A model generated the notes under the pieces. That model made no database searches. It was not told where the DNA came from and was given only the letters and a program-made list of their open reading frames with translations. A program made the position numbers and the translations under genes. DNA of 64,000 bases from Parerythrobacter jejuensis (lineage in GTDB: Bacteria; Pseudomonadota; Alphaproteobacteria; Sphingomonadales; Sphingomonadaceae). The stretch covers positions 1,116,001 through 1,180,000 of the forward strand of contig NZ_BAAAZF010000001.1 of assembly GCF_039536765.1 (NCBI RefSeq). The letters run 5' to 3'. Of this stretch, positions 1 through 64,000 are shown piece after piece (within the stretch, counting starts at the first letter, position 1; each line of letters opens with the position of its first letter).

Positions 1-175
1 CCGCGTTGGCGCTGCCAATCAAAAGGCCGTCAAAGGGTTTGGCGGGCGCGGACCAGGTGACCGGCTCGACGCTGCTAAGAGCCATCCCCTTCGCTTTCAA
101 TCCAGCCTCAAAGGCCGCGACAAGCGTCGCGGTCAGGCCCGGCTCCGGGCGTAATACGAATATCGGAACGCTCAT
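1..175 (-). CDS. hemD: Uroporphyrinogen-III synthase, N-terminal part (runs off window)
   Basis: Reading the minus strand from 175 gives a protein starting MSVPIFVLRPEPGLTATL, the typical start of sphingomonad HemD, and continuing to a DGLLIGSANA segment that matches the first fold of this family. HemD closes and inverts ring D of hydroxymethylbilane to give uroporphyrinogen III in the cytoplasm. Only about 58 residues are inside the window. The ATG overlaps the hemC stop by 4 bases (ATGA), so the two are translationally coupled, and they are consecutive steps of one pathway. Identification rests on this order plus the short N-terminal match. Confidence 0.8.
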   Translation of the reverse strand, partial: MSVPIFVLRPEPGLTATLVAAFEAGLKAKGMALSSVEPVTWSAPAKPFDGLLIGSANA

Positions 176-1101
176 GCTGGGGGTCCGAACACCGCCTGCG
201 TTGCCGGCCCGGCCTTCGCCAGCAAATCTTCAGCGAAAGCGGTGACGGTTCCGAGGTCATCAGCATCCACGGTGATTTTTCCATCGGTGCGCTCCGTTCC
301 GTCGGGGCTGAACAGGGTCGCCGAGATGATGATGCGCGCGCCGTCTGCGGTGGCGAGAACGGCAATCGGGCTGTGGCAAGTGCCGCCGAGCCCCGCGAGC
401 AAGGCCCGCTCGGCTAGCACTTCCGCCTGCGAAGGCGCATGATTGATGGCTTCGAGCAATGCGATCGTGCGGGCAGCATCGCTGCGGCATTCGAGCCCGA
501 TCGCCCCTTGCGCAGGTGCAGGCAGCCAATGGTCGCACGCCAGCGGTGTGCCGATGCCTTCTTGCCCCAGACGTTCGAGGCCCGCTGCCGCAAGCAAGGT
601 CACATCCGCCTCGCCAGCCTCCAGCTTGCCCAGACGGGTGGCTACATTCCCGCGAAAGGTGACGATCTTCAGATCGGGGCGATGGTGCAGCATCTGGGCG
701 GCACGGCGCGGCGCGCTTGTTCCGATAACAGCACCGGTGGGTATCGCGGCGATGCTGTCGGCCCCGATCAGCACATCACGCCGGTCTGCGCGCGGCAATA
801 TGGCGGCGATATGGAGGCTGTCGGGGCGGATCGTCTCGACATCCTTCATCGAATGAACCGCCGCGTCGATCCGGTCTTCGGCCAGCCACGCATCCAGTTC
901 CTTGGTCCACAGTGCCTTGCCACCGATTTCTGCCAGTGGCCGGTCCTGGATCTTGTCCCCGCTTGCCACCACCGGGACCAGCTCGACCGCGCTCTCGTCC
1001 CAGCCATGGGCTTCGCACAAGCGGCGGCGAGCCTCCTCGGCCTGCACCATGGCAAGCGGAGATTGGCGTGTTCCAAGGCGAAGGATCGGTGTGTCAGTCA
1101 T
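172..1101 (-). CDS. hemC: Hydroxymethylbilane synthase (porphobilinogen deaminase)
   Basis: HemC polymerises four porphobilinogens into hydroxymethylbilane for heme and related tetrapyrroles. The LGTRQSPLAM motif lies at the N terminus and GGTCHSPIAV carries the cysteine that binds the dipyrromethane cofactor. With the chosen start (MTDTPILRLG) that cysteine is residue 242, as in the E. coli enzyme, and the length of 309 residues is normal. In-frame starts at 1125 and 1152 exist, but they add a low-complexity TDT-rich stretch and none has a strong ribosome site. The gene is divergent from tsaD and coupled to hemD. Confidence 0.95.
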   Translation of the reverse strand: MTDTPILRLGTRQSPLAMVQAEEARRRLCEAHGWDESAVELVPVVASGDKIQDRPLAEIGGKALWTKELDAWLAEDRIDAAVHSMKDVETIRPDSLHIAAILPRADRRDVLIGADSIAAIPTGAVIGTSAPRRAAQMLHHRPDLKIVTFRGNVATRLGKLEAGEADVTLLAAAGLERLGQEGIGTPLACDHWLPAPAQGAIGLECRSDAARTIALLEAINHAPSQAEVLAERALLAGLGGTCHSPIAVLATADGARIIISATLFSPDGTERTDGKITVDADDLGTVTAFAEDLLAKAGPATQAVFGPPA

Positions 1102-1170
1102 TGTATCAGTCGTCGTATCAGGCATCGGGCGCGCTTGCCCTAGCCCCGGCATCGGCTAAGGGGAAGCCGC

Positions 1171-2205
1171 ATGGGGATAGTCCTCGGCATAGAATCGAGC
1201 TGCGACGAAACAGCGGCAGCGTTGGTGACCACCGACCGCCGCATTCTGGCGCAGAGAATCGCCTCGCAGGACGAGGCGCATGCTCCCTATGGCGGGGTAG
1301 TGCCGGAAATTGCCGCACGCGCCCACGCGGAGCGGCTTGCCCCATTGATCGACGAGGTGATGCAGGAGGCCGGGCTCGAATTCGCAGACCTTGATGCGAT
1401 TGCCGCCACCGCCGGCCCGGGATTGATCGGCGGCGTCATGGTCGGTCTGGTCAGCGCCAAGGCCCTCGCGATGGCGGCAGACAAGCCCCTGATCGCCATC
1501 AATCATCTCGAAGGCCACGCGCTCAGCCCGCGTCTTGCCGATGCTGATCTGGACTTCCCCTACGCCTTGCTGCTCGTCTCTGGCGGGCATTGCCAGATCC
1601 TGCACGTGGAAGGCGTGGGGCAGTATCGCCGCCTGGCCACAACGATCGACGATGCGCTGGGCGAAGCATTCGACAAGTCGGCCAAGATATTGGGCCTTGG
1701 CTATCCCGGCGGCCCTGCGGTCGAGCGGCTCGCGCTGGAAGGCGATCCACAGGCCGTCCCACTGCCCCGCCCGCTGCTGGGCAGCAAGGAACCGCATTTC
1801 TCCTTCGCCGGACTGAAAAGCGCGGTCATGCGGGCCAAGGATAGCGACCAGCATGTCGACGCCGATATCGCCGCCAGTTTCCAGCAGGCCGCGATCGATT
1901 GCGTGCTGGACCGGCTGAAGGCGGCACTGGATGCCAAAACACCACTCCCTGCCCTGGTTGTCGCTGGCGGGGTTGCAGCCAACCAGGCGATACGGGGAGC
2001 CCTGGAAGGGTTCGCCGCCGAACGTTCCATGCGGTTTGTCGCACCACCGATGGCATTGTGCACGGATAATGCTGCCATGATTGGCTGGGCAGGCTGTGAA
2101 CGGCTAAAGACTGGCCAGAGCGACCCGCTCGATTTCCGCGCCCGGCCACGTTGGCCGCTGGACCCGGATGCCGAGCCGGTGCGCGGGGCGGGAGTAAAGG
2201 CATGA
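1171..2205 (+). CDS. tsaD: tRNA N6-adenosine threonylcarbamoyltransferase
   Basis: TsaD (Kae1/Gcp/YgjD family) transfers threonylcarbamoyl from threonylcarbamoyl-AMP to A37 of ANN-decoding tRNAs, working with TsaB and TsaE. The start [19 protein letters not shown] is the family signature. HLEGH at residues 112-116 supplies the two metal-binding histidines, and [13 protein letters not shown] near residue 300 is the C-terminal metal/ATP motif. The length of 344 residues is usual. Its stop overlaps the gpsA start as ATGA, the first of two such overlaps in a tsaD-gpsA-flippase unit. This arrangement is common in Sphingomonadales. Confidence 0.97.
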
Positions 2206-3197
2206 GCGCACAGGTGGCAGTAATCGGTGGCGGAGCCTGGGGCACGGCGCTCGCGCAAATGCTGGCGAGCGACGGGCGCGCTGTGATCCTGTGGGCGCGC
2301 GAGCCCGAAGTGGTGGAGAATATCAACACCTACCACCGCAACGACCATTTCCTGCCAAACGCCTTGCTGGCCGAAACGATCACGGCCACCGGCACCATCG
2401 AAGATCTACGCGGTATTCCGGTCGTCCTGGTGGTGACCCCGGCGCAACATATGGGCGCGGTTTTGGCGCAATTGCCTGACCAGCCGCGCGACCTCGTCTT
2501 GTGCAGCAAAGGCATCGAACAAAGTAGCGGCCGCCTGATGAACGATGTCGCCTCCCAGGCGTGCCCGCGAAGCACGGTCGCGGTGCTGTCCGGCCCGACC
2601 TTCGCTCATGAAGTCGCCGATGGCCTCCCGACCGCGGTGACGCTGGCATGCAGCGGTGGCGAAACGCAGTGGGACCGGCTCTCCCCCGAAATCGCCCGTA
2701 TTGCCTTCCGGCCCTATTATTCCTTCGATGTGGCCGGCGCTGAAATCGGCGGCGCGGTCAAGAACGTGCTCGCCATCGCCTGCGGTGTCGTCGACGGGCT
2801 CGGGCTGGGCCAGAATGCGCGCGCCGCATTGATCGCGCGCGGCTATGCTGAAATGCTGCGCTTCGGCGAGTCCTACGGGGCCAAGGCTGAAACGCTTGCG
2901 GGCCTGTGTGGCCTGGGTGATCTCGTCCTGACCTGCTCGTCTGTCTCCAGCCGCAATTTCTCGCTTGGCAAGGCATTGGGCGAAGGCCAGTCCGCTACTG
3001 ATTTGATGGCCGACCGCAAGACTGTCGCCGAAGGCGCGCATACCGCGCCCGTGTTGGCAGAACTCGCGCGGACCCGCGGAATCGCCATGCCAATCGTGGA
3101 TGCGGTAAATATGCTGCTGACTGGTTCAAGCGCGGGTGAAGTCGTCCAGCAATTGCTCGCCCGTCCGCTGAAGCGCGAGCAGGAAAGCAAGGCGTGA
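2202..3197 (+). CDS. gpsA: Glycerol-3-phosphate dehydrogenase [NAD(P)+]
   Basis: GpsA reduces dihydroxyacetone phosphate to sn-glycerol 3-phosphate, the backbone for phospholipids. The N-terminal nucleotide-binding motif is [13 protein letters not shown] (residues 7-19). The catalytic-lysine segment [21 protein letters not shown] lies near residues 185-205, followed by the C-terminal helical domain. The 331-residue length fits the family. The start chosen is the ATG that overlaps the tsaD stop; in-frame codons further upstream lie inside tsaD. Its own stop overlaps the GTG start of the next gene. Confidence 0.97.
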
Positions 3198-4720
3198 GCG
3201 ACACGAGCCATACTCCGGCAGACGATCACTCGGGCGACATGGCAGCGCTCGCCAAGGGTGGACGTACCAATTTCTTCGGCTTCATCTTGCGGTTGGTCGC
3301 GCGCCTGCCATTCCTGTTTCTCGCTGGTCGTCTCTACGGCGCCGACGCGGTGGGGCGTTTCGCCTCGGCCTTGATCGTGGTCGAACTGCTCGCCCTGGTC
3401 TGTTCGATGGGTGAAAAGCGCGGGCTGGCCCAGCGCCTGGCCGAGAGCGAAGAGCACCAGGCCAACCTTGTCCTCGATGGATTCCTGGTTGCCCTGATGC
3501 TCTCGGCAATTGTCGCGACGATCCTGTGGATCTTCCCGCAGCCGATGTTCCCGAACGGCATGAACAGCGAACTCGACATCCTGCTCGTCATTGCCATTCC
3601 AGGTTACGCGCTGACCGAAATCGCCCTCGCCGCGCAGGCTTACAAGTTCGACATTGCGACCACGGTCCGGGCACGTGCGGTGGTGGAGCCGTGGACGATC
3701 TCGATCCTTGCCGGCGTGCTCTATTTCACCATTCCCGATGAAGGGCTGGCCTTCGCCTATATCGGATCGATCTATGCCGGATTGCTGACCGCGCTCTGGC
3801 CGTTCCTGAAGACGTATGGGGCACCGCGCGGCTGGAGGCCGCATCCGAGCCACATGTGGCGTATGCTCACCCGCGCTCTGCCGCTTGCCGCCACCGATGC
3901 AGTGGAATGGGGCACGCGGCGGCTCGACATCTTTATTCTCGGCTTCTTCGCATCCCCGGCAGCGGTCGGGATCTACTACATGGCGCAGCAGGTCGCGAGC
4001 TTGCCGCAAAAGCTGAAGACCAGTTTCGAACCCGTGCTCGGCCCGGTCATCACCAAGAATTTGAAGGTCAAGAATTACGCCGCGATTGCCAAGCAGGTGT
4101 GCCAGGTCGGGTTCTGGATCATTGCCGCCCAAGCCGGGATTGCGCTGGCTCTGGGCATCCCGGGCGAAGCGGTGATGGGCCTGATCGGGCCGGAATTTGT
4201 CGGCGGTACGGGTGCGCTGGCATTCTTGCTGGCGGCAGAGGTCGTGGCCGCCACCGCCGTCGTTTCGGAAGCGGCGCTAGTTTATATGGCGCGCGTCCGG
4301 AACATGTGGATCTCGCTCGCCACGATTGGCTTGCAGGCCGCGCTAACCGTGGGCGCCTTGCTAGTGATCGAACGGTTTGCCTGGGGCGACGGGTTCATGG
4401 CCGCAGGGGCAGCCGTTTCGCTGATGATCGCACTCGGCGTCGCATCGCTGGTCAAGGCCGTGCTCCTCAGCCGCATCCTGGGGCATCGGGTCAACAATTG
4501 GCGCTGGGCCCTGCTCTGGGCCATAGGGCCTGCGGTGCTCGTCGGCTGGGGCGCGACATTCCTGCCCGAATGGCTCGAGCTGCTGATTGGTATCCCGCTG
4601 ATCCTGGGCACCTATGGCTTCATCATCTGGCATCGCGGCTTCGGGCCCGAGGACCGCGTATTGTTCCGCAAGAACATCGGCGGAAACGAAGCGGAATCAG
4701 AGACTTCGCAGCAAGCTTAA
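3194..4720 (+). CDS. Lipopolysaccharide/polysaccharide flippase (MOP superfamily)
   Basis: This is a 508-residue polytopic inner-membrane protein with about 12-14 hydrophobic segments, typical of Wzx/MurJ-like polysaccharide exporters. Examples of the layout are FFGFILRLVARLPFLFLAGRL near residue 30 and a hydrophobic C terminus ending in a charged tail. Family members flip lipid-linked sugar units across the membrane, but the substrate cannot be read from sequence. It starts at a GTG overlapping the gpsA stop (GTGA), which indicates translational coupling. No glycosyltransferases are adjacent, so its pathway is open. Confidence 0.8.
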   Translation: MSDTSHTPADDHSGDMAALAKGGRTNFFGFILRLVARLPFLFLAGRLYGADAVGRFASALIVVELLALVCSMGEKRGLAQRLAESEEHQANLVLDGFLVALMLSAIVATILWIFPQPMFPNGMNSELDILLVIAIPGYALTEIALAAQAYKFDIATTVRARAVVEPWTISILAGVLYFTIPDEGLAFAYIGSIYAGLLTALWPFLKTYGAPRGWRPHPSHMWRMLTRALPLAATDAVEWGTRRLDIFILGFFASPAAVGIYYMAQQVASLPQKLKTSFEPVLGPVITKNLKVKNYAAIAKQVCQVGFWIIAAQAGIALALGIPGEAVMGLIGPEFVGGTGALAFLLAAEVVAATAVVSEAALVYMARVRNMWISLATIGLQAALTVGALLVIERFAWGDGFMAAGAAVSLMIALGVASLVKAVLLSRILGHRVNNWRWALLWAIGPAVLVGWGATFLPEWLELLIGIPLILGTYGFIIWHRGFGPEDRVLFRKNIGGNEAESETSQQA

Positions 4721-4806
4721 ACTTCCTGACCGAAACATTCAGAGAGCATTCACGCGACTCGCCGATGCTCTGGCACGGGTTACAGAATGTTTGGGAGGAC
4801 TGCCGA

Positions 4807-6561
4807 ATGCGTATCGCCCGTTTCGCCACCGTGAGTGTGTTGGCCATGGCTCTGGCCAGTTGTGCCGGATCGTATGAAGAAGGCGACCGTGTCGGTTCGA
4901 CCGGGAAAGGCAACGATACCGCTGTCGCGCCGCCGCCCCCGCCGCCACCTCCACCTCCACCGCCGGCTCCTTCGCCGGCCTATCTGGCAGAATCGCAAGC
5001 GATCATGGTCACTGGCTCCCGAGTGCGCGGAGCGCCCATGGCGGACCAAGCAGCAACCACGCCGGACCCGCAGACGGCCGTTGCGCCCGGAGATACGAAG
5101 TACCGCTATTTCCCGCCGGTTTTCGTGCCCCGCCCGGTCGACCGCGAACAATATGATGGCGAGGAAGTTTCGCCGGTCAAAGTTTCCTCCGCAGAGCCGG
5201 TTTCGACTTTCTCGGTCGATGTCGATACCGGGGCCTACGCCAATGCACGCCGGTTCCTCAGCCAGGGGCAAATGCCGCCCAAGGCAGCTGTGCGGACCGA
5301 GGAATTCATCAATTACTTCCGCTACGACTATGATCGCCCCAGCGACCGTTCGCAGCCCTTCACTGTCAATCTGGATGCGGCGCGCACGCCGTGGAATGCC
5401 GACACCCGTCTGATCCGCATTGGCCTGGCCGGATATGACCTGCCCCGCGCTGAGCGACCGCCGGTTAATCTGGTGTTCCTGATGGACGTTTCGGGATCGA
5501 TGGGGCAGCCGGACAAGCTGCCGCTGGTCAAGACAGCGCTGTCGGGCCTGGCCGGTGAATTGAAACCGCAGGACAAGGTATCGATCGTTGTCTATGCGGG
5601 CGCTGCGGGTCTGGTTCTGGAACCGACCAGCGACACGCGCCAGATCCGTGCTGCGCTGGAAAGCCTCTCTGCCGGGGGTTCGACCGCCGGGGGCGCCGGG
5701 ATCAAGCTTGCGTACCAGATCGCAGAGGATAACCGGATCGAAGGCGGCGTGAACCGCGTAATCCTGGCCACCGATGGTGATTTCAATGTCGGCGTGCAGA
5801 GCCGTGATGCATTGGTCGAACTGGTCGAGAAGAAACGCGATTCCGGGATAACCCTCACCACGCTGGGTTTTGGCACCGGCAATTACAACGAAGCGATGAT
5901 GGAGCAGATCGCCAATCACGGGAACGGCAATTACGCCTATATCGACAGCGCTCTCGAGGCTCGGAAGGTCTTGGGCGAAGAAATGCAGTCGACCCTGTTC
6001 ACCATCGCCAAGGATGTGAAAATCCAGGTCGAATTCAATCCCGCCGTTGTCAGCCAATACCGGCTGGTCGGGTATGAGAACCGTGCCCTGCGCGAGGAAG
6101 ATTTCGACAATGACGCCGTGGATGCAGGCGACATCGGTGCCGGTCACCAGGTAACAGCGATTTACGAAGTCGTGCCTGCAGGAACCAAGGGATGGATCGG
6201 CCCGCGCCGCTATGAAGAGAAGCTGGCCAGTGCCGCGACCGATCGAGCCAACGAAGCCGCTTATGTCAAACTGCGCTACAAAATGCCCGATGGCGAAACG
6301 TCGAAACTGATCGACTATGTCCTGCCGGCCAGTACTTTGCGCGCGGCCACGGCTCCGCGCGGCGATTTTGCCTTTGCCACGGCTGTGGCCGGGTTCGGGC
6401 AGAAACTGCGTGGTGACCCGTTGCTGGGCCGCTTCTCCTACGGTGACCTTGCCAGCCTCGCTGGCAGCCAGGACAATTTCTGGCGGCAGGAATTCGTCAA
6501 GTTGACATCGCTGGCCAGCGGGATGCAGCGCGAGGCGAGCGAAGCGGTCGGGGGTAACTGA
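4807..6561 (+). CDS. VWA-domain lipoprotein (YfbK/DUF3520 type)
   Basis: The start is set by a GGGAGG ribosome site just before 4807. The N terminus is a lipoprotein signal (MRIARFATVSVLAMALASC) with lipobox LASC, so the protein is probably lipid-anchored in the envelope. A run of 12 prolines follows at about residues 42-53, then a TonB-receptor-like IMVTGSRVRG stretch. The VWA domain has the metal-binding MIDAS motif DVSGS at residues 227-231 (LVFLMDVSGSMG). The C-terminal part matches the DUF3520 tail of YfbK-like proteins. The length is 584 residues. Its function is unknown; family members are thought to mediate protein contacts at the membrane. Confidence 0.85.
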   Translation: MRIARFATVSVLAMALASCAGSYEEGDRVGSTGKGNDTAVAPPPPPPPPPPPPAPSPAYLAESQAIMVTGSRVRGAPMADQAATTPDPQTAVAPGDTKYRYFPPVFVPRPVDREQYDGEEVSPVKVSSAEPVSTFSVDVDTGAYANARRFLSQGQMPPKAAVRTEEFINYFRYDYDRPSDRSQPFTVNLDAARTPWNADTRLIRIGLAGYDLPRAERPPVNLVFLMDVSGSMGQPDKLPLVKTALSGLAGELKPQDKVSIVVYAGAAGLVLEPTSDTRQIRAALESLSAGGSTAGGAGIKLAYQIAEDNRIEGGVNRVILATDGDFNVGVQSRDALVELVEKKRDSGITLTTLGFGTGNYNEAMMEQIANHGNGNYAYIDSALEARKVLGEEMQSTLFTIAKDVKIQVEFNPAVVSQYRLVGYENRALREEDFDNDAVDAGDIGAGHQVTAIYEVVPAGTKGWIGPRRYEEKLASAATDRANEAAYVKLRYKMPDGETSKLIDYVLPASTLRAATAPRGDFAFATAVAGFGQKLRGDPLLGRFSYGDLASLAGSQDNFWRQEFVKLTSLASGMQREASEAVGGN

Positions 6562-6600
6562 CCCCTTCCAAGCGCCGCCAGCGATGGCTAGGGATGTCGG

Positions 6601-7341
6601 GTGAGAATTCGCCCGACCATCGCCATCGCCGCCGGCGCGCTGCTGACCGCCTCGCTCGCTTTCGTGGGCGCGGGAAACAGCGCGCAGTCGATCGCGAACG
6701 CGCTGTCGCGTCAGGCTGGTGAAATGGCCAACTCCGTCGCAGCCGATGCCGTGACAATCCGCTTCGCCTCGCAGGAAGGCTGGGCCAGCCGGCACGCAAT
6801 GCTCTCCCCCGTGGGTGACCTGGACGAGGGCACACGGGCTGACATTGCCACGGCGATTGCGACCATCCCGGGTGTCGGCGGGGTCCACTGGACCGACGGG
6901 ACAATGTTGGCCGAGGCCGGGGAAATCCCTTTCGCATCAATGCAATGCCAGGATGATGTGCAAGCTATTCTGGAAGCGCGTACGATCCGGTTCGAAGAAT
7001 CAAGTTCTGCCCTGGCGGCGGGCGGCACCGAATTGCTGGACGAGGTTGCGGCAGCCCTGCGCCCTTGTGTCGGGGCGATTATCGCGGTGAACGGCCACAC
7101 GGACAACTCGGGTGACGAACCGGCCAATATCGTGCTGTCGCAACGGCGGGCCGCCACGATCGAGCGCGGCCTGGTTGCGCGCGGCATTCCAGAGGAGAAC
7201 CTGCGCACCCAGGGTTTCGGCTCTGCGCAGCCGGTCGAGGGTCTCGACTCCGCCGATCCAGCCAACCGCCGGATCGAGTTTTCCGTCGTCGCCAAGGTTC
7301 CGCTGCGCCCTACCCCTGTCGACACGCCGGGAGCCCGTTGA
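6601..7341 (+). CDS. OmpA-family peptidoglycan-binding protein
   Basis: A GTG start preceded by AGGGA gives a 246-residue protein with an N-terminal hydrophobic signal/anchor (AIAAGALLTASLAFVGAG). Residues about 130-240 form an OmpA-like domain: IRFEESSSALAAGG, then VNGHTDNSGDEPANIVLSQRRA, then a conserved tail LRTQGFGSAQP...NRRIEF. These are the diaminopimelate-contact regions of the family, so the protein probably ties the envelope to peptidoglycan. The first 120 residues are not a recognisable barrel. The next gene begins 1 base after the stop, so they are likely co-translated. Confidence 0.85.
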   Translation: MRIRPTIAIAAGALLTASLAFVGAGNSAQSIANALSRQAGEMANSVAADAVTIRFASQEGWASRHAMLSPVGDLDEGTRADIATAIATIPGVGGVHWTDGTMLAEAGEIPFASMQCQDDVQAILEARTIRFEESSSALAAGGTELLDEVAAALRPCVGAIIAVNGHTDNSGDEPANIVLSQRRAATIERGLVARGIPEENLRTQGFGSAQPVEGLDSADPANRRIEFSVVAKVPLRPTPVDTPGAR

Positions 7342-7342
7342 G

Positions 7343-7477
7343 ATGCCGATCTGGTTCGAACTGATGGTGCTGCTGCTGTTCACTTACGCAATGGGTCTTG
7401 GCATCGGTTGGGGCCTGTGGGGCCGGTCCGGCACAGCGCCTGAGCCCGACGAAGTTTCTGACACTCCGAAAGGATAG
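7343..7477 (+). CDS. Small single-pass membrane peptide (44 aa)
   Basis: The peptide starts MPIWFELMVLLLFTYAMGLGIGWGLWG, essentially one transmembrane helix, and ends with a short polar acidic tail (TAPEPDEVSDTPKG). Its ATG is one base after the OmpA-like stop and its stop is 7 bases before the next start, so it sits tightly inside a three-gene envelope unit. That spacing, rather than homology, is the evidence that it is real. No function is known to me. It may scaffold or stabilise the neighbouring membrane proteins. Confidence 0.65.
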   Translation: MPIWFELMVLLLFTYAMGLGIGWGLWGRSGTAPEPDEVSDTPKG

Positions 7478-7484
7478 TTTTCGC

Positions 7485-8030
7485 ATGATCGAATTGGTCG
7501 AAGCCAATTGGCCCTATTTCCTCGCCGCACTGCTGATCGGCATCGCGGTTGCGTGGTTCATTTTCGTCGCCTCGCGCAAGACCAAGATTGCCCGTGACAG
7601 CGCAGAGGCTGCACAAGACAAACCCGCCACCCGCAATCAGGCGTTGATCGATGCAGAGCCGGTGGCCAAACGCGATGTGCCCGTACCCGAAGTGCCGCCG
7701 GTCGGGCTGGCCGGTGCCGGACCCGCTGTCGCCGCCGCTGCACAAAACGCGCAGGAGGAAACCGCAGCACCAACAACAGATTCGCCCGCATCCGGCGACG
7801 ACCTGACCCGGATCAAGGGCGTCGGATCCAAACTGGTCGTGTTGCTGAAGGAAAACGGCGTCACCAGCTTTGCCCAGATTGCCGATTGGAGCGAAGCCGA
7901 GATCGATGCGATTGACGACAAGCTGGGCCGCTTTTCCGGGCGGATCCGCAGGGATGACTGGGTCAAACAGGCCAAATTGCTCGCCGCTGGCGATACGCAA
8001 GGCTACGAGTCGCAATTCGGGAAGCTATAG
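7485..8030 (+). CDS. Membrane-anchored helix-hairpin-helix protein
   Basis: The protein has 181 residues with one N-terminal membrane helix (about 10-29), a low-complexity Ala/Pro-rich linker (about 40-105), and a C-terminal helix-hairpin-helix fold starting DDLTRIKGVGSKLVVLLKE and continuing FAQIADWSEAEIDAID. This resembles the small HHH domains often found in sphingomonad membrane proteins next to OmpA genes. Such domains can bind DNA or mediate contacts. The start at 7485 was chosen because it places the membrane helix at the N terminus and follows the 44-residue gene directly. Function unknown. Confidence 0.75.
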   Translation: MIELVEANWPYFLAALLIGIAVAWFIFVASRKTKIARDSAEAAQDKPATRNQALIDAEPVAKRDVPVPEVPPVGLAGAGPAVAAAAQNAQEETAAPTTDSPASGDDLTRIKGVGSKLVVLLKENGVTSFAQIADWSEAEIDAIDDKLGRFSGRIRRDDWVKQAKLLAAGDTQGYESQFGKL

Positions 8031-8108
8031 TTTACCCTCCGTCACGGAACCTCTGCGGCGTTTGGCCATTGAGAATCCAGCGGGACCAACCCGCAGTGGG
8101 GAAGATGG

Positions 8109-8468
8109 ATGGATAGACCGGTAGTTTTGGTGGCCGAAGATGAAGGGATCATCGGCATCGACCTGTGCGACACAGTGGAAGAAGCAGGCTTCGAAGTAGA
8201 AGGGCCTGTTCCCGACGTGGCATCTGCCATGCTGGCCTTCCAGAAACGCAAGCCCGATGTGGCCATCCTCGACGTGCAATTGGGTGACGGCAATGTCTTC
8301 CCGCTTGCGGAAAAGCTGATCGCCGAAGACGTGAAGGTGATCTTCCATTCCGGCAATTACACGCTGGAGGAAATGGAAACGCGCTTCCCGCAGGCAACCG
8401 CATTGTCCAAGCCTTGCCCGCCGCAAACCATGCTGGCGAATGTGCAATCGGCGCTCAACGCAGACTAA
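8109..8468 (+). CDS. Single-domain response regulator (receiver only)
   Basis: This 119-residue protein is a stand-alone CheY-like receiver. The acidic pair is AEDEG (residues 9-13), the phospho-acceptor is D55 in AILDVQLGDG, S81 follows the fourth strand (VIFHSG), and K101 is in ALSKPCPP. There is no output domain, so it probably works by phosphotransfer or protein binding. No histidine kinase is adjacent. Similar lone receivers are common in Sphingomonadales, often in stress or two-component relays, but this one cannot be assigned to a pathway. Confidence 0.9.
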   Translation: MDRPVVLVAEDEGIIGIDLCDTVEEAGFEVEGPVPDVASAMLAFQKRKPDVAILDVQLGDGNVFPLAEKLIAEDVKVIFHSGNYTLEEMETRFPQATALSKPCPPQTMLANVQSALNAD

Positions 8469-8560
8469 CTAACGCGGTCACGGGTGCCCCCTGTGCGAAG
8501 TGTGGTCTTGAAGCCGGAACCTGCACCTGCGAAAGGGCGCTCCTGATCTAAGGAGTTTCC

Positions 8561-9745
8561 ATGGCAGGCATGGCCAAGTTTACCTGGGACGATCCGTTCC
8601 GGCTCGAAGACCAACTCACCGAAGAAGAACGCATGATCCGCGACGCGGCGCATGGTTTCGCGCAAAGCGAGCTGCAGCCGCGCGTTACCGATGCCTATCG
8701 CGAAGAAACATCGGCGCCCGAACTGTTCCCGCTGATGGGCCAGGCCGGGATGCTGGGGGCCACGGTGCCCGAAGAATATGGCGGCGCAGGCGCAAGCTAT
8801 GTCGCCTATGGCCTGATCGCGCGCGAGATTGAGCGGGTCGACAGTGGCTATCGCTCCATGGCCTCTGTCCAGTCCAGCCTCGTGATGTACCCGATCCATG
8901 CCTATGGTTCGGAAGAACAGCGTCGGAAATACCTGCCCGGCCTCGCCAGTGGTGAGCTGATCGGCTGTTTCGGGCTGACCGAGCCGGATGCGGGTTCTGA
9001 TCCCGGCGGCATGCGCACATACGCCAAGAAAGACGGCAGCGATTACGTCATTTCGGGCGCGAAGACGTGGATCTCCAACTCTCCTTTCGCCGACGTTTTT
9101 GTCGTCTGGGCGAAGAGTGAAGAACACGGCGACGGCATTCGCGGTTTCATCCTCGAAAAAGGGATGGAGGGCCTTTCCGCGCCCAAGATCGAAGGCAAAC
9201 TGAGCCTGCGGGCCAGCACCACCGGCATGATCATGATGGACGAAGTGCGCGTGCCCGAGGACGCCCTGTTGCCCAATGTGCAAGGGCTAAAAGGGCCATT
9301 CGGCTGCCTCAACCGCGCACGCTATGGCATTAGCTGGGGCAGTATGGGCTCGGCCGAATTCTGTTTCCACGCAGCGCGCCAATATGGCCTCGACCGGCAC
9401 CAGTTCGGGGTACCGCTTGCCTCCAAGCAGATTTACCAGCTCAAGCTCGCCAACATGATCACCGATATCGGCATGGGCCTGCAGGCGTCCTTGCGCGTTG
9501 GCCGCCTGATGGATGAGGGCGAGTTTGCGCCGGAGATGATCAGCATCGTCAAGCGCAACAATGTCGGCAAGGCGCTGGAAATCGCCCGCCACGCGCGCGA
9601 CATGCATGGCGGCAACGGCATCAGCGAGGAGTACCAGGTGATCCGTCACATGGTGAACCTGGAAACGGTCAATACCTATGAAGGCACGCATGATGTCCAC
9701 GCACTGATCCTGGGCCGGGCGATTACCGGACTGGCGGCGTTCTGA
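8561..9745 (+). CDS. gcdH: Glutaryl-CoA dehydrogenase
   Basis: The enzyme is a 394-residue FAD-dependent acyl-CoA dehydrogenase that oxidises and decarboxylates glutaryl-CoA to crotonyl-CoA in lysine, tryptophan and aromatic degradation. The diagnostic C terminus [20 protein letters not shown] contains the catalytic glutamate (about residue 374), as in human and bacterial [19 protein letters not shown] and the flavin-binding [16 protein letters not shown] region are present. An AAGGAG ribosome site precedes the ATG. The gene stands alone, with about 170 bases before maiA. Confidence 0.93.
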
Positions 9746-9914
9746 GCGTGCCCGCGACGCGGCAGCTATCCTACTTTGCCAAGGATAGGTATGAAGGGCT
9801 GATGACCACGCGACCCCCCTCCCCTACTCCGCATATTGCAATGCGGTCCGGGGAAGGGATTTTGTTTCCCAGGACTGTGTTCCAAGTGTTCCATCGCGTA
9901 GGATTTGCACCGGT
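9746..9914. other. Intergenic region with two hairpins
   Basis: The 169 bases between gcdH and maiA hold two inverted repeats. One is TATCCT/AGGATA at 9767-9772 and 9782-9787. The other is CCGCAT/ATGCGG at 9829-9834 and 9841-9846, flanked by CCCC and GGGG that could extend the stem. Neither is followed by a clear T tract, so termination of gcdH is only possible. A promoter for the maiA group should lie here. Confidence 0.35.
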
Positions 9915-10571
9915 ATGAAGCTCTATGGCTACTTCCGCAGCTCGACCAGCTATCGCCTCCGCTGCGCGCTGGAGCTGAAGGGGCTCGCGTACGAAAACGT
10001 GCCGGTGAACCTGCTGAAGGCGGAGCAAAAGGGCGAGGCTTTCACAGCCCGCAATGCTTTTGGCAGCGTTCCGATGCTGGAAACCGAAACCGGCGACAAG
10101 GCGCAATCGATGGCCATTTTGGAATGGCTGGATGAAGCCTATCCCGACCAGCCGTTGCTGCCTGCTGATCCGGAGCAACGTTACGTCGCACGCGAGCTTG
10201 CCTACGCCATCGCGACCGAGCTGCACGCGCCACTCAATCTGCCCGTGCTCAAGTGGCTGAAAGAGGAATACGGCAAGTCGCAAGAGGAAGTGGACAGGTG
10301 GTATCGCCATTGGCTTGCCCGGACGCTGGAACCGCTCGAGCAACGGCTTGGACAGCTCGGCGCCGGAGACTTCCTGTTCGATCGCCCGGGCTTCTTTGAA
10401 GCAGTGCTGATGCCGCAAATGTATAATGCCCGGCGGTTCGCTTTCGACTTTGCCGACAAACCGCATATGACCCGGATCGAGGCGGCCTGCCTCGCCGAGC
10501 CCGCCTTCCAGCGCGCCCATCCCGATGCCCAAAGCGACAACCCAGACAACCCGGAAAACAAGGATAGCTGA
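9915..10571 (+). CDS. maiA: Maleylacetoacetate isomerase (zeta-class GST)
   Basis: MaiA isomerises 4-maleylacetoacetate to 4-fumarylacetoacetate using glutathione, the second-last step of homogentisate (tyrosine/phenylalanine) breakdown. The N-terminal YGYFRSSTSYRLRCALELKG contains the zeta-class SSxxxxR motif, and the GSVPMLE segment contains the cis-proline. The length of 218 residues is typical. It is 1 base from the fumarylacetoacetate hydrolase gene, which catalyses the next step. Homogentisate dioxygenase is not inside the window. Confidence 0.93.
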   Translation: MKLYGYFRSSTSYRLRCALELKGLAYENVPVNLLKAEQKGEAFTARNAFGSVPMLETETGDKAQSMAILEWLDEAYPDQPLLPADPEQRYVARELAYAIATELHAPLNLPVLKWLKEEYGKSQEEVDRWYRHWLARTLEPLEQRLGQLGAGDFLFDRPGFFEAVLMPQMYNARRFAFDFADKPHMTRIEAACLAEPAFQRAHPDAQSDNPDNPENKDS

Positions 10572-10572
10572 C

Positions 10573-11583
10573 ATGAAGCTCGCCACCCTCAACGACGGAA
10601 CTCGCGACGGCAAACTGGTCGTCGTATCGAAGGACATCACCCGCTATTGCGCCGCCGACAATATCGCGCCGACACTGCAGGCCGCGCTCGACAATTGGGA
10701 CCAGGTGGCGCCCAAGCTGGAAGCGCTTTACCGCGATGTCGAGCACCAGACAGTGCCGTGCGAACGTTTCCACGAGCGCGAGGCGCATTCGCCGTTGCCG
10801 CGCGCCTATCAATGGGCCGATGGCAGCGCCTATATCAACCACGTCGAGCTGGTGCGCAAAGCGCGCGGAGCCGAAGTGCCCGAAAGCTTCTATCACGATC
10901 CGCTGATGTATCAGGGCGGCTCGGACGATTTCCTGCCGCCACGCGCCGACATCCCGTTGGGTGACACAGCTTGGGGCTGCGATATGGAGGGCGAAGTCGC
11001 CGTCATCACCGATGACGTGCCGATGGGCGTGAGCGCGCAGGATGCCGCCGGTCACATCAAGCTGGTGATGCTGGTCAACGACGTATCGCTGCGCGGCCTG
11101 ATCCCGGGTGAGCTGGCCAAGGGCTTCGGCTTCTTCCAGTCCAAGCCGGCCAGCGCCTTTTCGCCCGTGGCCGTAACCCCGGACGAGCTCGGCGATGCGT
11201 GGCAGGACAGCGTGATCAAGCTACCGCTCAATGTCGATTACAACGGGGCGCCGTTCGGCCGTGCCAATGCCGGCGTCGATGCCACTTTCAACCTCGCGCA
11301 GCTGGTCGCCCATGCGGCCAAAACCCGCAATCTGGGAGCCGGTGCAATCATCGGTTCGGGTACGGTGTCCAACCAGGATGCCGACGGCGGGCCGGGCAAG
11401 CCTGTTTCGGAAGGGGGCCTTGGCTATAGCTGCATCGCGGAAATTCGCATGATCGAAACCATTGCCGATGGTGAGGCCAAGACCCGCTTCATGGCACCGG
11501 GTGACAGTGTGAAAGTGTGGATGGACGACAGCGAGGGCCACTCGATCTTCGGCGCAATCGAACAGAATGTGGTGCAGGCCTGA
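10573..11583 (+). CDS. fahA: Fumarylacetoacetate hydrolase family protein
   Basis: The protein has 336 residues and most likely hydrolyses fumarylacetoacetate to fumarate and acetoacetate. The FAH fold is seen in CDMEGEVAVITDDVPMG (metal-binding acidic residues), VMLVNDVSLRGLIPGELAKG and GAIIGSGTVSNQ. The start follows the maiA stop by one base; the in-frame codon upstream lies inside maiA. Coupling to maiA supports this role over a general acylpyruvase. The stop overlaps the next start by one base (TGATG). Confidence 0.9.
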   Translation: MKLATLNDGTRDGKLVVVSKDITRYCAADNIAPTLQAALDNWDQVAPKLEALYRDVEHQTVPCERFHEREAHSPLPRAYQWADGSAYINHVELVRKARGAEVPESFYHDPLMYQGGSDDFLPPRADIPLGDTAWGCDMEGEVAVITDDVPMGVSAQDAAGHIKLVMLVNDVSLRGLIPGELAKGFGFFQSKPASAFSPVAVTPDELGDAWQDSVIKLPLNVDYNGAPFGRANAGVDATFNLAQLVAHAAKTRNLGAGAIIGSGTVSNQDADGGPGKPVSEGGLGYSCIAEIRMIETIADGEAKTRFMAPGDSVKVWMDDSEGHSIFGAIEQNVVQA

Positions 11584-12101
11584 TGTTCGTCGACGCGACC
11601 TGGCCTGACGCGCTGCTGCGAGGATTTCTTCTCTCGGGAATCGGTTTGTCCTATGTGGTCTTCCTGGTCCGCGTTCTCGGGCTGCGATCTTTTTCGAAGA
11701 TGACCAATTTCGATTTCGTCATGACGGTCGCGAGTGGCTCGCTATTGGCTGGCGCCGCACAAGCAACCGACTGGACCGGGTTCGTGCAGCCGATGGTGGC
11801 CATGACAGGACTCTTTACGGCCCAATGGACCCTGGCTCGCTGGCGCAAGAATTCCGACAGCTTCGAACAGGCCATGCAGAACAACGCTGTGCTGTTGATG
11901 CGCGACGGCGAGTTCTGCGAGAAAGCAATGGACGAAGAACGGGTCAGCAGGTCCGATGTGGTAGCCAAATTGCGCGAGGCCAACGTCCTCGAATTGTCGA
12001 AGGTGCGCGCCGTGGTGCTCGAAACAACCGGCGATGTCTCGGTCATGCACGGTGACGTGCTCGAAGATCGGATCATCGAGAATGTGCGTTCGGTAGACTG
12101 A
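11583..12101 (+). CDS. DUF421 membrane protein (YetF-like)
   Basis: This 172-residue protein has three hydrophobic N-terminal segments (LLRGFLLSGIGLSYVVFLVRVLG and two more to about residue 85) followed by a soluble DUF421/YetF domain (NAVLLMRDGEFCEKAMDEERVSRSDVVAKLR...). The family occurs across bacteria with no settled biochemical role; YetF homologues are linked to spore or stress phenotypes. The ATG overlaps the fahA stop by one base, so they are co-translated, although no metabolic link is evident. Confidence 0.85.
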   Translation: MFVDATWPDALLRGFLLSGIGLSYVVFLVRVLGLRSFSKMTNFDFVMTVASGSLLAGAAQATDWTGFVQPMVAMTGLFTAQWTLARWRKNSDSFEQAMQNNAVLLMRDGEFCEKAMDEERVSRSDVVAKLREANVLELSKVRAVVLETTGDVSVMHGDVLEDRIIENVRSVD

Positions 12102-12152
12102 TGGTCCTAAAGCTCCCTTTCGCTGGATTGCCAGCGTGCTATCGGCATCCCG

Positions 12153-12677
12153 GTGACCGATAATCATCACTCTCTTCCTGCCCGGACCTATCACGAGGGT
12201 GACGATACGCGCGCCCTGCGCGATGCCTTTGGCTGTTTCGCGACCGGAGTGACGATTGTCACGACCGCAGCGCCCGATGGCTCACCGGTCGGCCTGACTG
12301 TCAGCAGCTTCGCCTCGGTCAGTCTTGATCCGCCGTTGCTGCTGGTCTGTCCGGCCCGCAACGCCGGCAGCGCAAACCTGCTCGAAACCGCTGAGAGTTT
12401 CGCGGTCAATGTCCTGGGCAGCGAGGACAAGGATCTCTCGACCCGCTTCGCCATGAAGGGGGCCGATCGCTTTGTCGAAGGGGATTGGGCGACAAGTGAG
12501 CTGGGCAACCCGGTCTTGCAGCGGGCGCTGGCGACATTCGAGTGCCGCCGCCACGCAATCCATGACGGCGGCGACCATCTCGTCCTGATCGGCCGGATCC
12601 TGCATGCCCGCTATCACAGCGAGGATGACCCGCTGCTCTATTACCGCAGCCAGTATCGCGGCATCCACATCGACTGA
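12153..12677 (+). CDS. Flavin reductase family protein
   Basis: The 174-residue single-domain protein contains FATGVTIVTTAAPDGSPVGLTVSSFASVSLDPPLLLVC, the flavin reductase-like FMN-binding fold (HpaC/RutF type). Family members use NAD(P)H to reduce free FMN or FAD for a partner monooxygenase. A GTG start is used and the ribosome site is weak. No flavin-dependent two-component monooxygenase is adjacent, so the partner is unknown. It is convergent with the giant autotransporter. Confidence 0.88.
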   Translation: MTDNHHSLPARTYHEGDDTRALRDAFGCFATGVTIVTTAAPDGSPVGLTVSSFASVSLDPPLLLVCPARNAGSANLLETAESFAVNVLGSEDKDLSTRFAMKGADRFVEGDWATSELGNPVLQRALATFECRRHAIHDGGDHLVLIGRILHARYHSEDDPLLYYRSQYRGIHID

Positions 12678-12681
12678 TACG

Positions 12682-12708
12682 AAAAAGGGCGGAGCCGAAG
12701 CCCCGCCC
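12682..12708 (-). terminator. Intrinsic terminator of the autotransporter gene
   Basis: An inverted repeat GGGCGGAGC (12687-12695) and GCCCCGCCC (12700-12708) has one mismatch and a 4-base loop. On the minus strand it is followed by TTTTT (complement of 12682-12686). It lies 20 bases beyond the autotransporter stop, so it terminates that transcript. Confidence 0.75.
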
Positions 12709-12728
12709 CAATTCCGGATTACGGCCTG

Positions 12729-15700
12729 CTAAAAGCCGATCTTGAGCCCGACCACAACTTGCTGGCGATCAACATCCTGACCGCCTTCCAGATCAGTCAG
12801 GATGCTGCCTTGCCCGAAGATCGTGAAGCGCCCGTCCCGCCAGCTATGGCTGAGGCCCAGACCGATCTCGCCAAGCCACTCGGCATCGGTTGTCACGAGG
12901 TCGAAATCGCTAACCGTCACTCGGTTCTCGGCATCGAAGACATAGTGCAGGTTGGCTATGCCGTAGGCCCGCAAGCTGCGGTTCCCGCCACTACCGCTCC
13001 CGGTTGTCCAATTGCCATCCAGCGTGAGGCCGGCGCGGCCCGCGAACTGATCGTCATTGGCAGTATCGCTTATCAGTTCGCCGATCGGGCCTGTAAACTG
13101 GTCGAACGATACTGTGGTCCAGATCGCCTGAATTTGCGGTGTGACCGAAAGCGAGCGGGTGAGCGAGATTTGTTGGCCGATCTCGAATGATGCACCACCC
13201 GAAAACGCGCCGTTTGCTACTGGAATCCGACCCTGCGTCGCGGTGGTAATGTCGGGATCGATCCATGTCGCCCGACCCTGCAGGTCGGCATAAAATCCGC
13301 TCGCCCCGAAATAAGCGATGGCTGCGCCGAAGCCCCAGCCATCAAGCTCGATCATGCCTTGTTCGCGCGGCGCTGACACTTCGCTCTCGACATTCACGTA
13401 GTGACCGGAGAGCGTTCCGAGGAAACCGCCCCCGAGATTGAAATCGCCACCGAATTCCCATTCGATCCGGTCATTCTCGTAACTGCCACCAGCGGTCGAG
13501 ATACCGGGCGTGACGCTTTCAGAATCCACCGTAACACGGGTCCAAAGGCCAGAGCCGACCTGGCCGCCGGAAGAACCGCCCAGTTCCATCACACCGTCTG
13601 TGCTCGGTGCGGTCAGGCGATGGCTGAGGCGCGCTTTGAGTGTGTCGAAGCGACTGATGACCTCCAACGCGCCTGGCAATGCCTGATAGACTGACGATTG
13701 CGCCGTGATCGTGCCGGCAAGCACGAGCGACTGCCCTTCCAGAGCCAGGCCATAGTCGAATGCCCCGACCGAGAAGCTACCGCCGATCAGTGCGAAATTG
13801 CTCCGGTCAATTGCGCCTGTCGCTGAGACAAGCTCGATCGATTGGACGCGCCCGACACCATTATCGATCCGGTTGAGATCGATCCATGTGCCACCGCTGA
13901 CATCGCCATTGATGGCCACGCTATCGGCCGTGCCGCCCGCAATATCGAGGTCGAGGAACAGCGTGCCTGCGCCACCGGCAAAATTGCCCCCGATGGAAAG
14001 CCGATCTCCCGTCGCGCCATCGGAAAGATCAATGTTTCCGATCGCTGTCACATTGCCGCTGATCGCACCGCCATCGCGGGCGAACAAGGAAGAGCCGGAG
14101 TCGATCGCCAGATTGCCATCAAGGGCAAAACCGGCGCTCGCCGCAAGGGTCGAATTGCCCAGCAGGAACAGCCCCGTATCGACATCGCTCCCGGTAACGA
14201 ATGATCCTGTCAGCGTGGCGTCGGAGCCTTCATCCAGCACGACAACTTCGAAATTGGTCAGCTTCGATCCATCGAGTGCGAAATCGAAATTGTTCAGGCC
14301 TAGCCTATCGACAAAGCCATCAGCGGAAGATGTATCATCTCCGCCGTCAATGGGTGCCGTGCCGTCATATGTCGACGCTGCATCGATGATCACCGTATCG
14401 CTGCCATCTCCGCCCGCAATCGATCCGAAGTTTCCGGAGTTGATGGCAAATCCGTCGTCTCCGCTGCCGCCCGAAACTGCGCCTGCAATCGTAGCTCCGT
14501 CGAGCACGAAGGTGTCATTGCCGCTGCCGCCAGCTAACGACCCCGCTGTTCTGGCCATGAGGCCGAAGGTGTCGTCGCCGTCACCTCCGCTTATCGCCCC
14601 GGAGACCGCACCCCCTGCGAGCATCACAAAATCATTGCCATCGCCCCCGGAAACGGCGCCTGCCGCGCCGGAATTGAGCGCGATTCTATCGGCGCCAGCA
14701 TCGCCGGAAATGGCACCGGAGACCGTCGCGCCATCCAGAACGATCATATCGGCATCAGCACCGCCAGAAACATTGGCAACCGAACCGCCATTCAGGCCGA
14801 TCACGTCTTCGCCAGCGCTGCCCAGAATGTCGCCTGCTACGTTCGCACCAGACAGGATCACTGTATCGGCTCCTGATCCGGCATCGACAGAAGCTGCGGA
14901 ACCACTGCTCAGCGAGATGCTGTCATTACCGTCGCCGCTGTCGATAGAGCCGGTCACAGCAGCACCGGCCAACACAATCATATCCTCGCCAACACCGCCT
15001 GATACCGAACCGGCCGTGCCGCTGTTCAATCCGATCGCGTCATTGCCGGATCCACCGGAGATCGCCCCGGCGACAGTGGCCCCATCGAGGACGATCATGT
15101 CGGCATCGTCACCGCCATCGACAGAGGCTGCCGATCCCGCGCCAAGGAGGATTTCGTCTGCGCCCGCTCCCCCAGCTACAACGCCCGATATGGTCGCACC
15201 TGCAACCGTGATCGAGTCTGCCCCTGCATCACCACCAATGCTCGCTGCTGTCCCGCTGGTGGCGGAGATCGTATCCGAGTCCGCACCGCCAGTGATGGCG
15301 CCTGAGATGGCCGCACCGGCCAGCATGATCGTGTCGCTGCCGGCATCCCCCGAGACGCTATCGGCAGTGCCGCCCGTCAGCAGGATCGTATCTGCACCGG
15401 CATCGCCGGTTACCGCACCACCGATGGCGGCCCCGGAAAGGCTGATCGCATCATCTGCGTCACCGCCACTGAGCGACATGGCCGAACCCGAGCTGGCCAT
15501 GATCATATCGGCATCGGCGCCACCTTCGATGGCACCAGCAATGATCGCGCCTTGAAGGCCGATAGCGTCTGCTCCACCATCTCCGCTGACCGAGGCCGCG
15601 TTTCCGGAATCAAGAGCAATCGTATCGCCATCAGCGCCGCCCGCAATCGCGCCCGTGACCGTTGCGCCGTCTATCGTGATGCTGTCAGCCCCCGCATTGC

Positions 15701-18700
15701 CGCTGGCAGATCCAAGCATGCCGCCAGTCAGCGACAGCGTATCTGCGCCTTCGCCCCCTGCCACGTCACCGCTGATCGCACCTCCGGTTACGGCAATCAT
15801 GTCGCCTTCCGAGCCGCCGTCGACCGAGGTTGCACTACCGCCCGATACCAAAATCGTATCGGCGCCGGCATCGCCGGTTATCGCGCCGCCAATCGTAGCT
15901 CCGGAGAGGCTGATCGTATCATCTGCGTCACCGCCACTGAGCGACATGGCCGAGCCCGAGCTGGCCATGATCACATCGGCATCGGCGCCACCTTCGACGG
16001 CACCGGCAATAGTCGCGCCTTGAAGACCGATCGTGTCTGCACCGCCATCGCCGGTGACAGAGTCCGCGCTTCCGGCATTGAGTGCAATCGTGTCGCCATC
16101 AGCGCCGCCCGCAATCGCGCCTGTGACCGTTGCGCTGTATAGCGTGATTCCGTCCGCGCCTGCGCCGCCCGCCACGGCAGCGGCGCTTCCCGCTGCCAGA
16201 ACGATTGTATCCGCGTCAGCGCCGCCGTCGATGAGACCGGTCACAACTGTCCCGTCGAGGGTGATTGTGTCCAGGCCAGCGTCCCCGCTGACAGATCCAA
16301 CTGTGCCACCAGTGAGCGACAAACTGTCTGCCCCAGCGCCGCCAGCCACGGTTCCGAGAACAGTTCCGCCAGCAACGGCAATCGTATCGGTGTCCGTACC
16401 GCCATCGATCGAACCTGCAATGCCAGCCGTGATGGCAAGAGTATCAGCGCCTGCATCGCCGGTTACTGCTCCGGAGATCGTCGCACCGGCGAGTGTGATC
16501 GAGTCTGCCCCGGCATCACCACTGATGCCCGCTGCCGTACCGTTGGTAGCAGAGATCGTATCAGCATCCGCACCGCCGGAAATTGCCCCTGCAACAGTGG
16601 CACCGGCCAGCATGATGGTATCGCTACCGGCGTCACCTGTGACTGTGCCAGACGAACCCGCTGTCAGCAGGAGTGTGTCATCCTCATCACCGCCTGCCAC
16701 AGCACCGGCAATTGTCGCGCCTTGAAGGCCGATAGTGTCTGCTCCACCATCTCCGCTGACCGAGGCCGCGTTTCCGGAATCAAGAGCAATCGTGTCGTCA
16801 TCAGCGCCGCCCCCAATCGCGCCCGTGACCGTTGCGCCGTCTAGCGTTATTCCGTCTGCGCCTGCGCCGCCGCTGGCAGAACCAAGAGTCCCGCCGGTCA
16901 GCGAAAGCGTATCTGCGCCGTCGCCGCCAGACACATCTCCGCTAATCGCCCCACCGGAGACAGCAATCATGTCGCCGTCCGTACCGCCGTCGACTGAGGT
17001 TGCGCTGCCGCCCGAGACCATGATCGTATCGGCACCGGCATCGCCGGTTATCGCGCCGCCAATCGTGGCTCCGGAGAGGCTGATCGTATCATCTGCGTCT
17101 CCGCCGCTGATCGACATGGCCAAGCCCGAGCTGGCCATGATCCTATCGGCATCGGCATTGCCGGAAATGGCACCCGCGACGGTCGCCCCGGCAAGGGTGA
17201 TCACATCGGCCCCGGCGTCGCCGGAAACCGAACCAGCACCGCCCGAACCAAGATTGATCGTATCCGCCCCGGAATCGCCACTTATTGCGCCGGCAATGGC
17301 CGCTCCGCCAAGCGCAATCGAGTCAGCATCGTCGCCGCCCGAGACCGATGCGGCGCTGCCACCAGCAAGAGCAATCGTGTCCCCGCCTGCATCACCGCTC
17401 ACGGCACCGGAAATCGTCGCACCGGCAAGCGAGATGATATCCGCTCCGGCATCGCCGGAGATCGATCCCGCATTGCCGCTGGTCGCAGCAATAATGTCGT
17501 CACCAGAATCACCCGAAATAGCGCCGCCAACGTCCGCACCCTGCAAGGTTATCCTGTCCGCGCCATCATCACCCGAGACCGATCCGGCCGTTCCGCTCGT
17601 CAGGGTGATGGTATCCGCATCAGCGTCGCCTGAAATTGCACCCATTATGGTCGCGCCATTGAGGACGATGTTGTCTGCGCCGGTTCCGCCCGAAACGGAA
17701 CCTGCACTACCGCTCTTGAGATTGATCGAGTCGCTTTCGCCGTCACCCGCGATCGGGCCGGACACAGTGGCACCGTTCAGTGTGATGCTGTCCATGCCAG
17801 CGCCGCCGGAGACAGACCCTGCCGATCCGGATGCCAATACAATGCTGTCTGCACCGCCATCGCCCGTAATCGCACCGGCAATCGCGCTTCCATCGAGAAT
17901 GATCGTATCCGCGTCATCACCGCCGCTTACCGATGCAGCTCCGCCGCCCGACAAGGTGATCCTGTCCTCGCCCGATGCCCCTGATACAGCGCCGGTTACA
18001 GTCGCCCCGGACAGCACCAAGGTGTCATTGCCGGCATTGCCCGTCGCGCTGGCAACAGTGCCGTTGGCTAGCGTGATCGTGTCATCCCCCAGAACGCCAT
18101 CGACAATGCCGATGGTGCCGCTGGTGTCGATCAGGATGGTATCGCCTGTATCCTGCGCGGCAGAGCCATCTTGGCCGGCAAGTCCGCCATAGATCCCTTG
18201 CGAGACGGAAGCACTGCCGGTGACGCGGATCGTATCGGCACCACCTGCGCCTTCGATAATCCGGGCCGTGGCCGTATCGGCTAGGGCGAAGCTTTCATCC
18301 GCGAAACAGCCGAGGGCCGCATCGAATGTCTGCATGCCGCCCTCGACCCTGCTCGTTTGGCAGAAACCGACATCGTCACTCGCCAGAAGGTTGGCGAGGT
18401 ACCAGTCCCCACCGGTTGCACCGTAGAACAGATTGTAAAGCGCGCCATTGCTGACGAACTCGCCGCCAGCGAGCGCGAAGGCCCCGCTATTCGAATTGGC
18501 AGCATCCAGAACGTCGACCAGCAGGATGCCTTCGCCCTCGGTCCACATGCCGTCGCCATCAAGGTCGGTCCCCGCACCCGTACTCCCGGCACTGGCCGCG
18601 ATCGAAATCGTCGTTGCACCGCCCATGCCGAGAGTGGTGGTGTCGACCACCAGCATATCGGCCAGATCGCTCGAACCGTCATTGAGGAACACGTCGAGCA

Positions 18701-21700
18701 GCAGGCTGCCGCCGTTCGAACGGAATTCGCCGCCGCCGCTGGTGCCGGCTGTTGCACCGCCAGAAATAACCAGCAGATCCCCGGCAATCGCGCGGGTACC
18801 GCCCGTCAACGCATCTTGCAGGATGATGCTGCCGGCATTGTCGAACAATTCAAGGTTGAGCAATTGCGCTTGCTCGATACCAGTATTGGCGATCCCCGCC
18901 ATCGCGGTACCACCAGCATTTTCCGCTGCGTTGGAGGCATAGGCGCCAGCAATATCGACCGCCGTCGGCGCGGTGTCATCATCCGTGCCTACCGTGAAAC
19001 CGGCCTGGTCCGCCACTGTCATCAGGCGCACTACGCCGCCGGCGGCATTGGTGAATGTGTCCGTACCAGCTCCGAAATCGCTGATCGCAACGCTTTCGGT
19101 GTCACGAATGCCGTCCATATCAGTGTCGGCAAACGCGCGCAGATTGACCGAGGTCGACGACGTATTGGTCAGGCTGTCTTTGCCGTCGCCCAACGTGACC
19201 GACCCTGTGATTGTGCCAGCGTTTGCGATGGTAACGTCACCAGCGCGCGCGAATATGGCCTGATCAGTAAGCGAGCCAACTGATGCCCCCGCCGCAATCG
19301 CAATATCGTTGGTCGCCGTGCCATAAGTCGCAATGGCGGATCCTGTGGTGGCCTGGACCGAGCCGACATTGAGCAGGATGCTTCTGCCAAAGGCCACGAT
19401 GCCCCGGGCGCCAGAAACGGTGCCTGCGGTTGAATTTAGGGAAAAATTGCCGGTCGGCTGTCCGGTCTCTTCTCCGATCCTGATGCCAATACCTTCGAGG
19501 CTGGTTACGTCAGATGTCGCGATGGTGACCGATCCGGCGCCGGCTTTGCTGATCGAGATCGCATCCGAAACACCTGTGACAGTTCCCCGTGTGCTATCGA
19601 TGGCGATCTCTGATGTCGTCGTCGTATCCAGAATGCGGATCCCCGACTCACCTCCGGTTACATCTGCCGTGGTGATGTCGAGAGTTCCCGCACCACCGAA
19701 GATGACGCCAATGCCATGGCGGCCCCCTGTGACCGCCCCTGCCGACGAGTTAATCAGGATGGCGCCGGATGTGCTGTCATCCATCGCGTTTATACTCGCG
19801 AAAATCCCTTCTCGTATTTCGCCGCTCACATCTGCCGTATTGATGGCGATCGAACTGCCACTGCCAGTCGATACAGATAAACCGGACTGGGTCCCCGAGA
19901 TTGATCCGCCGGTCGTATCAATATCTGCCGTCGAATTGGTTCCGCTGATCACCGATATGCCGGTTTGGCCACTGCTAACGTCGGCCGTGCGGATCGTTAC
20001 ATCACTATCTTCGGTCAGGCCGCTGAATGCGATGCCATCAAATCGTGAATCGATCTTGCCCTGTGTCGTGTCGACTACAACGCTACTGCCCGGGTCGATC
20101 TGGCTTCGAATTAGAATACCGCCCGCGGCAGTTGACGATACATCTGAAGTTTCGACAAGGATATCTCCTGTCCCGTTGGATATTATTTCCAGGCCATTTA
20201 GACCCGCGGAAACCGCACCAGCGGTCGTATCGATCGCAATGGGCCCATTGGCGTAGACGACAATGCCGCCATAACCCGCATTCACATCAGCTGTCGTGAC
20301 GGCAGTCTTTCCGAAGCCGAAATTCGAAACAGAGATGCCATCGCCATCAGACGTGACTGTCCCGGCAGACGTATCTAAAATTACTTCGCCAATGAGACGC
20401 GTGGTGGCCAGCAAGGCAGCCCGCCCGCCCGCCGAATTCACATCCCCGGTGGTAATCGAAATGTTGCCTGTAATACTTCCGACACCGATCGCGTTGCCAC
20501 CGAACCCACTCACCATGCCGCCGGTTGAATCGATTGTGATGCTGCCGGCCGTGGACCGTGCAACCACCCCGGAGCCGGCCCGGCCGGTTATGTCGCCGTT
20601 ATCGGCGATAACGATGTCCCCATATTCGGAAATAGCCGTTAGACCATTCGCCCCTTCGATACTCGCTAGCCCCCGGACCGAGATATTTGCTGGGTTGACG
20701 GGAGAAAAAAAGAAGCGACGCTCGGACCTCAGATAGAGTCCATAATTCGCGCCACTGACGGCGGCTGCGCCCGAGATATCAATGTCACCACCTTCAGCCT
20801 CGACTCTGATGCCATCCGCACGTTCACCGGTCACCGATGACCCGTCTGCCAGAGTGATAGTTGTAGGAAGATTATAAGAAGACGCGAATATCCCGCGTTC
20901 TCCGCCAGTCACATCGGCAGTCGTTTCGATACTGAGCGTACCGGAACTATCGACGTGGATTCCGTCGCCAAAGGTGCTTGTGATCTGACCGGTTTTCAAA
21001 TCTGCCTGCGCCAGCACACCTGTGATGACCTTCAGCCCGCTATTGCCGGAACTGATCGATCCCGCAGTCGTGTCTACGGTCAGTTGATCGGTCGAATCGT
21101 GCCTAATGTAGACGCCATATGCACCAGCGGTGATATCTCCGGAGCGGATCGTCATGGTGCCCCGAGCGCCACCCAGAATACTTCTAATTCCGCTCTCGCC
21201 GGCTGTGACCGAATTGACTGTCGCATCGATCTCGACATGCGTGTCCGGATTGAAAGTGCCAGACGTGCTGGAAACGATTCCGCTGAATCCCGCGACGATA
21301 TCGCCAACTGCCACCTGATTGCCGATGAATACACTGCCAGACAATCGTCCGACACTGATACCATCAAACCGCGTGGTAATCCCTCCGGCGCGGCCGACAT
21401 CCTGAATCGAAACTGCTCCATAAGCGCCATAGCTCAGTGCGCGGATGGTGCCGGTGGCGGTCCCGATGTTCGAGATCGTGACATCGGATTGTGATGATCG
21501 TGCGAAAATGCCGCTGATTGTATCGAAATCGCGGATGGTGACGGTTCCGTACCTAGAACGAGCAAAAACGCCGCTACCACCTGTCAGGTTCGAGTTATCA
21601 CCCTCGACAAGAATATCGCCTCGCGTCGACACATCGATGGCGGTACCACCTTCTGTTGCCGCAACAGTTGCCCCTTGCGCGATACGAATACTGGTGTCGG

Positions 21701-24614
21701 CCCTGCCGGAGTTATTGACCTGAATGCCCGATTGGGATCCGCTAGCGACCGAGATATTCCCAGCGGAAATATCAACCCGTCCGTACGCGTCGGCAATATT
21801 GATGCCGCTAGTCCCACCTGCGATCGTGCCTGCAGTCGTATCAATAACGATATTCCCGCTACCACGAGCATGGATCGCATCATAGGCCGTCGCGGTGACA
21901 TCAGCTGTGACCACTGTCACATCGCCCCCGCGAGAGCCAGCGGCTCGAATGCCTGCCCTCGCGCCGCTCACACTGCCGCCAGTTGTGTCGATAACAATAT
22001 CACCGCTGCCGCGGTTATAGGCCCGGATTCCGACGCTGAACGGGGCCACCGTATCCATCGCGAATGACGCCGAAACGTCTCCGGTCACGATGGACAAGTC
22101 ATCAACCCCTCCCTCAATTGCCGCGGAAATTCCAAACAGTCCTCCCGAGATGGAGCCATTTGTCGTATTTATGGTCAATGCGCCGGACCGACGCACCTCC
22201 GCTGCAATCGCGGTTCCGGAAGCTCCGGATACGACGTCTCCGAGTTGAGACGTCTCGCCGATGGTGATGTCGCCGTAATATGTCTGCGTGTGTATCCCGT
22301 TTGCGTAGACCCCAGTAACGGAATCCAGGCCCTCGACCGAAATCGAGCCGGATCGGGTTTCAATCCAGACCGCTGCGGAGTCACGCCCTCTCCTTGTACC
22401 GGTCACTGTGAACCCGGCACCACCATCAAGTGTTATGTCGCCTTGATTTGAGCGGAGATAGACGCCGTAGCCCTCCCCGGAGATTGCGACATTGTCTCCC
22501 GCAGAGAAAGCGATTGCGCCTCCTAGCGAATTCACACGGACGCCTGCGTCACTGGTGCCCTCTATCGTCGCGCCGTCGACCACCCTGATTGTGGTGGTCC
22601 CGTCACCTGCTCGGGTGTTTATCGCCCGCGCTGCGCTGACGTCTGCCACGTCGATAGTGATATTGCCGTCAGGGGCACCCAAATAGGCGTTGGCATTCTC
22701 TACATAGATCCCATCCCGACCGGCTACCACTGCACCAGCCGTGGTATCGACGCTGACATCGCCTTTCGTATAGACAAAAACACCGGACCGTGTCGCCGTC
22801 ACGTCACCTGTTGTGACATCGACATTCTGGCGGAAATTCCGGACAACTATTCCGTTCCCGCCGCTTACCGCGCCAGCCGTCGTATCGACAGAAACAAAGT
22901 TTGACCCTGTAAGGGCGGTGATCGCAGCACCTGACACAGAATCGACCGACGCTGTAGTAATCGTGATTGAGCCTGATCGGGACCAGACTCCGATTCCGCT
23001 GGCGCCACCGCTTATCGTTCCTCCCGTGGTATCGATAATGGTCGGGCCGTTACCGAAATTGTCTACGTAAACACCGGAACTGAATGTCGAGGTCAGATCC
23101 CCAGTCGTGATCGTGACAGGTGCTGGAGTGAAAAAGGAGCTCTTCTGTACTCGGATCGCGTCACCTCGCGCCGTTATCGCACCTGCCAATGTGTCAATAT
23201 TTACGCTTGAAGCAAAACCAAATACGGAGACATTGACACCCCCTGCATTGGCAGAATCCACATCTGCCGTGGTGACGGAAATACTCTCTCCACTCCCTGA
23301 GCGGGCATACACCGCTGGCGAAATACCCGATGTCTTCGTGACCGTACCAAGACTTGTGTCGATAGTGATATCACCGGCGCCAAGAGCCGAAATCCCGGAG
23401 TTGCTGACGGCAACGTCGCCGGTCATGATGGAAATTGGCGCTTGGCGGTTATTCGCCTCAGCGTAGATTCCGCTGGACGATGAAATACTGCCCGCTGTCG
23501 TGTCGATAGAGATGCCTTCTGCAGCTTGCGACAACGCCTTGATCGCAAACGCATTGCCATTCGAAGTGATATCACCAGTGACGATCGAAACTTCACCAGC
23601 TGCAGTTCGGTTTTCCGCTTTGATTACTGTGAAGTTGGAAAAGCCGGAGTATGGGGCCGCGCCTGCGGAAATCGCCCCTCCCGAAGTATCAATGCGCACG
23701 GCGCCCGAACCGGCACCAGCGAAATAGGTTTGGGAGACTGCGTAAATCGCGCCGAATTGGCCAGTGATTGGCCCGACGGGCGCCGATGTGCCAATTTCGA
23801 TGTCACCGCCGCGGTAATTCTTCGCCCAAATGGCATAGGAAAGTGATGGACTATTCGTTTGCGTCACATTGATGCCGCCATTCGTGCCGACATCCTGAAT
23901 TGATATATTCCCTTCCAGGGTCCGCACTGAGACCGCGCGCCGGCTTCCCGAAACGGTCCCGATGCCGCTGACGGTGATATTGCCAAAATCCGTCTGCCCC
24001 AGGATGCCGTAGTCGCCGCTGGATCCGAAACGAAAGTCTCGGCTGCCTACAACTTCGTCGATCTGGCTAATCGAGATGTCGCCCATCCCGGTATTTATCG
24101 CCCCGATACCGAGGCCCGATCCAACAATCGAATTCCCACCCGAGCCGATGATCGAAATGCCAGTGAAATCAGCAACCTCAATCGCAGTGCTTCCACTGAC
24201 GGCCGTGTCGACATCGAACCCGTCTTCCAGGGTGACGTCAGTCGCATTGCCGTCGCCCCTGCCATCAAGCACCTGCGTGTTTGTCGCAGGCGCTCCGCCG
24301 TCGACGCAGTCAAAGTCGCTGTTGCCGTTGTTGACACAAGCATCTTGGGCCTGCGCCATGGCGGCGCTGCTGGCGGAGGCGAGGAGGAGAGGGGCGGTGA
24401 ATTTGAGCAGCGTCGCACCCAGGGCCAGGGCACCGGTCGAAAGACCGCCTGCCGTAACCGTAACGCCCAGATGGGGGGCATAGCTGCCAACTTGCCCGTC
24501 AACCTTGGTTACCCGACCGCCGCGCATCATGGCAAAGCCCATCCAGCCGGATATGTCGGAATGTGCAATCGTCTTGGTCAATCTATCTGCCCCTGTGCAG
24601 GTATTCGGTCCCAT
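12729..24614 (-). CDS. Giant autotransporter with RTX-like repeat passenger
   Basis: A type V secreted surface protein of about 3960 residues. An unusually long N-terminal region ends in a hydrophobic signal (about 50-88, ...ASSAAMA/QAQ). The passenger has: (1) residues about 270-1740, beta-helix turns alternating TTGDV and DTTAG motifs; (2) about 2024-2072, a pertactin-like autochaperone module (EGILLVDVLD...GGDWYLAN); (3) 2213-3421, 31 repeats of 39 residues with RTX-like GGxGxDxI motifs. The last 275 residues form an autotransporter barrel ending in a terminal phenylalanine (VVGLKIGF). Start choice is uncertain: ATG 24614 lacks a clear ribosome site, and an in-frame TTG at 24581 follows AGGGG. 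Function is inferred as adhesin or surface layer. It lies 30 bases after the TIGR03032 gene. Confidence 0.92.
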   Translation of the reverse strand: MGPNTCTGADRLTKTIAHSDISGWMGFAMMRGGRVTKVDGQVGSYAPHLGVTVTAGGLSTGALALGATLLKFTAPLLLASASSAAMAQAQDACVNNGNSDFDCVDGGAPATNTQVLDGRGDGNATDVTLEDGFDVDTAVSGSTAIEVADFTGISIIGSGGNSIVGSGLGIGAINTGMGDISISQIDEVVGSRDFRFGSSGDYGILGQTDFGNITVSGIGTVSGSRRAVSVRTLEGNISIQDVGTNGGINVTQTNSPSLSYAIWAKNYRGGDIEIGTSAPVGPITGQFGAIYAVSQTYFAGAGSGAVRIDTSGGAISAGAAPYSGFSNFTVIKAENRTAAGEVSIVTGDITSNGNAFAIKALSQAAEGISIDTTAGSISSSSGIYAEANNRQAPISIMTGDVAVSNSGISALGAGDITIDTSLGTVTKTSGISPAVYARSGSGESISVTTADVDSANAGGVNVSVFGFASSVNIDTLAGAITARGDAIRVQKSSFFTPAPVTITTGDLTSTFSSGVYVDNFGNGPTIIDTTGGTISGGASGIGVWSRSGSITITTASVDSVSGAAITALTGSNFVSVDTTAGAVSGGNGIVVRNFRQNVDVTTGDVTATRSGVFVYTKGDVSVDTTAGAVVAGRDGIYVENANAYLGAPDGNITIDVADVSAARAINTRAGDGTTTIRVVDGATIEGTSDAGVRVNSLGGAIAFSAGDNVAISGEGYGVYLRSNQGDITLDGGAGFTVTGTRRGRDSAAVWIETRSGSISVEGLDSVTGVYANGIHTQTYYGDITIGETSQLGDVVSGASGTAIAAEVRRSGALTINTTNGSISGGLFGISAAIEGGVDDLSIVTGDVSASFAMDTVAPFSVGIRAYNRGSGDIVIDTTGGSVSGARAGIRAAGSRGGDVTVVTADVTATAYDAIHARGSGNIVIDTTAGTIAGGTSGINIADAYGRVDISAGNISVASGSQSGIQVNNSGRADTSIRIAQGATVAATEGGTAIDVSTRGDILVEGDNSNLTGGSGVFARSRYGTVTIRDFDTISGIFARSSQSDVTISNIGTATGTIRALSYGAYGAVSIQDVGRAGGITTRFDGISVGRLSGSVFIGNQVAVGDIVAGFSGIVSSTSGTFNPDTHVEIDATVNSVTAGESGIRSILGGARGTMTIRSGDITAGAYGVYIRHDSTDQLTVDTTAGSISSGNSGLKVITGVLAQADLKTGQITSTFGDGIHVDSSGTLSIETTADVTGGERGIFASSYNLPTTITLADGSSVTGERADGIRVEAEGGDIDISGAAAVSGANYGLYLRSERRFFFSPVNPANISVRGLASIEGANGLTAISEYGDIVIADNGDITGRAGSGVVARSTAGSITIDSTGGMVSGFGGNAIGVGSITGNISITTGDVNSAGGRAALLATTRLIGEVILDTSAGTVTSDGDGISVSNFGFGKTAVTTADVNAGYGGIVVYANGPIAIDTTAGAVSAGLNGLEIISNGTGDILVETSDVSSTAAGGILIRSQIDPGSSVVVDTTQGKIDSRFDGIAFSGLTEDSDVTIRTADVSSGQTGISVISGTNSTADIDTTGGSISGTQSGLSVSTGSGSSIAINTADVSGEIREGIFASINAMDDSTSGAILINSSAGAVTGGRHGIGVIFGGAGTLDITTADVTGGESGIRILDTTTTSEIAIDSTRGTVTGVSDAISISKAGAGSVTIATSDVTSLEGIGIRIGEETGQPTGNFSLNSTAGTVSGARGIVAFGRSILLNVGSVQATTGSAIATYGTATNDIAIAAGASVGSLTDQAIFARAGDVTIANAGTITGSVTLGDGKDSLTNTSSTSVNLRAFADTDMDGIRDTESVAISDFGAGTDTFTNAAGGVVRLMTVADQAGFTVGTDDDTAPTAVDIAGAYASNAAENAGGTAMAGIANTGIEQAQLLNLELFDNAGSIILQDALTGGTRAIAGDLLVISGGATAGTSGGGEFRSNGGSLLLDVFLNDGSSDLADMLVVDTTTLGMGGATTISIAASAGSTGAGTDLDGDGMWTEGEGILLVDVLDAANSNSGAFALAGGEFVSNGALYNLFYGATGGDWYLANLLASDDVGFCQTSRVEGGMQTFDAALGCFADESFALADTATARIIEGAGGADTIRVTGSASVSQGIYGGLAGQDGSAAQDTGDTILIDTSGTIGIVDGVLGDDTITLANGTVASATGNAGNDTLVLSGATVTGAVSGASGEDRITLSGGGAASVSGGDDADTIILDGSAIAGAITGDGGADSIVLASGSAGSVSGGAGMDSITLNGATVSGPIAGDGESDSINLKSGSAGSVSGGTGADNIVLNGATIMGAISGDADADTITLTSGTAGSVSGDDGADRITLQGADVGGAISGDSGDDIIAATSGNAGSISGDAGADIISLAGATISGAVSGDAGGDTIALAGGSAASVSGGDDADSIALGGAAIAGAISGDSGADTINLGSGGAGSVSGDAGADVITLAGATVAGAISGNADADRIMASSGLAMSISGGDADDTISLSGATIGGAITGDAGADTIMVSGGSATSVDGGTDGDMIAVSGGAISGDVSGGDGADTLSLTGGTLGSASGGAGADGITLDGATVTGAIGGGADDDTIALDSGNAASVSGDGGADTIGLQGATIAGAVAGGDEDDTLLLTAGSSGTVTGDAGSDTIMLAGATVAGAISGGADADTISATNGTAAGISGDAGADSITLAGATISGAVTGDAGADTLAITAGIAGSIDGGTDTDTIAVAGGTVLGTVAGGAGADSLSLTGGTVGSVSGDAGLDTITLDGTVVTGLIDGGADADTIVLAAGSAAAVAGGAGADGITLYSATVTGAIAGGADGDTIALNAGSADSVTGDGGADTIGLQGATIAGAVEGGADADVIMASSGSAMSLSGGDADDTISLSGATIGGAITGDAGADTILVSGGSATSVDGGSEGDMIAVTGGAISGDVAGGEGADTLSLTGGMLGSASGNAGADSITIDGATVTGAIAGGADGDTIALDSGNAASVSGDGGADAIGLQGAIIAGAIEGGADADMIMASSGSAMSLSGGDADDAISLSGAAIGGAVTGDAGADTILLTGGTADSVSGDAGSDTIMLAGAAISGAITGGADSDTISATSGTAASIGGDAGADSITVAGATISGVVAGGAGADEILLGAGSAASVDGGDDADMIVLDGATVAGAISGGSGNDAIGLNSGTAGSVSGGVGEDMIVLAGAAVTGSIDSGDGNDSISLSSGSAASVDAGSGADTVILSGANVAGDILGSAGEDVIGLNGGSVANVSGGADADMIVLDGATVSGAISGDAGADRIALNSGAAGAVSGGDGNDFVMLAGGAVSGAISGGDGDDTFGLMARTAGSLAGGSGNDTFVLDGATIAGAVSGGSGDDGFAINSGNFGSIAGGDGSDTVIIDAASTYDGTAPIDGGDDTSSADGFVDRLGLNNFDFALDGSKLTNFEVVVLDEGSDATLTGSFVTGSDVDTGLFLLGNSTLAASAGFALDGNLAIDSGSSLFARDGGAISGNVTAIGNIDLSDGATGDRLSIGGNFAGGAGTLFLDLDIAGGTADSVAINGDVSGGTWIDLNRIDNGVGRVQSIELVSATGAIDRSNFALIGGSFSVGAFDYGLALEGQSLVLAGTITAQSSVYQALPGALEVISRFDTLKARLSHRLTAPSTDGVMELGGSSGGQVGSGLWTRVTVDSESVTPGISTAGGSYENDRIEWEFGGDFNLGGGFLGTLSGHYVNVESEVSAPREQGMIELDGWGFGAAIAYFGASGFYADLQGRATWIDPDITTATQGRIPVANGAFSGGASFEIGQQISLTRSLSVTPQIQAIWTTVSFDQFTGPIGELISDTANDDQFAGRAGLTLDGNWTTGSGSGGNRSLRAYGIANLHYVFDAENRVTVSDFDLVTTDAEWLGEIGLGLSHSWRDGRFTIFGQGSILTDLEGGQDVDRQQVVVGLKIGF
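14355..18041 (-). repeat. 31 x 117-bp (39-aa) RTX-like repeat array
   Basis: Within the autotransporter, each 39-residue unit is a 19-residue half (pattern G-D-x-G-A-D-T-I-x-L-x-S-G-x-A-x-S-V-S) plus a 20-residue half (pattern G-G-x-x-A-D-x-I-x-L-x-G-A-T-V-x-G-A-I-S). One extra 20-residue half starts at 18041, then 31 units run from 17981 to 14355. I tracked the codon position at the first and the last unit and they fall exactly on the 117-bp register, so there is no net length change. The last half-unit is diverged. Units 8-11 resemble 18-21 closely. Confidence 0.9.
19400..23800 (-). repeat. Beta-helix repeat zone, alternating TTGDV / DTTAG turns
   Basis: The N-terminal passenger zone consists of turns of roughly 20-24 residues of two kinds in alternation: one containing ITTGDV/VTTADV followed by S..GI, the other containing IDTTAGxVxGGxxGI. 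Several dozen turns can be read. Turn length varies, unlike the downstream array, and the DNA looks less GC-rich by eye. Such hydrophobic/Thr/Gly-rich turns suit a parallel beta-helix. Confidence 0.75.
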
Positions 24615-24644
24615 CAAGCTGGGACGGGATCTTGGAAATTCGTG

Positions 24645-25796
24645 TTAGGTCGTCGAGCCGCCCGCGCCAGTATCGGGCGCAGTCGTGATCAATTGTGCGG
24701 AATCCGGCGAACCGGGAGAAACGGTCATCGGGCAGGCAAAGCCCGGAATAATCTCGAGATCATACAACTCACCGATCTCGCCATCGATGCGGAACCAGTC
24801 GACGCAGGTGCCGGTATCCAGATCGATCACCTGGATGCCGCACCAAGGCTCGCTATCGGTATCCTTCAGGCGATCCGCCAGGGCGAGCCCGTCAAACCTT
24901 TTGTAGCGCGGCTTACTGAGGCCAACGAAGGCGTATTTGCCGTGAAAAGCGAGGCCACGCAGGAAGCCGGGACAAAACGCCTTCGGCTTGAATGTGCCGA
25001 TGGCGCCCTTCTTCTTCGGGAAAGAGACCGAACCGATCTCTCCGGTGCCCGAATTGAGAATCCACAATTCGCCATTATGCATGCGCGGGGAATGGGGCAT
25101 CGAGAGCCCTTCGCACACGATTTTGCCGCTGGCATAATCGATCACAACGCCGCCATCGGCGCGCCGGTCCCGCCAGCCATCGATCGTGTCGGATTTGCTG
25201 ACGGCAGTAAGGTAGCGCGGTTTGCCATCTTCCATCGCAAGGCCATTGAGATGGCAGCGATCCTCATCGACAATCGCGCTGATGAAAGGTGGCCGCCAGA
25301 CGGGCTCAAAACTGTGCGTTGCAGACAAGGTTGCGAGGCAATTGTAGCGGGTGTTTACGAACAAGATCTGCCCGTCATCGGTCACGCCGACATCATGCGC
25401 GTCCAATTGGCCGGTGACATGGACCGTCCGCGGCATGAAGCAGCAATCGAAGGTATTGTTGGCGCGCTGGTCACCAAACAACACATTGGCAAACCGGATC
25501 ACCTGCGCCGCGCCGGTCATATAGAGATCGCCTGATGGCACGCGGCATAGCCCCATAGGCTTTGCCATCGCCGACTGGTGCAGATGCGCCCCGCCCTGCG
25601 GATTGCGCCCAAGCATATAGAGCAAGCCAGACTGGTAGGAGGTGAAAGCGAGGCTGATGCCGAGCGCTTCCAGCCGTGCGATCAGTCCGCCTGAAAGGGA
25701 ATACTCCACCTTCGGCTCGGCCGCCTGCGCCTGGCTCGGCAATACCTGTTGGCCAGCGGCCGTTTGCGGCGCCGCCACATCATTATCCGTCGTCAT
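24645..25796 (-). CDS. TIGR03032 family protein
   Basis: The 383-residue protein belongs to the uncharacterised TIGR03032/DUF4915 family. Recognisable segments are ALGISLAFTSYQSGLLYMLG, QLDAHDVGVTDDGQILFVNT, NCLATLS, DRCHLNGLAM and GLSMPHSPRMHNGELWILNSG. The repeated strand-turn blocks suggest a beta-propeller-like fold. There is no signal peptide or membrane helix, so it is probably cytoplasmic. It lies immediately upstream of the giant autotransporter on the same strand and probably shares its transcript. This points to a role in making, modifying or controlling the surface protein, but no activity is known. Confidence 0.82.
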   Translation of the reverse strand: MTTDNDVAAPQTAAGQQVLPSQAQAAEPKVEYSLSGGLIARLEALGISLAFTSYQSGLLYMLGRNPQGGAHLHQSAMAKPMGLCRVPSGDLYMTGAAQVIRFANVLFGDQRANNTFDCCFMPRTVHVTGQLDAHDVGVTDDGQILFVNTRYNCLATLSATHSFEPVWRPPFISAIVDEDRCHLNGLAMEDGKPRYLTAVSKSDTIDGWRDRRADGGVVIDYASGKIVCEGLSMPHSPRMHNGELWILNSGTGEIGSVSFPKKKGAIGTFKPKAFCPGFLRGLAFHGKYAFVGLSKPRYKRFDGLALADRLKDTDSEPWCGIQVIDLDTGTCVDWFRIDGEIGELYDLEIIPGFACPMTVSPGSPDSAQLITTAPDTGAGGSTT

Positions 25797-25799
25797 TGA

Positions 25800-25817
25800 T
25801 CGCTACCCCCGTAGCGA
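25800..25817 (-). promoter_or_regulatory. Hairpin at the TIGR03032 ribosome site
   Basis: A perfect 7-bp inverted repeat TCGCTAC (25800-25806) / GTAGCGA (25811-25817) encloses a 4-base loop. On the minus-strand mRNA the loop and its edge read GGGGG, the only purine-rich ribosome-site candidate, 4 to 14 bases before the ATG at 25796. It could modulate translation or be a protein-binding dyad. Confidence 0.4.
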
Positions 25818-26027
25818 ACCAATTGCATTATATGCCGTCACGTAACCTTGCGCCCCCCAAAAAACCGCGAGTCCCAACAAATCCCATGCACTGGTTAACC
25901 CAAGCTCTTGAGATTACCAGTCAAAATCGGGAGTTTTGAAGGGAACTGCACCAATTTGAACCGAACCTGTTCGAATTGAGGCAACAGTCGTGCCGAATTC
26001 ACTGCCGGGAATAAGGCCCAGCGCACG

Positions 26028-26069
26028 AAAAAAAGGCTGTGCCCCCCCCCAAAGGAGAACACAGCCTTT
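26028..26069 (-). terminator. Intrinsic terminator of the aldehyde dehydrogenase gene
   Basis: A perfect 10-bp stem AAAGGCTGTG (26032-26041) / CACAGCCTTT (26060-26069) has a C-rich loop. On the minus strand it is followed by a T run (complement of the A run at 26028-26034). It lies about 47 bases past the stop of the gene ending at 26116. Confidence 0.85.
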
Positions 26070-26115
26070 CCTATTCTGTCATAGCCTCCGGGCGGCGGGC
26101 CCGAAAGGCTGATGA

Positions 26116-27540
26116 TCAGATGACAGCGTCGCGCTTCACCGTGATCACTTGCGGATAGGTGAATTCGGTCAGGCCTTCCTTGCCGTATTCAGCGCCAAAG
26201 CCGGACTGCTTGTGGCCGCCGAACGGAGCGAAGGGCGAAAGGTGGAGGAATTCGTTCACCCACACCGTGCCGGTTTCAAGCTGCTCGGCAATTTCGACGC
26301 CTTTGTCGACATCCTTCGACCACACCGCGCCGGCCAGGCCATACTCACTGTTGTTCGCGCGCGAGATCACTTCTTCCTCGCTCGAGAACTTCATCAGCGG
26401 CATGACCGGTCCAAACTGTTCCTCGGCCACAATCCGCGCATCTTCGGGCGGATTGTCGAGGATGGTCAGCGGCACGAAATACCCGGTGCCCGACGGGTCG
26501 GCATCGCCGCCCAAGAGGAACTGATAGCCATTGTCCTTGGCATCCTGGATCAGCTCCAGCACACGCTCATACTGCTTCTTGTTCTGGATCGGGCCAACGC
26601 CGGTGCCCTGCTGCGAGCCATCACCCACGGTTACACCCTTGGCATATTCGGCGATTGCAGCGCTCAAATCATCATAGATATCCTCATGGATATAAACGCG
26701 CTTGGCCGCGATGCAGATCTGGCCGGCATTGCTGAAACTGGACCAGAACAGCTGTTCGGCCACCTTCTCGACATCCGCGTCAGGCATCACGATCGAGGCG
26801 TCATTTCCGCCCAGTTCCAACGTGATGCGCTTGAGGTCCTTGGAAGCACCTTCCATGATCTTCTTACCGGTCGCGGTGGAGCCGGTGAAAGTGATTTTGT
26901 CGATATCCTCATGCTCGGTGATCATCGGGCCGAGCGAGTCTTCGCCGGTAATGATGTTGACCACGCCGGCAGGCACCACATCCTTGATCAGTTCGGCAAT
27001 CCGCAGCGTCGCCAGCGGCGTGAACGGCGAGGGTTTGAGCACGATGGTGCAGCCCGACAGCATGGCCGGGGCAATCTTCTGCATCGCCATCATGACCGGG
27101 AAATTCCACGGCACGATGCCGCCGACAACGCCCACCGGCACACGGCGGGTACGGCTGAGGCGGGTATCGCTGTCTTCGTTGATCTCGTCATCCAGCGAGA
27201 GCGTCGATTGCGCGCTGGCCATCATGGAGGCGCCGATGATTTCCTGCTGCGCCTGCTGGTGCGGCTTGCCCTGCTCGCTGGTCAGCAAACGGTAGAGTTC
27301 GTCGGCGTTTTCCTTGATCACGCCGGCAACCTGCTGGATTACTGCTCGACGTTCGTCGATCGGGGTCTTGGACCAGGTCTTGAACGCCCGGCGCGCTGCC
27401 GCGACGGCGCGATCCAGTTCGTCTTTACCGCAGGCCGGCACGCGACCGATCACCTCTTCATTGGCCGGATTGACCACATCCATCCACTTGTCATTGGTGA
27501 CCATCTCACCGTCGATCAGGTTGCTATAATCGGTAGCCAT
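26116..27540 (-). CDS. NAD(P)-dependent aldehyde dehydrogenase
   Basis: The 474-residue enzyme oxidises an aldehyde to the acid. The nucleotide-binding region has VPWNFPVMMAMQKIAPAM and FTGSTATGKKIM. The general base is E242 in ITLELGGNDAS, and the catalytic nucleophile is C276 in NAGQICIAAKR. The length and LELGGNDA resemble succinate-semialdehyde or broad-range aldehyde dehydrogenases. The start at 27540 follows an AGGAGA ribosome site; earlier in-frame codons lack one. It is transcribed alone between two terminators, downstream of the TonB receptor. The substrate is unknown, but the setting suggests an aldehyde produced by the neighbouring oxygenase pathway. Confidence 0.9.
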   Translation of the reverse strand: MATDYSNLIDGEMVTNDKWMDVVNPANEEVIGRVPACGKDELDRAVAAARRAFKTWSKTPIDERRAVIQQVAGVIKENADELYRLLTSEQGKPHQQAQQEIIGASMMASAQSTLSLDDEINEDSDTRLSRTRRVPVGVVGGIVPWNFPVMMAMQKIAPAMLSGCTIVLKPSPFTPLATLRIAELIKDVVPAGVVNIITGEDSLGPMITEHEDIDKITFTGSTATGKKIMEGASKDLKRITLELGGNDASIVMPDADVEKVAEQLFWSSFSNAGQICIAAKRVYIHEDIYDDLSAAIAEYAKGVTVGDGSQQGTGVGPIQNKKQYERVLELIQDAKDNGYQFLLGGDADPSGTGYFVPLTILDNPPEDARIVAEEQFGPVMPLMKFSSEEEVISRANNSEYGLAGAVWSKDVDKGVEIAEQLETGTVWVNEFLHLSPFAPFGGHKQSGFGAEYGKEGLTEFTYPQVITVKRDAVI

Positions 27541-27603
27541 CAGATTCTCCTCTTGTTGCGCGGCAGATAGCAGGCCGAATCCGGCTTTGTCGCCCTTGAA
27601 TTT

Positions 27604-27620
27604 CGATAGGAAACCTATCG
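27604..27620. promoter_or_regulatory. 17-bp palindrome upstream of the aldehyde dehydrogenase
   Basis: CGATAGG (27604-27610) and CCTATCG (27614-27620) form a perfect 7-bp dyad around AAA. It lies 64-80 bases upstream of the aldehyde dehydrogenase start and outside the TonB receptor terminator, a position that fits a repressor or activator operator. Confidence 0.4.
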
Positions 27621-27623
27621 CGC

Positions 27624-27652
27624 AAAAAGAAAGGGGCACCCGGAAGCGCCCC
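27624..27652 (-). terminator. Intrinsic terminator of the TonB receptor gene
   Basis: A GGGGC (27633-27637) / GCCCC (27648-27652) stem, extendable with one mismatch, is followed on the minus strand by TTTCTTTTT (complement of 27624-27632). It lies 27 bases beyond the receptor stop at 27679. Confidence 0.7.
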
Positions 27653-27678
27653 CTCCCCCTGTTGTGTTGCTCACCCGC

Positions 27679-30210
27679 CTAGAAGCGGAAGCTTGTTTCC
27701 ACGAAGACCTGGCGACCACGGTTTTGGGTTACGACGAGGTCGTCACCCACCGGCAGGCCAAGGCCCGGGCCAGCAAGGAAAGGACGATCACCCGAAGTGT
27801 TCACCCAGATCTCGTCAGTCAGGTTGGAACCGACCAGCGAAACTCTCCACTTGCCATCAGGATGGCCAATCGAAACCCGCGCATCGAAGGCGACATAGCT
27901 GTCCTGTCGGAAGTCGTTCAGCGTTACCTCGTCGGTAAAGTAGCTGCCGCTGTAGATCGCGTTGCCGCCCAGGTTAAGCTCAAGCGAGTCGCCCATTGGC
28001 ACTGTGTAATCGAAGGCAAGGTTACCCGACCAGGTCGGCGCACGGGCCACATCGCGCCCATCCAGATCGACGCCGCCCGTTGTGTTGAATGTGTCGGAGA
28101 ACTGCGCATCGAGCCACGAAAGGTTGCCCGACAGGTTGAGGCCCTGAACCGGGGTTTCCCAACCCCAGGCCACGTCAACACCCTTGGTGGTGACTTCACC
28201 GGCATTCAGTGTGATGAACTGGATCGTGGTGCCATCGAAATTCTGCACCTGCAGATCATCAAACACATAGTAATATGCCGTCGCATTGAGCGTGAAAGTG
28301 CGGTTCGCGAATTGCGATTTCACACCCACTTCACCACCGATAGCGCTTTCCGAATTGTAGATAAGGCCATCAGCAGTCGCTTGCCGCACAGCCGGATCAG
28401 GGCTGCCGAAGCCGAGCAATGACGACGATGGCAATGCACTGTTGTCGACGCCGCCGGATTTGAAACCGGTCTTGAACGACGCAAACACATTCACATCGTC
28501 GCTGACCTGATATTTGATCGTGGCTTCTGGAGACCAGTTGCTATCGGAAAAGTCGATCGGGCCAGAGAAGAACCCGCTATCGATAAAGCCCGGTCCTGCT
28601 GAAAGGAAGGTATGCACAAACGGAACCGAGATGCGCGATGTCTTGCTTTCATCGGTATAGCGAACGCCCCCTGAAAGCTCGAGCCTGTCAGTGAGATCGA
28701 GAATAACACTGCCGAAGAATGATGCAGCAGATGTCTTGGTCTCCTGGGATTTGTCCCAATCATAGGTAAAGCCGGTTACGGGATCAGGTGCGATAATCGA
28801 AATATTGACGGCCTGCTGGGACGTATCGAACACGAACTTACGCCATTCGTAAAAGCCACCAACCATGAAGTTGAAGATACCGTCGAAGTCGCTGGTGATC
28901 CGGATTTCCTGGCTGAATTGCTCCAGTGTATTACGCGGATCGCTCGAGCCGAAGCCCTGTGGCGAACCTGGCGCATTATTTGCAGCGAGGGCCGGAGCAA
29001 TCAGCCCAACTGGAACGCCGCCCGGATTGAAGGCTGGGCCGATGCCGACATAACTGTAGCTATCGAAGTCGGTTGCATCGAGATCGACGTAGCCGGTTGT
29101 GGTCGTGATCGTCATCGAGTCCGTGACGTCGAAATTCATCCGCAGACGCCCGAAGAACAGATCCGTTTCGCCGAAGGGGACCCCGTTGCGGCCAGCAGCC
29201 AGGGTCGGACCTGTCGCGGTCGGAACACTGCCCGCTACCGCGCCGCTGGCATCAGGCAAGAAATACTTGCCATCAAAAGCGTTGCAATCATTGCCCGCCG
29301 GGACAGCAATTGCGCCGCCGAGCAGAACCACCTCGTCGGCACGCCCATTGGCACCGCAGAAAATGTCCGAGTGCGCGATTGCGCCATCGGTTTCGGTATG
29401 CACATATTGCATCTTGAGATTGATATCGAAACCCGGAGTGGGCTCCCACGCCAGTGTCACACGGCCGACAAAATCCTTGAAGCCGCGACTGTCCCCCAGG
29501 GCCGTTGGCGTGCCCGGCTGAAGCTCAACATAGTCCTCGATATCGGTGTACTGGCCGGCAACACGGATACCCATCGTGTCAGTGATCGGACCGGATACAA
29601 ATCCGCCTACGACCCAGCCTTTTTCTTCCAGCTCGTAAGATGCCTTGCCGCCAAACTCCCAGGTCGGGGTCGGATCGGCAGAGCGGATCGAGAACACACC
29701 GGCCGAGGCGCTCTTACCAAAGAACAGCGATTGCGGCCCCTTGAGGACGTCAATCTGCTGGGTGTCGAAGAAACCGGCCTGGACCAGCCGCATGGTGCTG
29801 ACCTGAACCCCGTCAAAATCGAAGGCAACCGCGGAATCGAACGCTGCCGAGATGTTGGAGGATCCGACACCGCGCAGCGACAGCTGACCGCCCGAGCCCG
29901 AGCCACCAACCTGCACGTTCAGGGTCGGGACGCGGCTGACCACGTCGGCCACCTGGTCGACCGAGTATTTCTCGAGCGTATCTCCGCCAATGACCGTGAC
30001 AGTAACCGGTACTTCCTGAAGAGTTTCTTCCTGACGGCGCGCCAGAACGATGATCTCGTTGCCGGTTGCTCCATCGGAAGATGCTCCGTCGTCTGCGTCT
30101 TGCGCATGGGCAATCCCCGGTGCGGCAAGCATGGCGATGCCTGCGGCCGATGCGTAGAATGCGGGCCGCATCCGGCGCGCGATCTGTTGGGCGACGGTCT
30201 TCTCAATCAT
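27679..30210 (-). CDS. TonB-dependent outer-membrane receptor
   Basis: The protein has 843 residues. A signal peptide ends in GIAHA/QDADD. The TonB box is NEIIVLARRQEE, the plug includes VPVTVTVIGGDTLEKYSVDQVADVV and GQLSLRGVGSSN, and a 22-strand-type barrel ends in VFVETSFRF with terminal phenylalanine. The second ATG (30210) was chosen because the GGGAGAGG ribosome site is 6 bases from it but abuts the ATG at 30216. Sphingomonad receptors of this type import hydrophobic or aromatic nutrients as well as siderophores. Placement next to the oxygenase genes suggests uptake of their substrate. Confidence 0.92.
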   Translation of the reverse strand: MIEKTVAQQIARRMRPAFYASAAGIAMLAAPGIAHAQDADDGASSDGATGNEIIVLARRQEETLQEVPVTVTVIGGDTLEKYSVDQVADVVSRVPTLNVQVGGSGSGGQLSLRGVGSSNISAAFDSAVAFDFDGVQVSTMRLVQAGFFDTQQIDVLKGPQSLFFGKSASAGVFSIRSADPTPTWEFGGKASYELEEKGWVVGGFVSGPITDTMGIRVAGQYTDIEDYVELQPGTPTALGDSRGFKDFVGRVTLAWEPTPGFDINLKMQYVHTETDGAIAHSDIFCGANGRADEVVLLGGAIAVPAGNDCNAFDGKYFLPDASGAVAGSVPTATGPTLAAGRNGVPFGETDLFFGRLRMNFDVTDSMTITTTTGYVDLDATDFDSYSYVGIGPAFNPGGVPVGLIAPALAANNAPGSPQGFGSSDPRNTLEQFSQEIRITSDFDGIFNFMVGGFYEWRKFVFDTSQQAVNISIIAPDPVTGFTYDWDKSQETKTSAASFFGSVILDLTDRLELSGGVRYTDESKTSRISVPFVHTFLSAGPGFIDSGFFSGPIDFSDSNWSPEATIKYQVSDDVNVFASFKTGFKSGGVDNSALPSSSLLGFGSPDPAVRQATADGLIYNSESAIGGEVGVKSQFANRTFTLNATAYYYVFDDLQVQNFDGTTIQFITLNAGEVTTKGVDVAWGWETPVQGLNLSGNLSWLDAQFSDTFNTTGGVDLDGRDVARAPTWSGNLAFDYTVPMGDSLELNLGGNAIYSGSYFTDEVTLNDFRQDSYVAFDARVSIGHPDGKWRVSLVGSNLTDEIWVNTSGDRPFLAGPGLGLPVGDDLVVTQNRGRQVFVETSFRF

Positions 30211-30378
30211 GGTCATCCTCTCCCTATAGAACCGGGCCGGCAGTTGCGCCGTGTCTCCGATCCGAAATCTCCTGCAACTTCTTCAAGCTGCATACGCAAC
30301 CTATGCCTGTTGCGATTCACGCACATTTAGCAAAAGCGTTAGTCCCCGCTTACGCTACGGAATTGTGGCATTTTGGCC

Positions 30379-31686
30379 TCACACGTCCTCCGGGGCTTGC
30401 TCGCGGCGCATCAATTCAACCCGTGGATCATTGGGCCAGACCCACTCTTTCCCGATCACTTGTGCCACCCTCAGCTCCTCGGGAATCGCATCGGTCCCGA
30501 TCATCCGGTCGCAATTCTGGTGGAAGCTGTAGATGCGGGCCTCCTGGTAGCTGAGCGGCACACTCTTGAAGCCCTGGCTTTCCATCGATTTCTGGATCGC
30601 TTCCCCAAACTGCGTGTCTTCCAGGATGATCGGGCTCATGTCGCGCCCGTTGGGCTTGCTTGCGTCCGGTACCGTCCAGAGATCCGGCGCCGGTGCATCA
30701 CCCCAGTCGAGTGCCATGGTGACAAGTTCCAGCCGCGTGGTGCCCAGCCCGGTCGGCCAAAACAGCAGCGGCGGCACAAAGAAGTTGGACAATGGCGAAA
30801 CCCAGTTTGGAAAGAGGGTGTAGCTTTGCGTCGCAGTCCGCCCCAATTCGCCGACGGTTTCGATTGGCTGCCACTCCGGCGGACTATCGATAGCCCGGAC
30901 ATGCTCGCGATCGGTCTGCTGCGGCGCAGGGGCCAGCATGCGGGCGTGCCCATTGGGATAGAAGTGATTCACATTGCGCTTGCTGTCGACCAGCGGGGCC
31001 ACCGTGTCCGGATGGATATAGGGCACATGGTAGACTTCCATGTTCGCCTCCATCGCCACTTTCCAGTTGCAATTGAGTTCAAAACTGTGGCGGGCCGCCA
31101 GCCGCACCTTGTCGAACCGGAATTCCGCCCATTCGTCAGCAAGCGGACCAAGCCAGTCGAGCAAGCTCTTCGCGCCTTCGTCGAAGTTGACGAAGATGCA
31201 ATTTCCGAACATTTCGCAGCGGACCGGGATCAGCCCGCGACAGCTCATATCGAAATCGGGCGGGAAATCCTGCCGCTCGGGAACGCCGATCAGACTGCCA
31301 TCGGTCTTGTAGGTCCAGTTGTGATAACCGCACATCAGGCGCGGCGATCGCCCCTTGTCTTCGGTGACGACGGGTGCACCACGATGGCGGCAGGTGTTGT
31401 AGAAAGCGCGGACCACGCCATCCATGCCGTGTACGATAATGATCGGGTCACCGGCATTGTGCCACCGCATGAAGCATCCTGGTTCCGGCACCTCGTCAAT
31501 ATGCGCGGCAAACAGCCAGCTCTTGCGAAAGATATGCTCCTGTTCGAGGTTGAAATAGGCTTGGCTGGTGTAGCGGGCCGCAGGCATGTCGGGCAGATGG
31601 GGAAACCCTTCCGGGGGCGCGGACCTGCCGGCCTCCCATTCCATCAAGGCCTTGAGCGTTTCGACTTCTTGCGCGTCCATCGCCAT
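30379..31686 (-). CDS. Rieske non-heme iron oxygenase, large subunit
   Basis: The 435-residue protein is a ring-hydroxylating-type oxygenase alpha subunit. The Rieske [2Fe-2S] ligands are C99 and H101 (TCRHRG), C119 and H122 (CGYHNW). The mononuclear iron site is NWKVAMEANMEVYHVPYIH. The start at 31686 is placed 7 bases after AGGAGG. No beta subunit, ferredoxin or reductase is adjacent, so electron delivery comes from elsewhere. It is divergent from the SDR at 31846. Sequence alone does not distinguish monooxygenase, dioxygenase or demethylase activity. Confidence 0.9.
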   Translation of the reverse strand: MAMDAQEVETLKALMEWEAGRSAPPEGFPHLPDMPAARYTSQAYFNLEQEHIFRKSWLFAAHIDEVPEPGCFMRWHNAGDPIIIVHGMDGVVRAFYNTCRHRGAPVVTEDKGRSPRLMCGYHNWTYKTDGSLIGVPERQDFPPDFDMSCRGLIPVRCEMFGNCIFVNFDEGAKSLLDWLGPLADEWAEFRFDKVRLAARHSFELNCNWKVAMEANMEVYHVPYIHPDTVAPLVDSKRNVNHFYPNGHARMLAPAPQQTDREHVRAIDSPPEWQPIETVGELGRTATQSYTLFPNWVSPLSNFFVPPLLFWPTGLGTTRLELVTMALDWGDAPAPDLWTVPDASKPNGRDMSPIILEDTQFGEAIQKSMESQGFKSVPLSYQEARIYSFHQNCDRMIGTDAIPEELRVAQVIGKEWVWPNDPRVELMRREQAPEDV

Positions 31687-31845
31687 TGGCTTTCCTCCTG
31701 TGGCCAAGACTATGCAGCAGGCGTGCCGGCGCGAACTGTCAGAATGGCGAGCCGGGAGCACGGTCTCCCTTCCCCACCCTTTTTGACGGTTTGGGTCCTT
31801 CGTGTTCCACGTTACCTCTCACACCAAATCTTATGGGAGAGAGAC

Positions 31846-32607
31846 ATGGCAGGACGCGTCGAGGGCAAAGTTGCACTGGTCACAGGCGGAGCGATGGGTC
31901 TGGGCAAGGCCGATTGCGAACGCCTGGCCGCCGAGGGCGCCAAGATCGTGGTCACTGACATCAACGAGGAGGAAGGACAGAAAGTCGCCGCTGCTGTCGG
32001 CGGTCATTTCCTGCAGCACGATGTCCGTGACGAGGCCCGCTGGCAGGAGATCTTTGCCGAGGTCGAAAAGATGCACGGCAGGTTGGATATTCTGGTCAAC
32101 AATGCCGGCAATGTAATCTTCGAGGATATTCTCGAATGTTCACTCGATCATTTCCGGTTGCATCTGGATATCCATGTCGTCGGGACATTCCTGGGTTGTA
32201 AATATGGCATTCCGCTGATGGCCAAGTCCGGTGGCGGATCGATCATCAACATGGCCTCGACCGCATCTTTGCTCGGCTATGGGAATATTCCAGCTTACAC
32301 TGCGGCCAAGGGCGCGATCCGCTCCATGACCAAGTCGATCGCGATGTATTGCCAGGACGAGGACAACAAGATCCGCGTCAATGTGTTGATGCCCGGGGGT
32401 ATCGAGACACCGATGGTGATGGGCATATCCGGCCGCGCCGGCGAAGAACCGATGGATATCCCGGACGGCGTGCTGCCCAAGGATTCTCTCGGCGCGCCCG
32501 AAGATGTCGCCAACATGGTCCTGTTTCTGGCGAGCGATGAGAGCCGGTTCCAGACCGGGAATGAATACACCATCGATAATGGACTCAAGGCGCGACCAGA
32601 GCGTTGA
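31846..32607 (+). CDS. SDR family oxidoreductase
   Basis: The 253-residue classical short-chain dehydrogenase has a cofactor motif LVTGGAMGLGKAD and D39-type acidic residue (VVTDIN) favouring NAD, an NNAG motif, and catalytic S and YTAAK (INMASTASLLGYGNIPAYTAAK). It probably oxidises or reduces a hydroxyl/keto group of the pathway substrate. The start has GGGAGAGAG upstream. Its stop overlaps the TTG start of the MFS gene (TTGA). Confidence 0.9.
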   Translation: MAGRVEGKVALVTGGAMGLGKADCERLAAEGAKIVVTDINEEEGQKVAAAVGGHFLQHDVRDEARWQEIFAEVEKMHGRLDILVNNAGNVIFEDILECSLDHFRLHLDIHVVGTFLGCKYGIPLMAKSGGGSIINMASTASLLGYGNIPAYTAAKGAIRSMTKSIAMYCQDEDNKIRVNVLMPGGIETPMVMGISGRAGEEPMDIPDGVLPKDSLGAPEDVANMVLFLASDESRFQTGNEYTIDNGLKARPER

Positions 32608-33908
32608 GCGACACCCGCACCGAAGGGTCTGATCCCAGCGCGAATTCCAACTACCGCTGGTATGTGCTTGGCCTGCTAACTGTAGTCAGCATGTTCAGCA
32701 TCGCTGACCGGCTGGTGTTCTCGATCCTGCTGGAGGATATCAAGGCAGAATTTGCCTTTTCCGATTTCCAGATCGGGCTGCTTGGCGGGCTCGCCTTTGC
32801 CGCAACATATGTCATCATCGGGTTTCCGGCCGCCAGATTGGCAGACAGATCGGTCCGCAAGAACATTGTCGCAGGGGCGATCTCTTTTTGGAGCGTGATG
32901 ACCGCGCTTTGCGGGCTGGCAACCGGCTTTTGGACGCTGTTCTTTGCCCGCACCGGTGTCGGTGTGGGTGAAGGGTGCTCCGGACCCGCCTCGCAATCGC
33001 TGGTTTCCGACTATTTTCCGCGCCACGAACTGGCCAAGGCGATGGGGTATCTGACGCTGGGCGCCACAATGGGCACCGCTGGCGGATTGATCGTTGGGGG
33101 GCAGCTCAATGAGCTGTTCGGCTGGCGCTATGCCTTTATTCTGATGGGACTGCCGGGCGTTTTGATCGGCCTGATGATGTATCTCACCGTGCGTGAACCA
33201 AAACGCGGGCGCTTCGCTCCGCCCAGTGCCACGATCGAACAACAGCCATTGGGCGAAACACTGAAGGAACTGATCGCCAACCGGGTATTCATGGGCTTGG
33301 CGATTGGCTGGGCCGTGCAAATAATGATCGGCTACGCATTGGCGTTCTGGATGGCCGCAGTAATGCTGCGCAATTTTGATATCTCGACCGGTGATGTCGG
33401 GCTCTATCTGGGTCTGGCATTCCTGATCGGGGGTATCCCCGGGCCGGTGCTGGGCGGCTATGTTGCCGAATGGCTGACCAGGCGGGACGAGCGATGGCGC
33501 GCATGGCTGCCCGGCGCCGTCAGCCTCGGCTGCGTGATACCGCTGGCGATCAGCCTCCAATCGGGCGCATTCTGGCCCTTCCTCATCTGGTTTGCGATTG
33601 CCTATGCGATCTATGTTGCGAGCCAGGCACCTATCCTTTCGGGGATCCAGGCGGCCGTAGAACCTTCGCAGCGCGGCTTCGCCGTTGCGGTTGCGCTATT
33701 CTTCAACAATCTGGTCGGCCAGGCGGCAGGCCTGTCGATCATCGGGGCAATCAGCGATCAATTGACCCCCGTCTATGGCCCCTCGTCGCTGAGCATTGCG
33801 GTATTTGGCGTGTGTGTCGTGTCAGGCGTGCTGGCCATGATCGTCTTCGCATGGACCGCCGCACAAATGCACGGCAGCGGCTATCTGGACAAGATGGCCT
33901 CTGACTAG
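32604..33908 (+). CDS. MFS transporter (spinster-like)
   Basis: The protein has 434 residues and 12 predicted membrane helices. The first helix carries YRWYVLGLLTVVSMFSIADRLVFSILLEDIK, the loop 2-3 motif is GFPAARLADRSVRKN, and helix 4-5 has ARTGVGVGEGCSGPASQSLVSDYFP, all typical of the spinster-like branch common in sphingomonads. It starts at a TTG overlapping the SDR stop, so the two are co-translated. The gene position suggests inner-membrane uptake of the compound imported by the TonB receptor, or of an intermediate. Confidence 0.87.
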   Translation: MSDTRTEGSDPSANSNYRWYVLGLLTVVSMFSIADRLVFSILLEDIKAEFAFSDFQIGLLGGLAFAATYVIIGFPAARLADRSVRKNIVAGAISFWSVMTALCGLATGFWTLFFARTGVGVGEGCSGPASQSLVSDYFPRHELAKAMGYLTLGATMGTAGGLIVGGQLNELFGWRYAFILMGLPGVLIGLMMYLTVREPKRGRFAPPSATIEQQPLGETLKELIANRVFMGLAIGWAVQIMIGYALAFWMAAVMLRNFDISTGDVGLYLGLAFLIGGIPGPVLGGYVAEWLTRRDERWRAWLPGAVSLGCVIPLAISLQSGAFWPFLIWFAIAYAIYVASQAPILSGIQAAVEPSQRGFAVAVALFFNNLVGQAAGLSIIGAISDQLTPVYGPSSLSIAVFGVCVVSGVLAMIVFAWTAAQMHGSGYLDKMASD

Positions 33909-33913
33909 GGCTG

Positions 33914-34681
33914 CTAAAAGCCCGGATGGATCGACAAGGCCCCGCCATCGACCAGCATTTCTGCCCCCGTCATAAACGGGCATTCGTCACTGGCGAGGAA
34001 GGCAATCGCCGCTGCGGTTTCGGCGGGATCCGCCAGACGCTTCATCGGTGAGGTCGCCGCCACGGCGGCCTTGAGGCCCGGTGTCACTTCCTCTGCCGCG
34101 TTGAGGATGCCCGTCTCGGTCGCGCCCGGGATCACAGTGTTGCAGCGAATGGCGTAGCCTTGCTGCGCGCACCAGGTCGCCACCGATTTCGACATGACCC
34201 GCACGGCCCCCTTACTGGCCGAATACCCGACATCGGTCGGCAGGGGCGCCATAGCGGTGGTGCTGGCGATATTGATGATCGCGCCGCTGGCGCCGCCGGG
34301 ATTATCTTTCATCGCCGCTATCGCAGCGCGGCAGCCTGCCATGGTCCCGGTCAGGTTGACAGCAATCACACGGTCCCATGTGTCGTCGTCGACATCACCG
34401 ATAGAGGCTCCAGTCACGATACCGGCATTGTTGACCAGAATATCGAGCCGCCCGAAGGCCTCAATCGCTTCGCGCACCACCCCGTTCCAAAGCGCCCGAT
34501 CGGACACGTCCTGGACAGCAAAGCGCGCGCCCGCCTCTTCGCACAGCGCGGCGCCGGCCGCCGCGTCGATATCGGTCCCCAGGATGCGGGCCCCGTCTGC
34601 AATCAGGCGCTTGAGCGTTGCAGCGCCAATGCCGGAAGCGCAGCCGGTAACGATCGCGACCTTGCCGGAAAGGTCAGGCAT
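33914..34681 (-). CDS. SDR family oxidoreductase
   Basis: The 255-residue classical SDR has TGCASGIGAAT in the cofactor site, LGTDID (NAD-type acidic residue), NNAGIVTG, and catalytic YSASK preceded by IINIASTTAM. It follows the glutathione transferase gene with no gap (stop TAA directly before ATG), so they are one transcript. It is convergent with the MFS gene, 5 bases apart. The substrate is not readable. Confidence 0.9.
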   Translation of the reverse strand: MPDLSGKVAIVTGCASGIGAATLKRLIADGARILGTDIDAAAGAALCEEAGARFAVQDVSDRALWNGVVREAIEAFGRLDILVNNAGIVTGASIGDVDDDTWDRVIAVNLTGTMAGCRAAIAAMKDNPGGASGAIINIASTTAMAPLPTDVGYSASKGAVRVMSKSVATWCAQQGYAIRCNTVIPGATETGILNAAEEVTPGLKAAVAATSPMKRLADPAETAAAIAFLASDECPFMTGAEMLVDGGALSIHPGF

Positions 34682-35311
34682 TTACTCGCTGTCCTGCCAC
34701 ACTTTCGCGCTTTCGCGCTGGTTGTGCATGTCGATGAAGCGCGCCAGATTGTCGGTTCCGTCGGGCAGTTTCCAGCCCACGGTGAACCCGAAATTGGCGA
34801 AGCAGAAGGTGATCAGGCAGGCCAGCGTGAAACGGTCCGCACATATGTGGTTCCGGTCACCCAGTTGCTGGTCCAGCCAGCGCCATTTTTCATTGGCCAT
34901 CTCTGTCAGCTCGGCCCCAGCCGCCTCGCTGACCACCGGCATGCGCGGTTCGAACATGGGCCGACCACCTGTGGCGCGGAACCCCATGGTCATCGGGACC
35001 ACGATTTCCTGATCGAACCAGCGCACCCATTTGCGGATTTCGGCGCGCTCTTCCGGCGAAGTGCCGATCATGTTCGGCGTCGGATGGGTCTCTTCGAGAT
35101 ACTCGCAAATCGCTGTGCTCTCGGTCAGCAAACTGCCATCGTCCAGTTCGAGCACCGGAAGGGTTTGCAGGACATTCTTCTTGGCGAATTCATCAGAGCG
35201 GTTCTCGCCGGTGATGATGTCATAATGGACCCGTTCGACCTCGATGCCCTTCTCGATCAGGAACATGCGAACAAGGCGGGGGTTCGGGCCAAGGCTGGAA
35301 TGCAGTTTCAT
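34682..35311 (-). CDS. Glutathione S-transferase family protein
   Basis: A 209-residue GST with thioredoxin-like N-terminal domain (MKLHSSLGPNPRLVRMFLIE, cis-proline in NVLQTLPVLELDDGS, ESTAICEYLEE binding the gamma-glutamyl part) and a helical C-terminal domain. Sphingomonad GSTs act in ether cleavage, isomerisation or detoxification of epoxides. The class cannot be fixed from the motifs. The ATG at 35311 follows GGAGAGGACG. It is immediately upstream of the SDR at 34681. Confidence 0.88.
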   Translation of the reverse strand: MKLHSSLGPNPRLVRMFLIEKGIEVERVHYDIITGENRSDEFAKKNVLQTLPVLELDDGSLLTESTAICEYLEETHPTPNMIGTSPEERAEIRKWVRWFDQEIVVPMTMGFRATGGRPMFEPRMPVVSEAAGAELTEMANEKWRWLDQQLGDRNHICADRFTLACLITFCFANFGFTVGWKLPDGTDNLARFIDMHNQRESAKVWQDSE

Positions 35312-35458
35312 GGACGTCCTCTCCAAAACGTGTATCGTGCAGCCTGCCTACCAGATCGCCGATCCGAAACCGCTGCTATTTTTGCTGATTAACGGCTTGG
35401 TGCCGATGGAGTACCCGCCGAGTCACGACAGAAATTCACCGACGAAGGAGCAGGAACC

Positions 35459-36223
35459 ATGGATCTCGGACTGGCAGGCAAGAAAGTCATCATGAATGGC
35501 GGCGCGCACGGGCTGGGGCTCGCCTCACTCCGGCATTTTGCGGCAGAAGGCGCGGATGTCGCTTTCTTCAGCCGCAAGGACGACAAGATCGAAGCGGCCA
35601 AGAAAGAAATCGATGCGGCCGGCCCGGGCAAGGTCCATGGTGAAGTGTTCGATATGGCCGATGGTGCAGACGCCTACAAGAAGTGGATCGGCGATGCCGC
35701 TGACGCGCTGGGCGGCTGCGATATCTTTGTCCACATGGCGAGCTCTTCGGGCACCGGTGGCACAGGCGACTGGCAGCAGGGCCTCGACATGGACATCATG
35801 GGCGCAGTCAACGCCATCGAAGTGCTGACCCCGCATCTGGAAGCGTCCGATAGCGGCTCGATCGTGCTGATGTCGTCCACTGCAGCGCTTGAAACCTTTG
35901 TCGCGCCGCAAGCTTTCAACGCGCTCAAGGCCGCGCTGATCACCCATGGATCGCAGCTGAGCCAGGCACTCGCGCCGCAAGGCATCCGTGTGAACTGCGT
36001 GTCGCCCGGCGCGATCTATTATCCCGGCGGCAACTGGGAAGTGATCAAGGACGCTGTTCCGCCGCTTTACGAAGGCACGCTGGCAAAAATGCCGATGGGC
36101 CGGTTCGGCGAGCCGGAGGAAGTGGCCAAGGCGGTGGTCTTCGTGGCCAGCCCTGCCTGTCCGTACATGACCGGAGCCAATGTCGTGATCGATGGCGGCT
36201 TTACCCAGCGCGTCCAGTTCTGA
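35459..36223 (+). CDS. SDR-fold protein lacking the catalytic tyrosine
   Basis: The 254-residue protein has the SDR fold: cofactor loop NGGAHGLGLAS, R39 after the second strand (FFSRK, hinting at NADP), and terminal VIDGG. Two features depart from the family: the NNAG motif is replaced by HMASSS, and the YxxxK site reads F153-N-A-L-K157 (codon TTC at 35915-35917), so the proton-donating tyrosine is absent. S139/S140 are retained. It starts the plus-strand group that continues with E1-alpha, E1-beta and the lipoyl protein. It may be a non-redox or altered-mechanism enzyme. Confidence 0.88.
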   Translation: MDLGLAGKKVIMNGGAHGLGLASLRHFAAEGADVAFFSRKDDKIEAAKKEIDAAGPGKVHGEVFDMADGADAYKKWIGDAADALGGCDIFVHMASSSGTGGTGDWQQGLDMDIMGAVNAIEVLTPHLEASDSGSIVLMSSTAALETFVAPQAFNALKAALITHGSQLSQALAPQGIRVNCVSPGAIYYPGGNWEVIKDAVPPLYEGTLAKMPMGRFGEPEEVAKAVVFVASPACPYMTGANVVIDGGFTQRVQF

Positions 36224-36259
36224 TCCTGACCCGTAACCCCCTAAGCGAAAGGGCCACTT

Positions 36260-37228
36260 ATGGCTGACATCGACCGCGAGAAGCTGCTCGATATCTACAC
36301 CCGCACCATGAAGGTGAACCGCACGGACGAGAAGTTCCGCGCCCTGCTGATGGAAGGCAAAGTCGCTGTAATGTATTACTGCGTGCGCGGGCAGGAGCTG
36401 GTCTCCGCCGCTGCGATGGCAGCGCTGGAGCAGGACGATTACGTCGTGTGCACCTATCGCGGCCAGGGCGAGCAAACCGCCAAGGGTATTCCGATCGAGA
36501 AATGGTGGGGCGAATGCCTCGGCAAGGATACCGGCACCTGCAAGGGCAAAGGCGGCACCATGCACATCACCGATCCCGACACCGGGATCATGGTCACCAC
36601 CGGCGTGGTCGGTTCGGGCCTGCCGATTGCGAATGGCCTGGCCATGGCGAGCCAAAACAACGGTGATGGCCGGGTCACACTGGTCAGCTTCGGCGATGGC
36701 GCGGCCAATATTGGAGGCTTCCACGAAGCAATGAACATGGCCCAGCTGTACAAGCTGCCGATCATCTTCCTGTGCCAGAACAACCGCTATGGCGAGCATA
36801 CCGCCTATGCCGACCATACCGACAGCCCCGACATTTCCAGCCGCGCATCCGGCTATGGCATGAAGGGGATCAAGGTTGACGGCAACGATGTGAACCAGAT
36901 CTACCCGGCAATGGAAGAAGCTGTCGCTCATGCCCGCTCCGGCAAGGGTCCGGTGCTGGTCGAGGCCATGTGTTACCGCATGATGGGCCACTTCTTCGGT
37001 TCCGATTTCTCCTACATGCCGCCCGAGCATCTGGAAGAAATGCAGCGCGAAGATCCGCTGCCCAAACTGCGCAAGGTGATGCTGGAGCACCAGTTTACCG
37101 AAGAAGAGCTCGACAAGATCGTGGCCGATATCGACGCCGAAATCGATGGCGCGGTCGAACATGCGCTGGCCGCCGACCTGCCGAGCACCGATGAAATCTA
37201 CAAAGATGTTCTTGAGGAGACCGCGTAA
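36260..37228 (+). CDS. Thiamine-dependent dehydrogenase E1 component, alpha subunit
   Basis: The 322-residue protein resembles the E1-alpha of pyruvate/acetoin/branched-chain 2-oxo acid dehydrogenases. The thiamine diphosphate motif is G145-D-G147...N174-N175 (SFGDGAANIGGFHEA to LCQNN). RGQE and YRGQGE segments near residues 43-72 are also typical. It would decarboxylate a 2-oxo acid or cleave an acyloin and pass the acyl or aldehyde unit to a lipoyl group. Its stop overlaps the beta-subunit start by one base (TAATG). Confidence 0.92.
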   Translation: MADIDREKLLDIYTRTMKVNRTDEKFRALLMEGKVAVMYYCVRGQELVSAAAMAALEQDDYVVCTYRGQGEQTAKGIPIEKWWGECLGKDTGTCKGKGGTMHITDPDTGIMVTTGVVGSGLPIANGLAMASQNNGDGRVTLVSFGDGAANIGGFHEAMNMAQLYKLPIIFLCQNNRYGEHTAYADHTDSPDISSRASGYGMKGIKVDGNDVNQIYPAMEEAVAHARSGKGPVLVEAMCYRMMGHFFGSDFSYMPPEHLEEMQREDPLPKLRKVMLEHQFTEEELDKIVADIDAEIDGAVEHALAADLPSTDEIYKDVLEETA

Positions 37229-38214
37229 TGGCTGAAATCACCATGACCGAGGCCCTCAACAAGGCCATCGATGAAGCCATGGCCGAGGATGACGGCGTCT
37301 TCTGCCTGGGCGAAGATGTTGCGGCCAAGCAAGGCGGCGGCGTGTTCAAAGTCACCTCCGGCCTGACCGAGAAATATGGCGAGAACCGCATTCGCGCGAC
37401 GCCGATTTCGGAAACCGCGATCGTCGGTGCTGCCGTGGGTGCTGCACTGGCCGGGCAACGTCCGATCTGTGAAATCATGCTGATGAATTTCGTCGGCGTG
37501 TGCATGGACCAGATCGTCAACCACGCCGCCAAGCTGCGCTTTATGTCGGGCGGGCAAACGCCCTGCCCGATGGTGCTGCGCACAACTACGGGCGTGGGTG
37601 TCGGCTTTGGCGGGCAGCACTCCGATATGCTGGAAGCATGGTTCGCCCATGTCGCCGGCATTCACGTGGTCACGCCCAGCAACGCGGCCGATGCGCGCGG
37701 GCTGATGCGGGCCTCCATCGATGCCAATGATCCGGTCATCTTTATCGAAAACATCCTGTGTTACGGGCTCAAATCCGAAGATCCCGGCCCAGGCTATCGC
37801 GTGCCTTTGGGCAAAGCAGCGATTGCCAAGGAAGGCAGCGACATCACGCTGGTGACTTATGGTCGGACCGTTCTCGATGCGCTCGAAGTCGCGGGTGAGC
37901 TCGACAAGGAAGGCATCTCTGTCGAAGTGATCGATCTGCGGACGATCGCGCCGTATGACGAGGAAACCGTGCTGGCTTCGGTGCGCAAGACCGGCCGCGC
38001 GATCACCCTGCACGAGGCTGTGCGGCCCTTCGGCACCGGTGCCGAAATTGCTGCCAACATACAGGAGAAATGCTGGGACTCGCTCAAAGGGCCGGTGCGC
38101 CGCATCGGGGGCACATTTTCTGCCGTGCCCTTCGCCACAGTGCTGGAACAGGCGTGGATTCCGCAGAAAAGCGATCTGGCCGGCCAGATCAAGGCCAGCG
38201 TGGGGAAAGCCTGA
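37228..38214 (+). CDS. Thiamine-dependent dehydrogenase E1 component, beta subunit
   Basis: The 328-residue protein carries the transketolase pyrimidine-binding and C-terminal domains. Motifs include GEDVAAKQGGGVFKVTSGL, the catalytic-glutamate region TPISETAIVGAAVG, and ITLHEAVRPFGTGAEIA. It pairs with the preceding alpha subunit to form the heterotetrameric E1. It is co-translated with it and followed after 3 bases by the lipoyl carrier gene. The closest known arrangement is the acetoin dehydrogenase type, but the substrate is undetermined. Confidence 0.92.
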   Translation: MAEITMTEALNKAIDEAMAEDDGVFCLGEDVAAKQGGGVFKVTSGLTEKYGENRIRATPISETAIVGAAVGAALAGQRPICEIMLMNFVGVCMDQIVNHAAKLRFMSGGQTPCPMVLRTTTGVGVGFGGQHSDMLEAWFAHVAGIHVVTPSNAADARGLMRASIDANDPVIFIENILCYGLKSEDPGPGYRVPLGKAAIAKEGSDITLVTYGRTVLDALEVAGELDKEGISVEVIDLRTIAPYDEETVLASVRKTGRAITLHEAVRPFGTGAEIAANIQEKCWDSLKGPVRRIGGTFSAVPFATVLEQAWIPQKSDLAGQIKASVGKA

Positions 38215-38217
38215 CCG

Positions 38218-38448
38218 ATGGCGAATGAAATCCGCATTCCCAAACTGGGCATGAGCGCGCAGGAAGTCACCCTGACCGAGTGGATGTTCGGCGATGGCGA
38301 AGCGGTCTCGACCGGCGATGTGATCTATACCGTGGAAACCGACAAGACGACTGTCGAGGTACAGGCGCAAGCCAGCGGTACGATCCATCCCACCGGTGAC
38401 GAGGGCGCTGTCTACAAAGTCGGCGACCTCGTCGGCACGATTGCCTGA
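38218..38448 (+). CDS. Stand-alone lipoyl-domain carrier protein
   Basis: The 76-residue protein consists of one biotin/lipoyl attachment domain: KLGMSAQEVTLTEWMFGDGEAV and VETDKTTVEV, with lipoylated lysine K43. No E2 acyltransferase domain follows; the gene ends and a different gene begins at 38459. The E1 proteins upstream therefore seem to use a free carrier. The acyltransferase (E2 core) and E3 are not near. Confidence 0.9.
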   Translation: MANEIRIPKLGMSAQEVTLTEWMFGDGEAVSTGDVIYTVETDKTTVEVQAQASGTIHPTGDEGAVYKVGDLVGTIA

Positions 38449-38458
38449 GGCGGGCCGG

Positions 38459-38845
38459 ATGAGCACACCGCGCGAGCTGCTGAGTCAGGTCTATGCCAAG
38501 GCTGGCGCCCGCGACTGGGACGGGGTCGAGGCCCTGATCCATCCCGATTTCATCCTCCACGAAGGGGAATCGCTTCCCTTTGGCGGGCAATGGACGGGCA
38601 AGGATGCTCTGCAACGCTGCGCTGCGGCAATGTATGGCACTTGGGAAGCAGCCTCGGTCGATATCCATGACATTACCGGCGGAGACGAATGGGCGGTGGT
38701 TGTCCTGACCCTCACCATGACATCGAAAAAGGGTGGCGCGCCATTCCAGCAAACCGTCTGCGAAGCTGGCCGGTTCAAAGACGGGCTGTTGCATGAATTG
38801 CGCATCCATTATTTCGATGCGGCGGAAATCGCCGGGAAAGCCTGA
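38459..38845 (+). CDS. SnoaL-like (NTF2-fold) protein
   Basis: The 128-residue protein shows the NTF2/SnoaL cone fold: helical start LLSQVYAKAGARDWDGVEALIHPDFILHE, then WTGKDALQRCA and strands ending FKDGLLHELRIHYFD. Family members include isomerases, cyclases and hydrolases of polyketides and steroids. It sits in the same plus-strand group as E1 and the lipoyl protein, 10 bases after the latter and 6 bases before the NmrA-like gene. The active site cannot be assigned. Confidence 0.75.
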   Translation: MSTPRELLSQVYAKAGARDWDGVEALIHPDFILHEGESLPFGGQWTGKDALQRCAAAMYGTWEAASVDIHDITGGDEWAVVVLTLTMTSKKGGAPFQQTVCEAGRFKDGLLHELRIHYFDAAEIAGKA

Positions 38846-38851
38846 CGCCCG

Positions 38852-39775
38852 ATGACAATCGAGAAAATCTGTGTGCTTGGTGCGCCTGCCGACCAGGGCC
38901 AGCCCTTGGTGCAGTCGCTGCGCAAGGCCGGCTTCCACGTCACTGCCGGCGTGCGACGACGGAATGCGCTGGCTGATACGCCCTTCCCGGATCTGCCGAC
39001 TATCCATGCCGACATTACCGATCCCGATGCGATGGCGACGGCATTTACCGGGCAGGACGCAGCAGCGTTCCATTTGCCGTTTGAATTCGATCGGGAAAAG
39101 GCAGCAGGATTTGGTCGGGTCATCGCAGAAGGGGCGCAGCGCGCCGGACTGAAGAAGATCGTTTTCAATACCGCCTGTTTTGTAGCGGATCATGATCTGG
39201 ATCTGTCAGCCCATGATGGACGACGCGATATCGAGGCGGCACTGGAAGCGACCGGCATCCCGTGCGTCTTCATCGAGCCGACCGTGTTCATGGACAACCA
39301 GTACCGGATCTGGACCCGACCGCTGATCATGCGCGAAGGGGTGTTTGCTTATCCGGCCAAGCCTGACCTGAAGATCAATTGGGTCTGCCTGGACGATGTC
39401 GCCCAGGCCATGACGCGTGCCTTGCAAACCGATGCAGCCGATGGCCAGCATGTGCCGCTTGGAGGGCCGCAAGCTCTGGTCGGTGACGAGGTTGCCGCGA
39501 ATCTGTCCGAAGCGATTGGCAAACCAGTCCGTTTCCAGAGCCTCGCACCAGAGGAATTTGCCGCACGGATGAGCGAACTCGTTACGGGTTCGCGCGAGGT
39601 CCAGCCGCTCAGCATCTATGACGGGATGGCCAAGTTCTACGCGTGGTACAATGCGCAGCCGACATCACCGCTGTTGGCCGATCCGGCGCACGCGCGGGAC
39701 TTGCTCGGGATGGAGCCGACAACCCATCTCGATTGGGCCAAATCCATGGATTGGAGTGCAGGCCTGCCGGGCTAG
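38852..39775 (+). CDS. NmrA-like NAD(P)-binding protein
   Basis: The 307-residue protein has an N-terminal Rossmann motif (ICVLGAPADQGQPLVQSLRKAG) and the layout of atypical SDRs of the NmrA type (FHLPFEFDREKAAGFGRVIAEGAQRAGLKKIVFNT). No classical YxxxK is obvious. Family members may act as NADPH-dependent reductases or redox sensors. It is the last gene of the 35459-39775 group and converges with the SDR at 39786. Confidence 0.8.
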   Translation: MTIEKICVLGAPADQGQPLVQSLRKAGFHVTAGVRRRNALADTPFPDLPTIHADITDPDAMATAFTGQDAAAFHLPFEFDREKAAGFGRVIAEGAQRAGLKKIVFNTACFVADHDLDLSAHDGRRDIEAALEATGIPCVFIEPTVFMDNQYRIWTRPLIMREGVFAYPAKPDLKINWVCLDDVAQAMTRALQTDAADGQHVPLGGPQALVGDEVAANLSEAIGKPVRFQSLAPEEFAARMSELVTGSREVQPLSIYDGMAKFYAWYNAQPTSPLLADPAHARDLLGMEPTTHLDWAKSMDWSAGLPG

Positions 39776-39785
39776 GCCAGAGCAG

Positions 39786-40538
39786 CTACAGCGTCTGCCC
39801 GTCATCCAGCACGAAGTCCGTGCCGGTCACGAATTCCGCAGCATCGGAGCACAGGAAGAGCAGCATCGCATCGAGCCCTTCCTGCCCCATCAGGCGCTGT
39901 TTCGGGAAGCGTTTGACCTGTTTCTTGCCCATATCGGTATCGAACCAATCGGCATTGATATCGGTGCGGATATAGCCGGGCGAGATCGTGTTGACGCACA
40001 TTCCGCGCCGTGCCCATTCGCGCGCCAGGGTCCGCCCCAACTGCACCACGCCTGCTTTGCTTGCCGAATAGGCCGCCAGGCCGGGCGAGGGTTGAAACGC
40101 CGTGATCGAGGCGATCATTACAATCCTGCCATTGGTCTGTCCCGCCGCCATCAGTCGCTTGGCACCCTCGCGGGCCGTCAGTAGCGCCCCTTTCAGATTG
40201 ACGTTCAGCGTCCGCTCGATTTCGTCTTCGGGCATATCGGTGGCCATCCCGGCCCCGTCGATCCCGGCATTGGCCACGATCGTATCGACGGTGCCGAAGG
40301 CGGCTTCGGCCGCGTCATAGCCGGCAATGACGTCCGCCTCGCGCGCGACATCCATTTGGATCGCCGTTGCCCGCGCGCCAAGCTCGCCAGCCAGCGTGTC
40401 GAGCCGATCCTTGCGCCGAGCCGCGAGGGCCACATTGGCACCCGATTGAGCAAGCAGCTGACCGAAGCGAGCTCCCAGTCCCGAGGATGCGCCAGTGACG
40501 ATCGCCGTGCGCCCAGTGAGGTCAAACGAAAAGCCCAC
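39786..40538 (-). CDS. SDR family oxidoreductase
   Basis: The 250-residue classical SDR has TGASSGLGARF, a basic NADP-type residue after strand 2 (LAARRKDR), VANAG, and catalytic IASITAFQPSPGLAAYSASK. C-terminal VTGTDFVLDDG is typical. It follows the Rieske oxygenase gene by one base on the same strand. It probably acts on the oxygenase product, for example as a dihydrodiol or hydroxy-compound dehydrogenase; this is inferred from position. Confidence 0.9.
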   Translation of the reverse strand: MGFSFDLTGRTAIVTGASSGLGARFGQLLAQSGANVALAARRKDRLDTLAGELGARATAIQMDVAREADVIAGYDAAEAAFGTVDTIVANAGIDGAGMATDMPEDEIERTLNVNLKGALLTAREGAKRLMAAGQTNGRIVMIASITAFQPSPGLAAYSASKAGVVQLGRTLAREWARRGMCVNTISPGYIRTDINADWFDTDMGKKQVKRFPKQRLMGQEGLDAMLLFLCSDAAEFVTGTDFVLDDGQTL

Positions 40539-40539
40539 C

Positions 40540-41958
40540 TCAGGCCGGCAATTCGCCGTTGATATATTTCATCAGCGTGGTCTGGAAATGCCGGACCCGG
40601 CTGTCCTGGTACTTGCCCAGTTCCAGCATACCGTCCTTCATCGCCTTCATCCCGGTCTGGACATGCGGCAAATTGGCCATGTCCTGATCGAACACATTTG
40701 CCAGCTGCGGGCCCATCTTGTCCGCCGCCCAGGCAAAGGGCTCATCGTCGGGTATATAGGTCCGCTCGACAGCGCGCGGCCGATCCTCGCCCTTCGGTGT
40801 CGGGAACAGCAGCCGGATTTCCATCACGCACCAATCGGGCGTATCGCCCGGCAGCCAGCGATAGACCAGCGTCGGCAGATATCCGATCCACGGGCTGAAA
40901 TTGGGGAAGATATTGTAAGTGAAATTATCGAGGATCTCGGCATCAGACGCTTCGGAATAGTCATAGCCGTATTGCTCGGTGAAGCCTTTACGCCCGGCCT
41001 CTGCCAGCACTTTACGCGCCATCAACGGATCGTCGGCATCAAACTCGTCACCGCCATCGCCCGCAGCAAAGCGGCGATTGGTGCTTGCATCGGCGCCACC
41101 GGAGAACTCGTTCATTTTCTCCAGAACATAGTTCTGGTCTTTCCCGTAGAGGTGCGGACTCAGGACACCGGACGGTGTGATCGCGCGATTGAAATGGTCA
41201 CCGATATGATCGTAGCGACTGTTTGCATCCCCCAGGAATGGCAACAGTTGCGGGTGCGTGGTGATCGAATGCCACGCCTCCATGAAAGCTTCCGCCGTTG
41301 CTTTCCAGTTGGCCGGAATCCGCTTCGCGATCCACATGCCAGTAAATCGGTTCTCGAAATCATACCGCTCATAATGGCTGGCCGCCGGGCCGAGCCATTC
41401 GGCAAAATCGGGCAGGTCATCATTCTCCGTGATCATGATGAAACCATGCCATTCTTCCACCCGGACTTCGGGCAGGCTCATATCCTTCTCTTCGAGATGC
41501 TTGAAATCCCATGCGCAGGGGATTTCTTTCAGGCTGCCATCATTCTTCCAGGCAAAACCATGGAACGGGCATTTGAGCTGGGTGGTGGTACCGGATTTGG
41601 TGCGCAGCTTGCGCCCGCGATGCAGGCAGGCATTGTAAAACGCCTTCACCGTCCCGTCTTGTTGGCGGACCAGCAGGTAGCTGCGATCATTGATCTCGAA
41701 CACGACCGTATCGCCAGGATCAGGCATTTCATCGACGCGCGCCGCGAACAGCCAGACATTGGGCCACAGCCTCTCCCGCTCCAGCCGCGCGAACTCTTCG
41801 CTGACATAGGACTCGGTCGAGAGAGCCTCGGTCCCCATGTCGGCGATCGTCTCTTCGAACAGGTAATCGGGCGGTGTGCGGGTATCGCCTTCCAGCATCT
41901 CGGTATAGTCCATACCGGGGCAGCGATCATCGCGGACGACCTTGGTGCTCTCGTTCAT
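40540..41958 (-). CDS. Rieske non-heme iron oxygenase, large subunit
   Basis: The second Rieske oxygenase has 472 residues. [2Fe-2S] ligands: C111 and H113 (ACLHRGRK), C130 and H133 (CPFHGF). The iron site is NWKATAEAFMEAWHSITTH. It is longer and clearly different from the one at 30379, so it is not a recent duplicate. The start at 41958 has GAGAGGG about 10 bases upstream. It forms a pair with the SDR that follows directly, and is divergent from the VOC gene. No small subunit or redox partner is near. Confidence 0.9.
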   Translation of the reverse strand: MNESTKVVRDDRCPGMDYTEMLEGDTRTPPDYLFEETIADMGTEALSTESYVSEEFARLERERLWPNVWLFAARVDEMPDPGDTVVFEINDRSYLLVRQQDGTVKAFYNACLHRGRKLRTKSGTTTQLKCPFHGFAWKNDGSLKEIPCAWDFKHLEEKDMSLPEVRVEEWHGFIMITENDDLPDFAEWLGPAASHYERYDFENRFTGMWIAKRIPANWKATAEAFMEAWHSITTHPQLLPFLGDANSRYDHIGDHFNRAITPSGVLSPHLYGKDQNYVLEKMNEFSGGADASTNRRFAAGDGGDEFDADDPLMARKVLAEAGRKGFTEQYGYDYSEASDAEILDNFTYNIFPNFSPWIGYLPTLVYRWLPGDTPDWCVMEIRLLFPTPKGEDRPRAVERTYIPDDEPFAWAADKMGPQLANVFDQDMANLPHVQTGMKAMKDGMLELGKYQDSRVRHFQTTLMKYINGELPA

Positions 41959-42057
41959 CGAAAAGAACCCTCTCACATTGCGCAGTTTCGATTACGCATT
42001 TCATGCCACAACGTGGCCATGAGTTATCCTAGCGTAACTGTGAGGAGTGAGGCAAAA

Positions 42058-42600
42058 ATGGCCGTCGCGAACAGCATATCCGCCCTGGGCCCTGTCATGC
42101 AGCTGGCCTTCGTCCCGAGCGACTTTGATGCCGCCATCCGGCATTGGACTCAGACCATGGGCGTGGGGCCGTTTTTCCTGATGGAGAGCATCGCGCTCGA
42201 CGATATGCGCTATTGCGGGGAACCGACCGAAGCCGTCTTCACACTGGCGCTGGCCTATTGGGGCGACATGCAAATCGAACTGATCCGGCCGGAAAACGAC
42301 GCGCCTTCGCACCTTTCAGGTGACTACGGGGTGCGGGATCGATTGCACCATACCTGCCTGCTGCTCGACGATATCGCAGATGCTTACGCAGCCTGCGAGA
42401 AACATGGCGCGAAAATCCTGGTCGAGGGCAAAGTGGGCGACGAAGGCGCGGTGATCTATGCCGATCCGGGTGGAGGCCCGGGCCACGTGGTCGAAATGCT
42501 GCAAACCCAGCCCGGAACCCATGATTTGTTCGGGATGATCAAACAGACCGGCATCGGCTGGGACGGAAAAGATCCAATCCGCTCGCTCGGAGCGGGTTAG
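42058..42600 (+). CDS. VOC family (glyoxalase-like) protein
   Basis: The 180-residue protein has two vicinal-oxygen-chelate beta-alpha-beta modules: LGPVMQLAFVPSDFDAAIRHWTQTMGVGPFF and RLHHTCLLLDDIADAYAAC. VOC proteins include epimerases, lyases and extradiol dioxygenases. The length and single repeat pair fit a glyoxalase/methylmalonyl-CoA-epimerase-like enzyme better than a two-domain extradiol enzyme. Start 42058 follows GAGGAGTGAGG. It is convergent with the LuxR gene, 3 bases apart. Confidence 0.8.
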   Translation: MAVANSISALGPVMQLAFVPSDFDAAIRHWTQTMGVGPFFLMESIALDDMRYCGEPTEAVFTLALAYWGDMQIELIRPENDAPSHLSGDYGVRDRLHHTCLLLDDIADAYAACEKHGAKILVEGKVGDEGAVIYADPGGGPGHVVEMLQTQPGTHDLFGMIKQTGIGWDGKDPIRSLGAG

Positions 42601-42603
42601 CCG

Positions 42604-43419
42604 CTATTCGCTTGCGCCGAGATAACCCAGCTGGCCGGCCTTGAAGATCGCCTGCGCCCGGTTGACGGCGTTCAGTTTTTCGCCCGCACGATGGATATGA
42701 TAGCGGATCGTCGCATGGCTACGCTCCAGTATCATACTGATTTCCATGTCCGTCTTGCCGATCGCAGCCCAGCGCAAGCACTCGACTTCGCGCTTGGACA
42801 AGACGCAATCGCTGGGAATACGCCGCTTAGCACGATGCGCCTGGACGTAGCCTGCAACAAAACGCCTGACAGCCGCTGACAGCAATTCGCCATGCAGAGC
42901 GAAATCCTGCGAAAGGTCCGTCTTGTCCAGATCTTCGGATATGAAACTGTTGGCCGAGATCTGCGCGAATGGCAGATGGATTGGAACAACGATGGCTGCC
43001 TTGCACAAGGATCGCTTTTCAAAATCGCGCAGGTCGATTTCGTCGAGATAGCTGTTGGCCCACATGGTGTGGAAGCCATCGGCATTGACCCAGAACGGCT
43101 CGCTCTCGTAGCGACAGGCCCGTGGCAAGGGTGAATGCAGCGCAAGGCGATGGTCTTCCCACCACCGCATACCATCATCCAGCCAGCCGAAGATGTCTCC
43201 GTTGATGATCGTGCCATCGGCATCAATCATCGGCTCCTTGGACGAAATGTCATCGCACGTGCTGACCCTGAACCCGCGTTCGCGAGCCAGTTCTGCCAGC
43301 GCAACAGCTGCATCGTGAATATCCTCGGTGCTGCGAACGGTCACTGTTTCCAGAACCTTTGACACCGACGAGCCGATCCGCTGTCGCGGGAATTCAACTA
43401 CCTCTGCCCTCATGTGCAT
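42604..43419 (-). CDS. LuxR-family transcriptional regulator
   Basis: A 271-residue regulator with a C-terminal GerE/LuxR helix-turn-helix (LSKREVECLRWAAIGKTDMEISMIL, then ATIRYHIHRAGEKLNAVNRAQAI). The N-terminal about 190 residues resemble an autoinducer-binding-like sensor domain, only loosely recognisable. No LuxI-type synthase is in the window, so it would be a LuxR solo, perhaps sensing a pathway compound. The first ATG of the frame (43419) was chosen; an upstream TTG is unlikely. It is the only regulator in the catabolic region and is next to the end of the long minus-strand operon. Confidence 0.82.
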   Translation of the reverse strand: MHMRAEVVEFPRQRIGSSVSKVLETVTVRSTEDIHDAAVALAELARERGFRVSTCDDISSKEPMIDADGTIINGDIFGWLDDGMRWWEDHRLALHSPLPRACRYESEPFWVNADGFHTMWANSYLDEIDLRDFEKRSLCKAAIVVPIHLPFAQISANSFISEDLDKTDLSQDFALHGELLSAAVRRFVAGYVQAHRAKRRIPSDCVLSKREVECLRWAAIGKTDMEISMILERSHATIRYHIHRAGEKLNAVNRAQAIFKAGQLGYLGASE

Positions 43420-43490
43420 AGGTATCCACGATTTTTGCGGGATGCACAAACGATTCGTGCGCTTGACGCAACGTCACAGGTATCGATCAT

Positions 43491-43506
43491 TGCGCCAACA
43501 GGCGCA
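43491..43506. other. Perfect 6-bp hairpin after the acyl-CoA dehydrogenase operon
   Basis: TGCGCC (43491-43496) and GGCGCA (43501-43506) enclose AACA, 14 bases past the stop at 43520. There is no T tract on the minus strand, so it is at best a weak terminator or an operator for the LuxR gene downstream. Confidence 0.3.
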
Positions 43507-43519
43507 GTTCAGGAAATTT

Positions 43520-44728
43520 TCAGAGCCCGAGCACGGTCTTGGCGATGATGTTTTTCTGGACCTCGTTCGACCCGCCAAAAATGGTGGACGCGCGATTGTT
43601 GAGGTACTTACCCATCGCGATCTGGGCGAGCGGGCTCCCCACCGGTTCCGGCGCTTCGTTGCCATAAAGCGGGCGGTCCATCGGCAATTGCAGGGCGTCA
43701 TAGCCCAGCAATTCGAGGCGGAGAGTATCTACTTCCTGGCCGATATTGGCCCCCAACAGCTTGGTCAGCGATGTTTGCGGACCGGGCGAGCGACCTTTCG
43801 CCAATTCGGCCAGAATGCGCAGCTCGGTCACTTCCAGCGCCTCCGCCTCCAGCTTGGCGCGGGCAAGCCGGTCGCGGAAGCGCGGATCATGCGCGATGGC
43901 GCCATTGACGCCAGAAGGCTGCTCTTGTGAGAGGTGTTCCAGTTCTTCGATTGTCTGCAGCAGCTTGGGCGCAAAACACGAACCGCCGCGTTCATTCTCG
44001 AGCAGGAACTTGGCAATCGACCAGCCCTGCCCTTCCTCACCGATCCGGTTGTCGACGCTTGTCTTCGCATCGCTGAAGAAAACCTGGTTGACCTCGTGAT
44101 CGCCGGACATGGACAGGATTGGCGAAATCTCGATCCCGGGCTGGTCCATCGGCAGAAGGAGGAAAGTGATCCCGGCCTGCTTTTTCACTTCGGTATTGGT
44201 CCGCACCAGCGCAAAAATCCAATTGGCATGGTGGGCATGGGTGGTCCAGATCTTGGACCCGTTGACGACATACTCGTCACCCTCGACACGCGCACTGGTT
44301 TTGAGTGATGCCAGATCAGATCCGGAACCGGGCTCGGAATAGCCCTGGCACCAGTAATCGGTCCCGGAGAGAATGCCGGGCAGGAAACGCGCCTTTTGCT
44401 CGGGCGTGCCGAAAGCGCAGATGACGGGGCCGACCAGCCGCAAGCCGAGGATCGACAGTCCCGGCGCGCCGGCCAGAGCACACTCCTTTTCGAAGATGAA
44501 CTTCTGCGTCGGCGACCATCCAGTGCCGCCATCCTCCTTGGGCCAATGATAGGCGACCCAGCCTTTTTCATAGAGGATGCGATGCCATTCGAGCCCGATA
44601 TCCGGCTCGACAAAAACGCCTGGTGTTCGCCGCGCGCCATCGCGCAGGCTTTCAGGGAGTTCCTCTTTCAGGAAGCTCCGCACTTCTTCGCGAAATGCCA
44701 GGTCCTCTGGCGAGAATTCCATATCCAT
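43520..44728 (-). CDS. Acyl-CoA dehydrogenase (FadE-like, long partner)
   Basis: The 402-residue protein has the acyl-CoA dehydrogenase fold: N-terminal helices from FSPEDLAFREEVRSFL, mid-domain YSEPGSGSDLASLKT, and C terminus NNRASTIFGGSNEVQKN. At the position where MCAD-type enzymes have the catalytic glutamate (YEGT) it has FGGS. This suggests a different base or a heteromeric enzyme with the shorter homologue at 47841. It is the last gene of a long minus-strand operon. It probably desaturates a branched or cyclic acyl-CoA. Confidence 0.88.
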   Translation of the reverse strand: MDMEFSPEDLAFREEVRSFLKEELPESLRDGARRTPGVFVEPDIGLEWHRILYEKGWVAYHWPKEDGGTGWSPTQKFIFEKECALAGAPGLSILGLRLVGPVICAFGTPEQKARFLPGILSGTDYWCQGYSEPGSGSDLASLKTSARVEGDEYVVNGSKIWTTHAHHANWIFALVRTNTEVKKQAGITFLLLPMDQPGIEISPILSMSGDHEVNQVFFSDAKTSVDNRIGEEGQGWSIAKFLLENERGGSCFAPKLLQTIEELEHLSQEQPSGVNGAIAHDPRFRDRLARAKLEAEALEVTELRILAELAKGRSPGPQTSLTKLLGANIGQEVDTLRLELLGYDALQLPMDRPLYGNEAPEPVGSPLAQIAMGKYLNNRASTIFGGSNEVQKNIIAKTVLGL

Positions 44729-44732
44729 GAGG

Positions 44733-45488
44733 TCAGTCCCCCTCGCGCATTGCCCAGGCGATGGAGCGCCTCAGCAGGTCATAATAGACATCGTAATTCC
44801 ACGCGCACATTTCCTTGTGCGGATAGAAATCGGCCATGCCCGGCAGATCATAATGCCCGCGGCAATGGCCCAACGTGTTGTACACGATCCGCCCCTTGCC
44901 CATGTCACGGGTGTAAAGGATCGGGACCGCAGTCTTGTCCCATTTCTCCTCGACGAAACCGGTCGCCTCGCCTTCGAACGTGGTTTGCATCAGCGTCTCG
45001 ATCTTGGCTGTCGTGTGCGACAGATAGAGCTCGTCGACCACTTCGAAATCCTCGATCCCGCGTGTGAATTCGTGATCCTTGTTGACGACCTCGACCGGAA
45101 ACGGACCGATTGGCGGATGCGCTTTGAACTGGGTGCCCAGCATTTCCATCATGTCGGGGCGGTCATTGGGCGTATCGACCAGCCCGCTTTCAGTGAAAAC
45201 GAGGATCGAATTGGTCCCGTGCAGTGCCAGCCATTTGCCGCCGCCTTCAACCCAGGCACGCAATTGCTGCGCCTGTTCCTTCGTCGGCATCAGATCACAG
45301 GTATAGGTGATCAGGAACCGGCATTGGTCGAGCCGTTCCAGCCCGGAATAGTCGCAACCAACCGTGGTGCGGATATGCGGATGCTCGGCCAACAGCTTGA
45401 GCAGCTCCAGCCGCGGGTAGTCGATATCGTGATACTTGCCGGCAGCAATGAAATGTGCGTCGATCCGTGTCGTTGGTTGGTCACCCAT
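44733..45488 (-). CDS. ThuA-like domain protein
   Basis: The 251-residue protein has the ThuA/class I glutamine amidotransferase-like fold: FIAAGKYHDIDYPRLELLKLL, GGGKWLALHGTNS, then HEFTRGIEDFEVVDELYLSH and GKGRIVYNTLGHCRGHYD. ThuA-like proteins are known from trehalose/sucrose use but their chemistry is largely unsettled. Sugar genes are absent here. It sits in the operon between an SDR and an acyl-CoA dehydrogenase (4-11 base gaps). A second ThuA-like gene is at 50621. Confidence 0.8.
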   Translation of the reverse strand: MGDQPTTRIDAHFIAAGKYHDIDYPRLELLKLLAEHPHIRTTVGCDYSGLERLDQCRFLITYTCDLMPTKEQAQQLRAWVEGGGKWLALHGTNSILVFTESGLVDTPNDRPDMMEMLGTQFKAHPPIGPFPVEVVNKDHEFTRGIEDFEVVDELYLSHTTAKIETLMQTTFEGEATGFVEEKWDKTAVPILYTRDMGKGRIVYNTLGHCRGHYDLPGMADFYPHKEMCAWNYDVYYDLLRRSIAWAMREGD

Positions 45489-45499
45489 GGCGTTTCCCC

Positions 45500-46270
45500 T
45501 TAACTTCTGATCGACCCACCGCCATCGACCGTAAAGTCGACACCGGTCGTGAAGCTGGCATCGTCACTGGCCAGAAACAGGACTGCCTTCGCAACTTCGT
45601 CCGGCTCGCCGATCCGGTTCATCGGGTGGGTTGCGGCAAAGTTGGTCTCGATATTCTCCGGCGTATCCATGCCCGAATATTTATAGCGGTCATACATCGG
45701 TGTGCGGATCGCGCCGGGATGCACCATGTTCGCGCGTACCGGCACGCCGCGCTCCGCACAATCAAGCGCAACCGAGCGTGTCAGGCCGACCAGCCCCGCC
45801 TTGGACGCGCTGTAGGCGGCGACGAAAGCGGCGGGGCGGATAGCGATCATCGAACCGATATTGACGATAGAGCAAGGTTCCCCCGTTGCCTCCATCGCCG
45901 GCAAGGCCGCCCGGCATCCGTAGAACGGGCCGACCAGATTGATATCGATGGTTCGCTGCCAACTGTCGAGATCGACATCGACGACATTGCCCGGTTCGGA
46001 AATGCCGGCAATATTGCACAGGGTTGTAATCTTGCCGAAGCTGTCGACCGTCGCTTTGACGGCGGCGTTCCACTGATCGAGATCGCGCACATCAAGCTGG
46101 AAGGCCTGGGCGCGATCCCCCAATTCATCAGCCAGCGCCTGCGCCTTGTCGATCTGGATATCGCACAGCATCACGCTGCCGCCTTCTTCGACCATCTTGC
46201 GCCCGACTGTCGCGCCGATCCCTTCGGCTCCGCCCGTAACCAGTGCGACTTTTCCGTCCATGCGGCCCAT
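45500..46270 (-). CDS. SDR family oxidoreductase
   Basis: The 256-residue classical SDR has LVTGGAEGIGATV, acidic LCDIQ (NAD-type), CNIAG instead of NNAG, and catalytic IVNIGSMIAIRPAAFVAAYSASK. The context, between a thiolase-like gene and a ThuA gene, suggests a role as hydroxyacyl-CoA or alcohol dehydrogenase, supplying or using the thiolase-like partner's substrate. Confidence 0.9.
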   Translation of the reverse strand: MGRMDGKVALVTGGAEGIGATVGRKMVEEGGSVMLCDIQIDKAQALADELGDRAQAFQLDVRDLDQWNAAVKATVDSFGKITTLCNIAGISEPGNVVDVDLDSWQRTIDINLVGPFYGCRAALPAMEATGEPCSIVNIGSMIAIRPAAFVAAYSASKAGLVGLTRSVALDCAERGVPVRANMVHPGAIRTPMYDRYKYSGMDTPENIETNFAATHPMNRIGEPDEVAKAVLFLASDDASFTTGVDFTVDGGGSIRS

Positions 46271-46279
46271 ATGTGTTCC

Positions 46280-47428
46280 CTATCTTTGCAGGATCGCGAC
46301 GGCGCTCAGGCCCGGTGCGCCATAGACATGGCTGTAGCCAGTCTTGGGCATGGTTGGCACTTGGCGCTCGCCTGCCCGTCCACGCAATTGTTCGACATTC
46401 TCGTAAACCTGACGCAGGCCTGATGCTCCGATCGGTTCTCCGCAAGCGATGCATCCGCCATCGGTATTAATCGGCATCTTGCCGCCAATTTCCGACCAGC
46501 CTTCGGACAGCCATTGTTCCTGATCACCGTCCTTGCAAAACCCGTTCTCGGCCATGTGCATGATTTCAGCGCCGCTTTCAGTGTCCTGCAATTGCGCGAC
46601 TTCGATGTCTTCGGGGCCAATGCCCGCACCTTCGAAGGCAGCTTGCGAAGCGAGGATAGTCGGCTTGCCGCCATCCTTCACACTGACGCCGGCCTGAAAC
46701 ACTTCGAAACTGTCAGGCGGCCGTGTCCGCACGGCGATATTGGCAATCTTGACACCATCCGCGCCCAGTTCCTTCATCTTCTTTTCCGATGCCAGGATCA
46801 GCGCGACGCCGCCTTCCGCCGGGGCACAGAACATGTACTTCGTCAGCGGATCATTGATCATCGGGGCGTTCATGATCGTGTCCAGATCGATCTCGCTGCG
46901 CCGCCAGGCATGGGGCGTCTTCGCTCCATTGCGAAACGCCTTTTCGGCGACGCGGCCCAGCGCCTCTCGGCTGATCCCGTGCAATTGCATGTACCGCTGA
47001 ATCTTGAGCGCGAAGAATTGTGTAGTTAGCATCATTCCGGTCTGGCCATACCATTCGGGCAAACCGTAATCCGATGGCTTGGCGTTGAAAGCCCCGCGCG
47101 GATGCTTGTCGAACCCAACGGCCAGGGCCAGATCATACATCCCGCTGGCAATCGCCTGTTGCGCCGATACCAGCGCGCTGCCGCCGGTGGCACAGCCATT
47201 GGCCACATTGGTGAAAGGCAGGCTGGTCAGGCCCAGCTCGTTGACCATGATGTCAGCGCTACCTGCCGCTGCCGAACCGCCATAGGCGCATTCGATATCG
47301 GGCCAGTCGAGCCCGGCATCCTGCAAAGCCTGCCGGACGGCGAAGACACCCTGCTCCCGGCCCGAGCGTTCCTCGGTCCGCCCGAACGGGTGGATCCCGG
47401 CGCCGATAATATAGACATTGTCGCTCAT
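46280..47428 (-). CDS. Thiolase-like protein (lipid-transfer/aldolase type)
   Basis: The 382-residue protein has the thiolase fold with C79 in NGCATGGSAL, at the nucleophile position. Other thiolase catalytic motifs are changed: the GHP histidine motif reads GEP (E331 in ACGEPIGASG), the HD motif reads QLQD (around 280), and the terminal cysteine motif is missing (GLSAVAILQR). These changes are typical of the SCPx/Ltp-related proteins, including the Ltp2-type retro-aldolases of steroid side-chain degradation. It overlaps the DUF35 gene by 4 bases, the usual partner of that type. Confidence 0.87.
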   Translation of the reverse strand: MSDNVYIIGAGIHPFGRTEERSGREQGVFAVRQALQDAGLDWPDIECAYGGSAAAGSADIMVNELGLTSLPFTNVANGCATGGSALVSAQQAIASGMYDLALAVGFDKHPRGAFNAKPSDYGLPEWYGQTGMMLTTQFFALKIQRYMQLHGISREALGRVAEKAFRNGAKTPHAWRRSEIDLDTIMNAPMINDPLTKYMFCAPAEGGVALILASEKKMKELGADGVKIANIAVRTRPPDSFEVFQAGVSVKDGGKPTILASQAAFEGAGIGPEDIEVAQLQDTESGAEIMHMAENGFCKDGDQEQWLSEGWSEIGGKMPINTDGGCIACGEPIGASGLRQVYENVEQLRGRAGERQVPTMPKTGYSHVYGAPGLSAVAILQR

Positions 47429-47844
47429 GCTGCGGTTTCTCCTGCATCCGCATCAGGGCGGAAGGCAAAGGTGGTGTGCTGATCGTTGAAGGGGACGATG
47501 CAGAAGGTCATCGGCATGCCCAGCCGCAAGTCTTCCAGTTGTGCATCGACAATCCGGCTCTCGACAATCACTTCGCCCGGCAGTTCAACATAGCCGATCA
47601 GGAAGGGCTGGAAATCATGCGGCCCCTCGCCCGGCCCTTCATAGGGTTCCTTCGGGCGGAAATCCTGGCTGGTCCATGACCACAGCTTGCCGTGACGCGA
47701 CAACTTGTAGGGCTCGACATCGCGAGCCGCATCGCCCTGCGGCATCGGGAATACGATCTCGCCAGATGGTAGCCTGCCGCCCATTAGATGCGGCTGGGCA
47801 TCATCGCTCCACAGCGCCGTGTCGATAGGTGTCAAATCGCTCAT
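47425..47844 (-). CDS. DUF35 OB-fold protein without zinc-ribbon cysteines
   Basis: The 139-residue protein has the DUF35 layout: a short ribbon-like region (about 20-45) and an OB fold (FLIGYVELPGEVIVESRIVDAQ...). DUF35 proteins bind thiolase-like partners and complete their active site. The ribbon normally holds four cysteines, but here the region reads LMGGRLPSGEIVFPMPQG with none, and the only cysteine is in FCIVPF. It overlaps the thiolase-like and the acyl-CoA dehydrogenase genes by 4 bases each, indicating tight coupling. Confidence 0.82.
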   Translation of the reverse strand: MSDLTPIDTALWSDDAQPHLMGGRLPSGEIVFPMPQGDAARDVEPYKLSRHGKLWSWTSQDFRPKEPYEGPGEGPHDFQPFLIGYVELPGEVIVESRIVDAQLEDLRLGMPMTFCIVPFNDQHTTFAFRPDADAGETAA

Positions 47845-48920
47845 GCTGCCTCTGCGTAGTCGACCAGAACAGCGCCCGGGTCACCGAACAGCTTGTTGAG
47901 AAGGAGGACGCGCTTCATCGCGTGGCCGATGGCCAGTTCGTCGGTCACGCCCATGCCGCCATGCATCTGCACGGCCTCGCGCGCAACGCGATCAACCTGC
48001 TCCCCGATAAAGGCTTTGGCTCCGGCGCAAGACTTGCGCCATCCGGCTGCATCTTCGTGATGGCCCAAGGCTGCGCGATACAACATCGAACGCGCCTGTT
48101 CGACGGCGGCGTAGCATTCCACCAAGCGGTGCTGGAGAGCCTGGAAGCTTCCTATCGCCACGCCAAATTGCTCCCGCTCTTTCACGTAAGCAACTGTATC
48201 GTCGAGGAGGCGTTGCCCGAGGCCGAGCATCTCGGCCGCGGCCAGCAAGCGAATGTCGTCGATAATCGGTTCCAGTCCGGCGAGATCCAGATCGAGCTTG
48301 GCCGCAACAGCATTGGTGCAGCGCAGCTCGCTCGCGACGCTGCCATCGGCGATCACGTAATTGCGCCGCTCGACGCCCGATGCATCGGCATCCAGCAGGA
48401 ACAGCCATGTGTCGCCATCATGCTCTGCCGACACAATCAGCGCATCGGCCATCGCTCCGCCCAAGACCAGCGTCTTTTCACCGGTCAAAGCGAACCCATC
48501 GCCATCCTGTTTCGCCGTCATGCCCCGGGCCCGCAAATTGTAACGCTGGCGCCTTTCGGCCAGCGCGCAGGCTGTCACGCGCTCGCCCGAGAGCAGCGCC
48601 TCGAGTGCGCTCGATTGCCCCGCAGCGGCCAGTATTCGCGCCGGCAGCACACCGTTTTCGAGCCAGGGATCGGGAGCGCTGCCCTTGCCCAGAGCCTCAC
48701 CGACCAGGGCAAGATCGACCGGTGAGCCACCCATCCCGCCTTCGTCCTCGCTCGCGACCAACGCAATCAGGCCCAGTTCGGCAAGCTCTTGCCAGCGCGC
48801 TGCGTCATATCCATTGGGCTTGCTGCGAAGCTGGCGGCGGAATTCGGTATCAACCGGCGCGACAAAACGCTCGACCGTAGCTTTGAACAGCTCCTGCTCT
48901 TCGGACAGGTCGAAATTCAT
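47841..48920 (-). CDS. Acyl-CoA dehydrogenase (short partner)
   Basis: The 359-residue protein is a shortened acyl-CoA dehydrogenase: N-terminal LSEEQELFKATVERFVAP, GGMGGSPVDLALVGEALGKG, a poorly conserved flavin-binding mid domain, and C-terminal VQMHGGMGVTDELAIGHAMKR. Shorter homologues of this type form alpha2beta2 enzymes with a longer partner (as in FadE28/29 of steroid degradation). The likely partner is the gene at 43520 in the same operon. It overlaps the P450 and DUF35 genes by 4 bases. Confidence 0.87.
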   Translation of the reverse strand: MNFDLSEEQELFKATVERFVAPVDTEFRRQLRSKPNGYDAARWQELAELGLIALVASEDEGGMGGSPVDLALVGEALGKGSAPDPWLENGVLPARILAAAGQSSALEALLSGERVTACALAERRQRYNLRARGMTAKQDGDGFALTGEKTLVLGGAMADALIVSAEHDGDTWLFLLDADASGVERRNYVIADGSVASELRCTNAVAAKLDLDLAGLEPIIDDIRLLAAAEMLGLGQRLLDDTVAYVKEREQFGVAIGSFQALQHRLVECYAAVEQARSMLYRAALGHHEDAAGWRKSCAGAKAFIGEQVDRVAREAVQMHGGMGVTDELAIGHAMKRVLLLNKLFGDPGAVLVDYAEAA

Positions 48921-50176
48921 GCGATTTTCTCGAAGGTGATCGGAAGGCGCGTGATCCCGCGCAGCAGGATGTTGGGCAGGATCGCGATGCCGCCTTCATC
49001 CGCGACCTGGAAATTGGTCAGGCGGCTCAAAAGCTCATCAAAAGCAACAAACATCTCTTTGCGGCTCAGCATATTGCCGACGCACATATGCGGCCCCTTG
49101 CCGAACGCGACATGGGCGCGGGCATTCTGTCGTTCGATATCGAACTTGTCAGGGTCCTCGAACTTGCGCGGGTCGCGATTGGCCGCAGCATAGCGAAGTT
49201 GCAGCATTGTGCCTTTGGCAATCGATACGCCGCCAAGCTCGGTGTCTTCCCTGACCAGACGCCACATACCCGCAGTTGGTGTTTCGTAGCGCAGCGCCTC
49301 TTCCACCAGGTTCATGATCAACTTGGGATCATTGCCACCTGCAGCAGCAACCGCTTTGGCCATCTGGTCCGGGTTGCGGATCAGTTGCAGCAATCCGCCA
49401 GCCAGCGTCGAGGTGGTTGTCTCGTTCCCGGCAACCATGAATTGCTGCATGATCGACATGATTTCCTCGTCGGTCAGGGGCGTTTCGCCTTCGACCCGGG
49501 CCTCGACCAGATCGGTCAGCAGATCATCGCCGCCATTGGCCCTGCGCTCATCAATCTTGGACTTCATGTATCTCTGGTATTCGACGAAGCTGCGCGCACA
49601 TTCCAGTTCGCGCTCGCGGCCAACCATCTGGCTGAACCGGTCAACCGCAGCGTCAGACCAGGCCTTTACCTGTTTGGGATCCTTGTCGAGCCCGATTTGC
49701 TGAGCGATCATCGCGACCGGAAGCGGGATCGCGAATTCCCCGACAAATTCACACTCGCCTTTGTCGGCAAAGCCTTCGATCAGCTCGATCGATTTGGCCC
49801 GCATGTCCTCTTCGATCGCGTTCACGCGCGGGGCGGAGAAAGCGAGATTGACCAGTTTGCGATTGCGCGTGTGGACAGGATGATCGGCGGTCAGCAGCGT
49901 AGGCGGATTGTCCCAACCTTCAGCCAGAATCGCCTTGATCTCGTCATCTTCCGCACCCATCAGCGCGCTGAAATCATTCGAGAACAATTCCGGCTTGGTA
50001 TTCACCTCGTTGCAGAGCTCGTATGTGAACACGACATGCGTGTTCATCTCCGGAAAATGCTGGATCGCGACCCCGTCCGCATGCGCTTTGGCATAATAGT
50101 CAAACGGGTCGGTCAGTGTTTCCGGAGCGAAAAAGTTCGATTGCTCGGCAGGCTTGTTCAAGGCACGCGCTCCCAT
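48917..50176 (-). CDS. Cytochrome P450
   Basis: The 419-residue soluble bacterial P450 has the I-helix motif VAGNETTTSTLAGG, the ExxR motif in VEEALRYETP, and the heme-thiolate C365 in FGKGPHMCVGN. Such enzymes hydroxylate terpenoids, steroids or fatty acids with a ferredoxin pair, which is not near. The start ATG 50176 was preferred over the TTG three bases upstream. It is the fifth gene of the 54563-43520 operon and overlaps the short acyl-CoA dehydrogenase gene. Confidence 0.92.
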   Translation of the reverse strand: MGARALNKPAEQSNFFAPETLTDPFDYYAKAHADGVAIQHFPEMNTHVVFTYELCNEVNTKPELFSNDFSALMGAEDDEIKAILAEGWDNPPTLLTADHPVHTRNRKLVNLAFSAPRVNAIEEDMRAKSIELIEGFADKGECEFVGEFAIPLPVAMIAQQIGLDKDPKQVKAWSDAAVDRFSQMVGRERELECARSFVEYQRYMKSKIDERRANGGDDLLTDLVEARVEGETPLTDEEIMSIMQQFMVAGNETTTSTLAGGLLQLIRNPDQMAKAVAAAGGNDPKLIMNLVEEALRYETPTAGMWRLVREDTELGGVSIAKGTMLQLRYAAANRDPRKFEDPDKFDIERQNARAHVAFGKGPHMCVGNMLSRKEMFVAFDELLSRLTNFQVADEGGIAILPNILLRGITRLPITFEKIA

Positions 50177-50234
50177 CAAGAATTATGCGAGGAGCTTAGA
50201 CCTTCCGAGCCCGCCTGCGCGATGCGTGAATTTG

Positions 50235-50624
50235 TTAGGGAGCTACGCCTGCTGCAGCGAAGCTGGTCTGGAACTCGGCCATGTCGAAATAGTCCCGCCA
50301 GTGCGCGATCTTGCCATCGCGATCCAGTTCGAACGTGCCCATCACACGTATCCCGGCCGAATTGCCGTTCGTGAATGTGAAATTGTCGGTCCGCTCGGTC
50401 AACACGGTGGCGCCATTGGCGGCTATCGCATGGGTAATCCATGCGCAGCTGTCCACATTGGCCATAAAGCCTGCGACGGCTTCGCGCATCGCAGCCTTTC
50501 CCACGATCGGGTCCATCGGAATATTGTGCCACACCACATTGTCGGCACACAGATCATACATCGCCTCCATATCGCCGCTGTTCCAGTGATCGATAAAGGC
50601 TTCGACAGTTGCCTGCGCAGTCAT
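50235..50624 (-). CDS. Limonene-1,2-epoxide-hydrolase-like protein
   Basis: The 129-residue NTF2-fold protein matches the limonene epoxide hydrolase family. The catalytic triad of the Rhodococcus enzyme (Arg99, Asp101, Asp132) has counterparts R78 and D80 in LTERTDNF and D111 in HWRDYFD, with identical spacing (2 and 31). That favours true epoxide hydrolysis over a generic SnoaL role. It overlaps ThuA-like gene 50621 by 4 bases and precedes the P450 gene by 58 bases; a P450-derived epoxide is a plausible substrate (inference). Confidence 0.82.
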   Translation of the reverse strand: MTAQATVEAFIDHWNSGDMEAMYDLCADNVVWHNIPMDPIVGKAAMREAVAGFMANVDSCAWITHAIAANGATVLTERTDNFTFTNGNSAGIRVMGTFELDRDGKIAHWRDYFDMAEFQTSFAAAGVAP

Positions 50625-51391
50625 GGATTTCCTCCTGTAAATGCCAGCGCATTGCTGAGCAGCTTGCGGACACTGGGGTCACGATAGGTCGCCGGGCCAT
50701 CCCCGAATTGGAGATAGACCAACGGTGCATCCTGCACCTGTCTGACCCATCCAACGCAGTTCGACCCGGGCGGATGATCCCAACCATCATTGCTAAACAT
50801 CTGGCCCGCAACGGCCGATGCAGCGGAATAAAAATTCTCCGCCGCGAAATCGTGACGGGCGCGGATCAGCGGGGTAATGTCGCTCTCGTTGACCTGCGCC
50901 AGATAGAGCTCGTCGACCAGATCGAATTGTGCCGGGACGCCGCGCGTGACCGGATGGTCGAGCACCACCTCGGCTTCATAAACGACATCATGGCGATAGC
51001 CGGAATCGGGCACCTTCTGGCCCCGGAATTCGCCCGGCTGGTAAAGAAACCGACCGCCCAGCATCTGATGCCATTCCGGCCATTCGGCCCATCCCGCCAA
51101 CGCGTGATGCATCGCCACGGCGCCCTTGCCCGATGCGAAACGGCGCATAATGGCCTCCCGATAGGCTTTGCTGGGCGCACGGGCAGAGACTTTGCCGTCG
51201 GCGAATTCATAGCCGCCCATATCGTAAAACAGCAGCGCGTCTGCGCTATCCGCCGCGCCTGCCGCAACCGCTTGCTCGGCCTCGGGGTGGACGAGATGTG
51301 TCACATCCCAATCCCCCAGCGCATGGATCAGCTCGTCGAAAGGCTCTTCTTCGTAGGGATGCCCGCCAGAAAGTACGAGAAGCGTCGCCAC
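50621..51391 (-). CDS. ThuA-like domain protein
   Basis: The second ThuA-like protein has 256 residues: LLVLSGGHPYEEEPFDELIHAL, GKGAVAMHHALAGWAEWPEW, then DHPVTRGVPAQFDLVDELYLAQ and NCVGWVRQVQDAPLVYLQFGDG. The HP-TRG-VDELYL core is shared with the protein at 44733, but overall the two are divergent. It is coupled to the epoxide-hydrolase-like gene and 2 bases from the reductase gene. Function unknown; two members in one operon suggest a real step of the pathway. Confidence 0.8.
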   Translation of the reverse strand: MATLLVLSGGHPYEEEPFDELIHALGDWDVTHLVHPEAEQAVAAGAADSADALLFYDMGGYEFADGKVSARAPSKAYREAIMRRFASGKGAVAMHHALAGWAEWPEWHQMLGGRFLYQPGEFRGQKVPDSGYRHDVVYEAEVVLDHPVTRGVPAQFDLVDELYLAQVNESDITPLIRARHDFAAENFYSAASAVAGQMFSNDGWDHPPGSNCVGWVRQVQDAPLVYLQFGDGPATYRDPSVRKLLSNALAFTGGNP

Positions 51392-51393
51392 CG

Positions 51394-52404
51394 CTAGGCG
51401 ATCTTCAGGATCATCTTACCCTGGTTGGAGCCGGCAAACAGCCGCATAAAGGAATCATAGGTCGTCTCGATGCCTTCATCGATATGCTCGTCGATGGTGA
51501 GCTTGCCCTCGCCCGCCCAGGCACCCATTTGCGCCGCCCCTTCGGCAAAACGCTCGACATAGTCCGCCACCAGCAGCCCGCGAATTTGCGCCCGCTTGAC
51601 GATCAGCTGCCACAGATTGCGAATGCCGCGCGGCTCCGTGTTGTACTCGCTGATCAGGCCGCACAGCCCGACGCGCGCATAGAGGTTGACGTTCATCAAT
51701 CCGGCATCGAGGATGATCCCGCCGACATTTTCAAAGATGACATCCACACCGTCAGGCGCGGCCTCGGCGATGGCCTGGCGCAGTGCCTCTTCATCCTTGC
51801 CGCGATAATCGATCGCCGCGTCGAAGCCGTATCGCTCGGTCAGCTTGGCGCATTTCTCCGGCCCGCCTGCTATGCCGATTGCCCGGCACCCCTTGATCTT
51901 GGCCAATTGCCCGACCAGCGACCCCACCGCGCCTGCGGCCCCTGTGACCAGGACCGTTTCGCCTTCCTTGGGTTCGCACACTTCCAGAAATCCGAAATAG
52001 GCCGTCATCCCGACTGCACCAAACAGCGACAGGTAGTTCGTAACGCTGGGCACCATGCCCGGATCGATCGGCTGGGTGAATCCACCCGCAACACCGACCG
52101 AGTAATCTTCAATCCCGTTGAGGCCCATGACCCACTGACCGGCCTCGAAACCGTCCGCATTGCTTTGCTCGACCACACCGATCGTGGTCGCCCGCACCGG
52201 ATCGCCCAGCGGGATCGGTGGCATGTAATTGCCCCCGGCATCCATCCAGCCGCGAATGGCCGGATCGAGCGAGGCGTAATGGTTGCGGATCAGGAACTGG
52301 CCCGATGCCAGCTCCGGAGTCGGTTCGGTCACCAATTCGAAGTCATCGGGAACAGGTTCGCCGTCCGGGCGACGCTGGAGGAGGAATCGCCGGTTCTCGG
52401 GCAT
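51394..52404 (-). CDS. CurA-like NADP-dependent oxidoreductase (MDR family)
   Basis: The 336-residue zinc-free medium-chain reductase contains the cofactor motif VTGAAGAVGSLVGQLAKIKGCRAIGIAGG and the domain order of CurA/leukotriene B4 dehydrogenase enzymes, which reduce alpha,beta-unsaturated ketones or enals. A good ribosome site (AAAGGA) precedes the ATG. It follows the molybdopterin enzyme gene by 23 bases. A paralogue of 333 residues lies at 54705. Confidence 0.9.
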   Translation of the reverse strand: MPENRRFLLQRRPDGEPVPDDFELVTEPTPELASGQFLIRNHYASLDPAIRGWMDAGGNYMPPIPLGDPVRATTIGVVEQSNADGFEAGQWVMGLNGIEDYSVGVAGGFTQPIDPGMVPSVTNYLSLFGAVGMTAYFGFLEVCEPKEGETVLVTGAAGAVGSLVGQLAKIKGCRAIGIAGGPEKCAKLTERYGFDAAIDYRGKDEEALRQAIAEAAPDGVDVIFENVGGIILDAGLMNVNLYARVGLCGLISEYNTEPRGIRNLWQLIVKRAQIRGLLVADYVERFAEGAAQMGAWAGEGKLTIDEHIDEGIETTYDSFMRLFAGSNQGKMILKIA

Positions 52405-52427
52405 CGAATATCCTTTGTGTTTTGAGG

Positions 52428-54563
52428 TCAGGCCACTGCAATCCGGACCGGAATGGCGCTTTGCAACGCCTGTCCGGTGATGGGATCAAAGTCGACTTCG
52501 TCGCTGGTAAGCCGGTTGGTGGAACCACCCATCTCGCGCACATTGTGTTTGCCCGCTTCGCTGTCGCCAAACGCATGGGCCATCGAAATCAGCCCGCGCC
52601 GAACCCTGTCGCTGCCCTTGGCAACGCCATGGATGCTGGCATGGGGGCTGGTGATTTCGATCACGTCCCCGTCGGCAATGCCCTGCTGCTGCATATCATC
52701 GGGATGGATGTAGGCAGGGTTGGTGGTGATCTTGCGCCCCAGCCTTTCGAGTGGCTGACCGATCGAATTGAAGCGGGCCTTGGACCGGCGTGAGATCAGG
52801 CGGAAATCAAACCCGGCCGCACGCGCTTCATCCGCGCCATATTTCTCCAGGTTCTTCGGCATGTCACCAGCCGCGAGATCAAATTTGTGCTGTTCCTCTT
52901 CATCTGCAGCCTCGATCACGGGATGCAGATCCTCATAGATCACAGCGGCACCGCCTGCGGCCTGCACATCCTGGCGTACCTGGCTCGGCGGGACGAGGCA
53001 TCCGGCAGTCATCAGGTCGAGGAAGGTCTGCTTGTCCGGGCATTCATCCATCGGCACAGGCCCGCCCGGCAGGTTCATCTGGACGCCCAGATATTTGCCG
53101 ATGCTCCACAGCATTTCATACTCGTCGATCACATCGCCCGGAGCGTCTGCAACCGCCTCTGTGTAACGGGCATAGGCGCGTTCGTGCCACCATTCGGAAA
53201 GGTTGGTGATGTCTTCACGCTCCAGGCATTGCTTGGGCGCGAGCACCACATCGGCGCGTTTCGCACTGGCCGACATCCATGGATCGATCTGCACAAATAT
53301 CTCCAGATCATCGAGCGCCTTGCGCATCTTGAGCTGGTTGGGGAAGCCGACCTCCGGATTGCCGCCCACTGAAATCAGAGCGCGGATCTGCCCCTTGCCC
53401 GGCGTGAGAATCTCGTCCGCCATCACATTGCACGGCATCTCGAACAGCAATTGGCCAAGCCCGCGGAAACGCGATTTGGCCATCCCCTCTACCCCGAACA
53501 TCGGTGCCGGTGGTGCCACTTGCGCACGCTTGGGTGTCTGCGCGGTGTAAACCCCGGGAACGCCGCATTTTTCACCCTCTTGCTTGAACCGGGCACATAG
53601 CGTGTTGAGGCAACAGACGAGGTATTCGGTCAGCGTGCCGTTGCCGGCCATTTCCGGACCGGTCCCGGTAACCGCACACCCTTTCGAGCCATTGGCAAAC
53701 ATGCGAGCTGCGGCAACCAGTTGATCTTTCTCGACACCGGCCCGCTCTGCCGCAACATCAGGCGTAAACGCTGCGACCGCTGCCTTGAGCTCTTCAACCC
53801 CGTCGACATGCGCCGAGACGAAATTGCGATCGTACAATTCCTCCTCGAAAATCACATTGAGCATCCCTGCCAGCAATGCGGGATCTTCGCCCGGCTTCAC
53901 GGGCAGGTAGATATCGGCAAGCTGACCGACTTCGGCCAGCCGCGGATCGGCGACGATCAGCTTGAGACCTTCCTTCTGGCGGTCCCGGATGCGCTTGGAC
54001 GGGCTGAAGGGCGGCACGCCACCGACCGGCGCGTAGTGCGACACGATCGGATTGTTGCCGATAAACAGCGCGACATCCGCGTCGGAGAAATTGTTCACCC
54101 CTCCCATCCATTTGCCATAGCGCTCGGTCGTGAAAACCTTGGCTGGCTGGTCGAGCGTCACCGACGTGAAGAAATGCTTGGTCCCGATCGCCTGGGCGAG
54201 GCTCATCGTGGCCATCATCGCTGAACTGTTCTGGTATCCACCAGACCCCATGAACAAGGCGATCGAATCCGGCCCGTATTTATCGATAATGCGGCGAAAT
54301 TCGCTGCCGACATGATCCAGCGCCTCAGCCATCGGCGTTTCCCGGAATTCGCCGTTTGCATCACGGACCAGTGAGTGGTGCAGGCGATGTTCCGCATTGT
54401 GCGAATCCGGCAGCTCGCGGCCCTTCATGCAGGTGTATCCGCCATATTCGGGATCGTCGGGATCACCTCTGACGGACTGGACTTTGCCGTCCTCCACATC
54501 GACCAGCATCGCACAATTGGCGTGGCAAAAACGGCAAAACGTCTTGTGTGTCTGGATGCCCAT
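52428..54563 (-). CDS. Molybdopterin-dependent oxidoreductase (DMSO reductase family)
   Basis: The 711-residue protein has the N-terminal [4Fe-4S] ligands C10, C13, C17 and C45 (TFCRFCHANCAM, YTCMKG) and the molybdopterin-binding domains of the DMSO reductase family, with the C-terminal dinucleotide domain near residue 600 (NPAYIHPDDMQQQGIADGDVIEI). There is no twin-arginine signal, so it is cytoplasmic. It may hydroxylate or oxidise the substrate anaerobically (as steroid C25 dehydrogenase does) or be a formate-type enzyme. The start 54563 has AGAGAGGATC. It heads the long minus-strand operon. Confidence 0.88.
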   Translation of the reverse strand: MGIQTHKTFCRFCHANCAMLVDVEDGKVQSVRGDPDDPEYGGYTCMKGRELPDSHNAEHRLHHSLVRDANGEFRETPMAEALDHVGSEFRRIIDKYGPDSIALFMGSGGYQNSSAMMATMSLAQAIGTKHFFTSVTLDQPAKVFTTERYGKWMGGVNNFSDADVALFIGNNPIVSHYAPVGGVPPFSPSKRIRDRQKEGLKLIVADPRLAEVGQLADIYLPVKPGEDPALLAGMLNVIFEEELYDRNFVSAHVDGVEELKAAVAAFTPDVAAERAGVEKDQLVAAARMFANGSKGCAVTGTGPEMAGNGTLTEYLVCCLNTLCARFKQEGEKCGVPGVYTAQTPKRAQVAPPAPMFGVEGMAKSRFRGLGQLLFEMPCNVMADEILTPGKGQIRALISVGGNPEVGFPNQLKMRKALDDLEIFVQIDPWMSASAKRADVVLAPKQCLEREDITNLSEWWHERAYARYTEAVADAPGDVIDEYEMLWSIGKYLGVQMNLPGGPVPMDECPDKQTFLDLMTAGCLVPPSQVRQDVQAAGGAAVIYEDLHPVIEAADEEEQHKFDLAAGDMPKNLEKYGADEARAAGFDFRLISRRSKARFNSIGQPLERLGRKITTNPAYIHPDDMQQQGIADGDVIEITSPHASIHGVAKGSDRVRRGLISMAHAFGDSEAGKHNVREMGGSTNRLTSDEVDFDPITGQALQSAIPVRIAVA

Positions 54564-54704
54564 CGGCGTGATCCTCTCTATTCCGTAAGGGAAGATACCA
54601 GAACAGATGCGGCGAACGACTGACACTTTTGGGCGTAGCGACCGACAAAGGCGCTCTGCATAGGGTCGGCGACCAACCAAACAGAGCAGCCCCAGGAGAC
54701 TTCA

Positions 54705-55706
54705 ATGCCGACGACAGCACGCCAATGGCTTCTGAACGGACATCCGCGCGGGCGCGGCATTGAAGACGGTGATTTCAAACTGGTCGAAACCGAAATCGCC
54801 GATCCCGGCGAAGGCGAAGTTTTGCTCAAGACCCATTTTCTGGGTTTTGATCCGGCGCAAAAGGGCTGGATGGAGAACATTGCAGACTATGTCGCCCCGA
54901 TGGCGCTTGGCGATGTGATGCGCGGCAGCGGAATCAGCGAAGTGATCGCCAGCAATCATCCCAAATTCCATGTCGGCGAATTTGTCTTCGGCAGTATCGG
55001 CTGGACCGAATATCTGGTCAGCAATGGCGAAGGCCTGACCAAGGTTGAAACCAGCTTGCCGCCGACCGCCGTACTCTCGGTTTTGGGCACAACAGGTGTA
55101 ACTGCCTATTGCGGCCTGTTCAAAGTGGGCAAGCCGGTGGCAGGTGACACGGTGCTGGTTTCCGGAGCAGCCGGAGCGACGGGTTCGGTCGTCGGCCAGT
55201 TGGCAAAAATTGCCGGGTGCCGCGCTGTCGGGATCGCGGGTGGACCGGAAAAGTGCAAATGGCTGGTCGAGGAAGCTGGCTATGACGCCGCCATTGATTA
55301 CAAGGCGGGCGGCGTGAAAGAACAGATCAAGGAGCACTGCCCGGGCGGAGTTGATGTGATCTTCGACAATGTCGGCGGATCGATCCTCGATGATATGCTG
55401 GCCAATATCGCAACCGGTGCGCGGGTTGTTATCTGCGGCGGTATCAGCCGCTACGAGACAGGCGACTTACCGTCCGGGCCGAAGAACTATTTCAACCTGA
55501 TCTTCCGCCGCGCCAGTATGGCAGGGTTCATCGTGCTCGATTGGGCAGCGGAATTTCCTGCCATTCGCAAGCGGCTCGAAGGCTTCGTGCATGATGGCAG
55601 CCTGAGCTATCAGGAAGACATCCAGGAAGGGTTCGAAAACGCGCCCGAAACGCTCAACCGGCTGTTCCGGGGCGCCAATCGCGGCAAGCAGATGCTGAAA
55701 CTTTAG
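54705..55706 (+). CDS. CurA-like NADP-dependent oxidoreductase (MDR family)
   Basis: The 333-residue homologue of the reductase at 51394 shares VSGAAGATGSVVGQLAKIAGCRAVGIAGG and CPGGVDVIFDNVGGSILDDML. It is divergent from the molybdopterin gene, with 141 bases between them, and converges with mobA with one base between stops. It probably reduces an enone or enal of the pathway. The ribosome site is CAGGAG. Confidence 0.9.
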   Translation: MPTTARQWLLNGHPRGRGIEDGDFKLVETEIADPGEGEVLLKTHFLGFDPAQKGWMENIADYVAPMALGDVMRGSGISEVIASNHPKFHVGEFVFGSIGWTEYLVSNGEGLTKVETSLPPTAVLSVLGTTGVTAYCGLFKVGKPVAGDTVLVSGAAGATGSVVGQLAKIAGCRAVGIAGGPEKCKWLVEEAGYDAAIDYKAGGVKEQIKEHCPGGVDVIFDNVGGSILDDMLANIATGARVVICGGISRYETGDLPSGPKNYFNLIFRRASMAGFIVLDWAAEFPAIRKRLEGFVHDGSLSYQEDIQEGFENAPETLNRLFRGANRGKQMLKL

Positions 55707-55707
55707 C

Positions 55708-56226
55708 CTAATGCGCGCCGGGCAAGTCGCCGGGCGTATTCACATTGGCAAGTGGCGGATCGAAACGGACCTTGCGTGCGCCCACATGCTCGGCAAAGCC
55801 GTAAAGAGCGCGTCCACCGCTAGCCAGAAATGCATCCAGCTCCGGCGCCAGGGCCGCAGGCCACAGGCCGATGACAGGCTGGCTTTGCACAATCGCCGGG
55901 CCTGACCCGGCCAGCGCGTCGATCAGGTCCGTTGGTAGATTGTGGACATCGCATCCTGCGCTGAGCACTGCATTATAACCATTGCCCGCGGCGAAATGCA
56001 GCGCAGCGTTCAGGCCCCCTAGAGGCCCCAAGCCTGTATCAGGCCGGTCCGCGATACACTCGAAGCCGGTTTCGTCCCGCCCGCACACAAGCACTGCCTG
56101 AGTCTGCGCCGCCAGGGCAGCCGAGACCCGATCAATCAGGCGTTCGCCATCGACCAGGGCATACGCCTTGTCGCTGCCGAAACGTCGCGCTTTGCCCCCT
56201 GCGAGGACGGCGCCCAGAATGTTCAC
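55708..56226 (-). CDS. mobA: Molybdenum cofactor guanylyltransferase
   Basis: The 172-residue protein attaches GMP to molybdopterin to form the (bis-)MGD cofactor used by DMSO reductase-family enzymes. The nucleotide motif is LAGGKARRFGSDKAY; GLGPLGGLNAALHF and AGCDVHNLP are also typical. GTG is the start (GAGG five bases upstream, just behind the stop of the preceding gene); longer frames lie inside that gene. Its location beside the molybdopterin oxidoreductase suggests dedicated cofactor supply. Confidence 0.85.
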   Translation of the reverse strand: MNILGAVLAGGKARRFGSDKAYALVDGERLIDRVSAALAAQTQAVLVCGRDETGFECIADRPDTGLGPLGGLNAALHFAAGNGYNAVLSAGCDVHNLPTDLIDALAGSGPAIVQSQPVIGLWPAALAPELDAFLASGGRALYGFAEHVGARKVRFDPPLANVNTPGDLPGAH

Positions 56227-56233
56227 ATGGGCC

Positions 56234-56575
56234 TCAGTCGAATTGCTCGGACGGTTTGCCCTCGGCATTGTAGACTGGCCCTTCAGCATCCACCCGGTAT
56301 TTCTTGCTGACCGCATTCTCGATCCCGAACGATCCCATATGGGCCAGCATTCCGGCATATTCCTTGTTCGCGAAATGATGGGCCAGCGATTCTTCGCTCT
56401 CCCATTCTTCGAACACATTCACGCGTGCCGGATTGTTGAGATCGGCGCTCCAATCGTAATGGATGCAGCCATCCTGCGACAACGCGCCGTCGATCCATTT
56501 CTGGGCCGATTTGAGCGCTTCTTCACGTTTGGCTGGATCAAGGTCGATCTGGGCGGAAATGACAATCTTGGCCAT
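56234..56575 (-). CDS. Antibiotic biosynthesis monooxygenase (ABM) domain protein
   Basis: The 113-residue protein is a single ABM/dimeric alpha-beta barrel: IVISAQIDLDPAKREEALKSAQ, DGCIHYDWSADLNNPARVNVFEEWES and FANKEYAGMLA. Members act as cofactor-independent monooxygenases, heme-degrading enzymes or accessory proteins. It lies between a SnoaL-like gene and mobA on the same strand with gaps of 2 and 7 bases. Confidence 0.8.
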   Translation of the reverse strand: MAKIVISAQIDLDPAKREEALKSAQKWIDGALSQDGCIHYDWSADLNNPARVNVFEEWESEESLAHHFANKEYAGMLAHMGSFGIENAVSKKYRVDAEGPVYNAEGKPSEQFD

Positions 56576-56577
56576 GC

Positions 56578-56991
56578 TTATTCCCCTTGCGGATTGTATT
56601 CGGCAACAATTTCGAAGACGCGCTTGGCATAGACCCAGCGCCCGTCCCGCTTGACCAGATCATCGGTATAGAGGCCGCCGATCATGCGGGTCGAGCCATC
56701 TTTGCCCTTCAGCACTTCCTGGGTCTGGACGCGTGATGTGGCGGTATCGCCATCGACCTCGATCGCAGCTGGCACACAGCTGAAGCTGACCGCTTCGAAA
56801 TTGGCCATCGCCCCCAGCCACACTTCGACGATCTTGTCGCGGCCCTTGATATCCATGCCCATGAAGCCCCAATCGGCATCATCGGCCCAGACCGAGCCCC
56901 AGGTCTCCGCGTCGAAGCGGACCACGCCGTCGCCATAGATTTCATGCAGCTCGCGGATCGCCAGGCGATCTTCGATAGGGCCAGTAAACAT
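56578..56991 (-). CDS. SnoaL-like (NTF2-fold) protein
   Basis: The 137-residue protein has the fold seen in FTGPIEDRLAIRELHEIYGDGVVRFDAETWGSVWADDADW and KRDGRWVYAKRVFEIV. This is the SnoaL_4-type family common in aromatic/steroid clusters. The start 56991 has a GGAGAGAGAC site. It is first in the three-gene unit with the ABM protein and MobA and is divergent from the SDR at 57123. Function unknown. Confidence 0.8.
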   Translation of the reverse strand: MFTGPIEDRLAIRELHEIYGDGVVRFDAETWGSVWADDADWGFMGMDIKGRDKIVEVWLGAMANFEAVSFSCVPAAIEVDGDTATSRVQTQEVLKGKDGSTRMIGGLYTDDLVKRDGRWVYAKRVFEIVAEYNPQGE

Positions 56992-57122
56992 GTCTCTCTC
57001 CTTTGGATTGGCCTGTCTATTCTCTCTCTGGCCGCCCGCCACAATGACCATTTTTGGGAAGGGCGCGCAGCCACGAGCCAAGCTAGAAGAGCAATCATAA
57101 CGAATAGACAGGAGCATTCATC

Positions 57123-57938
57123 ATGGCACGGCTCGACGGCAAGACAGCAGTAATTTTGGGTGCGGCCAGTGCCGGGAATATGGGCCAGGTGATCGCCCGC
57201 CTGTTCGCCAGCGAAGGCGCAACCGTAATGGTCGCCGGTCGCCATGAAGGTCCGCTCAAATCACTGGCCGAGGAAATCGGCGGGCACTATGCGATTTGCG
57301 ACATTACGGATCGTGGCCAGGTGCAGGCCATGGCCGCCAAGGCGAAAGCTGATATGGGCCGGGTGGACGCGGCGATCAATTGCACAGGTTGGGGCCTACT
57401 CGCCAGCCTGGTCGAGACCACGGAAGAACAGCTCGACCAAATCGTCGATCTGCAATTCAAGGGCACCCATCACTTCTTGCAGGCCTTCGTCGAGCAGATG
57501 ATCGCACAGGAGCCCAGCGGAGGATCGCTGATCTCGCTATCTTCCGCTACCACCAAAGCGCTGATCAACAACCATGCCGCCTATATCGGCACCAAGCGCG
57601 GGACCGAGGCATTGATCGAATGCGTCGCCAATGATTACGGGCCGCAGGGGATCAAGGCCAACACGGTCTCCCCCGCATTCACCGAAAGCCCGATGACTGC
57701 CGACAGTTTTCAGGTTCCCGGGTTGGTCGACGCGTTCCTGCCGAAATACCCGATGGGTCGGCTCAACACGTCGGAAGACGTTGCCAATGCCTGCCTGTGG
57801 CTATGCACCGACGAGGCGTTTCTGACCGGGCAGAACATCCAGCCCAATGGCGGCGTGACGTTGCGGGGCAACCCGCAGGCCACCGATATCGAGCGCTCGG
57901 TGGGCGCTGCCATGGCCGCCCAGGCTGGCGACGGTTAA
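57123..57938 (+). CDS. SDR family oxidoreductase
   Basis: The 271-residue SDR has an altered glycine-rich loop (LGAASAGNMGQVIAR, in place of TGxxxGIG), basic AGRHEG suggesting NADP, NCTGWG replacing NNAG, and catalytic LSSATTKALINNHAAYIGTK (tyrosine and lysine retained). C-terminal GQNIQPNGGVTLRG is typical. It has no tight partner: it diverges from the gene at 56991 and converges with the SDR at 57960. Confidence 0.88.
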   Translation: MARLDGKTAVILGAASAGNMGQVIARLFASEGATVMVAGRHEGPLKSLAEEIGGHYAICDITDRGQVQAMAAKAKADMGRVDAAINCTGWGLLASLVETTEEQLDQIVDLQFKGTHHFLQAFVEQMIAQEPSGGSLISLSSATTKALINNHAAYIGTKRGTEALIECVANDYGPQGIKANTVSPAFTESPMTADSFQVPGLVDAFLPKYPMGRLNTSEDVANACLWLCTDEAFLTGQNIQPNGGVTLRGNPQATDIERSVGAAMAAQAGDG

Positions 57939-57959
57939 CTCGCAGCGGACTGATGCAGG

Positions 57960-58736
57960 TTAGTATTGGGCCGTGCCGCCATCCACACTGATGGTGGCAC
58001 CGGTAATGCCGCCGCCTTCTGGGGACGCGAGGAGCATCGCCACCGCGGCAATTTCCTCCACCGTGTTGGGGCGCTTGATCGCCGCCTCCTGCGCGAACAT
58101 GTCGATCATCGCATCGAACTCCATGCCCATCGCCTCCGCTGTGGCCGGTCCATTGTTCTTGATGATGTCGGTGATCACCAGCCCCGGACAGATCGAATTG
58201 ACCGTGACGCCCTCGGTCCCGACCTCGCGCGCCAATGACTTGGTCATTCCATTCACGGCATGTTTGGCCGCCGTATAGGCCGTGAAAACCGGCTTGCCGT
58301 GCTTGCCCTCCATCGAGGACATATTGATCACGCGCCCCCATTGGTTCGCCAACATGGTCTTGAGCGCGCGCCGTGTCGCCCAGAAGGTGGAATAGACGTT
58401 CCACTTCATCGCCTCGTCGAAGGCTTCGTCCGACAGATCAACCATCGGCTGCAAATCCCCTGCCCCGCCTGCATTGTTGACCAAGATATCAATGCTGCCG
58501 AGACCGGAAACGGTGGCATCGATAAACCCCTCAACGTCCTCCTGCTTCATCACGTCCCCGGCAAAGAAAAACGCGCGATCGCCGACCCCCAATTCATCGA
58601 GGACCTTCTGCCCCTTGTCCGGATTGCGGGCCATCAGAGCGACACTTGCCCCTTCCGCCAAAAAGGCCTCCGCAATGCCTCGACCCAAACCGGCCGTGCC
58701 CCCTGTGATCGCCGCTACTTTGCCTTCGAGCTTCAT
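57960..58736 (-). CDS. SDR family oxidoreductase
   Basis: The 258-residue classical SDR has ITGGTAGLGRGIAEAF, NNAGGAGDLQPMVD, and catalytic NMSSMEGKHGKPVFTAYTAAK. Loop and tail resemble 3-hydroxyacyl or cyclic alcohol dehydrogenases. It diverges from the KstD-like gene at 58841. The mRNA start region has no overlap with other genes. The substrate is not determined. Confidence 0.9.
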   Translation of the reverse strand: MKLEGKVAAITGGTAGLGRGIAEAFLAEGASVALMARNPDKGQKVLDELGVGDRAFFFAGDVMKQEDVEGFIDATVSGLGSIDILVNNAGGAGDLQPMVDLSDEAFDEAMKWNVYSTFWATRRALKTMLANQWGRVINMSSMEGKHGKPVFTAYTAAKHAVNGMTKSLAREVGTEGVTVNSICPGLVITDIIKNNGPATAEAMGMEFDAMIDMFAQEAAIKRPNTVEEIAAVAMLLASPEGGGITGATISVDGGTAQY

Positions 58737-58840
58737 GGGTCGTCTCCTTCACAATTGTTCTGTTTGGCACAACGTTAGCGGCAGCGACGGATCGGTGCAC
58801 CTCGCCAAAATGGAGGGTTGTCGCTGGCCCGCGCTTCGCC

Positions 58841-60466
58841 ATGACTGGCGCGATGGAAACATGTGATGTGATTGTGCTGGGTTCGGGAGCTGCCGGGATG
58901 AGCGCAGCGCTTGCTGCCCATGATGCTGGCGCCAAGGTCATTCTGCTCGAGCGCGACGAGCGCGTTGGCGGGACGTCGGCTGTGTCGGGCGGCGTAATCT
59001 GGGTCGCCGACAATCCGCGCATGCGCGACGCGGGCTTGGAGGACAGCCGCGAAGACGCGCTGGCCTATTTCCGTGCTCTCGATCACGGTGATCTGGTTGA
59101 CGAAACGCTCGAAGCATTCATCGACAAAGGGCCGGAAGCGCTGGAATTTCTGGAAAGCATTGGTGCCCTGAAGGTTGCCCTGCTCGAGGGATATCCGGAC
59201 TATTACCTCGACCGCCCGGGCGCCAAACCCGGCGGCGGGCGGGCGCTTGATCACGATCTCTTCGCGCTTACCGAACTGGGCGATTGGGCAAACAAGATCA
59301 CCGCCATCGAAGATATCAAACCGATGATGCTGCGTGAGACCCCGCTGGGCGGGGGAACCGGCGTGGTAGATCCGGACGAAATGGGCCGGCGGATCGGCGC
59401 GCAGGAGCGCGGCTTTGGCCAAGCGATGGTTGGCCGGTTGCTCAAGGCCTGTCTTGATCGCGGGATTGAACCGCGCACAGGAGCCGATGTCGAGCAATTG
59501 CGGATCGACGATGGACGGGTCACCGGTGTCGCCTTGGCGGATGGCACAGAACTCACCGCCACGCAGGGCGTCGTCTTGTCGACCGGCGGGTTCGAGTGGA
59601 ATGACGAGATGCGACAGGCCTTCCTGCGCGGGCCGATGGATGCACCCGCTTCGCCGCCGACTGCGGGCGGTACAGGCCTCGCGTTATCGATGGCTGCCGG
59701 GGCCAAGCTGGGCAATATGACCCAGGCCTGGTGGGCGCCCACTCTCGCCCCGCCCGATCGCAAATGGGCGGATGGGCAGCAACGGGCAGAACCTGTCCTG
59801 ATCGAGCGAACAGTGCCGCATTCCATTCTGGTCAATCGGGCCGGGAAACGTTTCTGCAACGAGGCCGCAAACTACTCGGCTCTGGCGGGCGCGTTTCATG
59901 CGTTTGATCCGCAAAGTTATGATTACCCCAACCTGCCCGCGTGGCTGGTGTTCGATGCGCAATATGTAGAGCGCTATCCGATCGGCACCCGTATGCCCGG
60001 CGAGCCGGTGCCGGACTGGGTGGCACGTGCCGACAGCCTGGCCGAGCTGGCCAACACACTCGGGATTGCATCCGATGCGTTGGAGGCGACGGTCGAACGC
60101 TTCAACCAGCATGCGAGCGCTGGCTATGATCCTGATTTCCAGCGCGGGACCAGCGCCTATGATCATTTCTACGGTGACCGGAGCCGCGAGGGCACTGCGG
60201 TGACATTAGGGCCGATCAAGCAGGGGCCGTTTTACGCGGTCGAAATCCATATGGGGCTGCTCGGCACCAATGGAGGGGCGCGCACCGATGGTTCGGCACG
60301 CATTCTCGGGCATGACGGAAGCCCGATCCCGGGCCTTTATGGTGCAGGCAATGCCATCGCCTGCCCCACCGGCGGCATCTATGCCGGCGCGGGCGGCACG
60401 CTGGGCCCTGCCCTCACCTTCGGAGTGATCGCAGGCCGCGCTGCCGCCCGGCGCGACAATAGCTGA
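58841..60466 (+). CDS. KstD-like FAD-dependent dehydrogenase
   Basis: The 541-residue flavoprotein has the N-terminal FAD motif VIVLGSGAAGMSAALAAHDAG, GGTSAVSGGVIWVADN, and a C terminus IYAGAGGTLGPALTFGVIAGRAA. This resembles 3-ketosteroid delta1-dehydrogenase, where a Tyr and a Gly four residues apart (Tyr487 and Gly491 in KstD1) are catalytic; here YAGAG gives the same spacing. It would introduce a double bond next to a ketone. Steroid substrate is only suggested. The frame also allows a start at 58853. Confidence 0.83.
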   Translation: MTGAMETCDVIVLGSGAAGMSAALAAHDAGAKVILLERDERVGGTSAVSGGVIWVADNPRMRDAGLEDSREDALAYFRALDHGDLVDETLEAFIDKGPEALEFLESIGALKVALLEGYPDYYLDRPGAKPGGGRALDHDLFALTELGDWANKITAIEDIKPMMLRETPLGGGTGVVDPDEMGRRIGAQERGFGQAMVGRLLKACLDRGIEPRTGADVEQLRIDDGRVTGVALADGTELTATQGVVLSTGGFEWNDEMRQAFLRGPMDAPASPPTAGGTGLALSMAAGAKLGNMTQAWWAPTLAPPDRKWADGQQRAEPVLIERTVPHSILVNRAGKRFCNEAANYSALAGAFHAFDPQSYDYPNLPAWLVFDAQYVERYPIGTRMPGEPVPDWVARADSLAELANTLGIASDALEATVERFNQHASAGYDPDFQRGTSAYDHFYGDRSREGTAVTLGPIKQGPFYAVEIHMGLLGTNGGARTDGSARILGHDGSPIPGLYGAGNAIACPTGGIYAGAGGTLGPALTFGVIAGRAAARRDNS

Positions 60467-60470
60467 GCGC

Positions 60471-61754
60471 TCAGCGCTTCTTCGGCTCGAATTCGATATG
60501 GAGTTCCTTCAGGCTGCGGAGCAGGAAGTGGGGATGGTAGGTGAAATCATTTTTGCCTTCGGCGAACCACATATCTTCGAACCGGTCGATGACGGCGGTA
60601 AATCCCCAGGCCAGTTCGCGCCGCGCCAGAGGTGCGCCGAGACAATGATGGACGCCTGATCCAAACCCCATATGGCTGCCCGCCTTGGGCCGATCCAGAT
60701 CGAGTTTTTCGGGGCATTCAAACTGCCGCTCGTCGCGATTGGCAGCAGCGAAGCGCACATTGATCATCGACCCGGCAGGAATCGCGACCCCGTCAATTTC
60801 GATGTCGCTGGCCACGAAGCGCATCAGGCTCTGCACCGGCGATTCCAGCCGTACGACTTCTTCGACGAAGGTCTTCATATAGGTATCGGGATCGTTGCGC
60901 AGCTGGTGCCAGACATCCTTGTTCTCGATCAGCAGCTTCATACCCGCTGCCAGGGCATTGGTGGTCGTCTCGCTCCCGCCAACAAAAGTATCCGCCATCA
61001 TTTCGGCATGCAGCTCGTTATCGGTCAGCGGGCGTCCCCATTCCTCGATCACGGTGTTTACCAGGACACTGATCAGCGAATCATCTGGTTCCTTGCGCAA
61101 GCGTTCGAAGATCGGCTGGAAATATTGCTGCGCCTCGATTTCGCGATCGACCATTTCCATGTGCTGGTCTTCCGGCAGCATCAGCGAGATGCGATGGAAG
61201 AACGCATCCGTCCAGCGCTTGATTTGCCACATATCCTCGCGCTTGGCCCCCATCTGCTCACCGATGATAAACAGCGGCAGCGGGATGCAGAATTGCTGCA
61301 CCCAATTGCAGTGCCCATCGTCCAGAAAGCTATCGATCAATTCGTAAGCCAATGTCTCAACCTTCGGATCGATCTCCTTGATCTTACTCGGTTTGAAGGC
61401 CTGGTTGAACATCGCGCGCATTTGCTTGTGCTCGGGATCATCGCGGCCGTTGAGAGTCGGCGCCGGGACCCAGCCCTTTTCCGCAAAACGTTCGGCAACC
61501 ATCTGGCCACGCTCGATATTTCCGGCGCTGGCCCGGAAAGGTGTGTCGGCGCTGCTGCTGGGAAAGGTGACCGGGTCCATCAATATCCGGCGCACATCGT
61601 CATAGCGGCTGACCACGAACATGTCGGTCCCCTCGATCCGGAAAACCGGCGCCTCGTCGCGCAAGGTCTTGTAGGCGTCATAGGGGCATTGCTGCACCTG
61701 CGGATCGAACAGGTTGATGTCCGGTTGTTCTGCCTCGGTCACCGTATTCGCCAT
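60471..61754 (-). CDS. Cytochrome P450
   Basis: The 427-residue bacterial P450 has the I-helix FVGGSETTTNALAAG, ExxR in VEEVVRLESPV, and heme-thiolate C371 in FGSGVHHCLGAP. Starts further upstream lack a ribosome site; 61754 follows GGGAGGACC. It is clearly different from the P450 at 48917. It converges with the KstD-like gene, 4 bases apart, and diverges from the SnoaL-like gene at 61844. Ferredoxin partners are not in the window. Confidence 0.92.
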   Translation of the reverse strand: MANTVTEAEQPDINLFDPQVQQCPYDAYKTLRDEAPVFRIEGTDMFVVSRYDDVRRILMDPVTFPSSSADTPFRASAGNIERGQMVAERFAEKGWVPAPTLNGRDDPEHKQMRAMFNQAFKPSKIKEIDPKVETLAYELIDSFLDDGHCNWVQQFCIPLPLFIIGEQMGAKREDMWQIKRWTDAFFHRISLMLPEDQHMEMVDREIEAQQYFQPIFERLRKEPDDSLISVLVNTVIEEWGRPLTDNELHAEMMADTFVGGSETTTNALAAGMKLLIENKDVWHQLRNDPDTYMKTFVEEVVRLESPVQSLMRFVASDIEIDGVAIPAGSMINVRFAAANRDERQFECPEKLDLDRPKAGSHMGFGSGVHHCLGAPLARRELAWGFTAVIDRFEDMWFAEGKNDFTYHPHFLLRSLKELHIEFEPKKR

Positions 61755-61843
61755 CAGGTCCTCCCGAAATTGCCTATGGTCAATCGCGCTACCCTCTCCC
61801 GATACTGGACCTGCAACAATTGCCACAATTGGGGAGGAACGCG

Positions 61844-62356
61844 ATGGACACGGCAGTGCAGGAATTGCTCGACAAGAAGGCAATCGAGGATGTTGTGGCC
61901 CGCTATGCCCGCACGCTCGACTGGCTTGATGATGATGGGCAAGCGAGCTGCTATTGGCCCGATGCGGACATCGATTACGGCTTCTTCAAGGGCAAGGCGC
62001 AGGATTTCCTGCCGGTGGTGATGGACATCGAACGGGCGTCACAGCGGCGCTGGCATATGTTGGGCGGCCTGATCATCGCGTTCCAGTCCGCAACCAGCGC
62101 GAGCAGTGAATGCTATGGCATTTTCGCCGGGGCCAATCCACAAGAAGACGGCAGCCTTGCCGGCAACCTGTATGGCGGTCGCTATCTCGACGAGTGGGAC
62201 AAGCGGAAGGGCGAATGGCGCATTTCGTCGCGTCTCTACATTGTCGACTGGCACCGCCCGCTCGATAATCAGCCCGGCCTTGAACCGAACCCCGATTTCC
62301 CCCTGCCCACGGCGAAGATCACCGAAAGCGAGCACCCGCTCTACCGGCGGTTATGA
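61844..62356 (+). CDS. SnoaL-like (NTF2-fold) protein
   Basis: The 170-residue protein shows the SnoaL_4 pattern: LDKKAIEDVVARYARTLDWLDDDGQASCYWPDADIDYG, then WDKRKGEWRISSRLYIVDWHRPL. The ATG at 61844 has GGGGAGG six bases upstream. It diverges from the P450 gene and its last 6 bases overlap the end of the convergent enoyl-CoA hydratase-like gene. Similar proteins accompany oxygenases in sphingomonad degradation clusters; the activity is unknown. Confidence 0.8.
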   Translation: MDTAVQELLDKKAIEDVVARYARTLDWLDDDGQASCYWPDADIDYGFFKGKAQDFLPVVMDIERASQRRWHMLGGLIIAFQSATSASSECYGIFAGANPQEDGSLAGNLYGGRYLDEWDKRKGEWRISSRLYIVDWHRPLDNQPGLEPNPDFPLPTAKITESEHPLYRRL

Positions 62357-63100
62357 GGACTTTGTCTGGAATGCGGCGATCCGTTCATGCATGTCCGGCC
62401 CGCGCCCTTCGCCGTCCATCCATTCCCGCTGGAGCGCCGCATCCATGGGTTGGGCATCGGAGCGATCGAGCAACCGCTTGTTCGCCGCATGGCTGAAATG
62501 GGATTGCGCAGCGATCTGCCCGGCCAGCCGCGCAATCTCGGTCTCGAACTCCGCTTCTTCGATCAAATATTCGGCTAGCCCGATGCGGACCGCCTCTGCG
62601 GCACCAAACATCTGGGCCGTGAACATCAGCCGCTTGGCCGTGGCAATGCCGACCCGGCGCGGCAACCGCGCGCTCATGCCCCAGACCGGTGTGAGGGCAA
62701 ACTTGGCATGGGTATCGCCAAACCGCGCCGTTTCCGATGCGATGATGAAGTCGGCCGCCAGCGCCACTTCCAGAGCGCCGGTGTAACAATGGCCATGGAC
62801 CGCTGCCACGACCGGGATCGGCAGCTTTTCCAGCATACGCAGGGTTTCGGAATGCCAACCCCTCGATGGGGGCGTCTCCCCTTCGGCTATGCCGCCCAGA
62901 TCATGCCCCGCAGAAAAGCACTGACCCGCACCGCGCAACACCACACAGCCAATGCCGGTTTCCCCGGCAAGGGCCAAGCAATGCTGCCGAAGCTGTTCGA
63001 ACATTGCGACATTCAGCGAGTTCAGCTTGTCGGGCCGGTTCAGGGTCAATTGGACCCAGCCATCGAAATCCTCGCGTCTGACCAGGTCAGGCATCGGCAT
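62351..63100 (-). CDS. Enoyl-CoA hydratase/isomerase family protein
   Basis: The 249-residue crotonase-fold protein has the oxyanion-hole region FSAGHDLGG, and GALEVALAADF retains the first catalytic glutamate of hydratases. The second (PEI motif) is replaced by THAKFALTPVWG, so it may be an isomerase, hydrolase or another crotonase-type enzyme. It overlaps the preceding SnoaL-like gene by 14 bases, indicating coupling. Confidence 0.87.
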   Translation of the reverse strand: MPMPDLVRREDFDGWVQLTLNRPDKLNSLNVAMFEQLRQHCLALAGETGIGCVVLRGAGQCFSAGHDLGGIAEGETPPSRGWHSETLRMLEKLPIPVVAAVHGHCYTGALEVALAADFIIASETARFGDTHAKFALTPVWGMSARLPRRVGIATAKRLMFTAQMFGAAEAVRIGLAEYLIEEAEFETEIARLAGQIAAQSHFSHAANKRLLDRSDAQPMDAALQREWMDGEGRGPDMHERIAAFQTKSS

Positions 63101-63458
63101 TCTCCTCGACAGGCGGGTCCATATAGTCGCGATAATAGGTCACTTGCCCATCGCGCACCTTGTAAATGCCCACACCGCCGCGACTGCCCCCGGGGACGTG
63201 CATGGTCCACCGGGCCCAAACTGCGTGATCGTCGCCGCAGATTTCGTCGACGGTGAAGTGGATCTTCCGCTCGCCCATCTCGCTGACCATTGTGGTCATG
63301 AATTTAAGGATCGCGTCGCGGCCGTTATAAGTCCCCCACACCGGATCCTCCAGCACAGCATCCTCCGCAAAGAGATCAACCAGCTTGGTATAATCACCCT
63401 CATCCTGGATCTGCCAGAATCGTTCGATCGTGGCCTGCGCTTGTCCTGGCATTGCCAT
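63087..63458 (-). CDS. SnoaL-like (NTF2-fold) protein
   Basis: The 123-residue protein starts MAMPGQAQATIERFWQIQDEGDYTKLVDLFAEDAVLEDPVWG and ends with VTYYRDYMDPP. It is in the SnoaL/limonene-epoxide-hydrolase-like superfamily, but the R-x-D pair of LEH is not clearly present. It follows the metallo-hydrolase gene by 8 bases and overlaps the crotonase gene. Confidence 0.8.
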   Translation of the reverse strand: MAMPGQAQATIERFWQIQDEGDYTKLVDLFAEDAVLEDPVWGTYNGRDAILKFMTTMVSEMGERKIHFTVDEICGDDHAVWARWTMHVPGGSRGGVGIYKVRDGQVTYYRDYMDPPVEENADA

Positions 63459-63466
63459 TCTCTCCG

Positions 63467-64000
63467 TCAGCTTTGGATTGTTGCCATATTCAATTCGGTC
63501 GCCTGCGGAACGGTGGACCAGAAATCGGGATCATGGCCGTAGAAAATGCGCGCTCCGGCCCTCCGCAAGCTCGAAAGCGATTCCAGCGAGCCGCGATAGT
63601 GATCCGCATTGTAGACGTTCTCAGGCATTTTCATTTCATCCAAGGAACGGCGGAAGTTGCAGCAATCACCTGCCAGCACCGCCTCTCCGGTTGCGGTCCG
63701 TATGCGGGCCGACTGGTGTCCGGGCGTATGGCCCGGCGTCGGAAATACCGTCACCGAACCGTCGCCAAACACATCATGCTCGCCGCGCACTTTCTTCACC
63801 GTTTGGCCAATGTCGAAATCCTGGGTCGAGTAGGCCCCGTCTTCCCCGGCAAAACCGAAGTCCCATTCCTGTTCCTGCACGATGACAGTGGCGTTTGGCA
63901 GCATGCGGTTGCCGCCGGCATGATCGAGATGCAGGTGCGAATTGATGATCCACTGCACCGCTCCGGGATCGACATCCAGCGCTTCCAGCCGCACGGCAAT
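63467..64000 (-). CDS. MBL-fold metallo-hydrolase, C-terminal part (runs off window)
   Basis: The 178 visible residues contain the metal motif SHLHLDHAGGN, then FPTPGHTPGHQS and LAGDCCNFR, and a final FYGHDPDFW. This is the metallo-beta-lactamase fold with the layout of lactonase/AHL-lactonase-like enzymes. The frame is open to the window edge, so the N terminus is missing. It could hydrolyse a lactone or CoA thioester of the pathway; quorum quenching is possible but unsupported. Confidence 0.83.
   Translation of the reverse strand: MAVRLEALDVDPGAVQWIINSHLHLDHAGGNRMLPNATVIVQEQEWDFGFAGEDGAYSTQDFDIGQTVKKVRGEHDVFGDGSVTVFPTPGHTPGHQSARIRTATGEAVLAGDCCNFRRSLDEMKMPENVYNADHYRGSLESLSSLRRAGARIFYGHDPDFWSTVPQATELNMATIQS

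Follow-up and report, generated by a model that had tools for sequence, protein, structure and literature searches.

Eleven minus-strand genes at positions 43520-54563 of the 64,000-nucleotide stretch of Parerythrobacter jejuensis DNA analysed here (the window) form one predicted operon and, as supported by their conserved order and co-inheritance in related genomes, one functional unit. This operon probably belongs to a catabolic island for the breakdown of an alicyclic, terpenoid-like compound via CoA esters, a reading to which we assign a probability of roughly 0.55. No description of the eleven-gene operon was found in the open-access papers searched.

All eleven reading frames are open at the positions given, and Pfam scans, which covered 30 proteins of the operon and its surroundings, agree with the names and the order proposed in a preliminary description. 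The first gene (52428..54563, like all others on the minus strand) encodes MopB, a molybdopterin oxidoreductase of 711 aa with the domains PF00384, PF01568 and PF04879 and one 4Fe-4S motif (CxxCHxxC). It is followed by MDR51 (51394..52404), a CurA/prostaglandin-reductase-like double-bond reductase of the MDR type (ADH_N_2 and ADH_zinc_N) whose NCBIfam CurA score of 321.6 bits lies below the cut-off of 440, by ThuA1 (50621..51391; PF06283), and by SnoaL50 (50235..50624), an NTF2-fold enzyme of the limonene-1,2-epoxide hydrolase type (LEH/SnoaL) according to Pfam and a match to 5aif. Then come a P450 (48917..50176; Pfam), the short acyl-CoA dehydrogenase subunit ACADS (47841..48920), a DUF35/OB-fold partner protein (47425..47844; PF01796, OB_ChsH2_C) and a thiolase-like protein (46280..47428). 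The short-chain dehydrogenase SDR45 (45500..46270; PF13561/PF00106), ThuA2 (44733..45488; PF06283) and the long acyl-CoA dehydrogenase subunit ACADL (43520..44728; Pfam) complete the series. The junctions measure, in transcription order, +23, +2, -4, +58, -4, -4, -4, +9, +11 and +4 bases; thus, four of ten are 4-base overlaps and the widest gap is 58 bases, which bears out the tight spacing described before. Internal promoters or terminators that would split the group, the refutation then suggested, did not rise above background: five promoter-like sites were seen where 4.7 are expected, of which three minus-strand sites fall within the P450, thiolase and LuxR genes, while six terminator-like sites stand against 10.5 expected, with no minus-strand one in a junction.

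Conservation was followed in the best 80 loci by thiolase similarity, among which close relatives are over-represented because they are the best matches; 60 of them had room for the whole stretch. All eleven genes occur in the same order and on the same strand in 32 of these 60 loci. The complete order was seen only in Erythrobacter-type records, with all 32 titled Erythrobacter, Porphyrobacter, Altererythrobacter or Erythrobacteraceae. Given this count, the genes are not grouped by chance. Co-inheritance was assessed in 149 genomes of the family, 27 of which contain the thiolase. MopB (at least 54% identity), the P450 (E<=1e-110) and ThuA1 (E<=1e-50) were found in 13, 14 and 15 genomes, respectively, and every one of these also carries the thiolase (13/13, 14/14 and 15/15), compared with 9 of 21 genomes for the control gene KshA. 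In four of the 13 genomes, MopB lies apart from the thiolase, namely on a separate contig in a draft (G113) or at a distance of about 23 kb (G030), 78 kb (G089) or 526 kb (G038). Two results of this survey count against our reading: ThuA2 is present in six genomes without the thiolase, and the thiolase is absent from five of ten genomes with distant MopB relatives (31-41% identity).

These data also bear on an alternative in which two or more catabolic units, from MopB to the P450 and from ACADS to ACADL, are merely adjacent. Apart from the restriction of the complete order to Erythrobacter-type records, this reading could draw on Sphingopyxis loci without SDR45, ThuA2 and epoxide hydrolase near the thiolase, on a SAR92 locus in which, of the eleven, ACADS-DUF35-thiolase-ACADL and a distant SDR remain, and on six Novosphingobium-type loci (L092, L093, L095, L096, L099 and L100) in whose available stretch MopB and the thiolase, though no ACAD, were recognised. 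We nevertheless consider it unlikely, as MopB, P450 and ThuA1 are always co-inherited with the thiolase at the thresholds used, even when encoded apart, and as overlapping or nearly overlapping junctions extend over most of the operon.

The operon is part of a larger island, which the preliminary description does not mention, with genes for a LuxR-type regulator, a VOC protein, a Rieske oxygenase, a TPP-dependent E1 and, just outside the window, a CoA ligase. The LuxR-type gene (42604..43449, minus strand; PF00196; the listed TTG start is provisional) follows the operon after a gap of about 70 bases and lies on the thiolase strand in 34 of the 60 loci and on the opposite strand in two; it may be a twelfth operon member. 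The VOC/glyoxalase-like protein (42058..42600, plus strand) corresponds to the C-terminal part of an ORF at 40495-42600, its start being placed by eye. Its gene adjoins the operon in 33 of 60 loci, and the protein matches the annotated VOC protein of a cluster on plasmid pNL2 of Novosphingobium aromaticivorans at 57%. The alpha subunit of a Rieske oxygenase (40540..41976, minus strand; PF00355/PF00848) has a relative encoded on the same strand as the thiolase in 33 of 60 loci. Further along, the alpha and beta subunits of the TPP-dependent E1 are encoded at 36260..38214 (plus strand; E1 alpha by PF00676, E1 beta by a 40% match to an annotated one); on pNL2 and in Croceicoccus, the E1 genes directly follow the thiolase-ACAD pair. 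On the other side, MDR54 (54705..55706, plus strand; Pfam scan), a second CurA-type reductase, diverges from the operon and is found on the strand opposite the thiolase in 46 of 60 loci. The island's CoA ligase maps to L129:779-2596, and its role is uncertain because it shares 26% identity with, and is not orthologous to, the CoA ligase beside the operon elsewhere. Nearby genes for a TonB receptor, an MFS transporter, Rieske oxygenases and the CoA ligase are in keeping with a cyclic compound being taken up and degraded, as is that for a flavoprotein whose highest-scoring NCBIfam model is 4-oxocyclohexanecarboxylate 2-dehydrogenase, ahead of ketosteroid dehydrogenases; none of these scores reaches its cut-off. 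The operon contains no MaoC- or crotonase-type hydratase, which argues against our reading; one crotonase is encoded elsewhere in the window and, judged by eye, one beyond it.

Solved relatives of the individual enzymes were taken as leads on the chemistry, not on the substrate. The best solved matches of ACADL (4x28_A) and ACADS (Tcur3481, 6wy8_A) belong to 4x28 and Tcur3481/3483, which, like ChsE4-ChsE5, are of the heteromeric steroid type, a type marked by an alpha2beta2 assembly with FAD at the interface of the subunits and by activity on polycyclic acyl-CoA. The two proteins share 22% identity over 201 residues, and Glu246 of ACADL, presumably the catalytic base on the large subunit, is invariant (83 of 83 rows). 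Two dissimilar subunits in one operon with paired structures as best matches thus support a heteromeric steroid-type pair, in line with both being encoded on the same strand as the thiolase in 55 of 60 loci. The best NCBIfam name for both, pimeloyl-CoA dehydrogenase, was rejected at scores far under cut-off (229 versus 652.7 and 374.6 versus 623.85 bits). A motif scan of the window plus 20 kb for a [2Fe-2S] ferredoxin gave one match, which is unlike a ferredoxin, a further point against our reading.

For SnoaL50, the match to the solved limonene-1,2-epoxide hydrolase 5aif is very close (E=8.9e-60, residues 1-125). Arg78, Asp80 and Asp111, which we take to be the Arg-Asp-Asp catalytic set of that enzyme, are kept without exception among the 44 homologues with >=45% identity; counted over all 47 rows, they are present in 46, 47 and 46, respectively. 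The earlier designation of the protein as epoxide-hydrolase-like is thus borne out. Since the enzyme went undetected in 26 of 60 loci, an epoxide step is not universal.

The thiolase-like protein is more unusual. Its best solved matches are BbsB and SCP2 thiolase, and PhlC (5m3k) also aligns. Cys79, presumably the nucleophilic cysteine of the thiolase N-terminal loop, aligns with a cysteine of BbsB and SCP2 thiolase and is present at every one of 100 loci, which comprise 99 distinct sequences. In all 100, Gln281 (in Q281-D282-T283-E284) and Glu331 (in GE331P) replace the canonical catalytic histidines of the HDxF and GHP motifs, whereas the aligned solved proteins show HDAF or HDCF and GHP. 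The loss of both histidines weakens thiolysis as a step. The catalytic tyrosine of the steroid aldolases Ltp2/Sal (YDHF/YDCY; motif roles as set out in PMC12329534) is likewise absent, QDTE standing in its place, and the alignment is able to detect this motif because a paralogue at the Rhodococcus opacus locus displays YDCF. C-C cleavage is thus an assumption here. The zinc cysteines of DUF35, which in the partners of Ltp2/Sal belong to a C4 or C3H1 zinc finger, are missing in 94 of 94 homologues, which have at most three scattered cysteines at the aligned positions, while two Rhodococcus relatives keep them (C-x2-C-x10-C-x2-C).

MopB has acetylene hydratase (2e7z) and formate dehydrogenases as nearest solved relatives by sequence. 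Thr136, Asp138 and Gln139 are conserved in 66 of 66 readable rows (67 rows), and the alignments hold no Cys or Sec at the usual metal-ligand place. Although acetylene hydratase is the top solved match, we rejected this assignment, since the aspartate directly after the second cluster cysteine, which we take to be a functional residue of that enzyme, is replaced by His14 (64 of 64 readable rows among 67). No partner subunit was found among the conserved neighbours, which also counts against our reading. The structure model of MopB, built to locate the metal ligand, is too poor for a conclusion, with a mean pLDDT of 63.7 and residues 135-225 below 50. For ThuA2, which carries an invariant GHCRGH motif, the model (pLDDT 81.2) is most similar in fold to the ThuA-like structures 4jqs and 4e5v, with sugar-hydrolase domains and folds of the amidotransferase type ranking next; by sequence, no solved relative was found apart from one chance-level match.

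The steroid-type matches raise the question whether the operon serves sterol or bile-salt side-chain degradation and feeds the known 9,10-seco ring pathway. Solved steroid enzymes are the best matches of the P450 (the C26 monooxygenases CYP142/CYP125) and of both ACADs, and DUF35-thiolase-fold pairs perform steroid side-chain cleavage according to PMC12329534. Moreover, KshA and the thiolase co-occur somewhat above expectation (9 of 21 versus 3.8). Yet KshA (PF19298) was not found in the one-contig genome and is absent (E<1e-20) from 18 of the 27 thiolase-bearing genomes, 13 of which lack any match at E<=0.001. The PF19298 model works in this family, as 27 of the 149 genomes pass its cut-off (34 with matches); the 14 control genomes gave one weak match. 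With the Ltp2/Sal tyrosine and the DUF35 zinc site both missing as well, a steroid side-chain operon appears decidedly improbable and classical 9,10-seco degradation unlikely. That the pair instead forms C-C bonds as in PhlABC, with the other enzymes tailoring a product, would agree with the PhlC alignment, the retained Cys79 and the frequency of P450, SDR and MDR enzymes in biosynthesis, but is very improbable given that the best matches are SCP2 thiolase and the degradative BbsB, that two ACADs, TonB and MFS transport genes and Rieske oxygenases adjoin, and that the 30 Pfam-scanned proteins include no synthase or carrier protein.

While gene order, conservation, co-inheritance and residues were observed, we infer every reaction of the catabolic route that follows. 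The CYP125/142-like P450 would oxygenate the substrate at a methyl group or a double bond, and an epoxide, where formed, would be opened to a diol by the limonene-epoxide-hydrolase-type enzyme. SDRs may oxidise alcohols and the CurA-type MDR may remove conjugated double bonds, while the acid would be activated by the island CoA ligase. ACADL and ACADS, as one heteromeric dehydrogenase with Glu246 as base on ACADL, could then desaturate the bulky acyl-CoA, before the DUF35-thiolase pair cleaves a C-C bond, a step in which Cys79 would be the nucleophile alongside an unusual acid/base set. As a guess, MopB may itself hydrate or hydroxylate the ring or side chain, and the ThuA proteins may, equally as a guess, hydrolyse an intermediate. 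Of the single route of hydroxylation, epoxide opening, desaturation and C-C cleavage envisaged at the outset, the functional unit, the epoxide hydrolase and the ACAD pair were upheld; the C-C cleavage, with thiolase histidines and aldolase tyrosine missing, and a universal epoxide step were not.

A more far-reaching combination is conceivable, if rather doubtful: an aerobic pathway, hitherto unrecognised, for an alicyclic terpenoid that is common in nature. It would include a new thiolase-like clade (Cys79, Gln281, Glu331) that employs a new acid/base arrangement for C-C cleavage, a DUF35 whose zinc site was lost in proteobacteria, a cytosolic, stand-alone molybdenum enzyme replacing the missing hydratase, and ThuA proteins as pathway hydrolases. 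If our reading holds, many sphingomonads (records titled Erythrobacter, Porphyrobacter, Novosphingobium, Blastomonas and Sphingopyxis) would share a catabolic unit whose smaller core occurs in gammaproteobacterial records (SAR92, Porticoccaceae). CoA-linked catabolism would provide a defined genetic setting for the ThuA family and the stand-alone MopB enzyme, and a thiolase-fold clade would emerge whose active site is unable to use the textbook mechanism. In bile-acid-degrading Sphingomonadaceae, side-chain degradation is ascribed in a 2021 review (PMC8399759) to yet unknown enzymes; the operon may possibly be linked to this route and provides a parts list to test for it.

Several known systems resemble parts of the operon. 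MopB shares its Pfam domains and N-terminal 4Fe-4S motif with acetylene hydratase and formate dehydrogenases of the DMSO reductase family, but differs in His14 in place of Asp and in the lack of a Cys/Sec metal ligand. To our knowledge, ThuA proteins are known only from sugar metabolism; compared with trehalose ThuA/ThuB, in which ThuB is a sugar dehydrogenase that partners ThuA, the ThuA domain is present, and no Gfo/Idh-type domain was found among the 30 Pfam-scanned proteins, which cover part of the nearby genes. SnoaL50 matches limonene-1,2-epoxide hydrolases (5aif, 5aih) over nearly its whole length with the Arg/Asp/Asp residues conserved, yet its gene sits in a CoA-type operon with a P450. 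The benzoylsuccinyl-CoA thiolase BbsAB (7pxp) likewise pairs DUF35 with an SCP2-type thiolase and a nucleophilic cysteine, with HDAF and GHP in BbsB as opposed to QDTE and GEP, and to a DUF35 devoid of zinc cysteines, in the operon. The N. aromaticivorans pNL2 cluster (SARO_RS18605-18680) has Rieske, ThuA, ACAD, LuxR, OB-fold, thiolase, ACAD and VOC genes in common with the island; in contrast, MopB, P450 and epoxide hydrolase were not found in its 31 kb stretch, and E1alpha/E1beta/E2 directly follow the ACAD. Finally, cholesterol and bile-acid side-chain modules (the igr operon; ChsE4-ChsE5, ChsH1-ChsH2, Ltp2; proteobacterial Shy/Sal) also combine a CYP125/142-like P450, a heteromeric-type ACAD pair and an SCP2-thiolase fold with DUF35. 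Their YDHF/YDCY enzymes lack the cysteine that the QDTE-type thiolase has in Cys79, next to a DUF35 without zinc cysteines; compared with these modules, the operon dispenses with a MaoC hydratase, in a genome without detected KshA, and adds MopB, two ThuA proteins and an epoxide hydrolase.

All eleven minus-strand genes at window positions 43520-54563 were confirmed as open frames, and Pfam agrees with each gene name assigned in the preliminary description: a molybdopterin oxidoreductase (MopB), a CurA-type reductase (MDR), ThuA1, an epoxide-hydrolase-like protein, a P450, a short acyl-CoA dehydrogenase (ACADS), DUF35, a thiolase-like protein, an SDR, ThuA2 and a long acyl-CoA dehydrogenase (ACADL). 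In transcription order, the junctions measure +23, +2, -4, +58, -4, -4, -4, +9, +11 and +4 bases. The transcribed strand carries no terminator-like site in any junction, and promoter-like sites stay at background level (5 versus 4.7 expected). About 70 bases past the operon end lies a LuxR-type gene, also on the minus strand.

The epoxide-hydrolase-like gene encodes a limonene-1,2-epoxide-hydrolase type (E=8.9e-60 against the solved 5aif, residues 1-125), whose R78, D80 and D111 are retained in all 44 homologues with at least 45% identity. The closest solved structures of the P450 are CYP142 and CYP125, and those of both acyl-CoA dehydrogenases are the heteromeric steroid enzymes 4x28 and Tcur3481/Tcur3483. 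In ACADL, aligned by eye, E246 is invariant (83/83 rows) and G385 occupies the other of the two usual places of the catalytic base. Despite these relatives, a steroid substrate degraded via the 9,10-seco pathway is unlikely, given that the organism's own genome yielded no KshA, the 9alpha-hydroxylase of this route. A terpenoid-like alicyclic compound is our best guess for the substrate.

Gene order was compared among the best 80 of 549 confirmed thiolase loci from a named genome collection, several of them metagenome bins. Their record titles include Erythrobacter, Porphyrobacter, Altererythrobacter, Novosphingobium, Blastomonas and Sphingopyxis as well as, at 74-79% identity, SAR92/Porticoccaceae, Arenicella and Marinomonas. 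Sixty of these 80 have flanks long enough for the entire operon, and 32 of the 60, all Erythrobacter-type records, hold the eleven genes in order. By tblastn, where distant SDR, MDR and Rieske labels may be paralogues, the thiolase (60/60) is accompanied on its strand by DUF35 (60), MopB (57), ACADS and ACADL (55 each), P450 (54), MDR (53), SDR (49), ThuA1 (48), ThuA2 (44) and the epoxide hydrolase (34).

Within the family, 28 of 149 genomes encode a thiolase relative at E<=1e-60 (27 once one at 35% identity is dropped), whereas two further genomes from the organism's own genus both lack one. MopB at >=54% identity (13 genomes), the P450 at E<=1e-110 (14) and ThuA1 at E<=1e-50 (15) occur exclusively within these 27. 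Formal co-inheritance p-values are inflated by shared ancestry. ThuA2 (E<=1e-50) is found in 30 genomes, 24 with and 6 without the thiolase. The control gene KshA (E<1e-20) is present in 21, nine of them with the thiolase versus 3.8 expected, which is above expectation yet far from all. The thiolase-MopB link exceeds mere adjacency, since four genomes have MopB on a different contig from the thiolase or ~23, 78 or 526 kb away from it. Remoter MopB relatives (31-41% identity) occur in 10 further genomes, five with and five without the thiolase. One family genome, G049, encodes seven at 35-40% identity and has no thiolase match at E<=1e-60.

By sequence, the closest solved relatives of MopB are acetylene hydratase and formate dehydrogenases. 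It carries a single 4Fe-4S motif, and no partner subunit was found among its conserved neighbours. Where acetylene hydratase has its Asp, MopB has His14, and the usual Cys or Sec ligand is replaced by an invariant T136-x-D138-Q139, a stretch in which the alignment register is uncertain and the structure model poor.

At all 100 loci inspected (99 distinct sequences), the thiolase-like protein keeps Cys79 but has Q281-D282-T283-E284 and GE331P. Aligned thiolases have HDxF and GHP in place of QDTE and GEP, and the steroid aldolases YDHF or YDCY in place of QDTE. A relative of 34% identity (L028) retains the Cys and GEP with QDND instead of QDTE. Both motifs recur at 58-69% identity in the plasmid copies inspected (four of the 21 matching plasmid records), from Novosphingobium, Croceicoccus and two Rhodococcus strains. 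In R. opacus, a YDCF-type protein lies ~2 kb upstream of the QDTE-type, so the two types coexist and the alignment distinguishes them. This plasmid cluster (L163:11722-16140) comprises two DUF35-thiolase pairs, one of each type, as well as a P450, a ferredoxin, an ester cyclase and two CoA transferases.

DUF35 lies directly upstream of the thiolase on the same strand at 96 of 100 loci. Proteobacterial members have probably lost its four-cysteine site, as 94 homologues have at most three cysteines at the aligned positions whereas the two Rhodococcus examples possess the site, in R. opacus within the open frame but upstream of the annotated start.

The surrounding island, delimited by eye, spans ~26-63 kb of the window and appears to extend roughly 15 kb beyond its end. 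It encodes a TonB receptor, an MFS transporter, Rieske oxygenases, E1 subunits, a ketosteroid-dehydrogenase-like flavoprotein, a second P450, a crotonase, a CoA ligase and a second molybdenum hydroxylase with XdhC. The latter enzyme, of another type (MoCoBD and Fer2 subunits plus the XdhC maturation gene; L129:8270-12460, ~8-12 kb past the window end), is adjoined by an acyl-CoA dehydrogenase. In N. aromaticivorans pNL2 and Croceicoccus, E1alpha, E1beta and E2 directly follow the thiolase-ACAD pair, suggesting that thiamine-dependent cleavage is part of the same route. Plasmid pNL2 has another ThuA gene in a sugar-type context (L162:28843-29787), adjoined by a TIM-barrel protein and a sugar symporter. 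Immediately past the catabolic island lies a 3392-aa frame (C1:1197090-1207268), RHS/YD-repeat-like by eye. A 3962-aa minus-strand frame at window 12729-24617 shows little codon-position bias (GC 0.60/0.57/0.62) and no match in a Pfam search; perhaps it encodes a giant repetitive surface protein.

Of the route initially proposed for the operon (hydroxylation, then epoxide opening, desaturation and cleavage of a C-C bond), the gene identities are supported and the reactions are not, which leaves a fair hypothesis. As a CoA-linked catabolic operon, the system is of a known kind; its gene make-up and its thiolase clade mark it as a new variant.
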